64,000 nt of DNA from Membranipora membranacea (Eukaryota; Bryozoa; Gymnolaemata; Cheilostomatida; Membraniporidae): assembly GCA_914767715.1 (NCBI GenBank), contig OU612075.1:682001-746000 (forward strand), read 5' to 3'. Shown here piece after piece: positions 1-64,000 of this stretch (position 1 is the stretch's first letter; every line of letters begins with the position of its first letter). The notes beneath the pieces are model-generated. The model saw nothing but the letters and a program-made list of their open reading frames with translations, had not been told where the DNA came from and searched no databases. The position numbers were made by a program, and so were the translations under genes.

Positions 1-222
1 CATCACAATTAACACAACTTGGTAGTTATTGAGATTCACTGCACAGCTCAATCTACCTTTTCCGCTACATTAAGTTAATTTTTTAGAAAACTAGCTCGCT
101 GATAGATTATTCTGCCCCTGACACAGTCTTCTTGAGTAAAGACATTACAGAATCTTTAAAAGAAAATTGATCGATCTAACACCTAGAGATGTTGATGAGA
201 CATAATTAACATTCCAACATAC

Positions 223-1485
223 CGATATAGTCACCATCTTTGTTCCACAGTCTGACAGAGCAGTCATTGGAGGCTGTGATCAGCAGCTTGTGTTCATCTA
301 TAAAATCTAGTTAGTTCATTACCTCCACATGGGCTCGCCATGTTGTAATCACTGAAAAATAAATAAGAGTTTTGTACGTAACTGAGAACAGGGTGCAGTC
401 GATCACTCCACTTTATAAATATTAATAAGACAGCAATTGCTGAGACAAAAATTGTCGTTGATCAAAAGGCTGGAAGAAGCTCAGTTATTGTGTTCCTGGA
501 TTGTCATGCCCATATCTCATTACATAAGGATATAACAAAGTTGACAAAGATAGTTCTATGGGCATAGCTTTCAATACTAGAGGACGGTCATTTTTCAGTC
601 CAAGGTTAGAAGTCTGAGGATGTTTGGCTGTGTTTCCTGCAGTAGTATGGGCACAACTGGAATGCAACTTTGTATTACTTAAAGCACCCTGGCAGTGAAG
701 CCCCTAGGAATATTTTAATATGATTTTACATCATATGATACACATTTTACAGCCATTCAGGTTGACACTTACACTCTGGTGGTTTAGTTTCTTTTTGATT
801 GAGTCCATAGTCTGATACATTCCAGCAGTGTATAAATTCAAAGTTATCTCCACTATATAATACCTGATCTCCACCGTCCAGTACTAGCGTAGTGATCATT
901 ACATTAGAGTGCTTACTCTACATCAAACATAATTTAAGTTTAGGTACCTTTACTTTGATTGAGATTTGCCGTCATTCTCTTTTCATTGAGATTGGATAGG
1001 AGATGGTGAAGTTACAGTGCCTGCCCTTCAACATGCGAGTGTTGCAGGTGTTAGGTTTGAATTTCCCTGCCGGTCAATGACTACTGGGTTTGCTGGTACC
1101 CCAAGGGTGCGCAGAGTGGAATGCCATCGAGAGCAACTCAACGCAGTCAATGCAGTCTCACCCCTTAGATTTTGTTAATAGACAGATTCAGAGAAACACC
1201 GCAGAAATTAGACATTAAAAAGAGACACTCGATCGGAGGTCTAGACCCACATGATTTGTAGCTCTCAAATATGACAACAATACCAATATAGATTCCATCA
1301 AGTTTAACGAAATAAAAGTGACAGCACTTACTCCTTTGAACTTGGCTAGCAGATGTCCATCTTGGAACACATTCCAGAAGTGTATACACCCTCTTGGTCC
1401 TGAGGCTATCAGAGACGCAGCGCCTTTGCTATAAGCTCGAGTTTTCATAAACACCACTTGATTGATAGTCCCATCAATGAACTCC
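223..1485 (-). CDS. WD40-repeat protein gene, partial (three exons, continues off the left edge)
   Basis: Three minus-strand exons chain in phase: about 1485-1332, 917-773 and 306-223. Each carries WD40 signatures: a CIHFWNVFQDG core, a FIHCWNVSDY core and the classic LLITASNDCSVRLWNKDG. Donors are GTAAGT (1331), GTAAGT (772) and GTATGT (222). The first exon ends in phase 0 and the second starts in phase 0; the second ends in phase 1 and the third supplies the missing two bases, so the reading frame is intact here. WD40 blades fold into a beta-propeller that serves as a protein-binding platform. The spacing and 'SGPRGCIHFWN' style recall the WDR49/WDR64 group, but that name is a guess. The acceptor of the first exon is uncertain (an AG at 1486-1487 or a few bases away), and upstream exons were not found before the LTR element at 2,051. 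Confidence 0.6.
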
Positions 1486-2050
1486 CTTCATTGGTCCCAT
1501 CACCATCCACTGTGTGTGAATATAGAAATATTATACCAGCATTCATGCAAAAATAAAATGGCTGAGCTTTTGGATGTTTCTGCAAAAAAAGGGAAGGGTA
1601 TATTTCATAAAAATTTACACAGGTCTTTTGGCAGGGCAAAGCTATTAGTTAAGTAAGGTCCTTGCTTACTCATTGGAGAAGAAGAATCAGCTTTCAGGCA
1701 ATCAATCCAATGTCCAAAAATACTTATACAACATATATAAACATCAACTCAATGATAACAGGAGAAACACACAAAAAGAAACATAGTATACTGTAACAGA
1801 TGGAGGAACACACTGAATATGGGTTCAATCATGGCAATTTTCCTGTATCAATTGTCAATGACCAAAAGGATGGATTCTTGAAGTGAAAGTGCAAAAAGTG
1901 GCAACGCTGAAAATAAAGTAAATGAGAAAAGTGGAAAGTTGCAAAACGGAAGACAACTCATACTTAAAGATCTGCTGTCCTCTTTTCAGAGTTTTGGTGC
2001 TATCCAATGTGGTACGGGAAATATCAAAAGGGTGGAACACCTGGCTGTTA
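1486..2050. other. Spacer, nothing recognised
   Basis: AT-rich sequence with only short random open frames. Upstream exons of the WD40 gene might lie here, but no WD motif or convincing splice pair is visible. Confidence 0.4.
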
Positions 2051-2470
2051 TGTCGGATCGAGAAAGATCACAACAGTTCACTGCTGGCAGAGTTCTTTAT
2101 AATACTGAATGCAGTTTTTCGGCAGTTTGATGATTTTATTACTGAACTACACCCTGGGGCAAATGCCCCAGGCAACTGATAAATTGCAACGCCAAGTTGT
2201 AACTGAATCTTCAGATCAAAAACATTGTTCTTTATACTGACCTGTATAAATAGGTCGTAAAAATAGAAACAGGTGGGATGATGCGTCATTATTTTGATGG
2301 CCAACCTCCGCATTTAGATGGTAATTAAATGTGCAAAAAATGGAAGTAAATGCGGAAGAGTATAACAATTAATCAGATTAAGACCATGGCAACCATGACA
2401 GTGCAATATACAGTGCCTAACTTCATGTAGAGTCATGCACCTAGGCGTGTCACATACAGTGTATGTGACA
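2051..2470 (-). repeat. LTR (3' LTR in element orientation)
   Basis: 420-bp long terminal repeat, apparently identical to 3479-3898. It holds a short perfect hairpin (CCTGGGGC-AAAT-GCCCCAGG near 2151-2170). The polypurine tract of the element abuts its inner edge at about 2471-2490. Confidence 0.85.
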
Positions 2471-3478
2471 CATGCACCCCCCTGGTTGCGATCGTCCTCG
2501 ATCGCTTTAACTGGTTCAAAAAACATTATAGCTTATGTCACACAAGGATAATCATTGCAATATAAAATTTAAAACCTCAAAATCTCCTGAAATACAAACA
2601 AATCAAAAATGTCATGCATAAAAGACGGTCATAACAAAATCATGACATTCCCTTCCAAGGCTGAAGAACCTTAACAACTGCTTCAGGTCCATTAACAAAA
2701 AAAATATATCCCACTTTCCTCTCAACTCTAGATCTAAGAACCTAAGCTTTGCTTAGATTACAGGACAGACGAAGGTATAAAATTCATGAAATATTATAAT
2801 GCTGCTTTCCTGCACAACTATCATTAAAAAATCGGCATCGCAGGAAATTCAAACGATAAATATATAAATTGCATGATCAAGGTTGTGTCGATGGTAATAA
2901 TATCAAATAATTCATTACATCCTAACTAATACAGTGACCATATTATTTTGTGCTGATCCTTGCACTAATACTGCTGCTATATTGAGATCAGTTACCAGTT
3001 GGTTGTAGTCTGCTGTATTCCATAATCTTTTATTCTTAGCGGATCTTAGGTTACGGTTGCCTAATGTTTTTATTGAAGTTTTTCTATTTTTTTGAGTTAC
3101 AGTGTTCACACCACCAGAGTAGTTTGTCTGCTGTTGTAGACTGAGACTGAATAGAACTGGTTGAATAAAATCAGGAAATTGCAGAGGTACCTTGTCAGTT
3201 GGTGAATCATGAGCAGAAGATCAAATGTCATCACTAGTATATCAGCTTCCATATGTTTTGTCTCTACATCATCTAAAAAGTCCGTCTCCATTTCTCCTTA
3301 TAGTAATGTAGACGATGTAGACACATATGGTTCCATTATATTGCTTGCATTTGATCATCTTCTCCAAAGACATTTTCCTCCAAGTCCACAATCTCCATCC
3401 TCTTTCTTGTATATTCAACGCTATCAGTCTCATCATCTGAAGGTGTGAAGTTCTCTCCTCACTCGGTTGGGCACCAAT
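2471..3478 (-). other. Internal region of the LTR element
   Basis: On the minus strand a primer-binding site lies at about 3465-3478. It is followed by a short acidic open stretch (TPSDDETDSVEYTRKRMEIV and onward, about 3450-3340), possibly the remnant of a gag start. Nothing after it resembles pol. The remaining open frames are under 80 codons and unrelated to known domains. Confidence 0.55.
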
Positions 3479-3898
3479 TGTCGGATCGAGAAAGATCACA
3501 ACAGTTCACTGCTGGCAGAGTTCTTTATAATACTGAATGCAGTTTTTCGGCAGTTTGATGATTTTATTACTGAACTACACCCTGGGGCAAATGCCCCAGG
3601 CAACTGATAAATTGCAACGCCAAGTTGTAACTGAATCTTCAGATCAAAAACATTGTTCTTTATACTGACCTGTATAAATAGGTCGTAAAAATAGAAACAG
3701 GTGGGATGATGCGTCATTATTTTGATGGCCAACCTCCGCATTTAGATGGTAATTAAATGTGCAAAAAATGGAAGTAAATGCGGAAGAGTATAACAATTAA
3801 TCAGATTAAGACCATGGCAACCATGACAGTGCAATATACAGTGCCTAACTTCATGTAGAGTCATGCACCTAGGCGTGTCACATACAGTGTATGTGACA
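3479..3898 (-). repeat. LTR (5' LTR in element orientation)
   Basis: 420-bp copy of 2051-2470, abutting the predicted primer-binding site on its inner side and the GTTA target duplicate on its outer side. Confidence 0.85.
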
Positions 3899-4034
3899 GT
3901 TACATGGCTAGGGTTTGGTTTTCAGGCTAACAATATCTAGGGAAACAAACTCGCCATAAATGAGCCGAGAGAGGATAACTCCTGGATAGACAACTCCTGC
4001 AGACTAGCAACTGTCAGGGCGTCAGCCTAGAGAG

Positions 4035-4229
4035 GGTCGTGCTGGTGGCAAAGCCAACCTAGCAGAGCTGTTATATTGAGGGTTGTACTGGTGGCAAAGC
4101 CAACCTAGCAGAGCGGTTATACTGAGTGCCGTACTGGTGGCAAAGCCAACCTAGCAGAGCTTTTATACTGAGCGTCGTACTAGTGGCAAAGCCAACCTAG
4201 CAGAGCTGTTATACTGAGGGTTGTACTCA
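4035..4229. repeat. 46-bp minisatellite, four copies
   Basis: Units built on CTGGTGGCAAAGCCAACCTA recur at exact 46-bp steps (4041, 4087, 4133, 4179) with a few substitutions. The array stops where the left arm of the foldback element begins at 4228. Confidence 0.85.
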
Positions 4230-6021
4230 TAGAGTTATTATATACTCTAGAGTGGACAGTGCAGTGCTCAAAACGTCCTACTTAATTATTGCGAAATCCA
4301 TGACGCGACGCAATCTGGTTGTGCATGGCTAGTGCTTGTATTATATGACTTATAATTGAGAATATAGGTATTGAGCATGGCAATTTATGTTTTAGAGCGC
4401 TTATAGCCATTTTTGCAGAACATTTTTCATGTCACACCATGTGAAACACTTGTAGGTATTTTCACTTGCAGCCATTGGAAAAATTTTTTATGTTTTCCAA
4501 TCAAAATAAGCCAAAACCCCAACCGCAAACACATCATTGTGATGACAAAAAATTACCGGGCTAGCTTGTTTTTTCCACGTTTCTCCCAACCATAAGTTGT
4601 ATTCTGTCTCTTTTACTCATATGTTAGCCATCAAGTGAGTTAATGTTATTTGTTCAGTACATGGTGTACACATAGCTTCTGGAAAAACTGACTGGAGGTT
4701 AAAAGTCGGCCTCTAAGTTCCGCCATTTGCAGAAGCAATTTACATACGGTTCTGACATAAGATTTGGCGTCTAGATATGGCATTTAGAGTTCTAAATTCC
4801 CTCTCTGGTGGTGTCCTCTAGTTTTTGAATTCGCAAAACCATTCAACCATACACAGCAGGTTTTGAAAGCGTATAAATGAATGCATTTCGTTTTTGATAA
4901 GTCGCTGAGTATCAAGTGAATCTTTGAATGGAAAACTCACATACCTATCCAGACTGACTCCAGATTTTACAGAACAAACACTCACTAAGGTGACATTTTA
5001 AGTTGACGGATATTCCTGAATTCTCACCATACTTGAAATAAGGGACCATTTGCTTCAGAGCGGTCGGTTGTTGTGGATGTTTGATACAATTTTCTGGTAT
5101 GCTGATTATGACTATGGTTGTTTGTTTGTGTTGTAAATTAGTTGAGATGGCAACTTCAGCATCATAAAGAATATTTTGTATACACTCCAGTCAAGGCACT
5201 GGCAGTTGACGTATACATGTGTATTTGTTTGCATAGTTTTGAGGGAAGATTGATTAGTGTAGTAGTGTGTAATCTTTTGAAATGACCAGAGTTAGCATTT
5301 CATACAGCTGTGATTCTCCGTCAGAAGTGGATTGATGCTATAAAAATATAAGAGAGGCAGAAAGTGATCTTATGAGCAATGAGGACTGACAGTAACACCA
5401 CATCTGATTTTAGGACCAATCTTAATTGATCTTCTTCGACATAAGAAACAGAAAAACTTATTATAATATCCCCAATAAAGTAATGTTATCTGGAGAGCAA
5501 ATCTGAATCCGGACTTTATGTACACTGTGACTGAAAATGAGGCAAGTGGCATACTTTTACACCTCTGATCACTTGTTCACAGGCTACTTGTACTTCATTT
5601 AATCAAAAATAAAAGACCCACAGAATGTGTAACATATGAGTAAGAGAGACAGGACACAGCTTATATGGCTGGCAAGTGGCAGTAGAAAAAACAAGCTAGC
5701 CCGATAATTTATTTTCATCACAATGATGTGCTTGCGGTTGGAGTTTTGGCTTATTTTGATGGGAAAACATAGAAAAATTTTCCAATGGCTGCAAGTGAAA
5801 ATACCTACAAGTGTTCCACATAGTGGGCCATGAAAATTTTTCAGAAAAACTTAAATTTTCATACCCGATTTCTAAATTCTCAATGATAAATTATATGATA
5901 CAGGCACTAGCCTTGCACAACCAGATTGTGTCGCGTCATGGATTTCGCAATAATTAAGTAGGACAAAAACTGATGCTATTTTTGTACACATTGTCCACTC
6001 TAGAGTATTAGTAACTCTATG
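4228..6021. mobile_element. Foldback-type DNA element with ~400-bp inverted arms
   Basis: The left arm (4228-4626) and the right arm (5630-6021) are inverted copies of each other. The outer ends read CATAGAGTTA and TAACTCTATG. Both arms share the pieces CTCTAGAGTGGACA, TTAATTATTGCGAAATCCATGACGCGACG and a stretch with GCTAGC near 4560/5700. The ~1.0-kb centre (4627-5629) has no long reading frame, so no transposase is carried. The right end abuts codons of a caspase exon at 6022, so insertion or later rearrangement removed the upstream part of that gene. No convincing target-site duplication was found because the left flank is a minisatellite. Confidence 0.7.
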
Positions 6022-6555
6022 GTTATACCTCTGACCTGGAGTTAATATGAGAAGAGCTGGAGAACATCCACAATCTCTGACAGATCCCAGATATCCTGAT
6101 GGTAATACTACCACAACTATAGAATGGGTACCAGGTAAAAATTATTAAAGATTATAATTTAACAATAGCTCAACACAATGTGATTTTGACTGTTACATCA
6201 CTCTCCAAAGTCCAAATTATATCTTTGGCTTAAATAAAATTTTGAAGGTGGGAAGAATATGCCATGCTCCATTTTCTTTACAGAAGCTGATTGTTTACAC
6301 TTTGAAAGGCCAATGTACTGTTGAAATCTTTTTTCAAAAGTAATCTTTTTGATTTCATTGTAGATTTGAAAACCACTGAGGCGGTCGGAAACACTCAGCC
6401 TCAAGTACGGAATTACATACAATGGAGAATCAGGACAGCAGCACTCATTGTAAGTCCTAGCTAGACCTACTCCTAGACCAAGAATAACGCCTGTTCCTAG
6501 AATGAGAACATGGCCTACTCCTAGGCCAAGAGCAGGCCCGGCCCCAAGGCCATGA
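6022..6555 (+). pseudogene. Caspase pseudogene, 3' end only (unit A)
   Basis: Two exon remnants match the last two exons of the intact caspases at 14,246 and 52,640. Remnant 1 (6022-6134) starts inside the p10-end exon at the codons for LYL, carries the shared PGVNMRRAGEHPQSL stretch and keeps the GT donor at 6135. An Arg codon (AGA in both intact copies) has become TGA at 6032-6034. Remnant 2 starts after the TAG acceptor at 6361-6363 with QPQVRNYIQWRIR, the equivalent of the intact NPQSR-YTYIRWN. A one-base frameshift near 6457-6460 separates it from a Pro/Arg-rich tail (ARPTPRPRITPVPR and on) that stops at 6553-6555. Everything encoding the catalytic half is gone, cut off by the foldback element. 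It cannot make an active protease. Confidence 0.8.
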
Positions 6556-7137
6556 ACAGGGCATACCTGATACATTTATTTATTTATCTGGAAACCATAT
6601 GATGAGAGAGTCTCGAGTTATCCCAGCCTCTTATCATAATATATTACGGCTTCTAACTGAGGGAGTTTTGTATAGTGTGTATATACCATTAATCCTCCCT
6701 ATGCTGCTATTACGTTAACCTCAATCACCGCCAGTCATGATGTAGTAAACCTTTCATGATGGTGAGACAGCTTGTATTTGTATATTGTTTTAATTATATA
6801 TGATACATTATTTACTATGATATTATTATATATGTGGAGGCAGCTGATATGAGATATACTTTAGGCAGCAGTTATCCTATTATGTAATCCTACTGCTGTG
6901 TGATTTACTGTAGTTTTCATAGGTCTACAGCTCAACATATTTTTGTACAACACATGGCGGTTTTGATCTGAATAGTGTGTAACGTAATTAATCATATGCT
7001 GCATTTGCCTCCCTGTAGTGTATGCTGTATGTTACCTGTTTTGAATTACCTATGATAATTTTTACTTGCCATTTTATTCCACTTTTGAAATATGATTAAG
7101 TGTATTGAAACATTGAATTGATAATTATTGTTCATTG
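6556..7137. other. Spacer, nothing recognised
   Basis: AT-rich sequence downstream of the unit A caspase remnant. No gene or strong repeat was identified. Confidence 0.4.
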
Positions 7138-7139
7138 TA

Positions 7140-7353
7140 CCCTACAGGTAGAAAAGTTTCACTTGTTTAAAGGGTTCACGGTTTCGCGGAGTTGTCCTCT
7201 CGCGATGTGTTTAAACCATGAATAACAATGTGCAATAACAATGTCACCAAAATTTGCGAGAGAGGACAACTCGCGATTTGTTTCAACCATGAATAGTGGT
7301 CATGAGCAGACAATCGCGAATTTAAAGTCCATGAAACTTTTCTACCTGAAGGG
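7140..7353. mobile_element. TA-flanked MITE (~214 bp)
   Basis: The ends are inverted: CCCTACAGGTAGAAAAGTTTCA on the left and TGAAACTTTTCTACCTGAAGGG on the right, 20 of 22 positions pairing. A TA dinucleotide flanks each side (7138-7139 and 7354-7355), as for Tc1/mariner-type transposition. The interior is itself partly palindromic around GAGTTGTCCTCTCGCGA and TCGCGAGTTGTCCTCTC. No coding capacity. Confidence 0.7.
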
Positions 7354-7355
7354 TA

Positions 7356-8150
7356 TATTGGCAATGATTATGCAAATTAGCATCTAGACATTTGGTTATC
7401 ATTAAATAAAGTGATTTAACCTTTTTTTACTGTAACTATTTCAGATAAGTGATTTCATGAGTCGACAGGCGAAGGTCTACTTGGTTTGTATGTAATGAAT
7501 TCATTAAGAATGATTAATACATTAATTTTTCGAGTTTAATGATGTTGTGAGTTTTGAAGCATTATCCTCCCTCAAGATATATGAAGACAACTACAATATC
7601 GTCTGAATAGGCAATTTTGATCGTTGTTCGACTCATGCATAATTATAGTCTCTAAATCTCTAATTTTGGGGTTAAGCTGGCAGAAGTTATGTCAGCTATA
7701 TAGGTACATAGCATAAATAAACTACTGCAGAACACACAAGACAAAGGTTTGCAGACTTAGGGTTGATGAGACCAAAACTCTTGTATATTACAGTGAGAAC
7801 AAACTCCCGTGTATAACGAGAGTGAACAAAGCTCTTGTATAATATAAATCACTAGGCTCAATTGACACCCCAGGTGTGCTCCGACCTGCTTGCAAACTGA
7901 GAGCAACATGGCGCCGATTATGGCGGCCGCGCCCTTTATTCCTCAGTTATCGGACAGAGATAGACTTGCTATTTTAACCCACATTTCTAACCCACATCTT
8001 TTAATTTAATCCAAGCAAAGTAGTTGAATAAAATACACTAGTCTCAAGTTTTCTAGTAGATTTGCTTTATTTTTCACCTCTGCAAGAAAAAGTTGTATAA
8101 TGGTTTTTCACTTTTAATTTGATGATAACGTTTAAGAACTCAACGGAAAC
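7356..8150. other. Spacer with a GC-rich patch
   Basis: Mostly AT-rich. Around 7,890-7,960 there is a short GC-rich stretch with an ATG (7908) opening a 31-codon frame (MAPIMAAAPFIPQLSDRDRL...). It might be a lost first exon or a CpG-like promoter patch; no donor site or downstream exon supports a gene. Confidence 0.3.
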
Positions 8151-11100
8151 ACATTTAGACATCACTACTGCTTCATATGAGTGTTTTTATTCTCTACGCT
8201 TTACACTGTCTGGCCTCGATGGATACCACAAATGTCTGACATCAAGGAGTTACTTGCTTATGTGTATCATGTATGGTTTTGTGTCAAGTCGTGTCTAATA
8301 TGAAGATGGAGTTGTGTGCACATACTCTGTCATATGATTATTGATACCAGGCTGTTCATGCATTTCAATGAGCCAATCATTGTTGAAAATTCAATATTTT
8401 GACCAATTACACATTGTTTCCTGTAGACAGCTATCCACTTAGCTCATTTTCTAAAACTGAAGATGGACAAATCAGATAAAAAAAACCTGTCAAGGATATT
8501 AGCAAGGAGTATTCCTCCTTGGTATTAGATATGCTTTGACCTTTGAACCGGTCTAGCTAAGAGGTAAGTAGCTCATGATAGACTACTACTTATAGCAAGG
8601 ACTCCTTTGCTTCTAGTAATACTACTCTACTTAGCACCAAGACTATCTATTAATTGACCACTTGGTGACTTTGTCTTATTTATTATGGGCAGATTTCCTT
8701 TTATTGTCTAGGTAGTTATATCCTATATAGATAAGGTATGCAATAGGGAAACTTTTCAATTGGTTCAGTGAGTTAGCCTAATAACCACAGGTCTACTCCA
8801 AAACCTGGGACTGTGGCAATGTTTGAGTCCCCCTCCCCCCCCCCCCCCCCCGCCAACAGGGCAGTCAAACATATATTTGATCTTATATCTGAGTTTTATA
8901 TGTGAGGATATCTGTTTTAGTTGTATATCATATATACCCGCTGTGTGATTGAGGCCTGTTTCTTAGAAGTCAAGGAGATTCAGATCACCAGATACAGCTG
9001 AGTCTGAGATTATCAGAATATCAGCAGAGGATCACAAGGTAATAAATTGATCATAATCACGTAGTATATAGATATAAGTGGTCTGTTGTACCTATACTGT
9101 CTTATCATGTTGTGATACCCTAGAGGATTGAAGTATTCAAAAGAGGAGACAATTTCCTTTTCATACATGATTGAAGTAGTGAAATTTATAACTAGCTGAA
9201 TATTTACACAGCTGTTTTACTTTATAAAAGCTGGCTGACATAGGTGCTAGCTTTAATTTTTGAAATTTTTGCATCTCTATACAGGTGTGTGACTTATATT
9301 ACTAGTCCTTCCTTTATCTCAGCTACATTACAGACTCAACACTCAGAGTGGTGAGATGATGAGGACACTTAGCCACCATTCGGTGATATCTTAAGGCGAC
9401 CTAAAGCTTTTCAATGTAAACAGACCTGAAATCGCGTGATAAAAAGTGTAACAACATAAATACTGTATTAAGTCAGTCATTTATGTTTTATCACTCCGCT
9501 CACCTGTACATATTGTCCATACTGGACAGGTAAGCCTCCAGTCCTATTCTCCAAGAGGTTACAAATATAATTCACCTTTTTTGCAAACTTGAGATATGTT
9601 ATCGTGATGATTCGACTAAAGATGACACAAGACCAATTATCATGAGCTATACTCTAATTTGTTGCTCATTTTCTGTGAACTCTAGCTGATGAATGATGTG
9701 GTCAGCACACAGACCAGAGATGGATTGAGATGCTCAGATCAGGAGTTGTCTGTAGTTTGTATGAAAAAGAGATATTCTGAATCATACAATGAAACGCTGT
9801 CATTGTCATGACATGTAAGAACCAAGTAAGTGATACCTAGATCAAGTATACTTAAAATACTGCTGCCACCCAGGGAAATGTGTGCTATGTGGACTCTGTG
9901 TAGGTCAAAGACAACTAATTGATGATTTGCACAAACTGATGTCAAAATCAGAGTATGAAATCAATGCTCTAGGTGTTGCTGTCATCAAACCCAACTAGCA
10001 AGGCGGTAATTATTTCACTATTTCTGCTAGATCATTAATTGTATATCCTGATTTTAACAGTCAGTTTGTGCAAATTATTTGCCCAGTGGGTGAAACTGCT
10101 CATTTTGTTAGTTTTGAGCTATACAGAATGCGATAAGCACGTATTTCCCTGAGTGGCAGCAGTAGTTAAAGCTCAAGTTATCCAAAATAACGGATGGCCC
10201 GTATTTGGGGTTGCTCTCCTCCACTGATAAGCCGCAATCAGGAGTTCTGAAGCTTATCAGTGGAGGAGAGCAATGCTGAGTACAGGATGACTAGATATAA
10301 CTTGGTCTTAGATATATCATTATTATGTTTATTGTGGTCATATTTAAGTGATGCAGGATTGAAGAAGTTAGTGAGTTATTCTTCACACCCTGACGAGAGT
10401 AATGATGTCTGTTTTCACAGCCGTGGTGTTGGCTACAGACTGGTTGGACTTGCTAGTTGTAACTGTGGCATCATCAATGCAACACATTAATTCAAAGAGC
10501 TGATTATTTGACATCTCAACGGACTTTCTGCGTGTTCACAAATAACTCATATTTATACATAAATGTACATACACGATTAAATGATGCAATGCATTTCATG
10601 AAATCTAGATCAACCTCCACCCATTCAACATCCGTCCATCCATTCTATAACATCTAGAGCTAGGCTCATCAGAGAACTTTTAAACTTGAATATAGTACAT
10701 CATAGTAATATTGAGAGTTACACAACTATTATCATTATTTACCACATTATCACTTTAATTTCAGATGCCTGTATAGTACACTGTAGATATATGACCTTGA
10801 GTGATGAAGCTGTCATATATGGACATCACACAGAAATCGTTAATATGGTACCAGGACTGCTGTGGTCTTTACTAAGGCCAACAGAAAGGTTTGTAAGCAC
10901 TTGTCACATATCAGTCACTATCAACATATACTGACAAGCCTTGTGGGAGATGAGACCCCTTCCCTCTACCACAAACAAGGCTTGTCGATATAAGCTATGT
11001 GACTTTGAAACATAAATTACTTAAACAATTGTCTAATCCAAAATCGCAATAAATATTGTTAATGTGGATATTTTCTGATGATGGGACAGAGCAAAAGCTG

Positions 11101-13650
11101 AAAGCAAGTCTTTGGGATTCAGTTGAATGATTGTTTTTTCCACGTTGAACATTGATCTATATGGCATGTTAACATCAATCCCACAATGCAAATGAAATTT
11201 AACCCTGAATTCCCTAGTAGCACACATTCCATTTTATGCTGAATGTGGCATTTGCAGATGGAGTCCACCAGAGAATTCTATAAAATTGTGATAATTCTAC
11301 ATTGAAAGCCAAATTATACTCAGGATTTGTGTCGACTCAACACACAGAGAAGATATTCTGATGAAAGGATATCACAGAGAGAATGTATATTAGCCTCTAC
11401 TGGATCACCTGATATCATAGCTATTCACCAGTAAGTGTGAGGTATAATCCCTCTTAGGTTATTCTACTGAGTCACTCTTGACTTTGTTACTCTCAAACAT
11501 AAAAAGATCCTCACATAACCTTGTAGGATGACCCCTTGACCTCTCAGAGTTACCTCGACTCAGCATCTCTGTAGTCTGTCTTTGTTCTATGAGCATGAGT
11601 ATGGGGAAATACTGGGTACAGCTGATGGAAGGTGAATAATTATATCTAGGCTGTAAAGTAGTATATTTTAATACTCACTGTAGCTCCATGTTATATCAGG
11701 CTTTAGCGCAACGCATACTGGCCAATTCACAGGGGAGACAACTACCATAACTCCTATTTAGCTTTGCGCTAGTAAAAGTTATTATAATTTATCTGGTCTT
11801 TATTCTGTAGATAGTGACATATAAGCTGACTGGAGAAGTTTGTTAGGAATCAGGAGAGCTGCTCCAGTGTCCGCTTACTCCTCTCAGTATGTATACAGTA
11901 CAATACAGAGAAGTCACCAGAACAAATATGACTACACCTCCAGGTATGTAGTCCTGTCATAACGTCTTAACATAACACCGTCACAGGTCTGTCGTATTCA
12001 ATTTAACTCGAGTTGAACATTTGGGTGAAAAATTAGGCGTTTTTCCTGCATCTCATAAAGAGGTCCTATATGACTTGGCAATTATTTTAGTTTGAGAATT
12101 GTATAAAAATTGGCCAAATTGCAGACCATAAAACCTCGGTTTTTGTGGTCACTCACTGTATACAAATGCTTTAAACATGACATCATAACATAGTTCCTTA
12201 TTTCAATCTGACACATGGCTGAGATATCCTGCCTGATTACCAAGCCCATGGTCTGGTCTGACAGTAAAAGAAATGGTAAAATGAGGTGATTTTCTACCAT
12301 TAAAACAACCGTCCTCGATGTCGCAGCATGAAATCATATATGCCTTGAGACTCGAAATAGACGGAGTGAATATATGAACTGCCTAAAGTTTTGTTTAGAA
12401 TTCATGAAAAACATACAAATATTTATCTACCCTTGTAACTGTGGTCCAAAAATGATTAGATCTAGGCTGTAAAGTAATATATTTTAATACTCACTGTAGC
12501 TCCATGTTATATCAGGCTTTAGCACAACGCATACTGGCCAATTCACAGGGGTGACAACTACCATAACTCTTATTGAGCTTTGCGCTAGTAAAAGTTATGA
12601 TAACTTATATGGTCTTTATTCTGTAGATAGTGACTTATAAGCTTACTGGAGAAGTTTTTTAGGAATCAGGAGACCGGCTCCAGTGTCCGCTTACTCCTCT
12701 CAGTATGTATACAGTACAATACAGAGAAGTCACCGGAACAAATATCACTACCCCTCCAGGTATGTAGTCCTGTCATTACGTCATAACATAACACAGTCAC
12801 AGGTCTGTCGTATTCAAATGCATGTAGTATTTTAGCTCGAGTTGAGCATTTGGGTGAAAAATTAGGTGTTTTTCCTGCATCTCAGCAAGAGCTCCTATAT
12901 TACTCGGCGAATTCCTTTGTTAGAAAATTGAATAAAAAAATGGCAGAATTGCAGACCACTTAGTCTCGGTTTCTGCGGTCACCCATTGAGAATAAAAATG
13001 AATTGAACATCAAAAATAAATTTTGAGTTTTGATTTCAGTTTGTGACACGTGGCTGAGATGTATCACCTAATTACTCTTCCCTCAATGTTGCAGCATGAT
13101 GTCATATTTGCCTTGAGACTGTCTTGACAAAAACTTACTGGAAATAGACTGAGCAAATATGTGAACTGCCTGGAGTTTAAAATTGATGAAAAGATGAACT
13201 TCCCCTTATAAATGTGGTCCAAAAATTGGCTGCCGTGATAAGGGTAAGATTTACCTGGAACCAATCACAAGAGTTATATATCTTTGTTAACTTTACTAGG
13301 TCTATCTACGCAATGAGATCTGAGACATACTCCCTTATTGATACAAGTATATAGTGACGTAGTCGCGGACTGACTTTGAGAACGTCTTCTATCAGTTTAC
13401 TATATGCAGCTCTGCTGTTGCAGTCAGAGTTTAAAGACAGATGTGGTATGAATATCACCATGTCAACGGAGTCTGACTCTAAACTACTACTATCAACTTA
13501 AGTTCAAGCAATGTGAACTCGTGTTAGTTAAGATCAGAGTCTGACTCTAAATGTGAACACATATTAACATAGTGATATGCTGGGTTCGCTGCCTCATTGA
13601 TATAACTCTATTAGTACATCTGATACTAAATCCTCTTATAATTATTTGTC
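8151..13650. repeat. Unit A spacer: old, diverged copy of the unit B/C caspase-downstream region
   Basis: Blocks align in order, with gaps, to the spacer after the intact caspases: 8,180-8,700 to 18,060-18,560; 8,930-9,070 to 18,970-19,150; 9,280-9,380 to 22,827-22,930; 9,590-10,290 to 23,020-23,770; 10,690-13,600 to 24,985-28,860. A poly-C tract lies at about 8,830-8,853. A tight hairpin pairs 10,211-10,232 with 10,252-10,273. No reading frame is kept across the copies; for example the frame near 9,690-9,790 is shifted relative to 23,120-23,230. Confidence 0.7.
11645..13228. repeat. Tandem duplication, ~816-bp period, two copies
   Basis: The copies start at 11645 and 12461 with the same TCTAGGCTGTAAAG sequence. 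Each contains an exon-like block bounded by TTCTGTAG and CCTCCAG|GTATGTAG, also seen at 25,868-25,985 in unit B. The block has in-frame stops, so it is either non-coding or decayed. Confidence 0.75.
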
Positions 13651-13715
13651 CAGTATTCAGTCTAAGCTGCCGCAAAGTACGAAGAAACAGGCAGCAGATT
13701 GGTTAAACATCAATA

Positions 13716-13979
13716 GGCATAACATAATATATATATCCAATATAACATTATATATATATCCAGTATAACATAATATATATCCAATATAACATTATATACA
13801 TATCCATTATAACATAATATATATATATATATCCAGTATAACATAATATATACATATCAAGTATAACATAATATATATCCAGTATAACATAATATATATA
13901 TCCAACATAACATAATATATATCCAATATAACATAATATGTATATCCAATATAACATAATATATATATATATCCAATAT
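13716..13979. repeat. AT-rich microsatellite array
   Basis: Irregular repeats of TATAACATAATATATATCC(A/N) of about 20-25 bp. They end exactly where unit B homology to unit C begins (13981), so the array may mark the duplication breakpoint. Confidence 0.85.
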
Positions 13980-14245
13980 ATATGTCTTTTTATTGTGTTA
14001 TTTAATGTGATAATTATATCTTTTGCAAGATGCTGTGAATCTCATGTGCTTAAAATTACATGCGTACGTTCTCCCTCCCTATCAATTACACAATATTCAG
14101 AAATTCTTTTATATCATTTTACGAGAAAGATAAGCTTTGTCATGACAGCTGATTTATCACAGCCTCAATTATTTATTAAGTCGAGTAGGAACAAAACACA
14201 GATTGTGTTGGTACTTATATATTTGCCTTTTATTTACAGTATACA

Positions 14246-17174
14246 ATGACTGAGACACGAGGGAGAGCACTCCTAATATCTAATGAGTACAAACTGCCCA
14301 ACGGCTCATACAGGAAAGGCTCAGAACATGACTACAGAAATATGAGAGATCTTTTGGTGAAGCTTGGGTTTGTTGTTGTAGGTGGTCATCAGAACTACAC
14401 AGCAAAGGTATTGATCGTGTAAATCTAACATGAGTGTAAAATATAGTTGCATTCACTTATCTATTTCTTTACCTTACTTATAGACGCAATCATTATCCGT
14501 AACTAAAAATACTCTTTCTTGTCACGTACACACATTTTTTGTGATAATGTTGTTAACCTTGCAGGTGTAGCTTATTGATGTCACAACTTGATTTATATTT
14601 CAGGAAATGGTGGAGGCAATTCACAGAGAGACACAACTGGTAGATGAAACAGGAGAATCTGTCTATAAGAACCTCGGAGTGTTTGTACTGATGATTACAA
14701 GTCATGGCACTGAAGGCTGTGTGGCAGGTGTGGACGGTAAACTGGTCAAGCTGTCAGACATCAGCAAGATGGTCTCTGCAAGAAATTTCCCAGCCATGCT
14801 GGGCAAACCAAAACTCCTCGTGATACAAGCTTGTGCTGGAAGTAAGTGAAATATTAACCTATCTTTTAGTTTGAGCAGCCGGCCACGGTCTCCAGGTAAA
14901 GTTTATTCCGTGTTAAGTAATGAGCAGCATCTGAAATGTTCCACAATTTTGAAAGCTGTCAAACATCAACACAGGGGTAATCGAGAGTATTGGATATATA
15001 TATTAAACATGTTGTAAGTGTGATTGTTGATGGTAATAATGTATAGATCAAGTTTGATACATTTGCCTGTGCCCCTCTCTACATGTCACGCAGCTGTAGA
15101 GGAGGGGCAACTCCAAACACAGGCAAATTGATCAAAATTGATCAATTAAATATGTAAAATTTACTCAATGCTACTCTGCCATGTTGCTATATCGATCAAG
15201 TCTGAACTCGTAGTTCTAATTTGGAGTTGCTCTCCCAGGTCTGACAACTGTGCAGTCGAGTGTAAGCAACTCCGTACAAATCAATGAGATTTGATTTGAT
15301 ACATATTTAGTAGGTCAATACAACTTCCACTAAAAACACCAGTATACTCTGTGTATGTGTCTATCTATATGATGTGTGAATACTACGGTGTTCTGGTATC
15401 AGTTTCTGGTGATTGTCCTTACAGGTAGCAGAGAGATGTTGTTAGATACTACAGACTCAGTTCCCTCAATCTCAGAGCTGAGTGCAGCTGCACCTGAACC
15501 TCTCCCCCCTACATCTGATCTAGAAGTTACATCATCAGCACCTAGAGAAGGAGATCTGTATCAGACAGGAAGTGATGTCATACAGCTGTTACCTGAAGTA
15601 GACAGTATCAATGAAACAATATCAGTGGCTGATCTGATAATTATGCAATCAAGTTTTGACAGTAAGTTTTATATTTGGAAGTTCCTCTCATACATTGGCT
15701 GTTAACAAAAATGACTAATGAATAAGGTATTCGAGAGTATATGAGTCCAAATTTGAGTCTTCCAACATCATTTACTTATCGACTATTCATAGTCATCTGT
15801 TCTACAACTTCCCTCTCCCAATCTTTGTGATGTCATAATATCAGGTTTAATGCCCATTGTACTCAGATTAGTTTCATAATAAATAATTGTTTTGTAGCGC
15901 TTGTGTCTCCTAGATCAGCTGTAACAGGATCGGCATTCATCAGAGCCCTGGTCGTAACACTCTACAAGTTTGCAGGACAGTTTGATGTAGTAACTTTGGG
16001 GGAGCTAGTGAGTATTACCGCATATGGCCATAATTCGAACTAGGATGTGTGAACCAGAATGACAGGTTGACACCGCAATATAAAAAACTTAATTCTGTCA
16101 GGGCCAGCTACCACCCTCAGCTACAAGAACACTATCCACACCAGAAATGTGATATATTGCCTCAAATTCCAAATCATGATAAATAACATATAACTAAAAA
16201 TTGATCTCTACTTGATATGATTATATTGGAATTGTTTAGCATATGCGCCCGTCTCCATTTTGATGTCTTTTGTATAATTTTCATTTTCTACACAAAGGTA
16301 AGAGAGGCTGTCAGTAGATACGGAGTAGAGCAAACACAGGCTTTACGTGCAGCTAATCCTGGTCTGAATGCAGCTTACGCAGCTCAGATGCCTAAGATGA
16401 TATCTACGCTCACAGACCTGAGAAATTTATACCTCAGACCTGGAGTTAATATGAGAAGAGCTGGAGAACATCCACAATCTCTGACAGATCCCAGATATCC
16501 TGATGGTAATACTGATACTACTCTAGAATGGTTACCAGGTGAGTAGTGTACTGCTGTCCTATCATTGAAATATTTAGGTACCGATGATAGTCAGGGTCCA
16601 GATGAATAGCTGCTTGCTGTGGTTAGATATCAGCCCTTATGTCAGGTAATCTAACAAAATTTATTCAAAGGTTTCGTGGCTCATTATTTCAAGTAGAACT
16701 TTTTCAAGATCTGGATCAATTTTTTTGCATCAAGAACTAGCCTACCCCCTCTACATGTACACTTTTGACTTTTTGAGTGCAGTGATTAATTAATATTATA
16801 TTTGTTATAGGTTATATGGATCAACTCACTCTAATTTTAATAAAATGGAGCCGGACTAAAATATCATAGTTAGCTACTGTTATTGTCACATTACAGATCG
16901 TATGGCCGACGAAGACATGAATAATCCCCAGTCTAGAAGTTACACTTATATCAGATGGAATAATCTAAAGAGGAGAAGAGTGCCAGCTACTCCAGCTGCT
17001 CCAGCTACTCCTGCTACTCCTGCTACTCCGACTGCTCTAGCTACTCTAGCTACTCCAGCTGCTCCAACTACTCCTGCTACTCCAGCTACTCTAACCACTC
17101 CGGCTGCTCCAGCTACTCCGGTTGCTCCAGCTACTCCGGCTGCCCCAGCTTCACCGGCTGCTCAAGCTCCATGA
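14246..17174 (+). CDS. Caspase-like cysteine protease (C14), unit B
   Basis: Six exons chain in phase: 14246-14407, 14604-14841, 15425-15661, 15898-16007, 16298-16538, 16897-17174, giving 421 residues. All introns are GT-AG. Residues 1-54 hold the p20 start (GRALLISNEY) and the pocket Arg in YRKGSEHDYRNM. Exon 2 has the catalytic His in MITSHGTEG and the catalytic Cys in LLVIQACAGS, the usual QACxG box with Ala. Exon 3 is an Asp- and Ser-rich interdomain linker. Exons 4-5 give the p10 part with the second pocket Arg in VSPRSAVTGSAFI and the end MISTLTDLRNLYLRPG. Exon 6 is a basic patch (KRRR) followed by a Pro-Ala-Thr repeat tail. No CARD or death prodomain precedes the catalytic part. The first exon begins after an acceptor (CAG at 14237-14239), so a 5' exon should exist upstream, but none is visible beyond the microsatellite. 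Poly(A) signal AATAAA lies at 17481. Confidence 0.85.
15048..15150. repeat. Hairpin element in caspase intron 2 (unit B)
   Basis: Inverted arms around TTTGCCTGTG and CACAGGCAAA with an inner pair CCCCTCTCTAC / GTAGAGGAGGGGCAACTCC. The unit C copy (53,432-53,541) is the better preserved palindrome. Confidence 0.6.
16977..17171 (+). repeat. 9-bp coding minisatellite (Pro-Ala-Thr tail), unit B
   Basis: Codons follow CCN-GCT-ACT/GCT, encoding PAT/PAA triplets with some Leu and Ser. The tract is 63 bp (seven 9-bp units, 21 residues) longer than in unit C, so copy number changes without breaking frame. Confidence 0.85.
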
Positions 17175-19193
17175 GAGAGCTTCATGTAACGACATTGTTA
17201 AATTTGTTAGCTACTACTTTGAGGTGGAAAGATATATGATTTTAATCAACGATTTATTTTACATTCATATACAGAGACACTGTACCATTTATTGTATAAG
17301 AGTGTTGGGGAATGTTGTATGATTTTATTTGAGTTGCAGTAGATGACTGCTCGTACTTATATTTAATGTTTCACACAGTAAGGGTCGAAGAGTGCAAATC
17401 ATTTCATAGCATTTTATCTGACCTTACATTATGTATATTTATATCAATTCGGAAGCTTTTCGGCATCAGAATCCTGTACAAATAAATGTATAATTAATAA
17501 ATGTCCTCTATTATAGTGATACGCTATTAATATTAACTGGTGATCAACTTGTGGTATAGCTATCCCAAGACTCAGTAACTTTGTAAAGATGTGGTTTACT
17601 AAATCATATTATATTGAATGATCAAGCTTCCGAAGGATCCAATTAATCATCATGCAAAATAAACCGATGTTAGTTTTATAAGGCTTTGTAAAACTTGTGT
17701 CATGACCCTACACTTGAGCATCTCGCTTGGTTGTGAATAAAAGCCAATGAGGCAAAGATGAGTGGGCTGACAAAGAAACAGTTCTATTTCCTTCTCAAAA
17801 TAGTATAACAGATACCGCAAATGTTCGCTAAATTAGCGTAATCCAGTAAATATCTCTCATCTCTCATCTGAGTATTCTCCCTCGGAGTATTGTTGCTCCT
17901 TTATCGAGAAGCTGAAATTGAAGTATACATCAGTTAACTGAATGTTTATGTGTACAGTATAATGAGACATGAGTCATGATTAAATTGCTGTTTCGGCCAA
18001 AGGAATAACATGAGCACAACAAGCTACATGGATCCGTTGACGCACTAGCTAGTGACAATACAGTATGGAGTTGATTAGTGTAAAACTATGCTATAGTATT
18101 GTTAGCAATTGGGCAGCAAGCAAGTACAAAGCGGTATGGTCAAACCAGGGCAATCCATGCATGGTCAAAATTATTGAAGGAAGTTGTGTGCCCATACTCC
18201 AGTTGTATGTTCATAGACAAGGGCATGGTGTTGATGCTTGTATGTTTCATACTTTTCAATATGAGCCAATCATAGTCGAAAACACAATATTTTGACCAAT
18301 AATTTGTTGTTTCCTGAAATTAGTGAGTCCACTCAGATCATTTCACTACATTTAATATGACAAAACAGATCTACTACTTCTAGCAAGGACAGTCCTCCTT
18401 GCTTCTAGTAATACTACTTTGCACTTAGTACAAAAACAAATGTATCTAAAAAGTTAAATAGTATCTTCTGAGCATATTTTGATCTATTGTCTAGATGATG
18501 ATAGCCTATATAGATAGGTTCACAATAAGAACTACTCAATTGCATTGGACTGGTTCAAATCAGTTCAGTGTGTAAGTTATTATTATTATTCAATCAATTC
18601 TTTGATGCACATTCTTTGACATACATTATTATTATAACATTATATTTTGTATTTCAAATGACTGCTTACTCAGACCTCAGTAAGCATTCATTTACAAAGT
18701 AAAATTTAAAAATATACCTGGTATGAGGCCAAAATACCTAATCTGTTGCTGGGAGCATTCTTACAGTACACAGCTGACATTGTAATTGTCCTGTTCAGAG
18801 GGATCAATTCTCAAGTAATTTCTATATCCCTGAGATATCTAAAACAGAGTGGTAAGGTAGCCTTGGCAGGCTGTCGGGGGTGACAGCCTGCGACTGCCTG
18901 CCCACTGGCTAGTGGTGAGGGGGGGGGGGGGAAGGGAAAGGAAGGGATATAATATTTTGTCTTATATCAGACTAGGTTTTTATGTGCGGTTATCTGTTAC
19001 AGTTTATTATTATAAGAACAAGCTGGATGACGGAGATATTTAACCTATGAGTTACTCCTTGGTTTACCTTGAAGAGAATCAGATCACCAGATACAGCTGT
19101 CTGTGAGATTATCAGAATATCAGCAGAGGAACACAAGGTTATTAATTATAACACGTGAAGTATTAGGGAGGAACATGATAGGCCATAACTACG

Positions 19194-19227
<34 letters not shown>

Positions 19228-22200
19228 AATCGTCACCACAGGCTTTCTGAAGATGTATAGATTGGACTTGATTTACACTTATAAATGAAGTGATGTAGCG
19301 GAAGTGAAAACGATATCTTTATATAATTATATAATATTATCTGAACCTATTCAGCAAATATTTATTTTTTAAGACTTTTACCATAATGATACAGATTCAC
19401 AGCACATTACACCCTGGTTACACTCTATGTGATAACTAACCATATATAAGATATTGGTCAGACTGTGACGTTATGCAGCCACAAAACATTTTTATCACAA
19501 ATTGACAGATTGAAGCTGACGAATTGATACAGGATAGTAAGAAGTGGTGTGAGATGATCAGATGCCTGATGACCGGAGGACGATACAGCTCTCCGGTATA
19601 CGATTCTAGACGGACATTATAGGTTCCCTCTGTCTGAGGTAAATGAGATCACAACTCCATTCTTTGTAATACGCAAACAGTGCGAATATCATCACTATAT
19701 TAAGTTATGATAGTAGTACTATTAGTTATACGATCTCTCAGCACACGGACAGGATGAGGATAATCAACTGTTACGAGTCAAGTAGATATATGACTGAGAA
19801 GACTAGCTGACTCAACTTACTGAAGTTGTCTGGTAGAGGTGTATTTATGTTAGATTTATGATTTGTGTCTGATCTCATATTTTTATCTGACCACTTCTGA
19901 ACTATAACAGGTAGGCCTATTGTCAGATATATGAAAAGACCTTACTCCTTAACTCTCAATACATAAACTGGATCAGGATGCTCAGTTATTGAGCATATGA
20001 TGAGGAAAATTGTCTAAACTAGCTGAAGCTGTTTGGCAGTCAGTTACTTTGGTCATTGTTGAATTTTTTGTCTGATCTCATATTTATTTCTGACCATTTC
20101 ATATGTATAACAGGTATTGTCACATGGTGAATGATATGGAGTGAGCTCCCATGTGATACTGGAGAGGGAGGGAATAAGCTCACGATCAGCTGAAGACATC
20201 CCAAAGATGTACTAGGTATGTAGATGGAAGTATAGAATGTCACACATGTTAGCGATGTGACGAATGTTGTGATGGGTATAACGGGGAGTATTGTTATGTT
20301 AGTTTATTATGTAAAGTCATGACTTCATGAGTGCTGAATATTTGAGAAGCTTAGGGCATCAAATTCTTCTCGAAGATGAGGCTGAAAACTCAACAGTAGC
20401 CCAGTTTTTCTCTTCTTTTGTCTGATATCTGTCTCAATACAACAGAATCTTGGGGCAGCAGGCAAATGAGTCCGAGTCACAAAACCTAACAGGTGTTTTG
20501 TATAATAATTCACCATTTTACAACCTTTCGAAAACTGAACAAATCGAAAATAGTTTTCACTTATTTTAATTGGAAGATAATACTGAATATTTTAGGAAAG
20601 GTTGTAAAATGGTGAATTATAATTCAGCGCCCCTGCTATGTTTGTGTCTATTGATACAGTGCAGCTCTCTTTTGTAAAGGGTTTCACTTATGTTGCATAC
20701 GATATCTTCTAATATGACGCTACGAGTTGCAGTAAATAGATTAACTTCTGCTCTTGATTGCAGCAACAAAAAAAACCTATTATGTATATTATGTAGATGG
20801 TTACACTTATACTGTAGTCCGAGACAGTGAGAAGAGAACACTGGTTTGAAACAGTGAGTAAAGAGGTTGAGTATAATATCCGTACCCTCTCCCACAGTGT
20901 CTCACAGCCGCTGATTTTTTTTCATTCACCTATGATTGAACTTGATCAGCTAAGTTGATTTGTAAACTGCAATCGTGACGCCTAACCTTTATAAGTTTCA
21001 ATTGTTACTGAAATTTAACATTTACTGTTGAAAGTTGAGTTAGTTAAGATAAGCTGCCTTGAGAGCTTCAAACATTTATATGCAACTTCTCTAAGATAAT
21101 CTGCTGCTGAGCCAACCATAACTCCATCTGTATCAGTATGAAGGTGAAGGTTGTATCTTGTAACTTCTTATTTACTTCATTGATGATATATTATTACTTT
21201 TAGTAGAGCTGTGGTGTAAACAGCACACAGAAGATAGTAGACTCATACCAGGAGTAGTCTGCTGTCCGCGGGTAAACAGTATACGGTTACCAGGTAAGCT
21301 GCCCACATTACGTCATGAGCATGCGAGAAAATAAAGTGATACTTTGATACTTTGTACATACTCACCAATTTCAGGTATCAAATATATATGTTCACAAATT
21401 TTTGATTAAGAAATTAGCCTACAACAATGTAATACTTTTGTTTCCTTTAGATAGTAGCCGGGGTTTCATTGTAACATTCCTTGTTACATTTAAATACTGT
21501 ACTTGATTAGTTGTCAGCATTTGATGTTGGCTGCTTATTCGGAGTTGTCTGACACCTCATTGTTGTTATCTGGTTAGGTATATCAGACCGAATAGTTTGC
21601 TTGTCTTGTGGTGTGGTGAACTTATGTTTTTTAGTTGAAGTAATGAAGCTGATTGGCTGGTGTATGAGTCGAGTCATATCAAACTGTTGGACTGACTGAT
21701 GTGATTCGAATTATACATAAGAAAATCAAGTACCAAACGCGAAAACATGTAAACTCAAAAATGATGATACCACCAATCAACCATTCTATTTTGCAGCAAG
21801 AGTTGTTACAAAAGTGTTCATGTGTCAGACAACTCTACAACCTCAATGACACCAAAGGATCAATAACACCAAAGTTTGATGGAGTGTCTAGTAGTTATGT
21901 TATAATCGATTGGCTCACCTGTCCAGGCTGCTGTATTTCTCTGTAATTTGGGTAACCTCAAGGTAGAATGTCATGACCCTCTACTTTAACTTATAGCTGA
22001 CTGATGATGTGATCTGGACCAAGATATATATATTAATACCTTCAGATCGGGAGTCGTCTGCTGTATGTGAGGGAGGGGAGATAATCTGGATGTATGAGTA
22101 ATAATCTGTTAACATCATGTATGCATGATCGATGTAAATAATTCCTTGATCTACACTATGGGATGAAAATCTAATTTAGAAACCTGTCTTAGCGAAATCA

Positions 22201-24637
22201 TAGTTACATTGTATATATGCATATATATATATATATATGAAGTGTACCAGTGTTCTGGAGAACCTAATAGCCTTGAGTAGTAAAGCATCTGCAGGAAAAA
22301 ATGTTACAAACGTGTTTCATATGTTGAGACCTTTACTAGCTAAGATTCACTCACCTTTTTAACTTGATAGAAGCTCCCACCGTATGTGCTGAACATACGG
22401 TGCTAGCTAGGATTAAGTCAGCACTAAATCACGAGTTTTAATCCCCTAGGGTATATAAACTGTGTTCATTGGATATAAAAGAGAGTTCTTTTTCCATACT
22501 TGGTAATGTTTTAATACTAGGCTGGATAAGTGGTCTCTGCATTGTTTTGTGGTGTGTTGATTTGGAGTTGATAACTACCCCAAATCATCTACTATATTAT
22601 ATAAACCATAAACATATTAATATGTTTATGATATAAACATATTGATATGTTTATGATATAAGCATATTGCGTAATTGCCAATTTTGTCAGGTTTATCTGC
22701 GCAATGAAGTTAGACACCTAAAGTGACATACTTCTCTGATCACACTACACTAACAGGAAGTTACCTTCCACACCTGAGAGTTGAGAGACACACTCTGGTA
22801 CTAGAGACTTTACTGACAAGATACCATCTCTATACAGGTGTGTGGCTTATATTACTAGTCCTTCCTTTATCTCAGCTACATCACAGACTCAACACTCAGA
22901 CTGGTGAGATGATGAGGACACCTAGCCACCATTCGGTAATACCCTAGTGATAAAAAGAGTTACACTACAAATACTGTATTAAGTCAGTCAGTTATGTCTT
23001 ATGCCTTATTGCCAACTTTGGATGTGTTATCATGATGATTCGACTAAAGATGACACAAGACCAATTATCATGACCTCTCCTCTATTCTGTTGCTCATTTT
23101 TTGTAACTTCTAGCTTGATGAATGATGTGATCAGCACACAGACCAGAGATGGATGGATTGAGATCCTCAGATCAGGAGTTGTCTGTAGTTTGTGTGAAAA
23201 GAGAGATTCTGAATCATATGATGAAACGCTGTCAATCTCATGACATGTAAGAACCAAGTAAGGGATACCTAGATCAAGTATACTTAAAATACTGCTGCCA
23301 CTCAGGGAAATGTGTACTCTTTGAGTTCTGTGTAGCTCAAAAAAACTAATTGAGGCTCCAATGGGCAAATGATCTGCATAAACTGTTGTCAAAATCAGAG
23401 TATGAAATTAATGCACTGGTTGTTGACGGCATTGTTTTTAACTAGTATGACGGTAATTATTTCATTATTTCAACCTGATCATTAATTGTATACCCTGATT
23501 TTGGCGATAAGTTTGTGCAAATAACTTGCTCATTGGGTGACAATGATGAGATGGTAGCCTCTTTTTGATATTTTTGAGCTTTACAATAGGCACACATTTC
23601 CCTGAGTGTCAGCAATAGTTTAAGCACAAGTTAGCCAAGATAACAGATGGCCTGTATTTGGAATTGCTCCCCCTCTACTGATAAGCCGCAGTCAGGAGTC
23701 CTGAAGTTTAATATCAGTAGAGAGGAGTAATGCTGAATATAGGACAATTAGATCAGACATGATCTTAGATATATCCTATGTGATGAGAAACTTACAGGAT
23801 TGAGGATAGCTACCTCACTGACTGAACCCTAGGAGTGTATATACAGTAGCTTTGGATCACTGGGTTTGCACAATATCCTTGTAGTCTATGTGTTATGTAG
23901 ATAGTGAGAGCTTCCTCACCTTCTTAGTAATGCTATCATACTTGACAGGATAAGTTGTCAGTATTGTTGGCTGTATGTTGATCTTTGATCTGGCATTCTA
24001 CGTTGTGTGATTTTCTTGTGTTATCATGTGCTCATACTTATACGTTTTATTGTTTATTGACTGATTTACTGTTGTATGGAATGACTTGATTTGGCTCGTC
24101 TCATACATCATTAAATCTGTCAGCTACAACACACAGCAAATTGTTCAAAGAAACAAACAATATGAAAACCCAGTCAGAAATTCTGATGTCAGAGCTTTTG
24201 TTTCACTTTATATTACAGCTACTAGTATGATGATGAAGTTTGTGTGGAGTTTATGAAATCCAGATCACCAGATACAGCTGGCTGTGTCAGAGCTTATAAG
24301 AAATATCAGCAGACAGCCACAAGGTAATCTATCATAACCGGTTATACTTAGTAGTACAAATGTGAGGAAGTTTGGTGGTTTATAAAATATTATAGCCTAT
24401 TGCACAATATTACTACAAATGGTAGTTATTCACTCTCCGAGATAATAGTTCAAAGAGAGAACAACTCCATATTATTGAAGGCTGATTTACACAAGTAAAA
24501 AACTTCATTAGTTGTCTAGCACACTGAACCAGCTCAATAAATCAGTTTGGAAGCGTGTTAAGGTATGCCAATTGCTCTATGAACTCGTTGTGTAGACCAC
24601 ATTACTGATTTATATACTGATGTCCCTCTAAGCCTGT
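17175..24637. other. Unit B spacer downstream of the caspase
   Basis: Starts with the caspase 3' UTR (AATAAA at 17481 and 17497). It contains an AC microsatellite (19,197-19,225). An inverted repeat pairs 20,505-20,529 with 20,596-20,620 around ATAATTCACCATTTTACAACC. A 10-bp hairpin (CACCGTATGT-GCTGA-ACATACGGTG) is at 22,378-22,402, and a palindromic AT tract at 22,605-22,670. Open frames at 21,701, 22,723 and 23,001 recur in unit C, but changes between the copies are not biased to silent sites, so I do not call them genes. Short exon-like blocks occur near 19,080-19,138 and 24,220-24,322. Confidence 0.5.
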
Positions 24638-24676
24638 TCATACATACATGAAAATGACATCCTTAATGTCTAGTCG

Positions 24677-25000
24677 ATATATAGTAAAGTATAGACATAT
24701 ATAGTAAAGTATAGACATATATAGTAAAGTATAGACATATATAGTAAAGTATAGACATATATAGTAAAGTATAGACATATATAGTAAAGTATAGACATAT
24801 ATAGTAAAGTATAGACATATATAGTAAAGTATAGACATATATAGTAAAGTATAGACATATATAGTAAAGTATAGACATATATAGTAAAGTATAGACATAT
24901 ATAGTAAAGTATAGACATATATAGTAAAGTATAGACATATATAGTAAAGTATAGACATATATAGTAAAGTATAGACATATATAGTAAAGTATAGACATAT
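24677..25000. repeat. 20-bp minisatellite, ~16 near-perfect copies
   Basis: ATATAGTAAAGTATAGACAT is repeated head to tail with almost no substitutions. Because 20 is not a multiple of 3 and no frame has a stop, all three minus frames stay open over the array, which yields false ORFs. Confidence 0.95.
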
Positions 25001-28000
25001 TGAGAATTACACAACTATTATCATTAATTACCACATTATTTCTTTAATTTTAGATGCCTGTTTAGTACACTGTAGATATATGACCTTGAGTGATGAAGGC
25101 GAAGCTGTCATATATGGACATCACACAGAAATCACTAATAGGGTACTGGTCTGCCGTGAACTTAACTGAGGCTGACAAAATGGTTTGTAAATACATGTCA
25201 CATCAGATATTTACCTGTAATAACAATAATTGTTATGTGAAAAACACCAACTCCCCTCCTCCCCCTTGCCAATACACATATGGGATGATAGGCACATTGA
25301 ACGATAAATTATGTAAGCAAATGCCTGGTGTAAGATTACTATAAATATTGGCAAAGCTGTAATTTTGCTGACAATAATGCTGAACACAACTGAATGGTTT
25401 GTAAATACAAGTCACGTATCAACTATTCACCTGTCATGGCAAGTCATGTTGGGTGGAGGACATTGGTGAGATAACCCACTTGCCATTTCCTGCCAGGGCT
25501 TGGGTGTAACAGGAGTTCTATTGACCATTTTGACTCTTGGCTCCAGCCCTCAGCACCTTCAGCTAGATATATTCCTCTCAAGCAAACAAACATCCTTTAT
25601 ATGTATATATTTTGATCATAGTGACGCCTATATTAAAACTCTGGTATGGTCATATTGCTAGACTTACCGATTTCGATCTCTAACTGGGTCCTAAAATGAT
25701 CATTAACTAGGGATATTGTGACAACAGGGACGTGTGATACACGAGGGATGACTCGAATAACTCTCAATATTTGTCATCAGATTTCGTTATCTCAACTTCC
25801 TTATTGCGGTATGAGCAATATTAGAAAAACAAGCAAGTTATGATAATATATCTGATCTATATTCTGTAGATAGTCACAAGCTATCTGGAGAAGTCTGTTA
25901 GGAATCAGTTAGACTCCCAGATCCTCTCTCTGCTCGCTCACCCCCTCAGTATGTACACAGTACATTACAGAGAAAGCACTGCAAGGTATGTAGGCCTATC
26001 ATGTGATCATTACATAATAACGTCATAAAGTAAAGCAGTCAGCGCACTGTCATTGTTTAATTATTACCTCCTATAGGCTGAGAACTGTTTCATGAATAGT
26101 CTGACGGCTACTTTTGTTACAACATGACTGATATTATCAAAACTGTAAAGAGATGTCTATGTTCCAAAGAATATCATGCGTAAAGGATTTTGACTATCAT
26201 CACTACACTAACACCAACTACACTCTTCTAACATATATATAGGCCATGGTTTACAACATCTAAAACAGACCATGTGTCCTTTCAGATCAACCTTTTATGT
26301 TCAAAATATTGGGACTGTCGTTGTTTTCTGACAATCAGAGAGAATCACAAATGAATTCAAGTATTTTAAAAATATTCTAAAGTTCATAGGATTTAAAGAT
26401 TTTTTTCTGGAAAACCAACTTGTATACTCTAAATAGAGCATTATGTAACCTTGAATTCCGAAGGAGATCATTCACATATATGACATCATTGACCTGATCT
26501 CACTCGAAATGTTGAGAGAATTGCATTGTGGGATACTCATTTACCATATCTATCTAACACACACTGTGTCATGTTGAAGATGACATTTTTTTGCAGGTGG
26601 AGACGAGCAGAAAATTTTACAATATTTAAAAGCCAAAGCCAAAAAGGGATGATATTACATAGAGAGCTCGGTTTTACACAGGAGAACATTATAATAGAAG
26701 GATACTACAGAGTGAATGTATATTAGCCTCTACTGGATCACCTGATATCAGAGCTTGTATCTCTATTCACCTGTAAGTATGAATTATAAACCTTCTCCAA
26801 TGGTTCTACTGAGTCAGTCAAACCTTTGACTTTGCATCTCTCAAACATTAATAGTGATCCTCATGTCTTGTCCTTATGTCGGGGAGGGAAGTGGTATGAG
26901 ACCGTACTCTGCAGAGAACTGGTGATTGGCACCTATAGTCCGTAAAGACCCTTGGACAATTTTGATTATTACCGATAGAACACAGCAGAGTTTGAGATTT
27001 GGGTGATTTGTGAGAGTTGTTGGATGAAGTTGTTCTGAGTTCTTGTGGCCTGTTTAATTCAAGCCTTACATCATAGGTTGATGCATGGGATATACAATAA
27101 ACAAGGGAGATGACTCTTATAACTCTATTAGGTCTAAAACTCATCAAAGTTGATAAATATACTTGGTACATAACCCTGTAATAATATTATATCATAACAC
27201 AGTCACCGCCACGTCATCATTCAGAGTTCAGACAATACCTTCTACAGGCAGAAAAGTCTCATATCTAAATAGACTGAGATCTGTTTCGGGTATCAGTTAA
27301 TGGCGGCTGGCCTTCCGTTAAGTTTAAAAAAGAATTTATCTGCTCACAGAGCTGAGGCTGACAAACTTCACTCTGCTGTTACTGAGTAAGATTGAGAGTT
27401 TTGTCCCTCGCTCTCCTCACTTCACCCTTCCCGATGATGTGACAGAAACCACACCTATGTGATAAATCTGCTGTGGTCTTCACTGAAGCCTACCCCCTGG
27501 TTTGTTAATATCAGCTATTTGCTTGCATAGGAGAGTTTTTTTTTGATGAGGTACCCCCCCCCTCCTTCTCCTTCGCTTTTATAGCTCCCAATACAGCCTA
27601 ATTAGCTATGTGAGAAAGCGATGATTGCCACATTGAGAACTATTAATTTAGTGTAAAATTACAGTAAAAATATGAAAATGCTGTTATTTCCTGGGAATTA
27701 GAGCGACTCACACCTCAATTCTAGTATTTGAAACATGATTAATTATAAATTGGACATTCAATGTTTCTTTCCATATTTCAAACTTAGACTCATTAATGAA
27801 TAGGGCACCTTCACATCGATCCCACAATGCAACTTTGTATAACCTCTAATTCCCAAGGTGATTGGTCTCATATATGTTACCATTTATCTGATCTCAACTA
27901 ACTGGCAATGTCCAAAGAATTATATTGTGGGATCAATAATTCCTTTTTAACATCCTCCATGTTGTACTGAATGGGGCTTTTGTTTCAGATGGAAATTCAT

Positions 28001-28860
28001 AATCGGACATTTAGCAGATAAAATTACATCATATTTGAGATCGCTGGAAATTAACTAATCAAATGAAGCCGAAGTCAGGTATATTCAAGATTCGGCTGAT
28101 GTAACACCTCGAGGGAACATTTGAACTCTATTAACAGGTAAGTGTGAAGTATTAAGTCCCCTTGAATTATTTAACTGAACCGGATAAATCTCTAGCCTTG
28201 CTTATCTCACACCCGGCACTCCTTGGGTGTATATATTCGGGTCTGAGATAGCCAACTTGTTATTCACTGCCAGACCATTGGTGCCACACCTAGTAGAGTA
28301 CAGAGACCATTTTTATATTTACTTACAGCCCCCAGCTCTATCAACTTTATCTATTTGTCCGTAATTGTTGCCCAACGCTCTCGGACAAAAATTTACTATG
28401 GATACAGGTTACACGGGGTACACAGGGAGATGACTTTGATAATATTGAAAAAGTATCAAGATTTACTTGCCAGTAGCCCACTGCAGCCCTAAGAAGCGGC
28501 TGCTGTGCTAATGATGAGATTTTCCTGGAACCAGCTATAAGAGTTGTAACATCTCTGTTACTTTTCCCAGGTTTATCTGCACAGTCAAGTCTGAGTCATA
28601 ATCAAGCCATGTGTATACTGGTAGAGTCCTGGACTGACTTTGAGGACGTCTTCTATCGGGGCCCTAAGTTTACTATCTGCGGCACTGCAGATAGAGTCAG
28701 AGTCACAGACAGATGTGTTATATATATCCCCATGGTAACGGAGTCGGACTCTAAATTAACATGTACTAAGTACAAGATATGTGAACTGATGTTATCATTG
28801 TGATATACTACCTGGATCCGCTGCCTCTATAACTCTATCTGTACTAAATACTAAATACTA
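25001..28860. repeat. Second spacer block after unit B, homologous to 10,690-13,600
   Basis: Collinear blocks: 25,000-25,160 with 10,700-10,860; 26,620-26,775 with 11,330-11,435; 25,860-25,985 with the 11,811-11,942 exon-like block; 28,560-28,760 with 13,285-13,480. The third copy begins at about 63,880. A 64-codon frame (28,609-28,803) is broken by stops in the older copy, so it is not called a gene. Confidence 0.6.
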
Positions 28861-30016
28861 TGACTATTATATATCCAGTTTTCAATTCATGCTGCTGTAG
28901 ATTAGGTGCTATCTTGCCTCTGGCGTCATACTTATGATATGCAGAAGTCCCCTGTCAGATTCTCAGCCGGACCTCCCAGGGACAAGCTGATTATATGAAA
29001 ATTGTCGGTTGGGAGACACCTTAGTATAGTTTAGTTGAGTTTAGTTATGCCTCCGATATGATGGTATTGATAAAATTGAATGCTTACAATGTTCGGTTAA
29101 AAATGACTAAGAGTGGAGATTTTTAAAATGAGTCATAAAAATAACAAGTGACACTTTGGTGCTAAAGCTACTGTCCCTAAGATACGATTCTTTGGTTAAC
29201 AAGGAAGTTTTATATTTGATAAAAACGGCAGCGTCTGATTGATGGTAGGTCACAAGGTCAGTCTGTATAAGATAAACTATCTCTAATCCAATAATAATAT
29301 ATTCCTTATTATACAAGCCGTCACAGCTATATGGTTATATTTGCTCAGTTTAGATTAAGAGGAACATAAGCCAGTATCGTCATACATACAAGGTCCTATG
29401 GATGCCATCCTCCACTGTGGACGACAAACTCTCGGGAGATCAAGATGTGATCAATAAATGGGATTTATATGTCAGAGGGATGAGTATTAGAGTTTTACAA
29501 TAGATGGTGTGTAATCTTTGACGCAATTCAATATATTTTAAATATGAAAACAAACCATGAATACAGCACTCGATCCAGCAAACTTATAGTTACTAAAACC
29601 AACAACAAGCGAGGAGAGAGGTCCTTGTTGAGCAACGACATAACCTTGTGCGTCATGTACCTTCTGGGAGTTTGGACAGGGCCAGGGTGCGATCTCACAG
29701 TTGTCCATGTTTCCTTAGCTACAAACACACACATTTATTCAATCCAGCCAGCTGTATTTTTTGCACAACGAAGTCTTCCCCTACAAATATGGCATGATCT
29801 TGGCATAAACTAAATCTTAACCTATTGACCCTTTGCCCTTATAAACTTCAACCTACAATGATATCACATGATATCATCAGGTTTTACTGAGACAATAACA
29901 CACATGATTAAACTTCCTTGTATAAAGCTGATCTATCTTGCTAACAGTGAGGCTGTGATTTTATAATCACTCCATGAACTGTGCTCTGTGATATATAGAC
30001 AGTGATACTGTTACAG
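28861..30016. other. Spacer, nothing recognised
   Basis: Only short unsupported open frames, including 29,544-29,813 on the plus strand. No domain, splice pair or repeat copy was identified. Confidence 0.4.
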
Positions 30017-30222
30017 CTGCTAATAGTCAATCTGTATACATACATCTAATACTGCATTGGAGTGATTGTGAGCAGATCTTATCACTTTACAATATCTCAT
30101 ATTTAGAAGATCAGTTATGAGAGTTTTTATGACATGAATGAAGGAATCGACTCCCTAGACTCTGCCCACTTCTCACTTTTCACGGCACACTTTCACTTTT
30201 CGCTGATCACTGCTTATTGAGG
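30017..30222 (+). other. Putative non-coding exon 1 of an upstream array
   Basis: Bounded by acceptor TTACAG (30011-30016) and donor GG|GTAAGTGG (30223). It contains TGAGCAGATCTTA, which recurs in the exon-like blocks near 31,620 and 33,417. No long frame. Confidence 0.35.
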
Positions 30223-30553
30223 GTAAGTGGAATAATATTACATTTTATATTTTCATTAATACTCATGCACTGTTTTTAATATTTGTGAGCGCTTCAGCCG
30301 AATCACGTGGCAGAACAGCCTCCACATCTTCCGGAGACACGATACCAAAAAAATAGTATAAAGGCTCTATGATAAAATAATCGATAAATGAATTGGGAAT
30401 CTAACCCCAGCTATATTATACCAAAAAAAAAAGTGGAGTAACAGTAATCAAGTAACCCAACTCTTTCCTTTGTGCAAGATTGGTCAGCAATTCAATCTTA
30501 TGATATGACATTCTCTGTTGTCAAATGCAGCGTAATTCAATGAACCATCAAAA

Positions 30554-30745
30554 CTAGTTAACAACTTTGGGCGGCCTTTGAGCATGATTACTTATCCACT
30601 CTAAAATTTGGTTTGTATCTTTTGCAGTCTGTACATCTATTTTCCACCTACGAAAGCCACCACCCTCAGATCCTGTCTCAAAAATACCCAGAAATCGACG
30701 GACCTGTTCTGATTGGTGAGTAGAACCAAAGTTGGTACTGGTCAT
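30554..30745 (-). CDS. Possible terminal exon of an unknown gene (63 codons)
   Basis: The minus-strand frame starts right after a plausible acceptor (TTGTTGTTTTAG|ATG at 30746) and encodes a compact, non-repetitive sequence including QVRRFLGIFETGSEGGGFRR and RWKIDVQTAKDTNQILEWIS. Amino-acid use looks protein-like. I do not recognise the family, and no upstream exon was traced. It could be a transposon remnant or chance. Confidence 0.3.
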   Translation of the reverse strand: MTSTNFGSTHQSEQVRRFLGIFETGSEGGGFRRWKIDVQTAKDTNQILEWISNHAQRPPKVVN

Positions 30746-31245
30746 CTAAAACAACAATCACCGTGCGCACCAAGGTTTTGGGGCTAAGACTAGTTCTTAT
30801 ATCACTGATATGCTTTCTTCGAAAGAAATATTGCAGCCATAAAATGTGTGCTCTTTAAGGTTTGAGATGTAGTGTGTATGTGTCGTTAACTAGTCACATG
30901 GTTCGCTTTAAACGTCTTCGGCATTTCAAAATGTATTTTAAAATCTTGGTATAAAATAATATTTACCTAATAAAATACTGCACCTTTGTTCAATCAGATG
31001 CGTTTTGTGTGAAACGAGAGCTTTGCATGCATATTATTATGTCAGCATGCTCAAACTAAATGTTAACCTTTTGACATATTGAGCAGTTACGACATTCACT
31101 TTGTTTTTATTGCGACACTGACAGAACTTCCTTGTATAACGCTCATCTATCTATCAGGCTGTCATGGCTGTGAGTTTTGATCAATGCCATGTCTGCTGTG
31201 ATTGAAATTAACCGCAGCCAAATTAAATCTTTTGGTATATTACAG

Positions 31246-31386
31246 TGAGTCGAGCAGGTCCTACTAATGAACCAAATCCTATACGGAGAAGACCATCTAC
31301 AGAGAAACTGATCACTGATTGCTGAGTACTGGTCACTGGTCACTAGGTACTGGTAACAAGTCACTGGTCACTGGTCACTGATCGAG
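31246..31386 (+). other. Putative non-coding exon 2 of the array
   Basis: Acceptor TATTACAG (31238-31245) and donor GAG|GTAAGG (31387). The 3' half is a small tandem repeat of (T)GGTCACT between 31,325 and 31,383. Stops occur in all frames. Confidence 0.4.
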
Positions 31387-31763
31387 GTAAGGGATATAAT
31401 GTGTTATAGCCATTCATAGAAAATAATTTCTTTGTTATAATATTTCGGAAATGATCTGTGATGTTTAGTTGTGGTGAAGCCGACAATTATTATCCCGCTT
31501 CTAAGCGCAATTCAGTCATTGAGGCAAACTTCAAGATGGGTGACACTTTCTGATCGATTTCCGAGTTTAGAGACTTAAACCTTCCCGTACCTGTACTCAT
31601 ATTTATCACTCACAGTGAATGTGAGCAGATCTTAGATTTGAATGTTTATGAATTTGATAAACATACTGATACCGTATGGTCTTAAAAGGTTTTTTACATT
31701 ACTTTATATTCATGCAGTTGTACAAATCACAATGATTTATTGTTGTTTTGTAGTTTATTGTAG

Positions 31764-33150
31764 ACCATTTAGAAGTCTGTTCACGTAACGTAACATTCCG
31801 AGAAACTCAACCACTGTGTGCACAGTAATTCCAATCCGTCAGTAATTATCAAATCCGTTATACTTGGTGAGTACCACAGAAGATTGGGATGTTGATTCAA
31901 TAGATAATGATATTAACATTTCTAGCTGTCATTATCTTCAACCACAGAAAGCAGTAAAGATATTCTAATATTACTTCAATGTTTTGAAGTAACTTGTGAT
32001 ATAAGGGGAATTTCCTTGTAGGAATGTCATCAATCAGTCAGCTGTCATTAAAAATATTTTAAACTCTAATATTCAGTGTTAGGCATTTGCCCTGAGATGT
32101 AGATTCTATGAAGTGAAACTTACAAATGGACTTATATTGGGAGTTATAGCTAAAGATATTTTCTGACGCATCTGAGTCATGCTCTTGCAGGATTCGATCA
32201 GGGAGTCCCACCAACCATAGAGCCCAGTGATTTTCTAATCTTGTCTGTTTCATTTACAGCTTACATTGGCTCCATTCACTGTGTAGACCGAGCTTAGCAA
32301 CAGAAAACTTCAAATTGAATTCATTGTTAATTTCTTTGCATGAAATCTCAGCACAGAACCTATCTAACATATCAGTGAGTATCAGAAATTTAAGTGCTCA
32401 TGTAGGTTTGTCTTATAAGGGCAGCCGATCATACACAACATATGCCACCTAAGGCTCAGACCTGATTTTTTGTTGTTTTAATTTATTGTAGACCACACTT
32501 GAATTGCTAAGATTTAGAAGGCTGTTCACGTAACGTAACATACCGAGAAAATCATCGACTGTCACCACAGTAAATTCAATCAATCAGTTATATTTGGTGA
32601 GTACCACAGAAGAGTGGGATGTTGATACAATAGATAATGATATTAACATTCCTAGCTGTCATTATCTTCAACCACAGAAAACAGTAACAATTGTTCTAAT
32701 ATTACTTCAATTTTTTGACACAATGATATCATGGTATTTGAAGTAATTTGTGATATAAGGGGAATTTCCTTATAGGAATGTCATCAATCATTCAGCTGTC
32801 ATTAAAAACTTTAAAATTTTAATCCCTAACATTCAGTGTTAGGCATTTGGCCCTGAGATGTAGATTTTATGAAGTGAAACTTACAAATGGACTTATATTG
32901 GGAATCTTAGCTAAAAATATTTCCTGACGTATCTGAGCGGTGGAGTTATGCACTAAGGGTTCTGTGCTTTGACCGGGTAGTCCTACCATCTCTAGATGCT
33001 TAGTGTTTTTTTTATCCTGTCTGTTTCTGAAGCAGCTTACATTGGCGGCACTTACTGTGTAGACCGAGCTTAGCAACAGAAAACTCCAAATTGGATTGAT
33101 TGATAATTTCTTCTCATGAAAACTCAGCACAGAACCTACCTAACATATCA
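31764..33150 (+). repeat. Tandemly duplicated pair of exon-like blocks (two copies)
   Basis: Copy 1: exon-like 31764-31866 (acceptor TTATTGTAG, donor TTG|GTGAGTACC) and 32260-32374 (acceptor TTTACAG, donor TCA|GTGAGT). Copy 2: 32492-32596 and 33036-33150 with the same splice boundaries (last donor GTAAGT). Spacing between the copies is 728-776 bp. The blocks share TGTTCACGTAACGTAACAT and GCTTAGCAACAGAAAACT but contain stops in every frame. Splice signals are kept while coding potential is absent, which fits 5' UTR or non-coding RNA exons. Confidence 0.5.
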
Positions 33151-33411
33151 GTAAGTATCATAAGATTTACAGCCGATGTAGATTTGACTTATAAGGGCAG
33201 CCAAGCATACACAGCATGTCCCACCTAGGGCTCAGACCTGATACACTCAACGCCAAATGGTGCGCATCCATCAACCACACAACTATAATATCTCTGAAAA
33301 CCGGTGTGAGTGTTACGAGTTGTCCTCCCCTTGAAACGGTTATGCAGCCTTTTTATGAAAGCGGCTAAATCCCATAAGCCCATAATCAAATACTCATTTA
33401 TTAAATTACAG

Positions 33412-33555
33412 TTAATGTGAGCAGATCTTACTACTGAACCAAATCTTATAGTGAGAAGATCGACTTCGGAGATTATCAAAGCTGTGATATCATCAACCCC
33501 AACTGGTCACTGATACCTTCAGAAAAACTCAGCATGAAGCCTCCCTGACATACCA
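33412..33555 (+). other. Putative non-coding exon of the array
   Basis: Acceptor AAATTACAG (33403-33411), donor CCA|GTGAGT (33556). It shares GTGAGCAGATCTTA and GAACCAAATC with the 31,246 and 30,017 blocks. Confidence 0.4.
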
Positions 33556-33905
33556 GTGAGTGTTAGAAGATTGATAACCATTGTAGAAAACAAAATACAA
33601 GACCTGATCCACCTTGAGGCCAGACTTAATGTACCAGTCAAACGAAATGTGTCTTAGTTCTAGAACCAATGTTCAGATTTAGTCTGCATCAGGTAGCATT
33701 TATGGATGCATCTCACAGAAGATGAACCTTGGACTTTGGGGCAGATTATTTTCATTACTGAAACAAACTCTATGCTGTTGCATCAATAGCTAATTAATAA
33801 TTTGCATTTATATTTCAAACGGTGATTAAATATCTTACCCAGTATCAGTCTCGGTCTATATTCCCCCTCAGACATTTGATAATTTTATACCCACATTACT
33901 TACAG

Positions 33906-34030
33906 GACGTTGTGATCTGATCTCGCCATTGATAAATCACTACACATAGTGACATCAGATATACTCAGCACAGAGCAATCCTTGTGGTGAACCTCTCTAT
34001 CAGTATTCTCATCTCTACTCTACGATAGAG
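33906..34030 (+). other. Putative non-coding exon of the array, last before the ROCO gene
   Basis: Acceptor CTTACAG (33899-33905), donor GAG|GTTAGT (34031). It contains ACTCAGCACAGAG, as in the 32,260 and 33,036 blocks. Confidence 0.35.
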
Positions 34031-34731
34031 GTTAGTGAAGAGTGCTTGAGATTCAGGCCCGGCACCTATTTGTATTAAAATGTTAAATGGCTAAAGATAA
34101 TGGTTCTGCAGCATTGAGCTTGTTTAAATAAATCTAGCCCTCCTCGTGTGTTCCCATCCTAAACATTGTGGCACAGACTCTTCCATTTATCTGTACATCG
34201 TAGATCATTGTCTGGACAGTAGACAGATAGACTGTATAACATTATCCACTAGTATCTTTTCTAACTCTTGTTTCTAAGTCTAGTCTTTCTAGCTAGTAAT
34301 TGAAAACTTGTGTAGGATCTAGTAAATTTTAATCCATTAGAAAGATGTTTCAAAGAACTTTTCAAATTGTTGATACATGTGTTTGAAATATTTGTGCATT
34401 GATTGCATATTATATTGTCTTACCATTAGTAAATATGGCTTGTGTTTACTTATTGAAAAATTGTACCTAATTCTCTAATATCAAGGATGGAACAAAATCT
34501 ATATGTTAGTTTAAAACTTTGTTCAGACTGACGTTCTCCATAAACTGGCATATATTGGGAGGTAGGTAAATTGGCGTCCATCTGCCAGCCTTTGGAGTTG
34601 CTCCCCCTCCAGTAAAAATACAGACTGATGAATAGAACTCGAGCTTATCAGTCATTGTCTCTGACTCGTGAAATCCATGTCCCGTTTTATCTCTCACTGG
34701 GGACTGTATTACATATACTATCTGCTTTCAG

Positions 34732-34779
34732 CTAAGATGCTCGGTGCAGTGAAACAGTTTTTCATGAGGAAGAGTAAAA
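34732..34779 (+). CDS. ROCO exon 1 (start exon)
   Basis: Encodes MLGAVKQFFMRKSK, ending in phase 1 at donor A|GTAAGT (34780). The upstream TGCTTTCAG acceptor (34723-34731) shows that a non-coding 5' exon precedes it. The next exon supplies GA to make Arg. Confidence 0.65.
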
Positions 34780-37700
34780 GTAAGTAACCACAAACTTTTT
34801 GCTAATACCAGCTTAGTATACCCCCGCTCATACCAGCTTAGTATCCCCCCGCTCATACCAGCTTAGTATCCCCCCGCTCATACCAGCTTAGTATCCCCCC
34901 CGCTCATACCAGCTTAGTATCCCCCCCGCTCATACCAGCTTAGTATCCCCCCTCCGCTCATACCAGCTTAGTATCCCCCTCCGCTCATACCAGCTTAGTA
35001 TCCCCCTCCGCTCATACCAGCTTAGTATCCCCCCGCTCATACCAGCTTAGTATCCCCCGCTCATGCCAGCTTAGTATCCCCCCGCTCATACCAGCTTAGT
35101 ATCCCCCGCTCATACCAGCTTAGTATCCCCCCTCCGCTCATACCAGCTTAGTATCCCCCCGCTCATGCCAGCTTAGTATCCCCCCGCTCATACCAGCTTA
35201 GTATCCCCCCCCGCTCATACCAGCTTAGTATCCCCCCTCCGCTCATACCAGCTTAGTATCCCCCGCCTGCTCATACCAGCTTAGTATCCCCCGCCCGCTC
35301 ATACCAGCTTAGTATCCCCCGCCCGCTCATACCAGCTTAGTATCCCCCCGCTCATACCAGCTTAGTATCCCCCCGCTCATACCAGCTTAGTATCCCACGC
35401 CCGCTCATACCAGCTTAGTATCCCCCCGCTCATACCAGCTTAGTATCCCCCCGCTCATACCAGCTTAGTATCCTCCCGCTCATACCAGCTTAGTATCCCC
35501 CCGCTCACACCAGCTGAGAATCCCCCCGCTCATACCAGCTTAGTATCCCCCTCCGCTCATACCAGCTTAGTATCCCCCCGCTCATACCAGCTTAGTATCC
35601 CACCCGCTCACACTAGCTTAGTATCCCCCCGCTTATACCAGCTTAGTATCACCCCTTGCCCCTCCCCCCCCCCCGCTCATACTAGCTTCGATCTCAGCAG
35701 AATATGAGCATCTGTTGATATACAAGCTTCATAGCGACAAAAATAATCTCTTCACTATTATGACCCCCTGTACTTTACTCAGAGGACTCTCACTAGGTTT
35801 GGGGCAATCAAAGGCAGATCTCATTTTGGAGCTAAGTAGACAGATGGAAGTTAAATTTCCATTTTGAACTCGACAAGATAAATGATGATTCCGAATCTTG
35901 AGCTTGTAAAATCAATAGGGTATGCTCCCATCTCGCAAGATTATTTAGTCATTTGCGCGCAATTATATTTTCAGTATGGAAAACAGACAGTCAAATTTTA
36001 TGTTGGTTATTTCTATACAGAAGCCAATAAATTATTATATAACCTACCAACGTCCTGGTAAGACCATCACCACAGCAATTGCTTATACCAGGAAGTGTCA
36101 GGCTGTACAGAAAAACCTCAATATAATGTTAGGAGTTTTGGTCTCATACATCATAAGATGCTAATAGCCCATAATCATATCATATCACAAGGGACAAGAT
36201 GATTATCAGTATAATCAGATAAATACCAGATTACACATTAACATGACCTTATTAGGATGACATCACTGATTATATATGATTAATATTATTATATTATAGG
36301 ATATAATGTCTGGTACAGACACAGTGGAGAGACAGAGATAGAGAGTGTATCAACATTAGGATATGGTGATATGTATATAAGACGTAGAGGTGAGGCTGGT
36401 GAGATCTCAATTACTTCCGAGCCCCTGACTATCAGTGAGATAAAGAGTAGAGTAGGATCTCACTCTATAACTCACATGTATATATACAGGAGTGAGGTAC
36501 CTGATAGTCTGAGGTCTATAGCTCCTCATCTTACACATCTCTATCTGGATAATACCAGTGGATCACTTACAGGGTGAGTACAACTAGTAGGGAATCGTTA
36601 TATTGGTATCTTTATTTTTAATTAATTGATCAGCTGTGAATGCAACAATTTGAAAATACTTGAACTTTACCTAAACTGCCACACCAATTGTGTATTCACA
36701 ATATTAAAATGTCCCGACTGGGAACAAATTGTCAAATGATCTCACCTCAACCCAGCCTGGTATCCACCATAACACGTCTTCCTGGTTTATCATTTCAACT
36801 AAGTCTTATTTTCAAATTGCCTAACTGTAAAAGAGATAACATGATATATGATATTCTTATAATCAAATATAGATAATTTAGACATAATATGTCCAAATTA
36901 TTTGATTAGTATATTATGATAGCAATGGGACATAGAAAAATCAATTACTGGCTAATTATATTTGATAGACTAAGATAGATGGAGTAACTGTGTAATATAA
37001 TGTGATATCTGATGATACATGATGAGAATTAACAGAAATGTTGTATCTTGTACTGATTGATTATCAATAATATTATTTTGTACATATTTGACAGACTATC
37101 TGAGCTTAGTCAGCTGGAGGAGCTGTATAGGATCATAGCTAGCCTAATAAAGCAGCAGTGACAAAAAATAGTTGTGTTCCAAAAAAGTCAAAATATCAAT
37201 AACTTTAAAACTTCAATTTTTACCAGCTTGACCAAAATTATTTATTCCACATTCCTATTTTTGTGCTCACCAATTGTGCATACTTAAGATATATGTAAAA
37301 TTTGGGAGGGGGGATGATGGATCAGAACTAGACTAATAAAGTACCTCTCTTGTCCAATCTCATCTAGTGTCAGTTCTGTTTGTATTAATTTATCATAAAA
37401 CATAAGGAGGTATCAATTTGGTACAATTTGACAGCAGTTTATTTTAGCTGAATTATTTGAGACAAGAAGATCAGTGAAGCCTCATCTCGGTCTGTGCTAA
37501 AATAACCACTAATTGAATTTTTAAATTGTATCCATTTTATATATGATTTAAATTGGTAAAGATATAATGCTATTTTGTTACGCGTGTTAATATTATAGGA
37601 TATAATTTAATCAGGAATCTTTCATCTTGTACGTCTTGATTGCATATAACATTATTTTGTACATATTTGACAGACTATCTGAGCTTAGTCAGCTGGAGGA

Positions 37701-40700
37701 GCTGGCTATAAAAGGTAATAACTTCTCAGTGGGTGGTCTGCCTTCTGTAATATACAGTCTTACCTCCCTCAGAGTGCTGAATCTGTCTCTCTGTAAGCTA
37801 TCATCACTAGATGATAGGTGAGTCTGGTGTGTGTATCTCATTAGATAAGAGCTTCAGATAAGTTTGAATGCTTTTTCCCTCCATGATTATCTGAAGTTGA
37901 ATCTTTGACTGACGAGGCTGTATAAGTGAATAGGTGGGTTCCAGAGGAATAGATTATCAACAATTTTAAAACTTCAAATTCTATTGGCTTCACCAAAATT
38001 ATTTCTTTCCCATTCCTATTTTTGTGATCACAAATTCCATTTTGCATTCTGGTAAAGCTAAAATTTGGGAAGATGATGGATCATAGCTAGCCTAATAAAG
38101 CAGCTGTGACGAAAAATAGTTGTGTTCCAAAAAAGTCAAAATATCAACAACTTTAAAACTTCAATTTTCACCAGCTTGACCAAAATTATTTATTCCACAT
38201 TCCTATTTTTGTGCTCACCAATTGTACATACTTAAGTTATATGTAAAATTTGGGAGGGGGGATGATGGATCAGAACTAGACTAATAAAGTAGCTCTCTTG
38301 TCCAATCTCATCTAGTGTCAATTCTGTTTGTATTAATTTATCATAAAACATAAGGAGGTATCAATTTGGTACGATTTGACAGCAGTTTATTTTAGCTGAA
38401 TTATTTGAGACAAGAAAATCAGTGTAGCCTCATCTCGGTCTGTGCTAAAATAACCACTAATTGAATTTTCAAGTTGTATCCATTTTATATATGATTTAAA
38501 TTGGTAAAGATATAATGCTATTTTGTGACACGTGTTAATATTATAGGATATAATTTAATCAGGAATCTTTCATCTTGTACGTCTTGATTGCACATAACAT
38601 TATTTTGTACATATTTGACAGACTATCTGAGCTTAGTCAGCTGGAGGAGCTGCGTCTAGACTTTAATAACTTCTCAGTGGGTGGTCTGCCTTCTGTAATA
38701 TACAGTCTTACCTCCCTCAGAGTGCTGAGTCTGTCTGGCTGTCAGCTATCATCATTAGATGACAGGTGAGTCTGGTGTGTGTATCTCATTAGATAAGAGC
38801 TTCAGATAAGTTTGAATGCTTTTTCCCTCCATGATTATCTGAAGTTGAATCTTTGACTGACGAGGCTGTATAAGTGAATAGGTGGGTTTCAGAGGAATAG
38901 ATTATCCACAATTTTAAAACTTCACATTCTATCAGCTTCACCTAATTTATTTATTCTCGATTCCTATTTTTGTCATCATAAATTTCATTTTGCATTCTGG
39001 TAAAAATAAAATTTGGGAAGATGATGGATCATAACTAGCCTAATAAAGTAGCTGTGACAGAAAATAGTTGCATTCCAGAAAAGCCAAAATCTCAACAACT
39101 TTAAAACTTCAATTTTCACCAGCTTGACCAAAATTATTGATTCCACATTCCTATTTTTGTGCTCACCAATTGTGCAACTTAAGATATATGTAAAATTTGG
39201 GAGGGGGGATGATGGATCAGAACTAGACTAATAAAGTAGCTCTCTTGTCCAATCTCATCTAGTGTCAGTTCTGTTTGTATTAATTTATCATAAAACATAA
39301 GGAGGTATCAATTTGGTACAATTTGACAGCAGTTTATTTTAGCTGAATTATTTGAGACAAGAATATCAGTGTAGCCTCATCTCGGTCTGTGCTAAAATAA
39401 CCACTAATTGAATTTTTAAATAGGCGGGTTCCAGAGGAATAGATTATCATCAATTTTATAACTTCAAATTTTATCAGCTTCAATTGTTGACTCATGAGGC
39501 TCTTATAGGACCAGTTCTGATCGTAATGATGTTCATATCAGACAGAAAGGGATACAAATTGTTCACTTCACTGTCAGCGGTTTGCAGGGGCATTCAAATT
39601 AGATTAGGAAAATTTGTTGGTCCTAAAAAAGTTGACCAATGAAGTCTCAACCTGGTCCTGTGATAGATACAACAATCAATAAAACATTATTATGATTTTA
39701 TTGAGTAAAATTAAAGTTTCAAATTTTTTAATGTAATTTGATGTTTGAAATTATAATATAAGATGTGTCAGGAAACTTGAACATTTTACATCTTGATCAT
39801 ACATAATATTACTGACAGGCTATCATGGGCGGAGTCAGTAAATTAATAGATGCATTTCTTTTACCAATTAACCAGTCATCAACATGCAAAATATACAGCG
39901 AAGTCAACAATAAAGTTTTGTATGTTGTATTGACAGGTAGAATAATGGCGGGGGGGGGGGCGGGGGGCGGGGATGGGATGGGGGAGATCGAGGATAGTCT
40001 TTGTATTTCCTTTCTCCATGTTAATTAAATCAAATGACTGAACCACAATGTTTATTAGTTTTGTTTTTATCCCCTCAATTCAAATTAAGGCTTTAAAGAC
40101 TTTGTTTTGCTAGCTCATGCGATGTTTTTTTAATATTTTTTGGTTACAAGAGGTAAGTTTAATGGCATTGTCATGCCTGCTTCGGTTTTAAATTTGACCA
40201 GCGTGGTTAAATTAGTATAGAGGAATTTCCAATTTAATTTTCATGGTCTAAGTTTAAGTGTTCGATGTGGAGAGAGCTGTTCCCTCTAGGATACAGGTGC
40301 TTGGACCCATGGTACTCAAACCGCTCTCCATACCCTTGCCCGCCAAAGATCTGGTAATTCTTTGGTTTGATGGTTTATTTTGTCACAAACATTGAATATG
40401 TTGAGAGATTTGGGTGTTTGAACTGTTGTATAGACAGGGGATAACAAAAATAAATATGAGTAAAGTCAAAGAATATTGAAGAGGCAGAGGGTATCTTTTT
40501 ACTGCATGCGAGGTGTGTTGTATTCAAGTTAGAAGTCTTCACCTTTACACCACTCCTGATTCCTATTTTTCAATAGTAAACTTTCCTATAGTTCAGTTTG
40601 TTGTGTTTGTTGACGTTATGTCCCTTGATAATCAGGTGAAATCAAAGTCCTGCAAAAATTAATGTTGACCGTTGAAGGAGCAGAATACAATTTTTGCTGG

Positions 40701-43700
40701 AGTTTTAGCTTACCGCGTTTTTCCTCATATTTTAGGATAGCCAAAGATTTGCCCTATATTATTTTAGAAATAGGTGTTTGAAGTTCTGTATTTCTATAAC
40801 GATTCAAATTAAATATAAAATATATGTTAAAATATAAATACCTCATCAAACGCCTTGAAGCTCAGCGCAGGAGGATGTGGGGAATTTTCCTTACATAAAA
40901 ATTCCAGGTGTATTGATTTAAATGTAGGATTGTTTTGGATTATTATGAAATTAAAATGCAAAGTTTTTCTTTCAAAAAATCATTTAAGGCATGACCTATG
41001 TAGTATGTGTACTAAATTCAAAGCTGGATTGTCTTTTAATAATACTTATCGTTATAAATGATATAGTGGTTATCTAATTAAATTAAATTAAATATTGGTT
41101 CAATTAAGTAGTTGAGCATAAGATGCATATATAATATCTTTGTGTTTAGATTCCATCCTAATTTCCCTGGCCATCAGCCAAAAATGTGCACTCTGCTCCA
41201 ATGATAACATAAATAATAAATTGCATATTCATGGTCTCATCTGATAATCTGAGGAAAAAACTCCTAACACAACTTAATTTTTAAAACAGGTCACTTTAGC
41301 TTTATCCTACAATTTACTTATGATGAGATTCAAGCGCATCCTGCTATGATACAAATCACCCAACTATCTTAAAAGGAATTAATATTATCAAAACTACTAA
41401 TTCTAAATTACAACATATAAAACGATCCCCACCAGTTAACATAGTTTTAACAGATTTGGCAGTCTGAGTCTGCAAAAAATTAACCAAAAATTTGCAACCT
41501 TTTGTAGTTAAACACCCCGATATCCCAACAAAGATATTGATCAAAGGTCTCATGGCGTATGAAATATATTAGTGGATAGTTTGAAGGGTAGACCATCCAG
41601 AAAAGTTTAAATGCAGAAAGAAAATATGGCCAATCATAGGTAGTTATGTCTGAAATTTTAGCATTGGGTATTTACATCCAATGTGTAAGTCTGTCAGTCC
41701 ACACTACATTATTATACAGAATAATGTTTTGTCTCTTATTGCTTTATCGACATCACCTTCATTTCATCTATTATTAATCTTGTAGGCTGGATAGTCTGAC
41801 CCGACTAGAGAAGTTATATCTCAGATTCAACAACCTCAAATCAAATCATTTTAAAAGCCAAAATCATAACTTTGAAAAATATTGGTGGATGGTATAAAGG
41901 GTATACAATTTAGAAAAGTTAAAATTCAGTTCATGCGTTAAATGCAGAAACTAAACATGGCCCATTATAGTTGGTTGTGTCTAGTCTTGTCAAGCGGCCA
42001 CGGGTTTTGGTTTTTTCACACAAAAAAAAACCAAAAAAATGACAAGGCGTGACAAGGCTAGGTTGTGTCAGCAGTTTTAACGTTTGATTTGTACATCAAA
42101 TGTGTAAGTCTGTCAGTCCCCACTTTAGTGTCATCTACATTATTGTATTTAGATTATTGGTTTGTCTCTAATTGCTTTATTGACTTCCTCTCAATTTCAT
42201 CTATTCTTATTCTGTTTTGCCAAAATGTGTCCTAAAAGAGGGTTTTATTACTGAACATTTACTTCTAACGGAGCGTTGGTGTTTATTGGACTTTTGCACC
42301 AGGCGAAGAATATGCTTTGATGCTTTATTTTTGAATAATTTCTTATGTGTAAATTTGTGAAATAGGTAATGTCTTCTACTTTTTAGGGTGGGTAAGTTTA
42401 AGAGTGATCTACCAGTCGTGACAGAAAACTTTTTAGGTGCAGATATTATGATTCTAATTGCTTTATTCTGAACTTTTTCAATTGTATCGGATGTTTTTTG
42501 AGTGCCTTCTAGGTAGATAGATGAGCAGTATTCTAGGATAGGTCTGACGAGAATTTTGTAAGTCCTTAAGGATTCCTCAACGTTCATGTATTTTCTCAGT
42601 TTTGAGAGTAGGTATACTACTTTGTTTGCTTTGGTTGCCGTTTCATTGGCATGGATGTGGAAAGATAAATCAGTATCCAGGGTAACCCCTAGTACATTGA
42701 TAGAGAGTTTTGTCTCAATTTTTGAGTTTTGAAAATTGATGTGGTAAAAGTTTTTAATTTTTCTGTTGGAAAATATGCACAATTGTGTTTTCTCAATGTT
42801 GAGTCTCAGTAAGTGGCTATGATACCAATCTGATGCTTTCTTTAGCAGAGTATTGGACTCCTCTAGTACTTCATCTATGCTTGTGGCTGTACAGTAGATT
42901 AGCGTATCATCTGCATAAGCGAATGAATTGTCAAATGTTGCTAGCAATCCATTGATGGCTAAGTTAAAGAGGATAGGACCCAGAATTGAGCCTTGAGGTA
43001 CCCCACAGGTGATTGCTTGTGAATTAGATCGTGACAACCCCACTTTCATTACTTGGGATCGGCTTTGAAGATATGATCGAAGTAGTGCTATTGCAGAACT
43101 GGAGAATTGTTTTTTATCCAGTATGTATAGAAGAAGTTTGTGATTGATTGTATCAAAAGCTTTTCGGACATCTAGGGATAAGGCTCCAATGTAACATGGA
43201 GTGGATTGGTCAAGTTTAGTTTTCCATTGTTGCAGCACAGATAGCAACATTTGCTCGGTTGAATGATTCTGACGAAATCCGAATTTTTGGTCTGAAAATA
43301 GGTTGTGTTTCTCTATGTAAGACATCATCTGATTTTTCATGTCATGTTCAAATATCTTTGACAGAAATGGAAGCGAGGATATTGGTCGATAATTTGACGG
43401 GTCACATTTTTTACCCTTTTTATGAATTGGCGTGACAAGGGCAGATTTAAAGCAGTCAGGGAAGATTGATTTATGATAGCATTCATTGGCCAGAATGGAT
43501 AGCGGGTAGGCAATTAAGTCAACTATTATTTTATAAATCATTGCTGGTATGCCACTTAGACCACCGCGCTTGTCTGAGTTGAGTGAATTTATGAGCAAAG
43601 TAATTGTTTTACTAGTGATTGGACTGAAAGAGAATTTGAAAGAATTTGTTTCTGTAGGAAAATGCGGGAAATTTGCCGGATTGAATTCAGAGCGCCCGGC

Positions 43701-46700
43701 AACGTTTATGAAGAAATCATTTAAGGCGCAGGCAATATCTTTTTCATCCGTATGTTCCACACTTTTGTATTCCAGGCACTCTATAGACGTATGGGATTTC
43801 TGTTTCTTGGTTATGGATTTTAAGCAGGAATAAAAACTTTTGTCGTTTGCTGATAATGATTTGCTAATGTAGTTTTTCTTAGCGGTACGAATTTGGTTGG
43901 TAACATAGTTTCTGAATTTCTTGTAATGTTGGACTTGGCCATCAGTTGGGGCTTTAGACGCTTTGTATACTTCCTTGTAAAATTAGTTTTTGAGTGAAAT
44001 CATGTGCAGCACATCTGAAGTGATCCATTGGTTTTTCTTGTTGCGTACTCGCATAGTTTTTTCTGGCGCGTGTTTGTCTACAATGTTTATTATAGATTGG
44101 TCAATCATTTCAGCTCGTTTATGGATTGAAAGATTGGGGTCGGCGGCTATTTGCTGAAAAGGTAACAGTGCACATTCTTTATAGAATAACAAGGGGTTTA
44201 ATTTCTTGAAACTTCTGGTTTTGATGAGTTGATGTTTTTGGCTTTAAAGGTTTTATCCTGTCAAGCATTAAAAGTGTGGCATAGTGGTCTGAGATTGATC
44301 GCTCACATGTTAAAATTTTGGAAGTTTTGACTTTTAGATCACAATTAACATAATTGTGATCGATGAGGCTTTCATTACCATGGTAACTTACAACTGATGA
44401 ACCTGTTATCACTTGATATAGGCCTGTAGAAATGAGACTCTGTTGTATAAGTTGTTTTTCTCTAGAGTTAGAGTTCCAATTTATATGTTGAAATCCCCTA
44501 ATAACACAACATTTTTTTGAATGAACTGTTTTTGATGTAAAATATCACTCAATGATGAGATAAATTTCATTTTATCAGCGTCAGGTGGAAGATAGATGGA
44601 TGCCACGATCAAGCTACCTTCATCTTGTTGAGTTTTGATGTTAATCCAAACAGAGTCACATAATTCTCGCAGTTTAGATTGAGGCTGTTGAATAGTTTTA
44701 AACTTTAAAACATTATTTATATAGAGAGCTGCCCCACCGCCACGTGTTTTTGTGGTCGATTTTCTGTCACATCTGATAATATTAAAGCCGGAGAGGTCCA
44801 CAATGAGTTTGGAATTTCAGGTTTCAACCATGTTTCCGAAATAGAAAAAATGTCAATTGAGTTTGATAAATTTAGACTTTCATAGAAATAAAATTTGTTC
44901 ATTAAAGACTTAACATTGTTGTGAAGAAGGCTGAGAGTGTTATGTCCAGAGGTCCTGGTAGCATTGGCTAGTGATGAGATGTTATCCCAGAGTCGGTTGC
45001 GGAGGTCTAGGTTGTATTCAAAGATATTTCTAGATTGCTGAGTTGAGTTAGCCATTGTTTATGTTTAGTTTTTCTGCTCGGAGTTTTAGATTTAGATGTG
45101 GAGAGTGACATTGTCACGAAGTGCTCTCTCTAGTTGATTATGATTATTAAATGTTACTTTTACTGTGCGTAGGTATTTCTTTTCAGCTGTCTGTAGTCGG
45201 TATATTGATGAGACTTCGCCAAAAATATCTTGAATCTGCTTCAAGAGTTCTTCATCTGATACGTATGTGGGAACTTCTTTCAACATTGCGATGTTTTTGT
45301 TTGGTTTTATTGGGAGGCGAGCTGTACTTCCTCCTAGCGTTTCCTTGTTCCAGTTTGTGGTCATGTGTTCTCTTATGGTGGGGTCGGACAGTTGGACGAT
45401 AAATTTGGGGTCAGTAGAGTTAAACTTATATTTGTTGATGAAATCAATCATAACCGGCTTTTCTGCAACTTGACTAACTGCCTTACGGACATCATCATGG
45501 TTGACGTTGCTGAAATCTTTGCTGTAGCTATGTATTATTATGCATTTTGCAGGTTCGAATGTCGGATCGTTTCTTTTTGTTTCCCTCGGTTTTTGTCCAG
45601 AAGAAGGTTTGTCGTGTTTGTCTTGTTTTGGTGGTGGATCTGGTTTTTGCGATTTCTGTGAATTACCGTTATTTTGCTGTGCTGATAGTTGTTATGGGGG
45701 TGGTTTATGCTGTTGGTACTGCTGTCTCAATTGTGTTTCTGGTGGCGATGCTGGTGCAGGTGGTGGAAGCCCCACGGCTGCTGCATTTCTGTAGCTGAGA
45801 GCCATATGGGTACTGGTCGGTTTTTCAGGCAACTTTTCAATCTTTTTGTTAAGAGTGGAAACCTCAGATTGCAAAGCGGTCAGTTTGGCTGACATCTCTT
45901 TTACGATTTCCAGCATGTTGACACGTGTGATACATTCTGTTGTTATGCGGTTTTCATGTAAACTTAGGGTATCCCAGTCATCCAAACTTGTAGGTGTGTG
46001 GTTTGTTTGACAGCTTTCTTCCTCTCCAGTTGCAACTGATTTCATTGGCGTGTTTGATTGATTGTTAGACGATTTCACTTCATCTGACAGGTCAATAGGT
46101 GTGCTTAATCCAGTGCCAACTTCCTTGGTGGCCATCGGATTGCTTGACGATTTCAGAATAACTGATGTGTTAATTGGCTCGTCTGGTCCAGTGGCAATTT
46201 CATTGGTAGCCTTTAGATTGCTTGATGATATCATGACATTTGACTGGCTAAGCGGTTCATTTGGTCCAGTACTAACCTCCTTGGTAGCCATTGTATTGCT
46301 TGACGCACCTGTGGAAGTTGTGGTGGTGACAGTAGAGGAGAATGTAGTATGTTTAGATGTATAGAATACCTGTGGTTCTTTAAATCCTTGTTTTTTCATA
46401 AAGTTAATAGCTCCTTATTCTGTCGTGTATCCTTGATAGAGGTTGCCACTATGTCCATCAACTTGTTTCTTTGCGGTTTCCCAGTCGTCGAAAATACCAC
46501 ATCTGCGACCTATGGCGACTGCGTAATATTTATGCTTGGGGTTTGGTTCCTGCGGCATTTTTTATCCGTATTAAGTTGCCTCAATCCTCTAAGATCAGAA
46601 GAGGTAATCAAAATACGTGGCCATTGTTTTTCGTGACCTTGACCTATACAGCAAAGTCAACAATAAGGTTTGGTATGTCGTATTGACAGGCTGAAAAATG

Positions 46701-49700
46701 GCGGGGATGGGGAAGATTGAGGATTTTCATTATATTTTCTTTCTCCATGCTAATTAATTCAAATGAATGAACCATAATGTTTATTAGTTATGTTTTTATC
46801 CCCCCTAATTAAAATTAAGGCTTTGTAGACTTTGTTTTGCTAGCTAATGAATTTTTTTAATATTTTTTGGTTATAAAAGGGTAAGTTTAATGGCATTGTC
46901 ATGCCTGCCTCCCGATTTTATTTGATCTTAAATCTGACCAGTTTAGATAAATCAATATAGAGAAGTTTTAAATTTAGTTTTCATGGTCTAAGTCTAAGTG
47001 TTCAATGTGGAGAGAGCTGTTCCCATGGTACTTGAACCGCGCTCCATACCCTTGCCCGCCGAAGATCTGGTAATTCTTCGGTTTGTTGGTTTCTTTTGTC
47101 ATGCTGAGAAAATTGGGTCTTTATACTGTTGCATGGGCGAGGGATAACAAAGAGTAATATAAAAAAAATATGAGGAATGTAAAAGTGTATCGAAGAACCA
47201 GAAGGGGATCTGTTCACTGCATGTGAGGTGTGAGGTATTCTCAATTGAATTCGGACGCCACAGATCACAAGTCCACACCATTAACATGTAGACCACTCCT
47301 GACTCCTATTTTCAATAGTGAACTTTCCTGTGGTTCAGTTTGTCGTGTTTGTCGACGTCCCTTGATAATCAGATGAGACCAAAGTCCTGCAAAAATTTAT
47401 GTGGACCATATTGGGAGCAGAATATAAACATTCCTTTATTTTAGCTTACAGCATTTTTCTCATATTTTTGATTCACCAAAGATTTGCCCTATATTTAGTA
47501 AGAAATAGGTGTTTGAAGTTATGTAGTTCTATGACAATTCAAATATATCGAAATATATGGTTAAATATAAATACCTCATCGAATACAATGAAATACAGTG
47601 TAGGAAGGAGTCAGGGAATAAGCAGACAATTTCGCCAACAGAATAATTCCAGGTGTATTATTTTATTGATTTAAATGGAGGATTGTTTTGAATTACTAAA
47701 ATTATAAATGCATTAATATAAGTTGAAAAAAGTTTCTTGAAGAAGTCATTTAGACTGACCTTCTTAGTTTGTGTACTAAATTCTAAGCTGGATCGTTTTT
47801 ATCTGTTTATCTTGATATTATTTACCATAATATATTATATAGATAGTATCAAATTAAACGTGTAAATTCTGGTTCATTTAAGTAGTTTGAGCATAAGATG
47901 CATATAAATATAAATATAACTAAATTCCTTAAAATTGCATGGTGATAAGATTTCAGATCAATCACAACACTAACTGTGGACTTAGATTCAAATATACGTT
48001 TTCCAAATAACAAGTGATCAAAATATAAAAGGAGAATATACTTTTTCCAAATGTAAGTGACCTGCTCTAATGATCACTCTCATAATAAAGTGCATCATCA
48101 TCCGTTCAATAATGAGGGAAAGCTATAATGGGTGAAAACTCCTAAGATCAGACAACCGCGATCCACTGATATTTATATCAATATTCAAATCGGGTCAATT
48201 CAACCATTTACTCATGATGAAGTACAGGTGCAGCTTTTGTATTTAACCATCCCAGTAATCCCAACAAACATATTGTAATCTTACTTCCAGGAAGGATAAT
48301 GTATATTTTAATCCAAAACCGCAGTACGCGTGGTGTTTTATCTGAAATAGTTATTTTTAGGATTTTAGTTTTAAAACAAAAAAGTGATGAAACAGGACTT
48401 AACATTGTTAGCTGCTTGCTAAATATTTAAGACGCTTATTATTCTACTTACATTAACACTTACTTTTATGTATTGACTGCGTGTAGGGATTGTCATAATT
48501 AGGTAACAAATTGGGAATTTTGAGTGTATAACCTAAAATCTGTCTGTTGTCGCACATACATTATTGTGATAACCCTCAATTTCAAAGCCAAATAAGTCAT
48601 AACATATATAAAAAATACTGGTGGATAGTTAGAAGGGTATAAAACTCAGAAATTTTAAAATTCAATTCATATGCTAAATGCAGAAAGAAAATATGGCAGT
48701 TGTGTCTGCAATTTTAACACCGAGTTTTAACATCAAATGTGTCAGTCTGTCACTCCCCATTTTAGTGTCACCTACATTATTGTATACAGATTATTGGTTT
48801 ATCTCTAATTGCTTTATTGACTTCCTCTCAATTTCATCTATTCTTATCCTTATAGCCTGGATAGTCTGACCCGACTAGAGAAGTTACATCTCAGCTGCAA
48901 CGACTTCTTAAATGATATAGTCGTTATCGAATTAAATTAATTAAATTAATTAAATTATGGTTCAATTAAGTAGTTGAGCATAAGATGCATATATAACATC
49001 TTTGAGTTTAGATTCTATCCTAATTTCCCTGGCCATCAGCCAAAAATGTGCACTCTGCTCCAATGATAACATAAATAATAAATTGCATATTCATGGTCTC
49101 ATCTGTTAATCTGAGGAAAAAACTCCTAACACAACCCTATTCAACTTAATTTTTAAGACAGGTCACTTTAGCTTTATCCTACAATTTACTTATGATGAAA
49201 TTCAAGCGCATCCTGCTATGATACAAATCACCCAACTATCTTTAAAGGAATTTAATATTATCAAAACTTCTAATTCTAAATTACAACATATAAAACGATC
49301 CCAACCAGTTAACATAGTTTTAAAAGATTTGGCAGTCTGTGTCTGCAAAAAAGTAACCAAAAATTTGCAACCTTTTGTAGTTAAACACCCCGATATCCTA
49401 ACAAAGATATTGATCAAAGATCTCATGGCGTATGAAATATATTAGGGGATAGTTTGAAGGGTAGACCATCCAGAAAAGTTTAAATGAAGAAAGAAAATAT
49501 GGCCAATCATAGGTAGTTATGACTGAAATTTTAGCATTGGGTATTTACATCCAATGTGTAAGTCTGTCAGTCCACACTTTAGTTTCACCTATGTTATTAT
49601 ACAGATTATTGGTTTATCTCTAATTGCTTCATTGCCATCACCTTCATTTCATCTATTCTTATTCTTATAGCCTGGATAGTCTGACCCGACTAAAGAAGTT

Positions 49701-52405
49701 ACATCTCGGCTCCAACAAATTCAAATCCCTGCCTGCTGTTGTGACCAGACTGAAGTCTCTCACACATCTGGATATGGCTTTCATAAGATCTCTAGAGGAG
49801 CTTCATCCAGCAGTGATAGACTTACCAAACCTGATAGAGCTGGACTGTCGTTCATGTCATAATCTCAAATCTCCTCCATCTGCAGTCTGTGAGCAAGGAT
49901 TACCTGCAATCAGGAAATACTACACAGATCTAGCTGAGAAATCTGGTGTCAAGCGACCGATCATTTCTGCAGCAGTCATCGGGAACAGAATGGCAGGAAA
50001 AACTAGTCTGATAAGAACTCTGAAGAGTCGGACACGAGAGCTCACACATAGAGATGAGTCTGCTGAGGACGATGAGACTACAAGAGTGTTTGAAGTCAAT
50101 GAGGTGTCCATGGATGAGAATATGCTGAGAATGTTTGACTTGGGAGGTGATAAAGTTTATCACCTCTCATATCACCTCACCATAAGGCCCAGTTATATCC
50201 CTATTGTTGTAGTGAATATGGAACAGTTTGACCAGCTAGTCAGGTCCAAGAACATTGAAGAGGCCACTAAACAGCTTTGCACAGATTTTCTCTCCCACCT
50301 GTACATCTCCTGCCCGAGGTTGGGACCCCCGTTCCTTGTTCTCACACACAGAGACAAACTAACAATAGAAGACTTTAATCTACGGAAATCTGAGCTCCTG
50401 GAGTCTGTAGAGAAGCTACGTTCAAGGATGCTTGAAGAGGAGAAGACACTAGCACAAGGAAGAAAGAACTTGATCTCGGAGATTGAGTGTTTTTCTAATA
50501 AGAGGAATACAATATTCAGCGCTATGCATACATATGTGGTGAGCAATGACTTGAATGACCTTAATAGCATTTATGCTCTACTCAAAGCATTGTCTGAGAA
50601 GTGCCTGGATCATAGCGTGAAGATTCCTTTCATATGGGAGAAAATAGCCGGTTTTATTGAGAATCAGGCCGAAATGCCCTTTATATATGTTTCTGACATT
50701 CTGGCCAAATTTCCAGCTGAAAAACATGTTGAGATCGTCATTAGATACATGCACAATGAGGGCAGATTAATGTGGTTTGAAAAAGAGGACATGTTGAAGG
50801 GGATCGTGTTTCACAAAACATCTGCAATCACCGAAGTGATAGCTACCCTGTTCGATCACAAAGGGGAAGAGCTGTGGGATCAACGTATTGATGAGTTTGA
50901 GCCTTTTGTGTTTGGCAATAAGATAGTTAGTGCTGAGAAGTACATCTCAATGGTCGAATGCTTCAAAAGAAGTGGAGTCCTTGATGAGTGTCTTCTTATG
51001 AGTCTCTATGACAATCAGATATTCCCAAGAGATGTGGCGATCTGTCTCCTGAAGACTTTCTACCTTATCTGTGGACCAATAAAAACATCATTAAGGCATA
51101 AGTTCATCATACCGTACCTATCATCGGATGTCATTGAGCTCCTTCCCACCACAGCTGGTCTTCTGAGAGTTAAACTGGCTATCCGGTTTATTGGTTTACC
51201 CCCTCCCTCTTATGTCTACCACTTGCTTGTCGTTGCATTCTTGAATCAGTTCACGGACCCTAGGTACAAGATACGTGCTGCAAAGAATGGAGCACTTGTT
51301 CATCATGGTCAGAAGATCACAATACTGCTTCACAATCACAACAAGCGAGAAGTTCTCCTCTACTCTGACACCCCAGTAGATCAGCTAGAATCCTGCTGGA
51401 AACAAGCTATCGATGCCTTAGAAGCGGTAATAAAGAACCTGAAGTCTGTATGGGTAGCTGCTCATCCCGTCTGTAAGTTCTTCTGTGCCCACTGTATCTA
51501 CACAGGAGAAGAGAAACCAGACTGTGACACAGATCCAGATTGGTACACACCACCATCAGACCCTGCCACAGACCCTCCACTCAGAAGTAGATTGAGGACC
51601 TTCCCAGGTGTAGAGCCTGTTGAATGTCTTAATGCCAGATCTAACGGAGGATCTCTTGTAGTCCCTTCTCCACTCAGATTTCCTAGTAAGTATTTTTACT
51701 CTTTCGGGCATATTAAGTGAGCATAACTTTGATTGAATACCTATATCTTAAATTATCTATAACAGTATTTACTACAAAGTTAGTCTTTTCTATCACTGGA
51801 ATATCAGATCCAGAGAATTTCTTGAAAACTTTAAGTTTATACTACAAGGCTTTTCTTAATACTTGCGAACATAAGTATAAACTTAATTTTCAATTTTACA
51901 GGTTTCGAGTTGACGGCTGATGAGAAGACACAAATCAAGGACTATCTGAGATCGATCCCACATCGTCAAAGTCCTCAACCTTCACAAGCAGCAATGATAA
52001 ATACTGGTCAGAATCCTACAGCACCAGCAGCCTCTAACCGTATGTACAAATCTTTTTCTCTGTATATGTATACAGTGTTATGTACTGTTATAGCTGAGAT
52101 TGTGACACAACATAGATAAACAGGCCTGTTCAAAAGTAGCTCTATCAATAAAAATAATCCTGGGAATGAGAAGGCTTGTTATCCACTTTTAAAACCACAA
52201 GAATCATCGGAATTTTGATTTTTCACTTCTAGAAGCTGCAGCCGTAGACAGAGCAATGATTGATGAGATAATGAAGGAGATGAGAGAGAAGCCAGCTCTT
52301 ATAATTCAGGACCCTCAGATAAATACTGTCGGACTCTCAGCCAATCAGGTTACACTGACTCCAGCAGTATATCTTTATGTCTTTTTATTGTGCTATTTAA
52401 TATGA
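34732..52405 (+). CDS. LRR-ROC-COR (ROCO-family) GTPase gene, possibly fused to the caspase downstream
   Basis: Exons chain in phase: 34732-34779 (ATG 34737), 36300-36573, 37674-37817, 38622-38765, 49671-51685, 51902-52039, 52233-52348, giving 958 codons. Residues ~1-106 are an unclassified head, ~107-270 LRRs, ~300-500 ROC, ~500-840 COR, then a Pro-rich linker. ROC motifs are visible: P-loop GNRMAGKTSL (~306), DLGGDKVYH (~358) and THRDK (~427). ROC is a Ras-like GTPase, COR its dimerising partner, and LRRs usually bind ligands or partners; MFHAS1 and LRRK proteins share this core. A Lys/Glu-rich helical insert follows THRDK. The final exon either reads through to TGA at 52403-52405 (976 residues) or splices at CAG|GTTACA to the caspase exon at 52634, which is also phase 0. 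The 10.9-kb intron before the ROC exon contains a LINE. Confidence 0.8.
34800..35690. repeat. C-rich minisatellite in ROCO intron 1 (~24-bp unit, ~36 copies)
   Basis: Units of GCTCATACCAGCTTAGTATC followed by a run of 4-8 C, with length variation in the C-run and occasional CTCC, CGCC or TCC. The minus strand therefore has regularly spaced G-runs. Confidence 0.95.
36300..36573 (+). CDS. ROCO exon 2
   Basis: Acceptor ATTATAG (36293-36299), donor GG|GTGAGT (36574). It encodes about 90 residues starting YNVWYRHSGETEIESVSTLG and ending in an LRR-like THLYLDNTSGSLTG. The domain before the LRRs is not recognised; it may be an LRR cap. Confidence 0.7.
37095..37125 (+). pseudogene. Truncated LRR exon remnant
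   Basis: Identical to the first 31 bp of the LRR exons at 37,674 and 38,622, after the same TTTGACAG acceptor. It is then joined directly to sequence that normally lies downstream in the intron (GGATCATAGCTAGCC). This is the footprint of a deletion between array units. Confidence 0.8.
37674..37817 (+). CDS. LRR exon, array copy 1
   Basis: 144 bp, phase 2 in and phase 2 out, so copies can be added or lost without changing frame. It encodes two leucine-rich repeats, with variable strands reading LEELAIKGNNF and LRVLNLSLCKL. Flanked by TTTGACAG and GTGAGT. Confidence 0.85.
38622..38765 (+). CDS. LRR exon, array copy 2
   Basis: 144 bp with the same phases and splice sites as copy 1. The variable strands read LEELRLDFNNF and LRVLSLSGCQL. 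The changes fall on the exposed xLxLxxN positions, while the scaffold residues are unchanged. Confidence 0.85.
39421..41055. other. ROCO intron, repeat-rich
   Basis: 39,885-40,860 is copied at 46,645-47,690 (shared AAGTCAACAATAA, ATTGACAGG and GTGGAGAGAGCTGTTCCC). A G-run sits at 39,950-39,968. No coding exon was identified. Confidence 0.6.
41056..42212. repeat. Intron block with decayed copy of the ROC-exon start
   Basis: 41,056-41,785 matches 48,909-49,670. At 41786-41842 a copy of the start of the ROC-COR exon appears after a TTGTAG acceptor (LDSLTRLEKLYLRFNNLKS), then diverges into intron-like sequence and stops. 41,865-42,212 matches 48,590-48,850. Confidence 0.75.
41982..42060. mobile_element. 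79-bp MITE with 9-bp target duplication
   Basis: The ends are inverted (TAGTCTTGTCA / TGACAAGGCTA). The element is flanked by the 9-bp direct repeat GGTTGTGTC at 41973-41981 and 42061-42069. The related intron copy at about 48,697 has a single such site and no insert. The core is a hairpin of GGTTTTTT and AAAAAACC type. A 9-bp duplication fits Mutator-like elements. Confidence 0.75.
42207..45055 (-). pseudogene. LINE ORF2: endonuclease plus reverse transcriptase, broken
   Basis: The endonuclease part (45055 to about 44270) shows LLGDFNI and SISDHYATLL, the catalytic Asp/Asn and Ser-Asp-His motifs. The reverse transcriptase (about 43980-42207) has SNYRPISSLPFLSKIFE, the AFDTINH box, GVPQGSILGPILF and the catalytic FAYADDTLIY, and ends with a PILEYCSSIY / VQNKAIRI thumb region. 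This architecture fits the CR1/Jockey group. Three frameshifts split the endonuclease region (near 44,800, 44,485 and 44,190), and an in-frame TAA lies at 43983-43985. The stop after the last sense codon appears to come from flanking intron DNA. Confidence 0.85.
42210..46640 (-). mobile_element. Degenerate non-LTR retrotransposon (LINE, CR1/Jockey-like)
   Basis: Minus-strand element with ORF1 (46558-45092) and ORF2 encoding an APE-type endonuclease and a reverse transcriptase (45055-42207). It lies inside the large ROCO intron in antisense orientation. The 3' edge falls at the very end of ORF2 and lacks a 3' UTR and tail. The flanks do not pair as a target duplication: the left flank is the end of one intron copy, and the right flank (46,645) resumes at a position matching 39,885. 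Recombination after insertion is the simplest explanation. Confidence 0.85.
45092..46558 (-). pseudogene. LINE ORF1 with an RNase H1-type N-terminal domain and RRM-like part, two stops
   Basis: One frame runs from ATG at 46558 to the stop at 45092 (489 codons), interrupted by two TAA codons (46417-46415 and one near 45,692). Residues 10-55 begin KYYAVAIGRRCGIFDDW and continue through QVDGHSGNLYQGY. This fits the RNA:DNA-hybrid-binding domain at the N-terminus of RNase H1 (Pfam PF01693 type). The middle is Ser/Thr/Pro-rich with a short coiled coil (MLEIVKEMSAKLTALQSEV). The C-terminal part has RRM-like elements such as IAMLKEVPTYVSDEELLKQI, as in other LINE ORF1 proteins. ORF1 proteins coat the RNA and act as chaperones. 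Confidence 0.7.
46641..49670. repeat. ROCO intron, second copy of the 39,885-41,842 block and more
   Basis: 46,645-47,690 copies 39,885-40,860. 48,590-48,855 copies 41,865-42,212. 48,856-48,908 is a second false start of the ROC exon (LDSLTRLEKLHLSCNDF, after a CTTATAG acceptor) that runs into non-coding sequence. 48,909-49,670 copies 41,056-41,785 and leads into the real exon. 47,700-48,590 shows no recognisable gene. Confidence 0.75.
49671..51685 (+). CDS. ROCO main exon: last LRRs, ROC GTPase and COR domain
   Basis: 2,015 bp, entered in phase 2 after TTCTTATAG and left in phase 1 at CCTA|GTAAGT. It begins with three LRRs (LDSLTRLKKLHLGSNKFKSL, then LKSLTHLDM and LPNLIELDC). ROC follows with a complete P-loop and switch, and COR continues to about LKSVWVAAHP. 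The end holds CKFFCAHC, a possible metal-binding cluster, and a Pro-rich stretch. The frame is open throughout and the motif residues are intact, so it looks functional. Confidence 0.9.
51902..52039 (+). CDS. ROCO linker exon
   Basis: Acceptor TTTTACAG (51894-51901), donor AACC|GTATGT (52040), phases 1 and 1. It encodes FELTADEKTQIKDYLRSIPH followed by a Gln/Ser/Pro/Ala-rich stretch. No known domain; probably a flexible linker. Confidence 0.75.
52233..52405 (+). CDS. ROCO last exon (or exon joined to caspase)
   Basis: Acceptor CACTTCTAG (52224-52232) restores the phase (C|AA, Gln). It encodes AVDRAMIDEIMKEMREKPAL, a short helix, and then SANQ. At CAG (52346-52348) a possible donor GTTACA follows in phase 0. 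Without splicing the frame reads on 18 more codons to TGA at 52403-52405. The unit B/C homology begins at 52376, after this possible donor, so the last read-through codons are duplicated intron DNA. That favours splicing over read-through. Confidence 0.55.
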
Positions 52406-52633
52406 TAATTATATCTTTTGCAAGATGCTGTGTATCTCATATGCTTAAAATTACATGCGGACATTCTCCCTCCCTATCAATTACACAATATTCAGAAATT
52501 CTTTTTATCAATTTACAAGACAGATAAACTTTGTGATGTCAGCTGATTTATCACAGCCTCAATTATTTATTAAGTCGAGTAGGAACAAAACACAGATTGC
52601 GTTGGTACTTATATATTTGCTTTTTATATCCAG

Positions 52634-55465
52634 TATACAATGACTGAGACACGAGGGAGAGCACTCCTAATATCTAATGAGTACAAACTGCCCAACGGCT
52701 CTTACAGGAAAGGCTCAGAACATGACTACAGAAATATGAGAGATCTTTTGGTGAAGCTTGGGTTTGTTGTTGTAGGTGGTCATCAGAACTACACAGCAAA
52801 GGTATTGATCGTGTAAATCTAACATGAGTGTAAAATATAGTTGCATTCACTTATATATTTCTTTACCTTTCTTATAGACGCAATCATTATCCGTAACTAA
52901 AAATACTCTTTCCTGTCACGTACACACATTTTTTGTGGTAATGTTGTTAACCTTGCAGGTGAAGCTTATTGATGTCACAAGTTAATTTATACTTCAGGAA
53001 ATGGTGGAGGCAATTCACAGAGAGACACAACTGGTAGATGAAACAGGAGAATCTGTCTATAAGAACATTGGAGTGTTTGTACTGATGATCACAAGTCATG
53101 GCACTGAAGGCTGTGTAGCAGGTGTGGACGGTAAACTGGTCAAGCTGTCAGACATCAGCAAGATTGTCTCTGCAAGAAATTTCCCAGCCATGCGGGGCAA
53201 ACCAAAACTCCTCGTAATACAAGCTTGTGCTGGAAGTAAGTGAAATATTAACCTATCCTTTAGTTCTTTAGGTCTCCAGGTAAAGTTTATCCGTGTTAAG
53301 TAAAGAGCAGCATCTGAAATATTTCACAATCTTGAAAGCTGTCAAACATCAAGACAAAGGTCATTGAGAGTATTGAATATATATATTAAACATGTTGTAA
53401 GTGTGTTTGTTGATGGTAATAAAATAATGTAGATCACGTTTGATCCATTTGCCTGTGTCTGGAGTTGCCCCTCTCTACTGCTCATGCCGCAGTAGATGAG
53501 GGGCAACTCCAAATGCAGGCAAATGGATCAAACTTGATCTATTAAATATGTAAAATTTACTCAATGCTGCTCTGCCATGTTGCTATATCGATCAAGTCTG
53601 AACTCGTAGTTCTAATTTGGAGTTGCTCTCCCAGGTCTGACAACTGTGCAGTCAAGTGGAAGCAACTCCATACAAATCAATGAGATGTGATTTGATACAT
53701 ATTTAGTAGGTCAATACAACTTCCACTAAAATCACCAGATTGTTATATGTATGTGTCAATCTATATGATGTATGTTTAGTACTGTGTTTTGGTATCAGTT
53801 TCTGGTGATCGTCCTTACAGGTAGCAGAGAGATGTTGTTAGATACTACAGACTCAGTTCCCTCAATCTCAGAGCTGAGTGCAGCTGCACCTGAACCTCTC
53901 CCCCGTACATCTGATCTAGTAGTGACATCATCAGCACCTAGAGAAGGAGATCTGTATCAGACAGGAAGTGATGTCATACAGCTGTTACCTGAAGTAGACA
54001 GTATCAATGAGACAATATCAGTGGCCGATCTAATAATCATGCAATCAAGTTTTGACAGTAAGTTTTATATTTGGTAGTTCCTCTAATATGTTGGCTGTAA
54101 ACGCAAATGACAATGGAGCTAAGGATCTTTGAAAGTTTGGAAACACATAAGAAAGAATCGGAGTGTTGGCCCCGACATTCACTTTATCATTATATATAGC
54201 TACCTGTCCTACATCCTCCAAATCTTAGTGATGTCATAAAATCATGAAAAGTCTAAGCCCATTCTGTTCAGGTTAACTTCATGATAAATTATTTTTTTGT
54301 AGCGTTTGTGTCTCCTAGATCACCTGAAACAGGATCGGCATTCATCAGAGCCCTCGTCGTAACGCTCTACAAGTTTGCAGGACAGTTTGATGTCGTAACT
54401 TTGGAGGAGCTAGTGAGTATTTTTACACATAACTTTAATTCGGACTAGGTGTGTGATGTTGAACGAGAGTTGAACCTTGCCACATAAAACTTGATTCTGT
54501 CCGGGTCAACAAAAGCTACGAGAACGCCATCCATACCAGATGTGAGATGTATTGACCTTACATTCCAAATCAACATTTGATCTCGACTAGATTATGCTTA
54601 TATTTGAATTGTATAGAGTTTGATGATATTGATGTCTTTTGTATAATTTTCATTTTCTACACAAAGGTAAGAGAGGCTGTCAGTAGATATGGAGTAGTGC
54701 AAACACAGGCTTACCTTGCAGCTAATCCTGGTCTGAATGCAGCTTACATAGCTCAGATGCCGAAGATGATATCTACTCTCACAGACCTGAGAAAGTTATA
54801 CCTCAGACCTGGAGTTAATATGAGAAGAGCTGGAGAACATCCACAATCTCTGACAGATCCCAGATATCCTGATGGTAATACAGATACTACTATAGAATGG
54901 TTACCAGGTGAGTAGTGTACTGCTGTCCTATCATTGAAATATTTAGGTACCGATGATAGTCAGGGTCCAGATGATTAGCTGCTTGATGTGGTTAGATATC
55001 AGACCTTATGTCAGGTAATCTAAGAAAATTTATTCAAAGTTTTCGTGGCTCATTATTTCAAGTAGAACTTTTTCAAGATCTGGATCAATTTTCTTGCATC
55101 AAGAACTAGCCTACACTTTTGACTTTTTGAGTGCAGTGATTAATTAATATTACATTTGTTATAGGTTATATGGATTAACTCACTCTAATTTTAATGAAAT
55201 GGAGCCGGACTTGAATATCATAGTTAGCTACTGTTATTGTCACATTACAGATCGTATGGCCGACGAAGACATGAATAATCCCCAGTCTAGAACTTACACT
55301 TATATCAGATGGAATATTCTGAAGAGGAGAAGAGTGCCAGCTACTCCAGCTGCTCCAGCTTCTCCTGCTACTCCGGCTGCTCCAGCTTCTCCGGTTGCTC
55401 CAGCTACACCGGCTGCTCCAACTACTCCGGCTGCCCCAGCTACACCGGCTGCTCAAGCTCCATGA
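52634..55465 (+). CDS. Caspase-like cysteine protease (C14), unit C
   Basis: Exons: 52634-52801 (ATG 52640), 52998-53235, 53821-54057, 54303-54412, 54667-54907, 55251-55465, giving 400 residues from the ATG. It has the same structure as the unit B gene: pocket Arg in YRKGSEHDYRNM, catalytic His in SHGTEG, catalytic Cys in IQACAGS, second pocket Arg in SPRSPETGSAFI. The Asp-rich linker has candidate cleavage Asp residues (LLDTTDS). Few residues differ from unit B, none at catalytic sites. The first exon follows acceptor TATCCAG and reads TAT-ACA-ATG in phase 0, so it could be either a start exon or an internal exon of the ROCO transcript. AATAAA lies at 55773. Caspases cleave after Asp in cell death and innate immunity; substrates here are unknown. 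Confidence 0.85.
53432..53541. repeat. Hairpin element in caspase intron 2 (unit C)
   Basis: Near-perfect palindrome. GATCCATTTGCCTG pairs with CAGGCAAATGGATC, and the inner TGGAGTTGCCCCTC with GAGGGGCAACTCCA. It is shared with unit B (15,048-15,150), so it predates the duplication. Confidence 0.75.
55335..55462 (+). repeat. 9-bp coding minisatellite (Pro-Ala-Thr tail), unit C
   Basis: Same PAT/PAA codon repeat as unit B but seven 9-bp units shorter; it ends in the shared PAAQAP-stop. Confidence 0.85.
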
Positions 55466-58400
55466 GAGAGCGTCATGTAACGACACTGTTGAATTTGTTA
55501 GCTACTACTTTGAGGTGGAAAGATATATGATTTTAATCAATGATTTATTTTACATTCATATACAGAGACACTGTACTATTTATTGTATAAAAGTGTTGGG
55601 GAATGTTGTATTATACTATTTGAGTTGCGGTAGATGACTGCTCGTACTTATATTTAATGTTTCACACAGTAAGGGTCGAAGAGTGCAACATTATTTCATA
55701 GCATTTTCTCTGACCTTACATTATGTATATTTATATCAATTCAGAAGCTTTTCGGCATCAGAATCCTGTACAAATAAATGTATAATTAATAAATGTCCTC
55801 TATTATAGTGATACGCTATTAATAATAACTGGTGATCAACTTGTGGTATAGCGTATCCCAAGACTCAGTAACTTTGAAAAGATGTGGTCTACTAAATCAT
55901 ATTATATTGAATGATTAAGCTTCCGAAGGATCCAATTAATCATCATGCAAAATACACCAATGTTAGTTTTATAAGGCTTTGTAAAACTTGTGTCATGACC
56001 CTACACTCGAGCATCTCACTTGGTTGTGAATAAAAGCCAATGAGGCAAACATGAGTGGGCTGACAAAGAAACACTTCTATTTCCTTCTCAAAATAGTATA
56101 ACAGATCCCGCAAATGTTCGCTAAATTAGCGTAATCCAGTAAATATCTCTCATCTCTCATCTGAGTATTCTCCCTCAGAGTATTGTTGCTCCTTTATCGA
56201 GAAGCTGAAATTGAAGTATACATCAGTTAACTGAATGTTTATGCGTACAGTATAATGAGACATGAGTCATGATTAAATTGCTGTTTCGGCCAAAGGAATA
56301 TCATGAGCACAACAAGCTACATGGATCCGTTGACGCACTAGCTAGTGACAATATAGTATGGAGTTAATTAGCGTAAAACTATGCTATAGTATTGTAAGTA
56401 ATTGGGCAGCAAGCAAGTACAAAGCTGTATGGTCAAGCCAGGGCAATCCATGCATGGTCAAAGTTATTGAAGGAAGTTGTGTGCCCATACTCTACGTTGT
56501 ATGTTCATGGACAAGGGCATGGTGTGGATGCTTGTGTGTTTCATACTTTTCATTATGAGCCAATCATAGTTAAAAACACAATATTTTGACCAATTATTTG
56601 TTGGTTCTTGAAAATAGTGAGTCCACTCAGATCATTTCACTACATTTCATATGACAAACAGATCTACTACTTCTAGCAAGGACAGTCCTCCTTGCTTCTA
56701 GTAATACTACTTTGCACCTAGTACAAATACAAAGGTATCTAAAAAGTTTTATCCTATCTTCTGAGCATATTTTGATCTATTGTCTAGATGATGATAGCCT
56801 ATATAGATAGGTTCACAATAAGAACTACTCAATTGCATTGGTTGGTTCAAATCAGTGTGTAAGTTATTATTATTGTTCAATCAATTTTTTGATACACATT
56901 CTTTGACATACAATACATTATTATTATAACATTACATTTTTTTTTTAAATGACTGCTTACTCAGACCTCAGTAAGCATTCATTTGCAAAGTAAAATTTAA
57001 AAATATACCTGTTATGAGGCCAAAATACCTAATCTGTTGCTGGGAGCATTCTTACAGTACACAGCTGACATTGTAATTGTCCTGTTCAGAGGGATCAATT
57101 CCCAAGTAATTTCTATATCCCTGAGATATCTAAAACAGAGTGGTAAGGTAGCCTTGGCAGGCAGTCAAAGCATAGGCATCTGGAGTTACAAGCATGTCCA
57201 GTATCAACCACCCCCTTTCCCTCTCGGAAAGGGGGTGGTTGATACTGGACATGCTTGTAACTCCAGATGCCTATGAGTCAAAGGCTGTCGGGGGTGACAG
57301 CCTGCGACTGCCTGCCCACTGGCTAGTGGTGAGGGGTGGGGTAGGGAGGGGAAGGGATTCAATATCTTGTCTTATATCAGACTAGGTTTTTATGTGCGGT
57401 TATCTGTTACAGTTTATTCTTATAAGTACAAGCTGGATGACGGAGATATTTGACCAAAGAGTTACTCCTTGGTTTACCTTGAAGAGAATCAGATCACCAG
57501 ATACAGCTGTCTGTGAGATTATCAGAATATCAGCAGAGGAACACAAGGTTATTAATTATAACACATGAAGTATTAGGGATGAACATGATAGGCCATAACT
57601 ACGTATACACACACACACGCACACACACGCACGCACACACACACACACACACGAATCGTCTCCACAGGCTTTCTGAAGATGTATAGATTGGACTTGATTT
57701 ACACTTATAAATGAAGTGATCTAGCGGAAGTGAAAACGATATCTTTATATAATTATATAATATTATCTGAAACTATTCAGCAAATATATATTTTTTAAGA
57801 CTTTTACCATAATGATACAGATTCACAGCACATTACACCCTGGTTACACTCTATGTGATAGCTGAATATATAAAGGATATTGGTCAGACTGTGACGTTAT
57901 GCAGCCACAAAATATTTTCATAAATTGACAGATTGGAGCTGACGAATTGATACAGGATAGTAAGAAGTGGTGTGAGATGATCAGATGCCTGAAGACCGGA
58001 GGACAATACAGCTCTCCGGTATACGATTCTAGGCGGACATTATAGCTTCCCCTGTCTGAAGTAAATGAGATCACAACTCCATTCTTTGTAATGCACAAAC
58101 AGTGCGAATATCATCATTATATTAAGTTATGATAGTAGTACTATTAGTTATACGATCTCTCAGCACACGGACAGGATGAGGATAATCAACTGTTACGTGT
58201 CAAGTAGATATATGACTGAGAAGACTAGCTGACTCAACTAACTGAAGTTGTCTGGTAGAGGTGTATTAATGTTAGATTTATGATTTGTGTCTGATCTCAT
58301 ATTTATATCTGACCACTTCTGAACCATAACAGGTATTGTCAGATATATCACAAGACCTTACTCCTTAACTCTCAATACATAAACTGGATCAGGATGCTCA

Positions 58401-61400
58401 GTAATTGAACATATGACGAGGAAAGTTGTCTAAACTAGCTGAAGCTGTTTGGCAGTCAGTTACTTTGGTCATTGTTGAATTTTTTGTCTGATCTCATATT
58501 TATTTCTGACCATTTCATATGTATAACAGGTATTGTCACATGGTGAATGACATGGAGTGAGCTCCCATGTGATACTGGAGAGGGAGGGAATAAGCTCACG
58601 ATCAGCTGAAGACATCCCAAAGATGTACTAGGTATGTAGATGGAAGTATAGAATGTCACACATGTTAGCGATGTGACGAATGTTGTGGTGGGTATAACGG
58701 GAAGTATTGTTATGTTAGTTTATTATGTAAAGTCATGACTTCATGAGTGCTGAATAATTGAGAAGCTTAGGGCACCAAATTCTTCTCGATGATGAGGCTG
58801 AAAACTCAACAGTAGCCCAGTTTTTCTCTTCTTTTGTCTGATATCTGTCTCAATACAACAGAATCTTGGCGCAGCAGGCAAATGAGTCCAAGTCACAAAA
58901 CCTAACAGGTGTTTTGTATAATAATTCACCATTTTACAACCCTTCGAAAACTGAACAAATCGAAAATAGTTTTCACCTATTTTAATTGGAAGATAATACT
59001 GAATATTTTAGGAAAGGTTGTAAAATGGTTAATTATAATTCAGCGCCCCTGCTATGTTTGTGTCTATTGATACAGTGCAGCTCTCTTTTGTAAAGTGCTT
59101 CACTTAATGTTACAAACGATATCTTCTAATATGATGCTACGAGTTGCAGTAAATAGATTAACTTCTGCTCTTGAATGCAGCAACAAAAAAAAACCTATTA
59201 TGTATATTATGTAGATGGTTACACTTATACTGTAGTCCGAGACAGTGAGAAGAGAACACTGGTTTGAAACAGTAAGTAAAGAGGTTGAGTATAATACCCG
59301 TACCCTCTCCCACAGTGTCTCACAACCGCTGATTTTTTTATTCACCTATGATTGAACTTGATCAGCTAAGTTGATTTGTAAACTGCAACCGTGACGCCTA
59401 ACCTTTATGAGTTTCAATTGTTACTGAAGTTTAACATTTACTGTTGAAAGTTGAATTAGTTAAGATAAGCTGCCTTGAGAGCTTCAAACATTTATATGCA
59501 ACTTCTCTAAGATAATCTGCTGCTGATCCAACCATAACTCCATCTGTATCAGTATGAAGGTGAAGGTTGTATCTTGTAACATCTTATTTACTTTATTGAT
59601 GATATATTATTACTTTAGTAGAGCTGTGGTGTAAACAGCACACAGAAGATAGTAGACTCATACCAGGAGTAGTCTGCTGTCCGCAGGTAAACAGTATACG
59701 GTTACCAGGTAAGCTGCCCACATTACATCATGAGCATGCGAGAAAATAAAGTGATACTTTGATACTTTGTACATACTCATACTAATTTCAGGTATCAAAT
59801 ATATATGTTCACAAATTTTTGATTAAGAAATTAGCCTACAACAATGTAATACTTTTGTTTCCCTTAGATAGTAGCTGGGGTTTCATTGTAACATTCCTTG
59901 TAACATTTAAATACTGTACTTGATTAGTTGTCAGTATTTGATGTTGGCTGCTTATTCGGAGTTGTCTGACACCTCATTGTTGTTATCTGGTTAGGTATAT
60001 CAGACCGAATAGTTTGCTTGTCTTGTGGTGCGGTGAACTTATGTTTTTTAGTTGCAGTAATGAAGCTGATTGACTGGTGTATGAGTCGAGTCATATCATA
60101 CTGTTGGAGTGACTGATGTGATTCGAATTATACATGAGAAAATCAAGTACCACACGCGAAAACATGTAAACTCAAAAATCATGATACCACCAAACAACCA
60201 TTCTATTTTGCAGTTAGAGTTGTTACAAAAGTGTTCATGTGTCAGACAACTCTACAACCTCAATGACACCAAAGGATCAATAACACCAAAGTTTGATGGA
60301 GTGTCTAGTAGTTATGTTATAATCGATTTGCTCACCTGTCCAGTCTGCTGTATTTCTCTGTAATTTGGGTAACCTCAAGGTAGAATGTCATGACCCTCTA
60401 CTTTAACTTATAGCTGACTGATGATGTGATCAGGACCAAGATATGTATTAATACCTTCAGATCTGGAGTTGTCTGCTGTCTGTGAGGGAGGGGCGATAAT
60501 ATGGATGTATGAGTAATAATCTGTTAACATCATGTATGCATGATCGATGTAAATATTTCCTTGATCTACACTATGGGATGAAAATCTAATTTAGAAACCT
60601 GTCTTAGCGAAATCATAGTTACATTGTATATATGTATGTATGTATATATATATATATGTAGTGTACCAGTGTTCTGGAGAACCTAATAGCCTTGAGTAGT
60701 AAAGCATCTGCAGGGAAAAATGTTACAAATGTGTTTCATATGTTGAGACCTTTACTAGCTAAAATTCACTCACCTTTTTAACTTGATATAAGCTCCCACC
60801 GTATGTGCTGAACATACGGTGCTAGCTAAGATTAAGTCAGCACTAAATCACGAGCTTTAATCCCTTAGGGTATATAAACTGTGTTCATTACTATATTATA
60901 TAAACCATAAACATATTAATATGTTTATGATATAAACATATTAATATGTTTATGATATAAACATATTGCGTCATTGCCAATCTTGTCAGGTTTATCTGCG
61001 CAATGAAGTTAGACACCTAAAGTGACATACTTCTCTGATCACACTACACTAACAGGAAGTTACCTTCCACACCTGAGAGTTGAGAGACACACTCTGGTAC
61101 TAGAGACTTTACTGACAAGATACCATCTCTATACAGGTGTGTGGCTTATATTACTAGTCCTTCCTTTATCTCAGCTACATCACAGACTCAACACTCAGAC
61201 TGGTGAGATGATGAGGACACTTGGCCACCATTTGTTGATACCCTAGTGATAAAAAGAGTAACACTACAAATACTGTATTAAGTCAGTCAGTTATGTCTTA
61301 TGCCTTATTGCCAACTTTGGATGTGTTATCATGATGATTCGACTAAAGATGACACAAGACCAATTATCATGACCTCTCCTCTATTCTGTTGCTCATTTCT

Positions 61401-61561
61401 TGTAACTTCTAGCTTGATGAATGATGTGGTCAGCACACAGACCAGAGATGGATGGATTGAGATCCTCAGATCAGGAGTTGTCTGTAGTTTGTGTGAACAG
61501 AGAGATTCTGAATCATATGATGAAACGCTGTCAATCTCATGACATGTAAGAACCAAGTAAG
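55466..61561. other. Unit C spacer downstream of the caspase
   Basis: Caspase 3' UTR, then sequence collinear with 17,175-23,255. It includes a CA-rich microsatellite (57,608-57,652), the inverted repeat 58,921-58,945 / 59,013-59,037, the 10-bp hairpin at 60,797-60,821 and the exon-like block at 57,490-57,548. No gene called. Confidence 0.5.
57171..57275. mobile_element. 105-bp MITE with 8-bp target duplication (hAT-like)
   Basis: Almost a perfect palindrome: CATAGGCATCTGGAGTTACA at the left end mirrors TGTAACTCCAGATGCCTATG at the right, with 48-bp arms and a ~9-bp loop. Direct repeats AGTCAAAG flank it (57163-57170, 57276-57283). It is absent from the matching place in unit B (about 18,870), so it inserted after or around the duplication. 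An 8-bp duplication fits hAT transposase. Confidence 0.85.
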
Positions 61562-61959
61562 TGGATGGATGGATGGATGGATTTATTACTATCATAGACA
61601 AAAATTTGTCACGAAATACGTTGTTAATACTGACAAGAAAGAAAAACATGGAAAAATCAGATCTCTGTTGTATAAAAAGTTTTTTTAGAATAGTATATTA
61701 TTAAGTGTATGTATGAGATGTCTTAAAAAGCTGTCTCTACCCCATGTACCCGATATTTAACGGTGCGGTAGCGACCTGAGGGGCATTTAGTTAGAAAGTC
61801 ATTGATAAAGTGCTCTTCATCGTATATGTACCGTAGTCCAAGTGTCTTGATCCGGTTGGCCACCAGAGCATCTATATCGGGGTGCTCAATCCCTAACTTG
61901 GCGGCATCTTTAAATATTTTGCGGAAGCACTTCTTGTCGCTTGCATGGATGCTTGCATG
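61562..61959 (-). mobile_element. 3' fragment of a second LINE with (ATCC)n tail
   Basis: Extra to unit C: the flanks (AAGAACCAAGTAAG and TGATACCTAGATC) are joined in the two other copies. The left end is (GGAT)n followed by TTTATTA; on the minus strand this is a TAATAAATCCATCC tail, typical of some LINE 3' ends. On the minus strand a frame from about 61956 to TAA at 61723-61725 encodes a ~77-residue C-terminal piece containing DKKCFRKIFKDAAKLG and TLGLRYIYDEEHFINDFLTK. The 5' part is missing, as usual for truncated LINE copies. It is not the same family as the element at 42,210. Confidence 0.65.
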
Positions 61960-63316
61960 TGATACCTAGATCAAGTATACTGCTGCCACTCAGGGAAATG
62001 TGTACTCTTTGAGTTCTGTGTAGCTCAAAGAAAACTAATTGAGGCTCCAATGGGCAAATGATTTGCATAAACTGATGTCAAAATCAGAGTATGAAATTAA
62101 TGCACTGGTTGTTGACGTCATTGTTTTTAACTAGTAAGACGATAATTATTTCATTATTTCAACCTGATCATTAATTGTATACCCTGATTTTGGCGATAAG
62201 TTTGTGCAAATAACTTGCTCATTTGGTGACAATGATGAGATGGTAGCCTCTTTTTGATATTTTTGAGCTTTACAATAGGCACACATTTCCCTGAGTGGCA
62301 GCAATAGTTTAAGCACAAGTTAGCCAACATAACAGATGGCCTGTATTTGGAATTGCTCCCCCTCTACTGATAAGCCGCAGTCAGGAGTCCTGAAGTTTAA
62401 TATCAGTAGAGAGGAGTAATGCTGAATATAGGACAATTAGATCAGACATGATCTTAGATATATCCTATGTGATGAGAAACTTACAGTATAGAGGCTAGCC
62501 ACCTCACTGACCGAACCCTAGGAGTGTATATACAGTAGCTTTGGATCACTTGGTTTGCACAATATCCTTGTAGTCTATGTTTTATGTAGATAGTGAGAGC
62601 TTCCTCACCTTCTTAGTAATGATGTCATACTTGACAGGATAAGTTGTCAGTTTTTTTGGCTGGATGTTAATCTGGAGTTCTCTGACATTCTACGTTGTGT
62701 GATCACATGCCTTTACTTTTATTTTTTTAATGGTTAATTGACTGATTTAATGATGTATGAGAGTCGACTTGGCTCGTTGCATACATCATCAAATCCGTCA
62801 ACTACAACACACAGAAAATTGTTCACTGAAACATAAAAATATGCAAACCCAGTCAGAAATTCTGATGTCAGAGCTTTTATGTTTCACTTTATATTACAGC
62901 TACTAGTATGATGATGAAGTTTGTGTGGAGTTCATGAAATCCAAATCACCAGACACAGCTGGCTGTGTCAGACCTCATAAGAATATCAGCAGAGAGTCAA
63001 AAGGTAATCTATCATAACCGGTTATACTAAGTAGTACACATGTTAGGCAGTTTGGCGGTTTATAAAACATTATAGCCTATTACACAATATTACTACAAAT
63101 GGTAGTTATTCACTCTCCGAGATAATAGTTCAAAGAGAGAACAACTCCATATTATTGAAGGATGATTTACACAAGTAAAAACTTTCATTAGCTGTCTAGC
63201 ACACTGAACCAGCTCAATAAATCAGTTTGGAAGCGTGTTAAGGTATGCCAATTGCTCTGTGAACTCGTTGTGTAGACCACATTACTGATTTATATACTGA
63301 TGTCCCTCTAAGCCTT
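61960..63316. other. Unit C spacer, last part
   Basis: Collinear with 23,255-24,637, including the hairpin near 62,350-62,425 and an exon-like block (acceptor TATTACAG at 62,891-62,898, donor AAAGGTAATC near 63,002). No gene called. Confidence 0.5.
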
Positions 63317-63806
63317 TTTTGCGGTTTAAATTTGGCTTATTTTAATGGGAGAATAAGAAATTCTTTTATACTGACTGGAAGAGAAAATACCTGCAGGTGA
63401 TGTAAATGATGTTACATGTGAGATTCTCTGAAAAAAATGGCTATAAGTGTTCCATAAACAAAATTTGTATGTCAAAATCTAATATTTTCAATGATAAAAT
63501 CAATGATTCATGCACTATCCACGCACAACCAGATTTTGTCGCGTCATAGAATTGAAAGTGAGAATACCTGCAAGTGATCCACATAGTGTCACATAAAAAG
63601 ATTTCAGAAAAATGGCTCTAAGCGCTCTAAAAATCTAAATTTCCATACTCAATACGTATATTCTCAATGATAAGTTATATGATACAGCCACTAGCCATGC
63701 ACAACCAGATTGCGTCGCGTCATGGATTTCGCAATAATTAAGTAGGACAAAAACTGATGCTATTTTTGTACACATTGCCCACTCTAGAGTATATAATAAC
63801 TCTATG
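63317..63806. mobile_element. Solo arm of the foldback element
   Basis: Matches the right arm of the 4228-6021 element, ending with the same GAGTATATAATAACTCTATG. It has an internal partial duplication (two ATTCTCAATGATAA-type / ACAACCAGATT blocks, about 63,490-63,550 and 63,660-63,720). It interrupts the spacer between the unit C end and the next block. Confidence 0.75.
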
Positions 63807-64000
63807 GCCTAAACTCAGTGTTTATTTGCCTGGTAGACCGTGTGTATATCTATGGTTTGCACAAACCGGTGACACATGTTTTACTGAACGTTCTGTATTT
63901 GCAGATGGAATCCATCAGTGGAAACGATAAAAAAAGGGATGATATTACATCGAGAGCTCAGTTTTACACAGTAAAACAGTCTTATGAAAGGAAACTACAG
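63807..64000. other. Start of another spacer copy
   Basis: 63,890-64,000 resembles 11,240-11,380 and 26,610-26,710 (GATGATATTACAT, GAGAGCTC, TTTTACACAG), so the third copy of the later spacer block continues beyond the window. Confidence 0.6.

Follow-up and report, generated by a model that had tools for sequence, protein, structure and literature searches.

In LRRK2, a kinase and WD40 repeats follow the COR domain, and animal caspases normally reach their sensors through CARD or Death adaptors. In bacterial LRR-AP-GTPase(ROC)-COR proteins, a caspase is among at least 24 C-terminal effectors, and these proteins occur as several paralogs per genome with fast-evolving LRRs, according to Kaur et al. 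2021 (PMC8195603). For bacterial CtRoco, excerpts of two papers describe GTP as producing monomers (PMC5714945; PMC11052575). Brown-algal LRR-ROCO genes carry their LRR motifs in separate exons subject to exon shuffling and diversifying selection, as described in excerpts of PMC11378527, in whose main text the word "caspase" is absent. Sponge NLR architectures include CASc and COR among the domains named in a figure legend (PMC12909245). Among the matches listed from the open-access literature, with sponge, Nematostella and Trichoplax covered in part, we found no animal ROCO-caspase chain, a result that falls short of proving absence.

Against this background we analysed a window of 64,000 nucleotides from Membranipora membranacea, in which one gene very probably encodes a receptor made of LRRs, a ROC GTPase, COR-A/COR-B, a short linker and a caspase and belongs to a large family; the mechanism proposed below is the most likely one. 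The sequence-only reading had regarded a ROCO-caspase fusion as undescribed; this has to be withdrawn, since the bacterial effectors named in PMC8195603 include a caspase and such chains are thus already described. The bryozoan family shares with those proteins LRR, ROC and COR followed by a C-terminal effector, and the domain order predicted by our gene model would correspond to the bacterial one as described there, a comparison of architecture rather than sequence; however, the family has introns, exon-coded LRRs and a linker of its own, and the best solved relatives of its caspase are animal caspases. Judged from sequence, the caspase occupies in this family the place of the LRRK1/LRRK2 kinase, and the ARM/ANK region of those proteins is absent from the Pfam matches of the bryozoan chain. 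The MFHAS1-type "MFHAS1 homolog" proteins of Watersipora subatra (P0013 and P0018) have the same LRR-ROC-COR layout, and P0013 is 38% identical across the whole ROC-COR exon, but both NCBI models end shortly past COR and lack a caspase. The window caspase has the p20/p10 organization, SHG and QAC in common with CED-3, caspase-2 and caspase-9, while LRR-ROC-COR stands in place of the prodomain of initiator caspases; compared with CED-3 it reads QACAG, and PR replaces WR in p10.

Gene model and domain content

The predicted chain is 1360 amino acids long and has matches to 14 Pfam families (E<=0.1). The range had earlier been started at 34732, and the ATG of the gene model lies just inside it, at 34737. 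The coding features are as follows.

34737 to 34779, plus strand: exon 1, first coding exon (MLGAVKQFFMRKSK), with a similar first exon in paralogs
36300 to 36573, plus strand: exon 2, encoding the N-terminal LRR cap, phase 1 in and 2 out, with homologs
37674 to 37817, plus strand: LRR exon A, 144 nt, phase 2-2
38622 to 38765, plus strand: LRR exon B, a tandem copy of LRR exon A with the same length (144 nt) and phases (2-2)
49671 to 51685, plus strand: large exon with the last LRRs, the ROC GTPase domain, COR-A and COR-B
51902 to 52039, plus strand: linker exon A (SFELTADEKTQIKDYLRSIP...)
52233 to 52348, plus strand: linker exon B (DEIMKEMREKPALIIQDPQI...ANQ), phase 0 out, motif present in paralogs
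52349 to 52366, plus strand: six further codons that linker exon B would gain by use of the alternative phase-0 donor GCA/GTATAT
52634 to 52801, plus strand: caspase exon 1, start of p20
52998 to 53235, plus strand: caspase exon 2, His in SHG and Cys in QACAG
53821 to 54057, plus strand: caspase exon 3, p20-p10 linker with a candidate self-cleavage site, PEVD-S, proposed by resemblance only
54303 to 54412, plus strand: caspase exon 4, start of p10 (FVSPRSPETGSAFIR)
54667 to 54907, plus strand: caspase exon 5, end of p10
55251 to 55466, plus strand: final coding exon, with a tail rich in Pro, Thr and Ala and the stop codon

Counterparts of exon 1 at five loci (L015, L020, L023, L025 and L028) differ by 1-9 mismatches of 43, and homologs of exon 2 were found at L015, L020, L022/L023, L025 and L028. 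By eye, the tail of linker exon A resembles IQLTGNEVAAVDNYLSNLEP in Watersipora P0013.

The ROC motifs are intact as earlier noted (P-loop GNRMAGKTS and THRD), and G-x-x-x-A-G-K-T-S and T-H-x-D are invariant in nine aligned paralogs, so that both the P-loop and the G4 motif of the predicted ROC GTPase domain are present. Pfam Roc matched all nine of these paralogs (best 1.7e-7), while the match of the window itself (2.3e-5, 25.0 bits) lies below the 27-bit cut-off. COR-A was weak (17.1 bits, the cut-off being 35.3; eight of the nine paralogs at E<=0.1) and COR-B gave no Pfam match; COR is placed directly after ROC by its predicted fold. The AlphaFold2 model (pLDDT 85) aligns over residues 1-671 to LRRK2 1240-1856 and also matches the CtRoco fold, an earlier model from a four-row alignment (pLDDT 46) having been set aside, and hhalign to P0002 gave 99.5%. 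Queried against a protein database, the chain's own ROC-COR region matched three distant ROCOs; linker plus caspase matched nothing.

The catalytic motifs of the caspase, SHG and QACAG, proved intact on rechecking and line up with CED-3, and Pfam PF00656 matched at 2.2e-31 over positions 1-230 of 233, which points to a peptidase C14A domain with p20, p10 and the His-Cys dyad. Arg residues that we take to belong to the S1 pocket look conserved in the alignments. Among the 14 Pfam families of the chain there was no CARD, DED or Death prodomain, though a very divergent one could escape such a search, and no protein kinase, the domain after COR being the caspase. Caspase exon 2 found no match in phages by tblastn, and scanning of viral contigs yielded no relative.

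The ROCO-caspase junction and its conservation

Rechecking of the sequence upheld the junction as first read: the ROCO exon ends at 52348 in phase 0 with the donor TCAG/GTTACA, and 285 bp separate it from the caspase exon, which starts at 52634, likewise in phase 0, behind the acceptor TATATCCAG/TATACAATG. Translation continued beyond 52348 meets a stop at 52403-52405 after 18 codons. A second GT at 52366 (GCA/GTATAT) is also in phase 0, so that the fusion is in frame with either donor. Both are weak: two small home-made matrices scored 52366 and 52348 at 1.45 and 0.49, and at 2.5 and -0.7, respectively, the lowest training donor of the first matrix being 4.1. The position of the donors predicted in distant paralogs, which are in phase 0 and in some cases strong (AAG/GTATGA, ATG/GTAAGT, CAG/GTAATT), favours 52348. 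A script recovered the linker exon B motif at 14 of 18 loci, the window counted. Thus the two reservations first attached to the junction, a weak donor and phase agreement arising by chance one time in three, are largely answered by the paralogs, although the donor of the window itself is still weak.

The genome searched comprised 339,339,785 bases in 18 contigs, against 339,374,674 in 21 scaffolds in the published assembly, so a few small pieces are absent. Among the matches listed, 50 of the 66 ROC-COR exons scored, the window pair included, have a same-strand caspase within 6 kb downstream and 16 have no caspase partner; none has a caspase upstream and none on the other strand. The linkage thus exceeds chance, for which 0.15 would be expected. 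The 49 other pairs, found also on C2, C3, C5, C8, C9 and C10, keep order and strand, and linker exon and splice phase are kept as well in paralogs whose ROC-COR exons are down to 26-36% identical to the one in the window (tblastn). This shared arrangement supports the single LRR-ROC-COR-caspase chain proposed earlier. The distance correlation drops to r 0.34 (p 0.03) once three near copies are removed. Conversely, 5 of 21 inspected caspase matches lack an upstream ROC-COR: three tandem caspases at L018, one at L032, where only a ROC-COR remnant is left, and one at L039, with no ROC-COR within 3.4 kb.

It is possible, if on balance doubtful, that the family is fused while splicing of the window copy is inefficient or alternative, giving a short LRR-ROC-COR form (...LLCYLI) beside the full one. 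In its favour are the weakness of both window donors and the retention of these sites in four close paralogs. Against it, comparison with close paralogs suggests constraint on both the ROC-COR and the caspase of the window copy, each with an open reading frame, and L022 does not keep the short tail. This reading is compatible with the single chain, and the probabilities given to the two need not sum to one.

We regard it as quite improbable that two genes have been duplicating as a pair, with the ROCO stopping at 52403-52405 and the caspase beginning at the ATG at 52640. Met stands at the caspase start in 17 of 19 loci, the L018 caspases and the Watersipora ROCOs each occur without the other part, the donors of the window group are weak, and the duplicate at 14240 retains a caspase only. 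Against this, the acceptor is in phase 0, the codons following it are in frame, a Tyr ahead of the Met is conserved, the Met itself is missing in 2 of 19 loci, distant paralogs have phase-0 donors at the matching position, the tail beyond 52348 is not alike in L022 or in distant loci, and neither AATAAA nor ATTAAA occurs in 52349-52633.

The intron after the ROCO donor consists of duplicated DNA from 52376 on, as had been noted:

52376 to 63315, plus strand: segmental duplication, other copy at 13981-24635, blocks 89-98% identical
14240 to 17176, plus strand: duplicate caspase, 5'-truncated, without LRR-ROC-COR

A recent arrival of the caspase in a duplicated block that landed 28 bp past the ROCO donor would suit this intronic edge and the ROCO-less copy, upstream of which tblastn with the ROC-COR exon found no ROC-COR in the window, but it is extremely unlikely, since the same order recurs at 49 other ROC-COR exons and the 14 kb copy is therefore most simply the truncated one.

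Proposed mechanism and selection pattern

For the single chain, we infer a sensor, switch and effector as first suggested, a proposal that the selection pattern and the predicted LRRK2/CtRoco fold support. A transcript spanning both parts would yield a protein whose LRRs, encoded partly by repeated 144-nt exons and with fast-changing exposed residues, may bind microbial, damage or allogeneic ligands. Binding would shift the GTP cycle of ROC-COR together with its oligomeric or open/closed state, and this shift would join two tethered caspase domains, or release them. The caspase would then dimerise, process itself in the p20-p10 linker (PEVD-S being a possible site) and cleave substrates after Asp, leading to cell death or an inflammatory output with no CARD or Death-domain adaptor. 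As GTP is described as making CtRoco monomeric, one would not readily expect GTP to drive the caspase into dimers.

We lean towards an animal immune or allorecognition family of at least 50 linked loci, combining an LRR sensor, an LRRK2-type GTP switch and its own caspase, with LRR surfaces under diversifying selection: a one-protein counterpart of the inflammasome made of sensor, adaptor and caspase, parallel to bacterial LRR-ROC-COR-caspase defence. If true, an animal would possess the sensor-switch-caspase layout of bacterial conflict systems, multiplied and diversified in a colonial organism, and would offer a simple system for asking how ROC-COR nucleotide state governs an attached enzyme, as for LRRK2.

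With linker exon B taken to 52372, 24 nt past 52348, dN/dS of the linker against four C11 paralogs was undefined, 2.7, 1.0 and 0.22, purifying selection being missing in three. LRRs in separate exons, exon shuffling and diversifying selection recall the brown-algal LRR-ROCO genes, as far as excerpts of PMC11378527 describe them. Across 15 LRR exons the mean difference was 12%, against 22% in ungapped flanks, so that only exposed positions, and not whole exons, stand out.

Linkage of ROC-COR and caspase exons in the genome

The genome of the cheilostome bryozoan M. membranacea (339,339,785 bases in 18 contigs; the window is C11:682001-746000) was searched with the window's ROC-COR exon, the large exon carrying the last LRRs, ROC and COR, and 66 of 272 candidates were scored, all but one of them free of internal stops. 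These were crossed with at least 145 caspase matches, to which the window's own caspase, absent from them, was added. Among the matches listed, a same-strand caspase lay downstream within 6 kb at 50 of the 66 ROC-COR exons (687-1991 bp away in 49, 5414 bp in one); within that distance none of the 66 had a same-strand caspase upstream or any caspase on the opposite strand. Random placement gave a mean of 0.15 linked pairs and a maximum of 3 in 2000 trials. Reading the DNA upstream of 21 caspase matches, at loci picked by hand rather than at random, we found a same-strand ROC-COR at 16; none was seen for three tandem units of locus L018 (20 kb read), for L032 (remnant only) and for L039 (3.4 kb read). 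In nine aligned rows, ROC-COR identity to the window ran from 95% down to 33%. By its sequence, the LRR-ROC-COR-caspase layout is that of a real, conserved animal gene family, whose members are very probably single-chain.

L018 (C11:2801001-2811000) has a linker exon before units 2 and 3 and active sites reading QACGG in two units and QACRG in one; L016-L017, the 20 kb upstream of it, hold no ROC-COR.

A segmental duplication of ~10.7 kb was noticed in the window (blocks of 13981-24635 against 52376-63315, 89-98% identical), whose left copy holds the same caspase (14240-17176) preceded by a short-repeat tract in place of ROC-COR. Taken alone, this duplication could suggest a free caspase dropped beside a ROCO; the rest of the genome speaks against that.

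Gene model and the ROCO-caspase junction

From the window sequence, 13 exons with GT-AG borders, joined in phase, predict a protein of 1360 aa.

Exons of the predicted gene, in order
First exon, 43 nt, then the LRR cap exon
Two LRR exons, 144 nt each
Large exon, 2015 nt: last LRRs, ROC, COR
Two linker exons, then five caspase exons
Last exon, Pro/Thr/Ala-rich

Repeats and a motif in the window
24664-25000: tandem array, 20-bp periodicity
34801-35655: minisatellite of ~25-bp units (CCCCCCGCTCATACCAGCTTAGTAT), occupying part of intron 1
42207-46414 (-): non-LTR retrotransposon in the intron before the ROC exon (RVT_1 2.7e-32, weak endonuclease match)
51475-51543: Cys-x-His-Cys cluster (FFCAHCIYTGEEKPDCDTDPDW) near the COR-B end, invariant in 9/9 aligned paralogs and possibly metal-binding

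Since ~10.9 kb of intron, the retrotransposon included, separate the LRR exons from the ROC exon, further LRR exons could have gone unseen.

The sequence-only reading had joined ROCO to caspase through a donor TCAG|GTTACA at 52348 and an acceptor at 52634, both phase 0 and 285 bp apart, and the window sequence bears this out. Across paralogous loci, the acceptor before caspase exon 1 was phase 0 in all 19 scanned by script (L018 and L039 among them), and was the best-scoring AG in 16 and the second in L022, L024 and L034. Two to six in-frame codons separate it from the Met, with Tyr two residues before in 17/19; Met is replaced by Ile in L030 and by Val in L037, so those caspase exons cannot initiate translation there. 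Farther upstream, a scripted search recovered the linker motif at 14 of 18 loci (none in L019, L031, L036 and L038), and in all 14 a phase-0 GT ends the linker exon, top-scoring in 11, tied in L032 and second in L024 and L030. The donor had also been called weak, and weak it is in the window and its close paralogs, unlike some distant members with good donors (L029 AAG|GTATGA, L033 ATG|GTAAGT, L037 CAG|GTAATT). In L018, L034, L035, L037, L040 and L041 the last codon of the linker exon is Gln (CAG|GT), just like the one at 52348; the top-scoring GT in the window and L010 is the 52366-type site. In close paralogs ~38 nt beyond 52348 are also conserved; this stretch may code for protein as far as 52366 or mark the border of a conversion tract. 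Inter-locus distances of ROC-COR and caspase exon 1 were correlated (r 0.66, p 0.0001, 16 loci), modestly so without three near copies (r 0.34, p 0.03, 13 loci); exon 1 is also short.

Known layouts and possible switching

Caspases are activated by proximity. The bacterial ROCO CtRoco is mainly a dimer when nucleotide-free or GDP-bound and is monomeric when it binds GTP (PMC5714945); with GTP bound, its LRR is swung away by ~135 degrees (PMC11052575). By analogy, a tethered caspase could be switched by the oligomer state of the ROCO, or by release from the LRR; we would put the proximity model first.

The chain had been thought undescribed, which does not hold for bacteria: according to Kaur et al. 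2021 (PMC8195603), the C-terminal position of bacterial LRR-AP-GTPase-COR proteins is filled by at least 24 kinds of domain, among them caspase, and the layout is thus already known there. Among the open-access papers listed by searches mostly aimed at phyla other than Bryozoa, no animal LRR-ROC-COR-caspase chain appeared. A profile search of the protein database, covering candidates up to 1.75x the query length, matched 82 proteins, the best being lone ROC-COR exons on short contigs (up to 63% identity), presumably metagenomic, and two Watersipora subatra "MFHAS1 homologs", LRR-ROC-COR without caspase; fused Watersipora proteins would have been lost to this length limit. A second search allowing longer candidates returned three distant ROCOs only and missed even P0013, one of the Watersipora pair. 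Another database protein, P0001 (source jgi, 1573 aa), shares the LRR-ROC-COR core but ends in a C-terminal Death domain instead of a caspase.

Selection among the copies

Among 15 LRR exons, taken from the window and from six stretches of C11, it is mainly the exposed residues in the LxxLxLxxN strands that vary. By simple Nei-Gojobori counting, dN/dS was 3.66 (bootstrap 2.3-7.5) at the ten exposed positions, set from the LRR consensus after the variability profile had been seen, versus 0.53 elsewhere, and just 4 of 20,000 random ten-codon sets held as many replacements. Against four paralogs, the LRR part of the large exon gave 1.4-4.2 and its ROC-COR part 0.20-0.29; the caspase gave 0.23-0.32, and for three of the four comparisons no constraint was apparent in the linker exons. 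An immune or allorecognition role of the family appears likely. L022 is mosaic; gene conversion among the copies is likely, which makes these ratios less certain.

At 41787-41842, 48854-48901, 37094-37125 and 6023-6139 the window has incomplete copies of LRR exons and of caspase exon 5, signs of repeated duplication. L012 (C11:662001-672000) holds a caspase fragment, exons 3-5 only, flanked by two full genes of the array.
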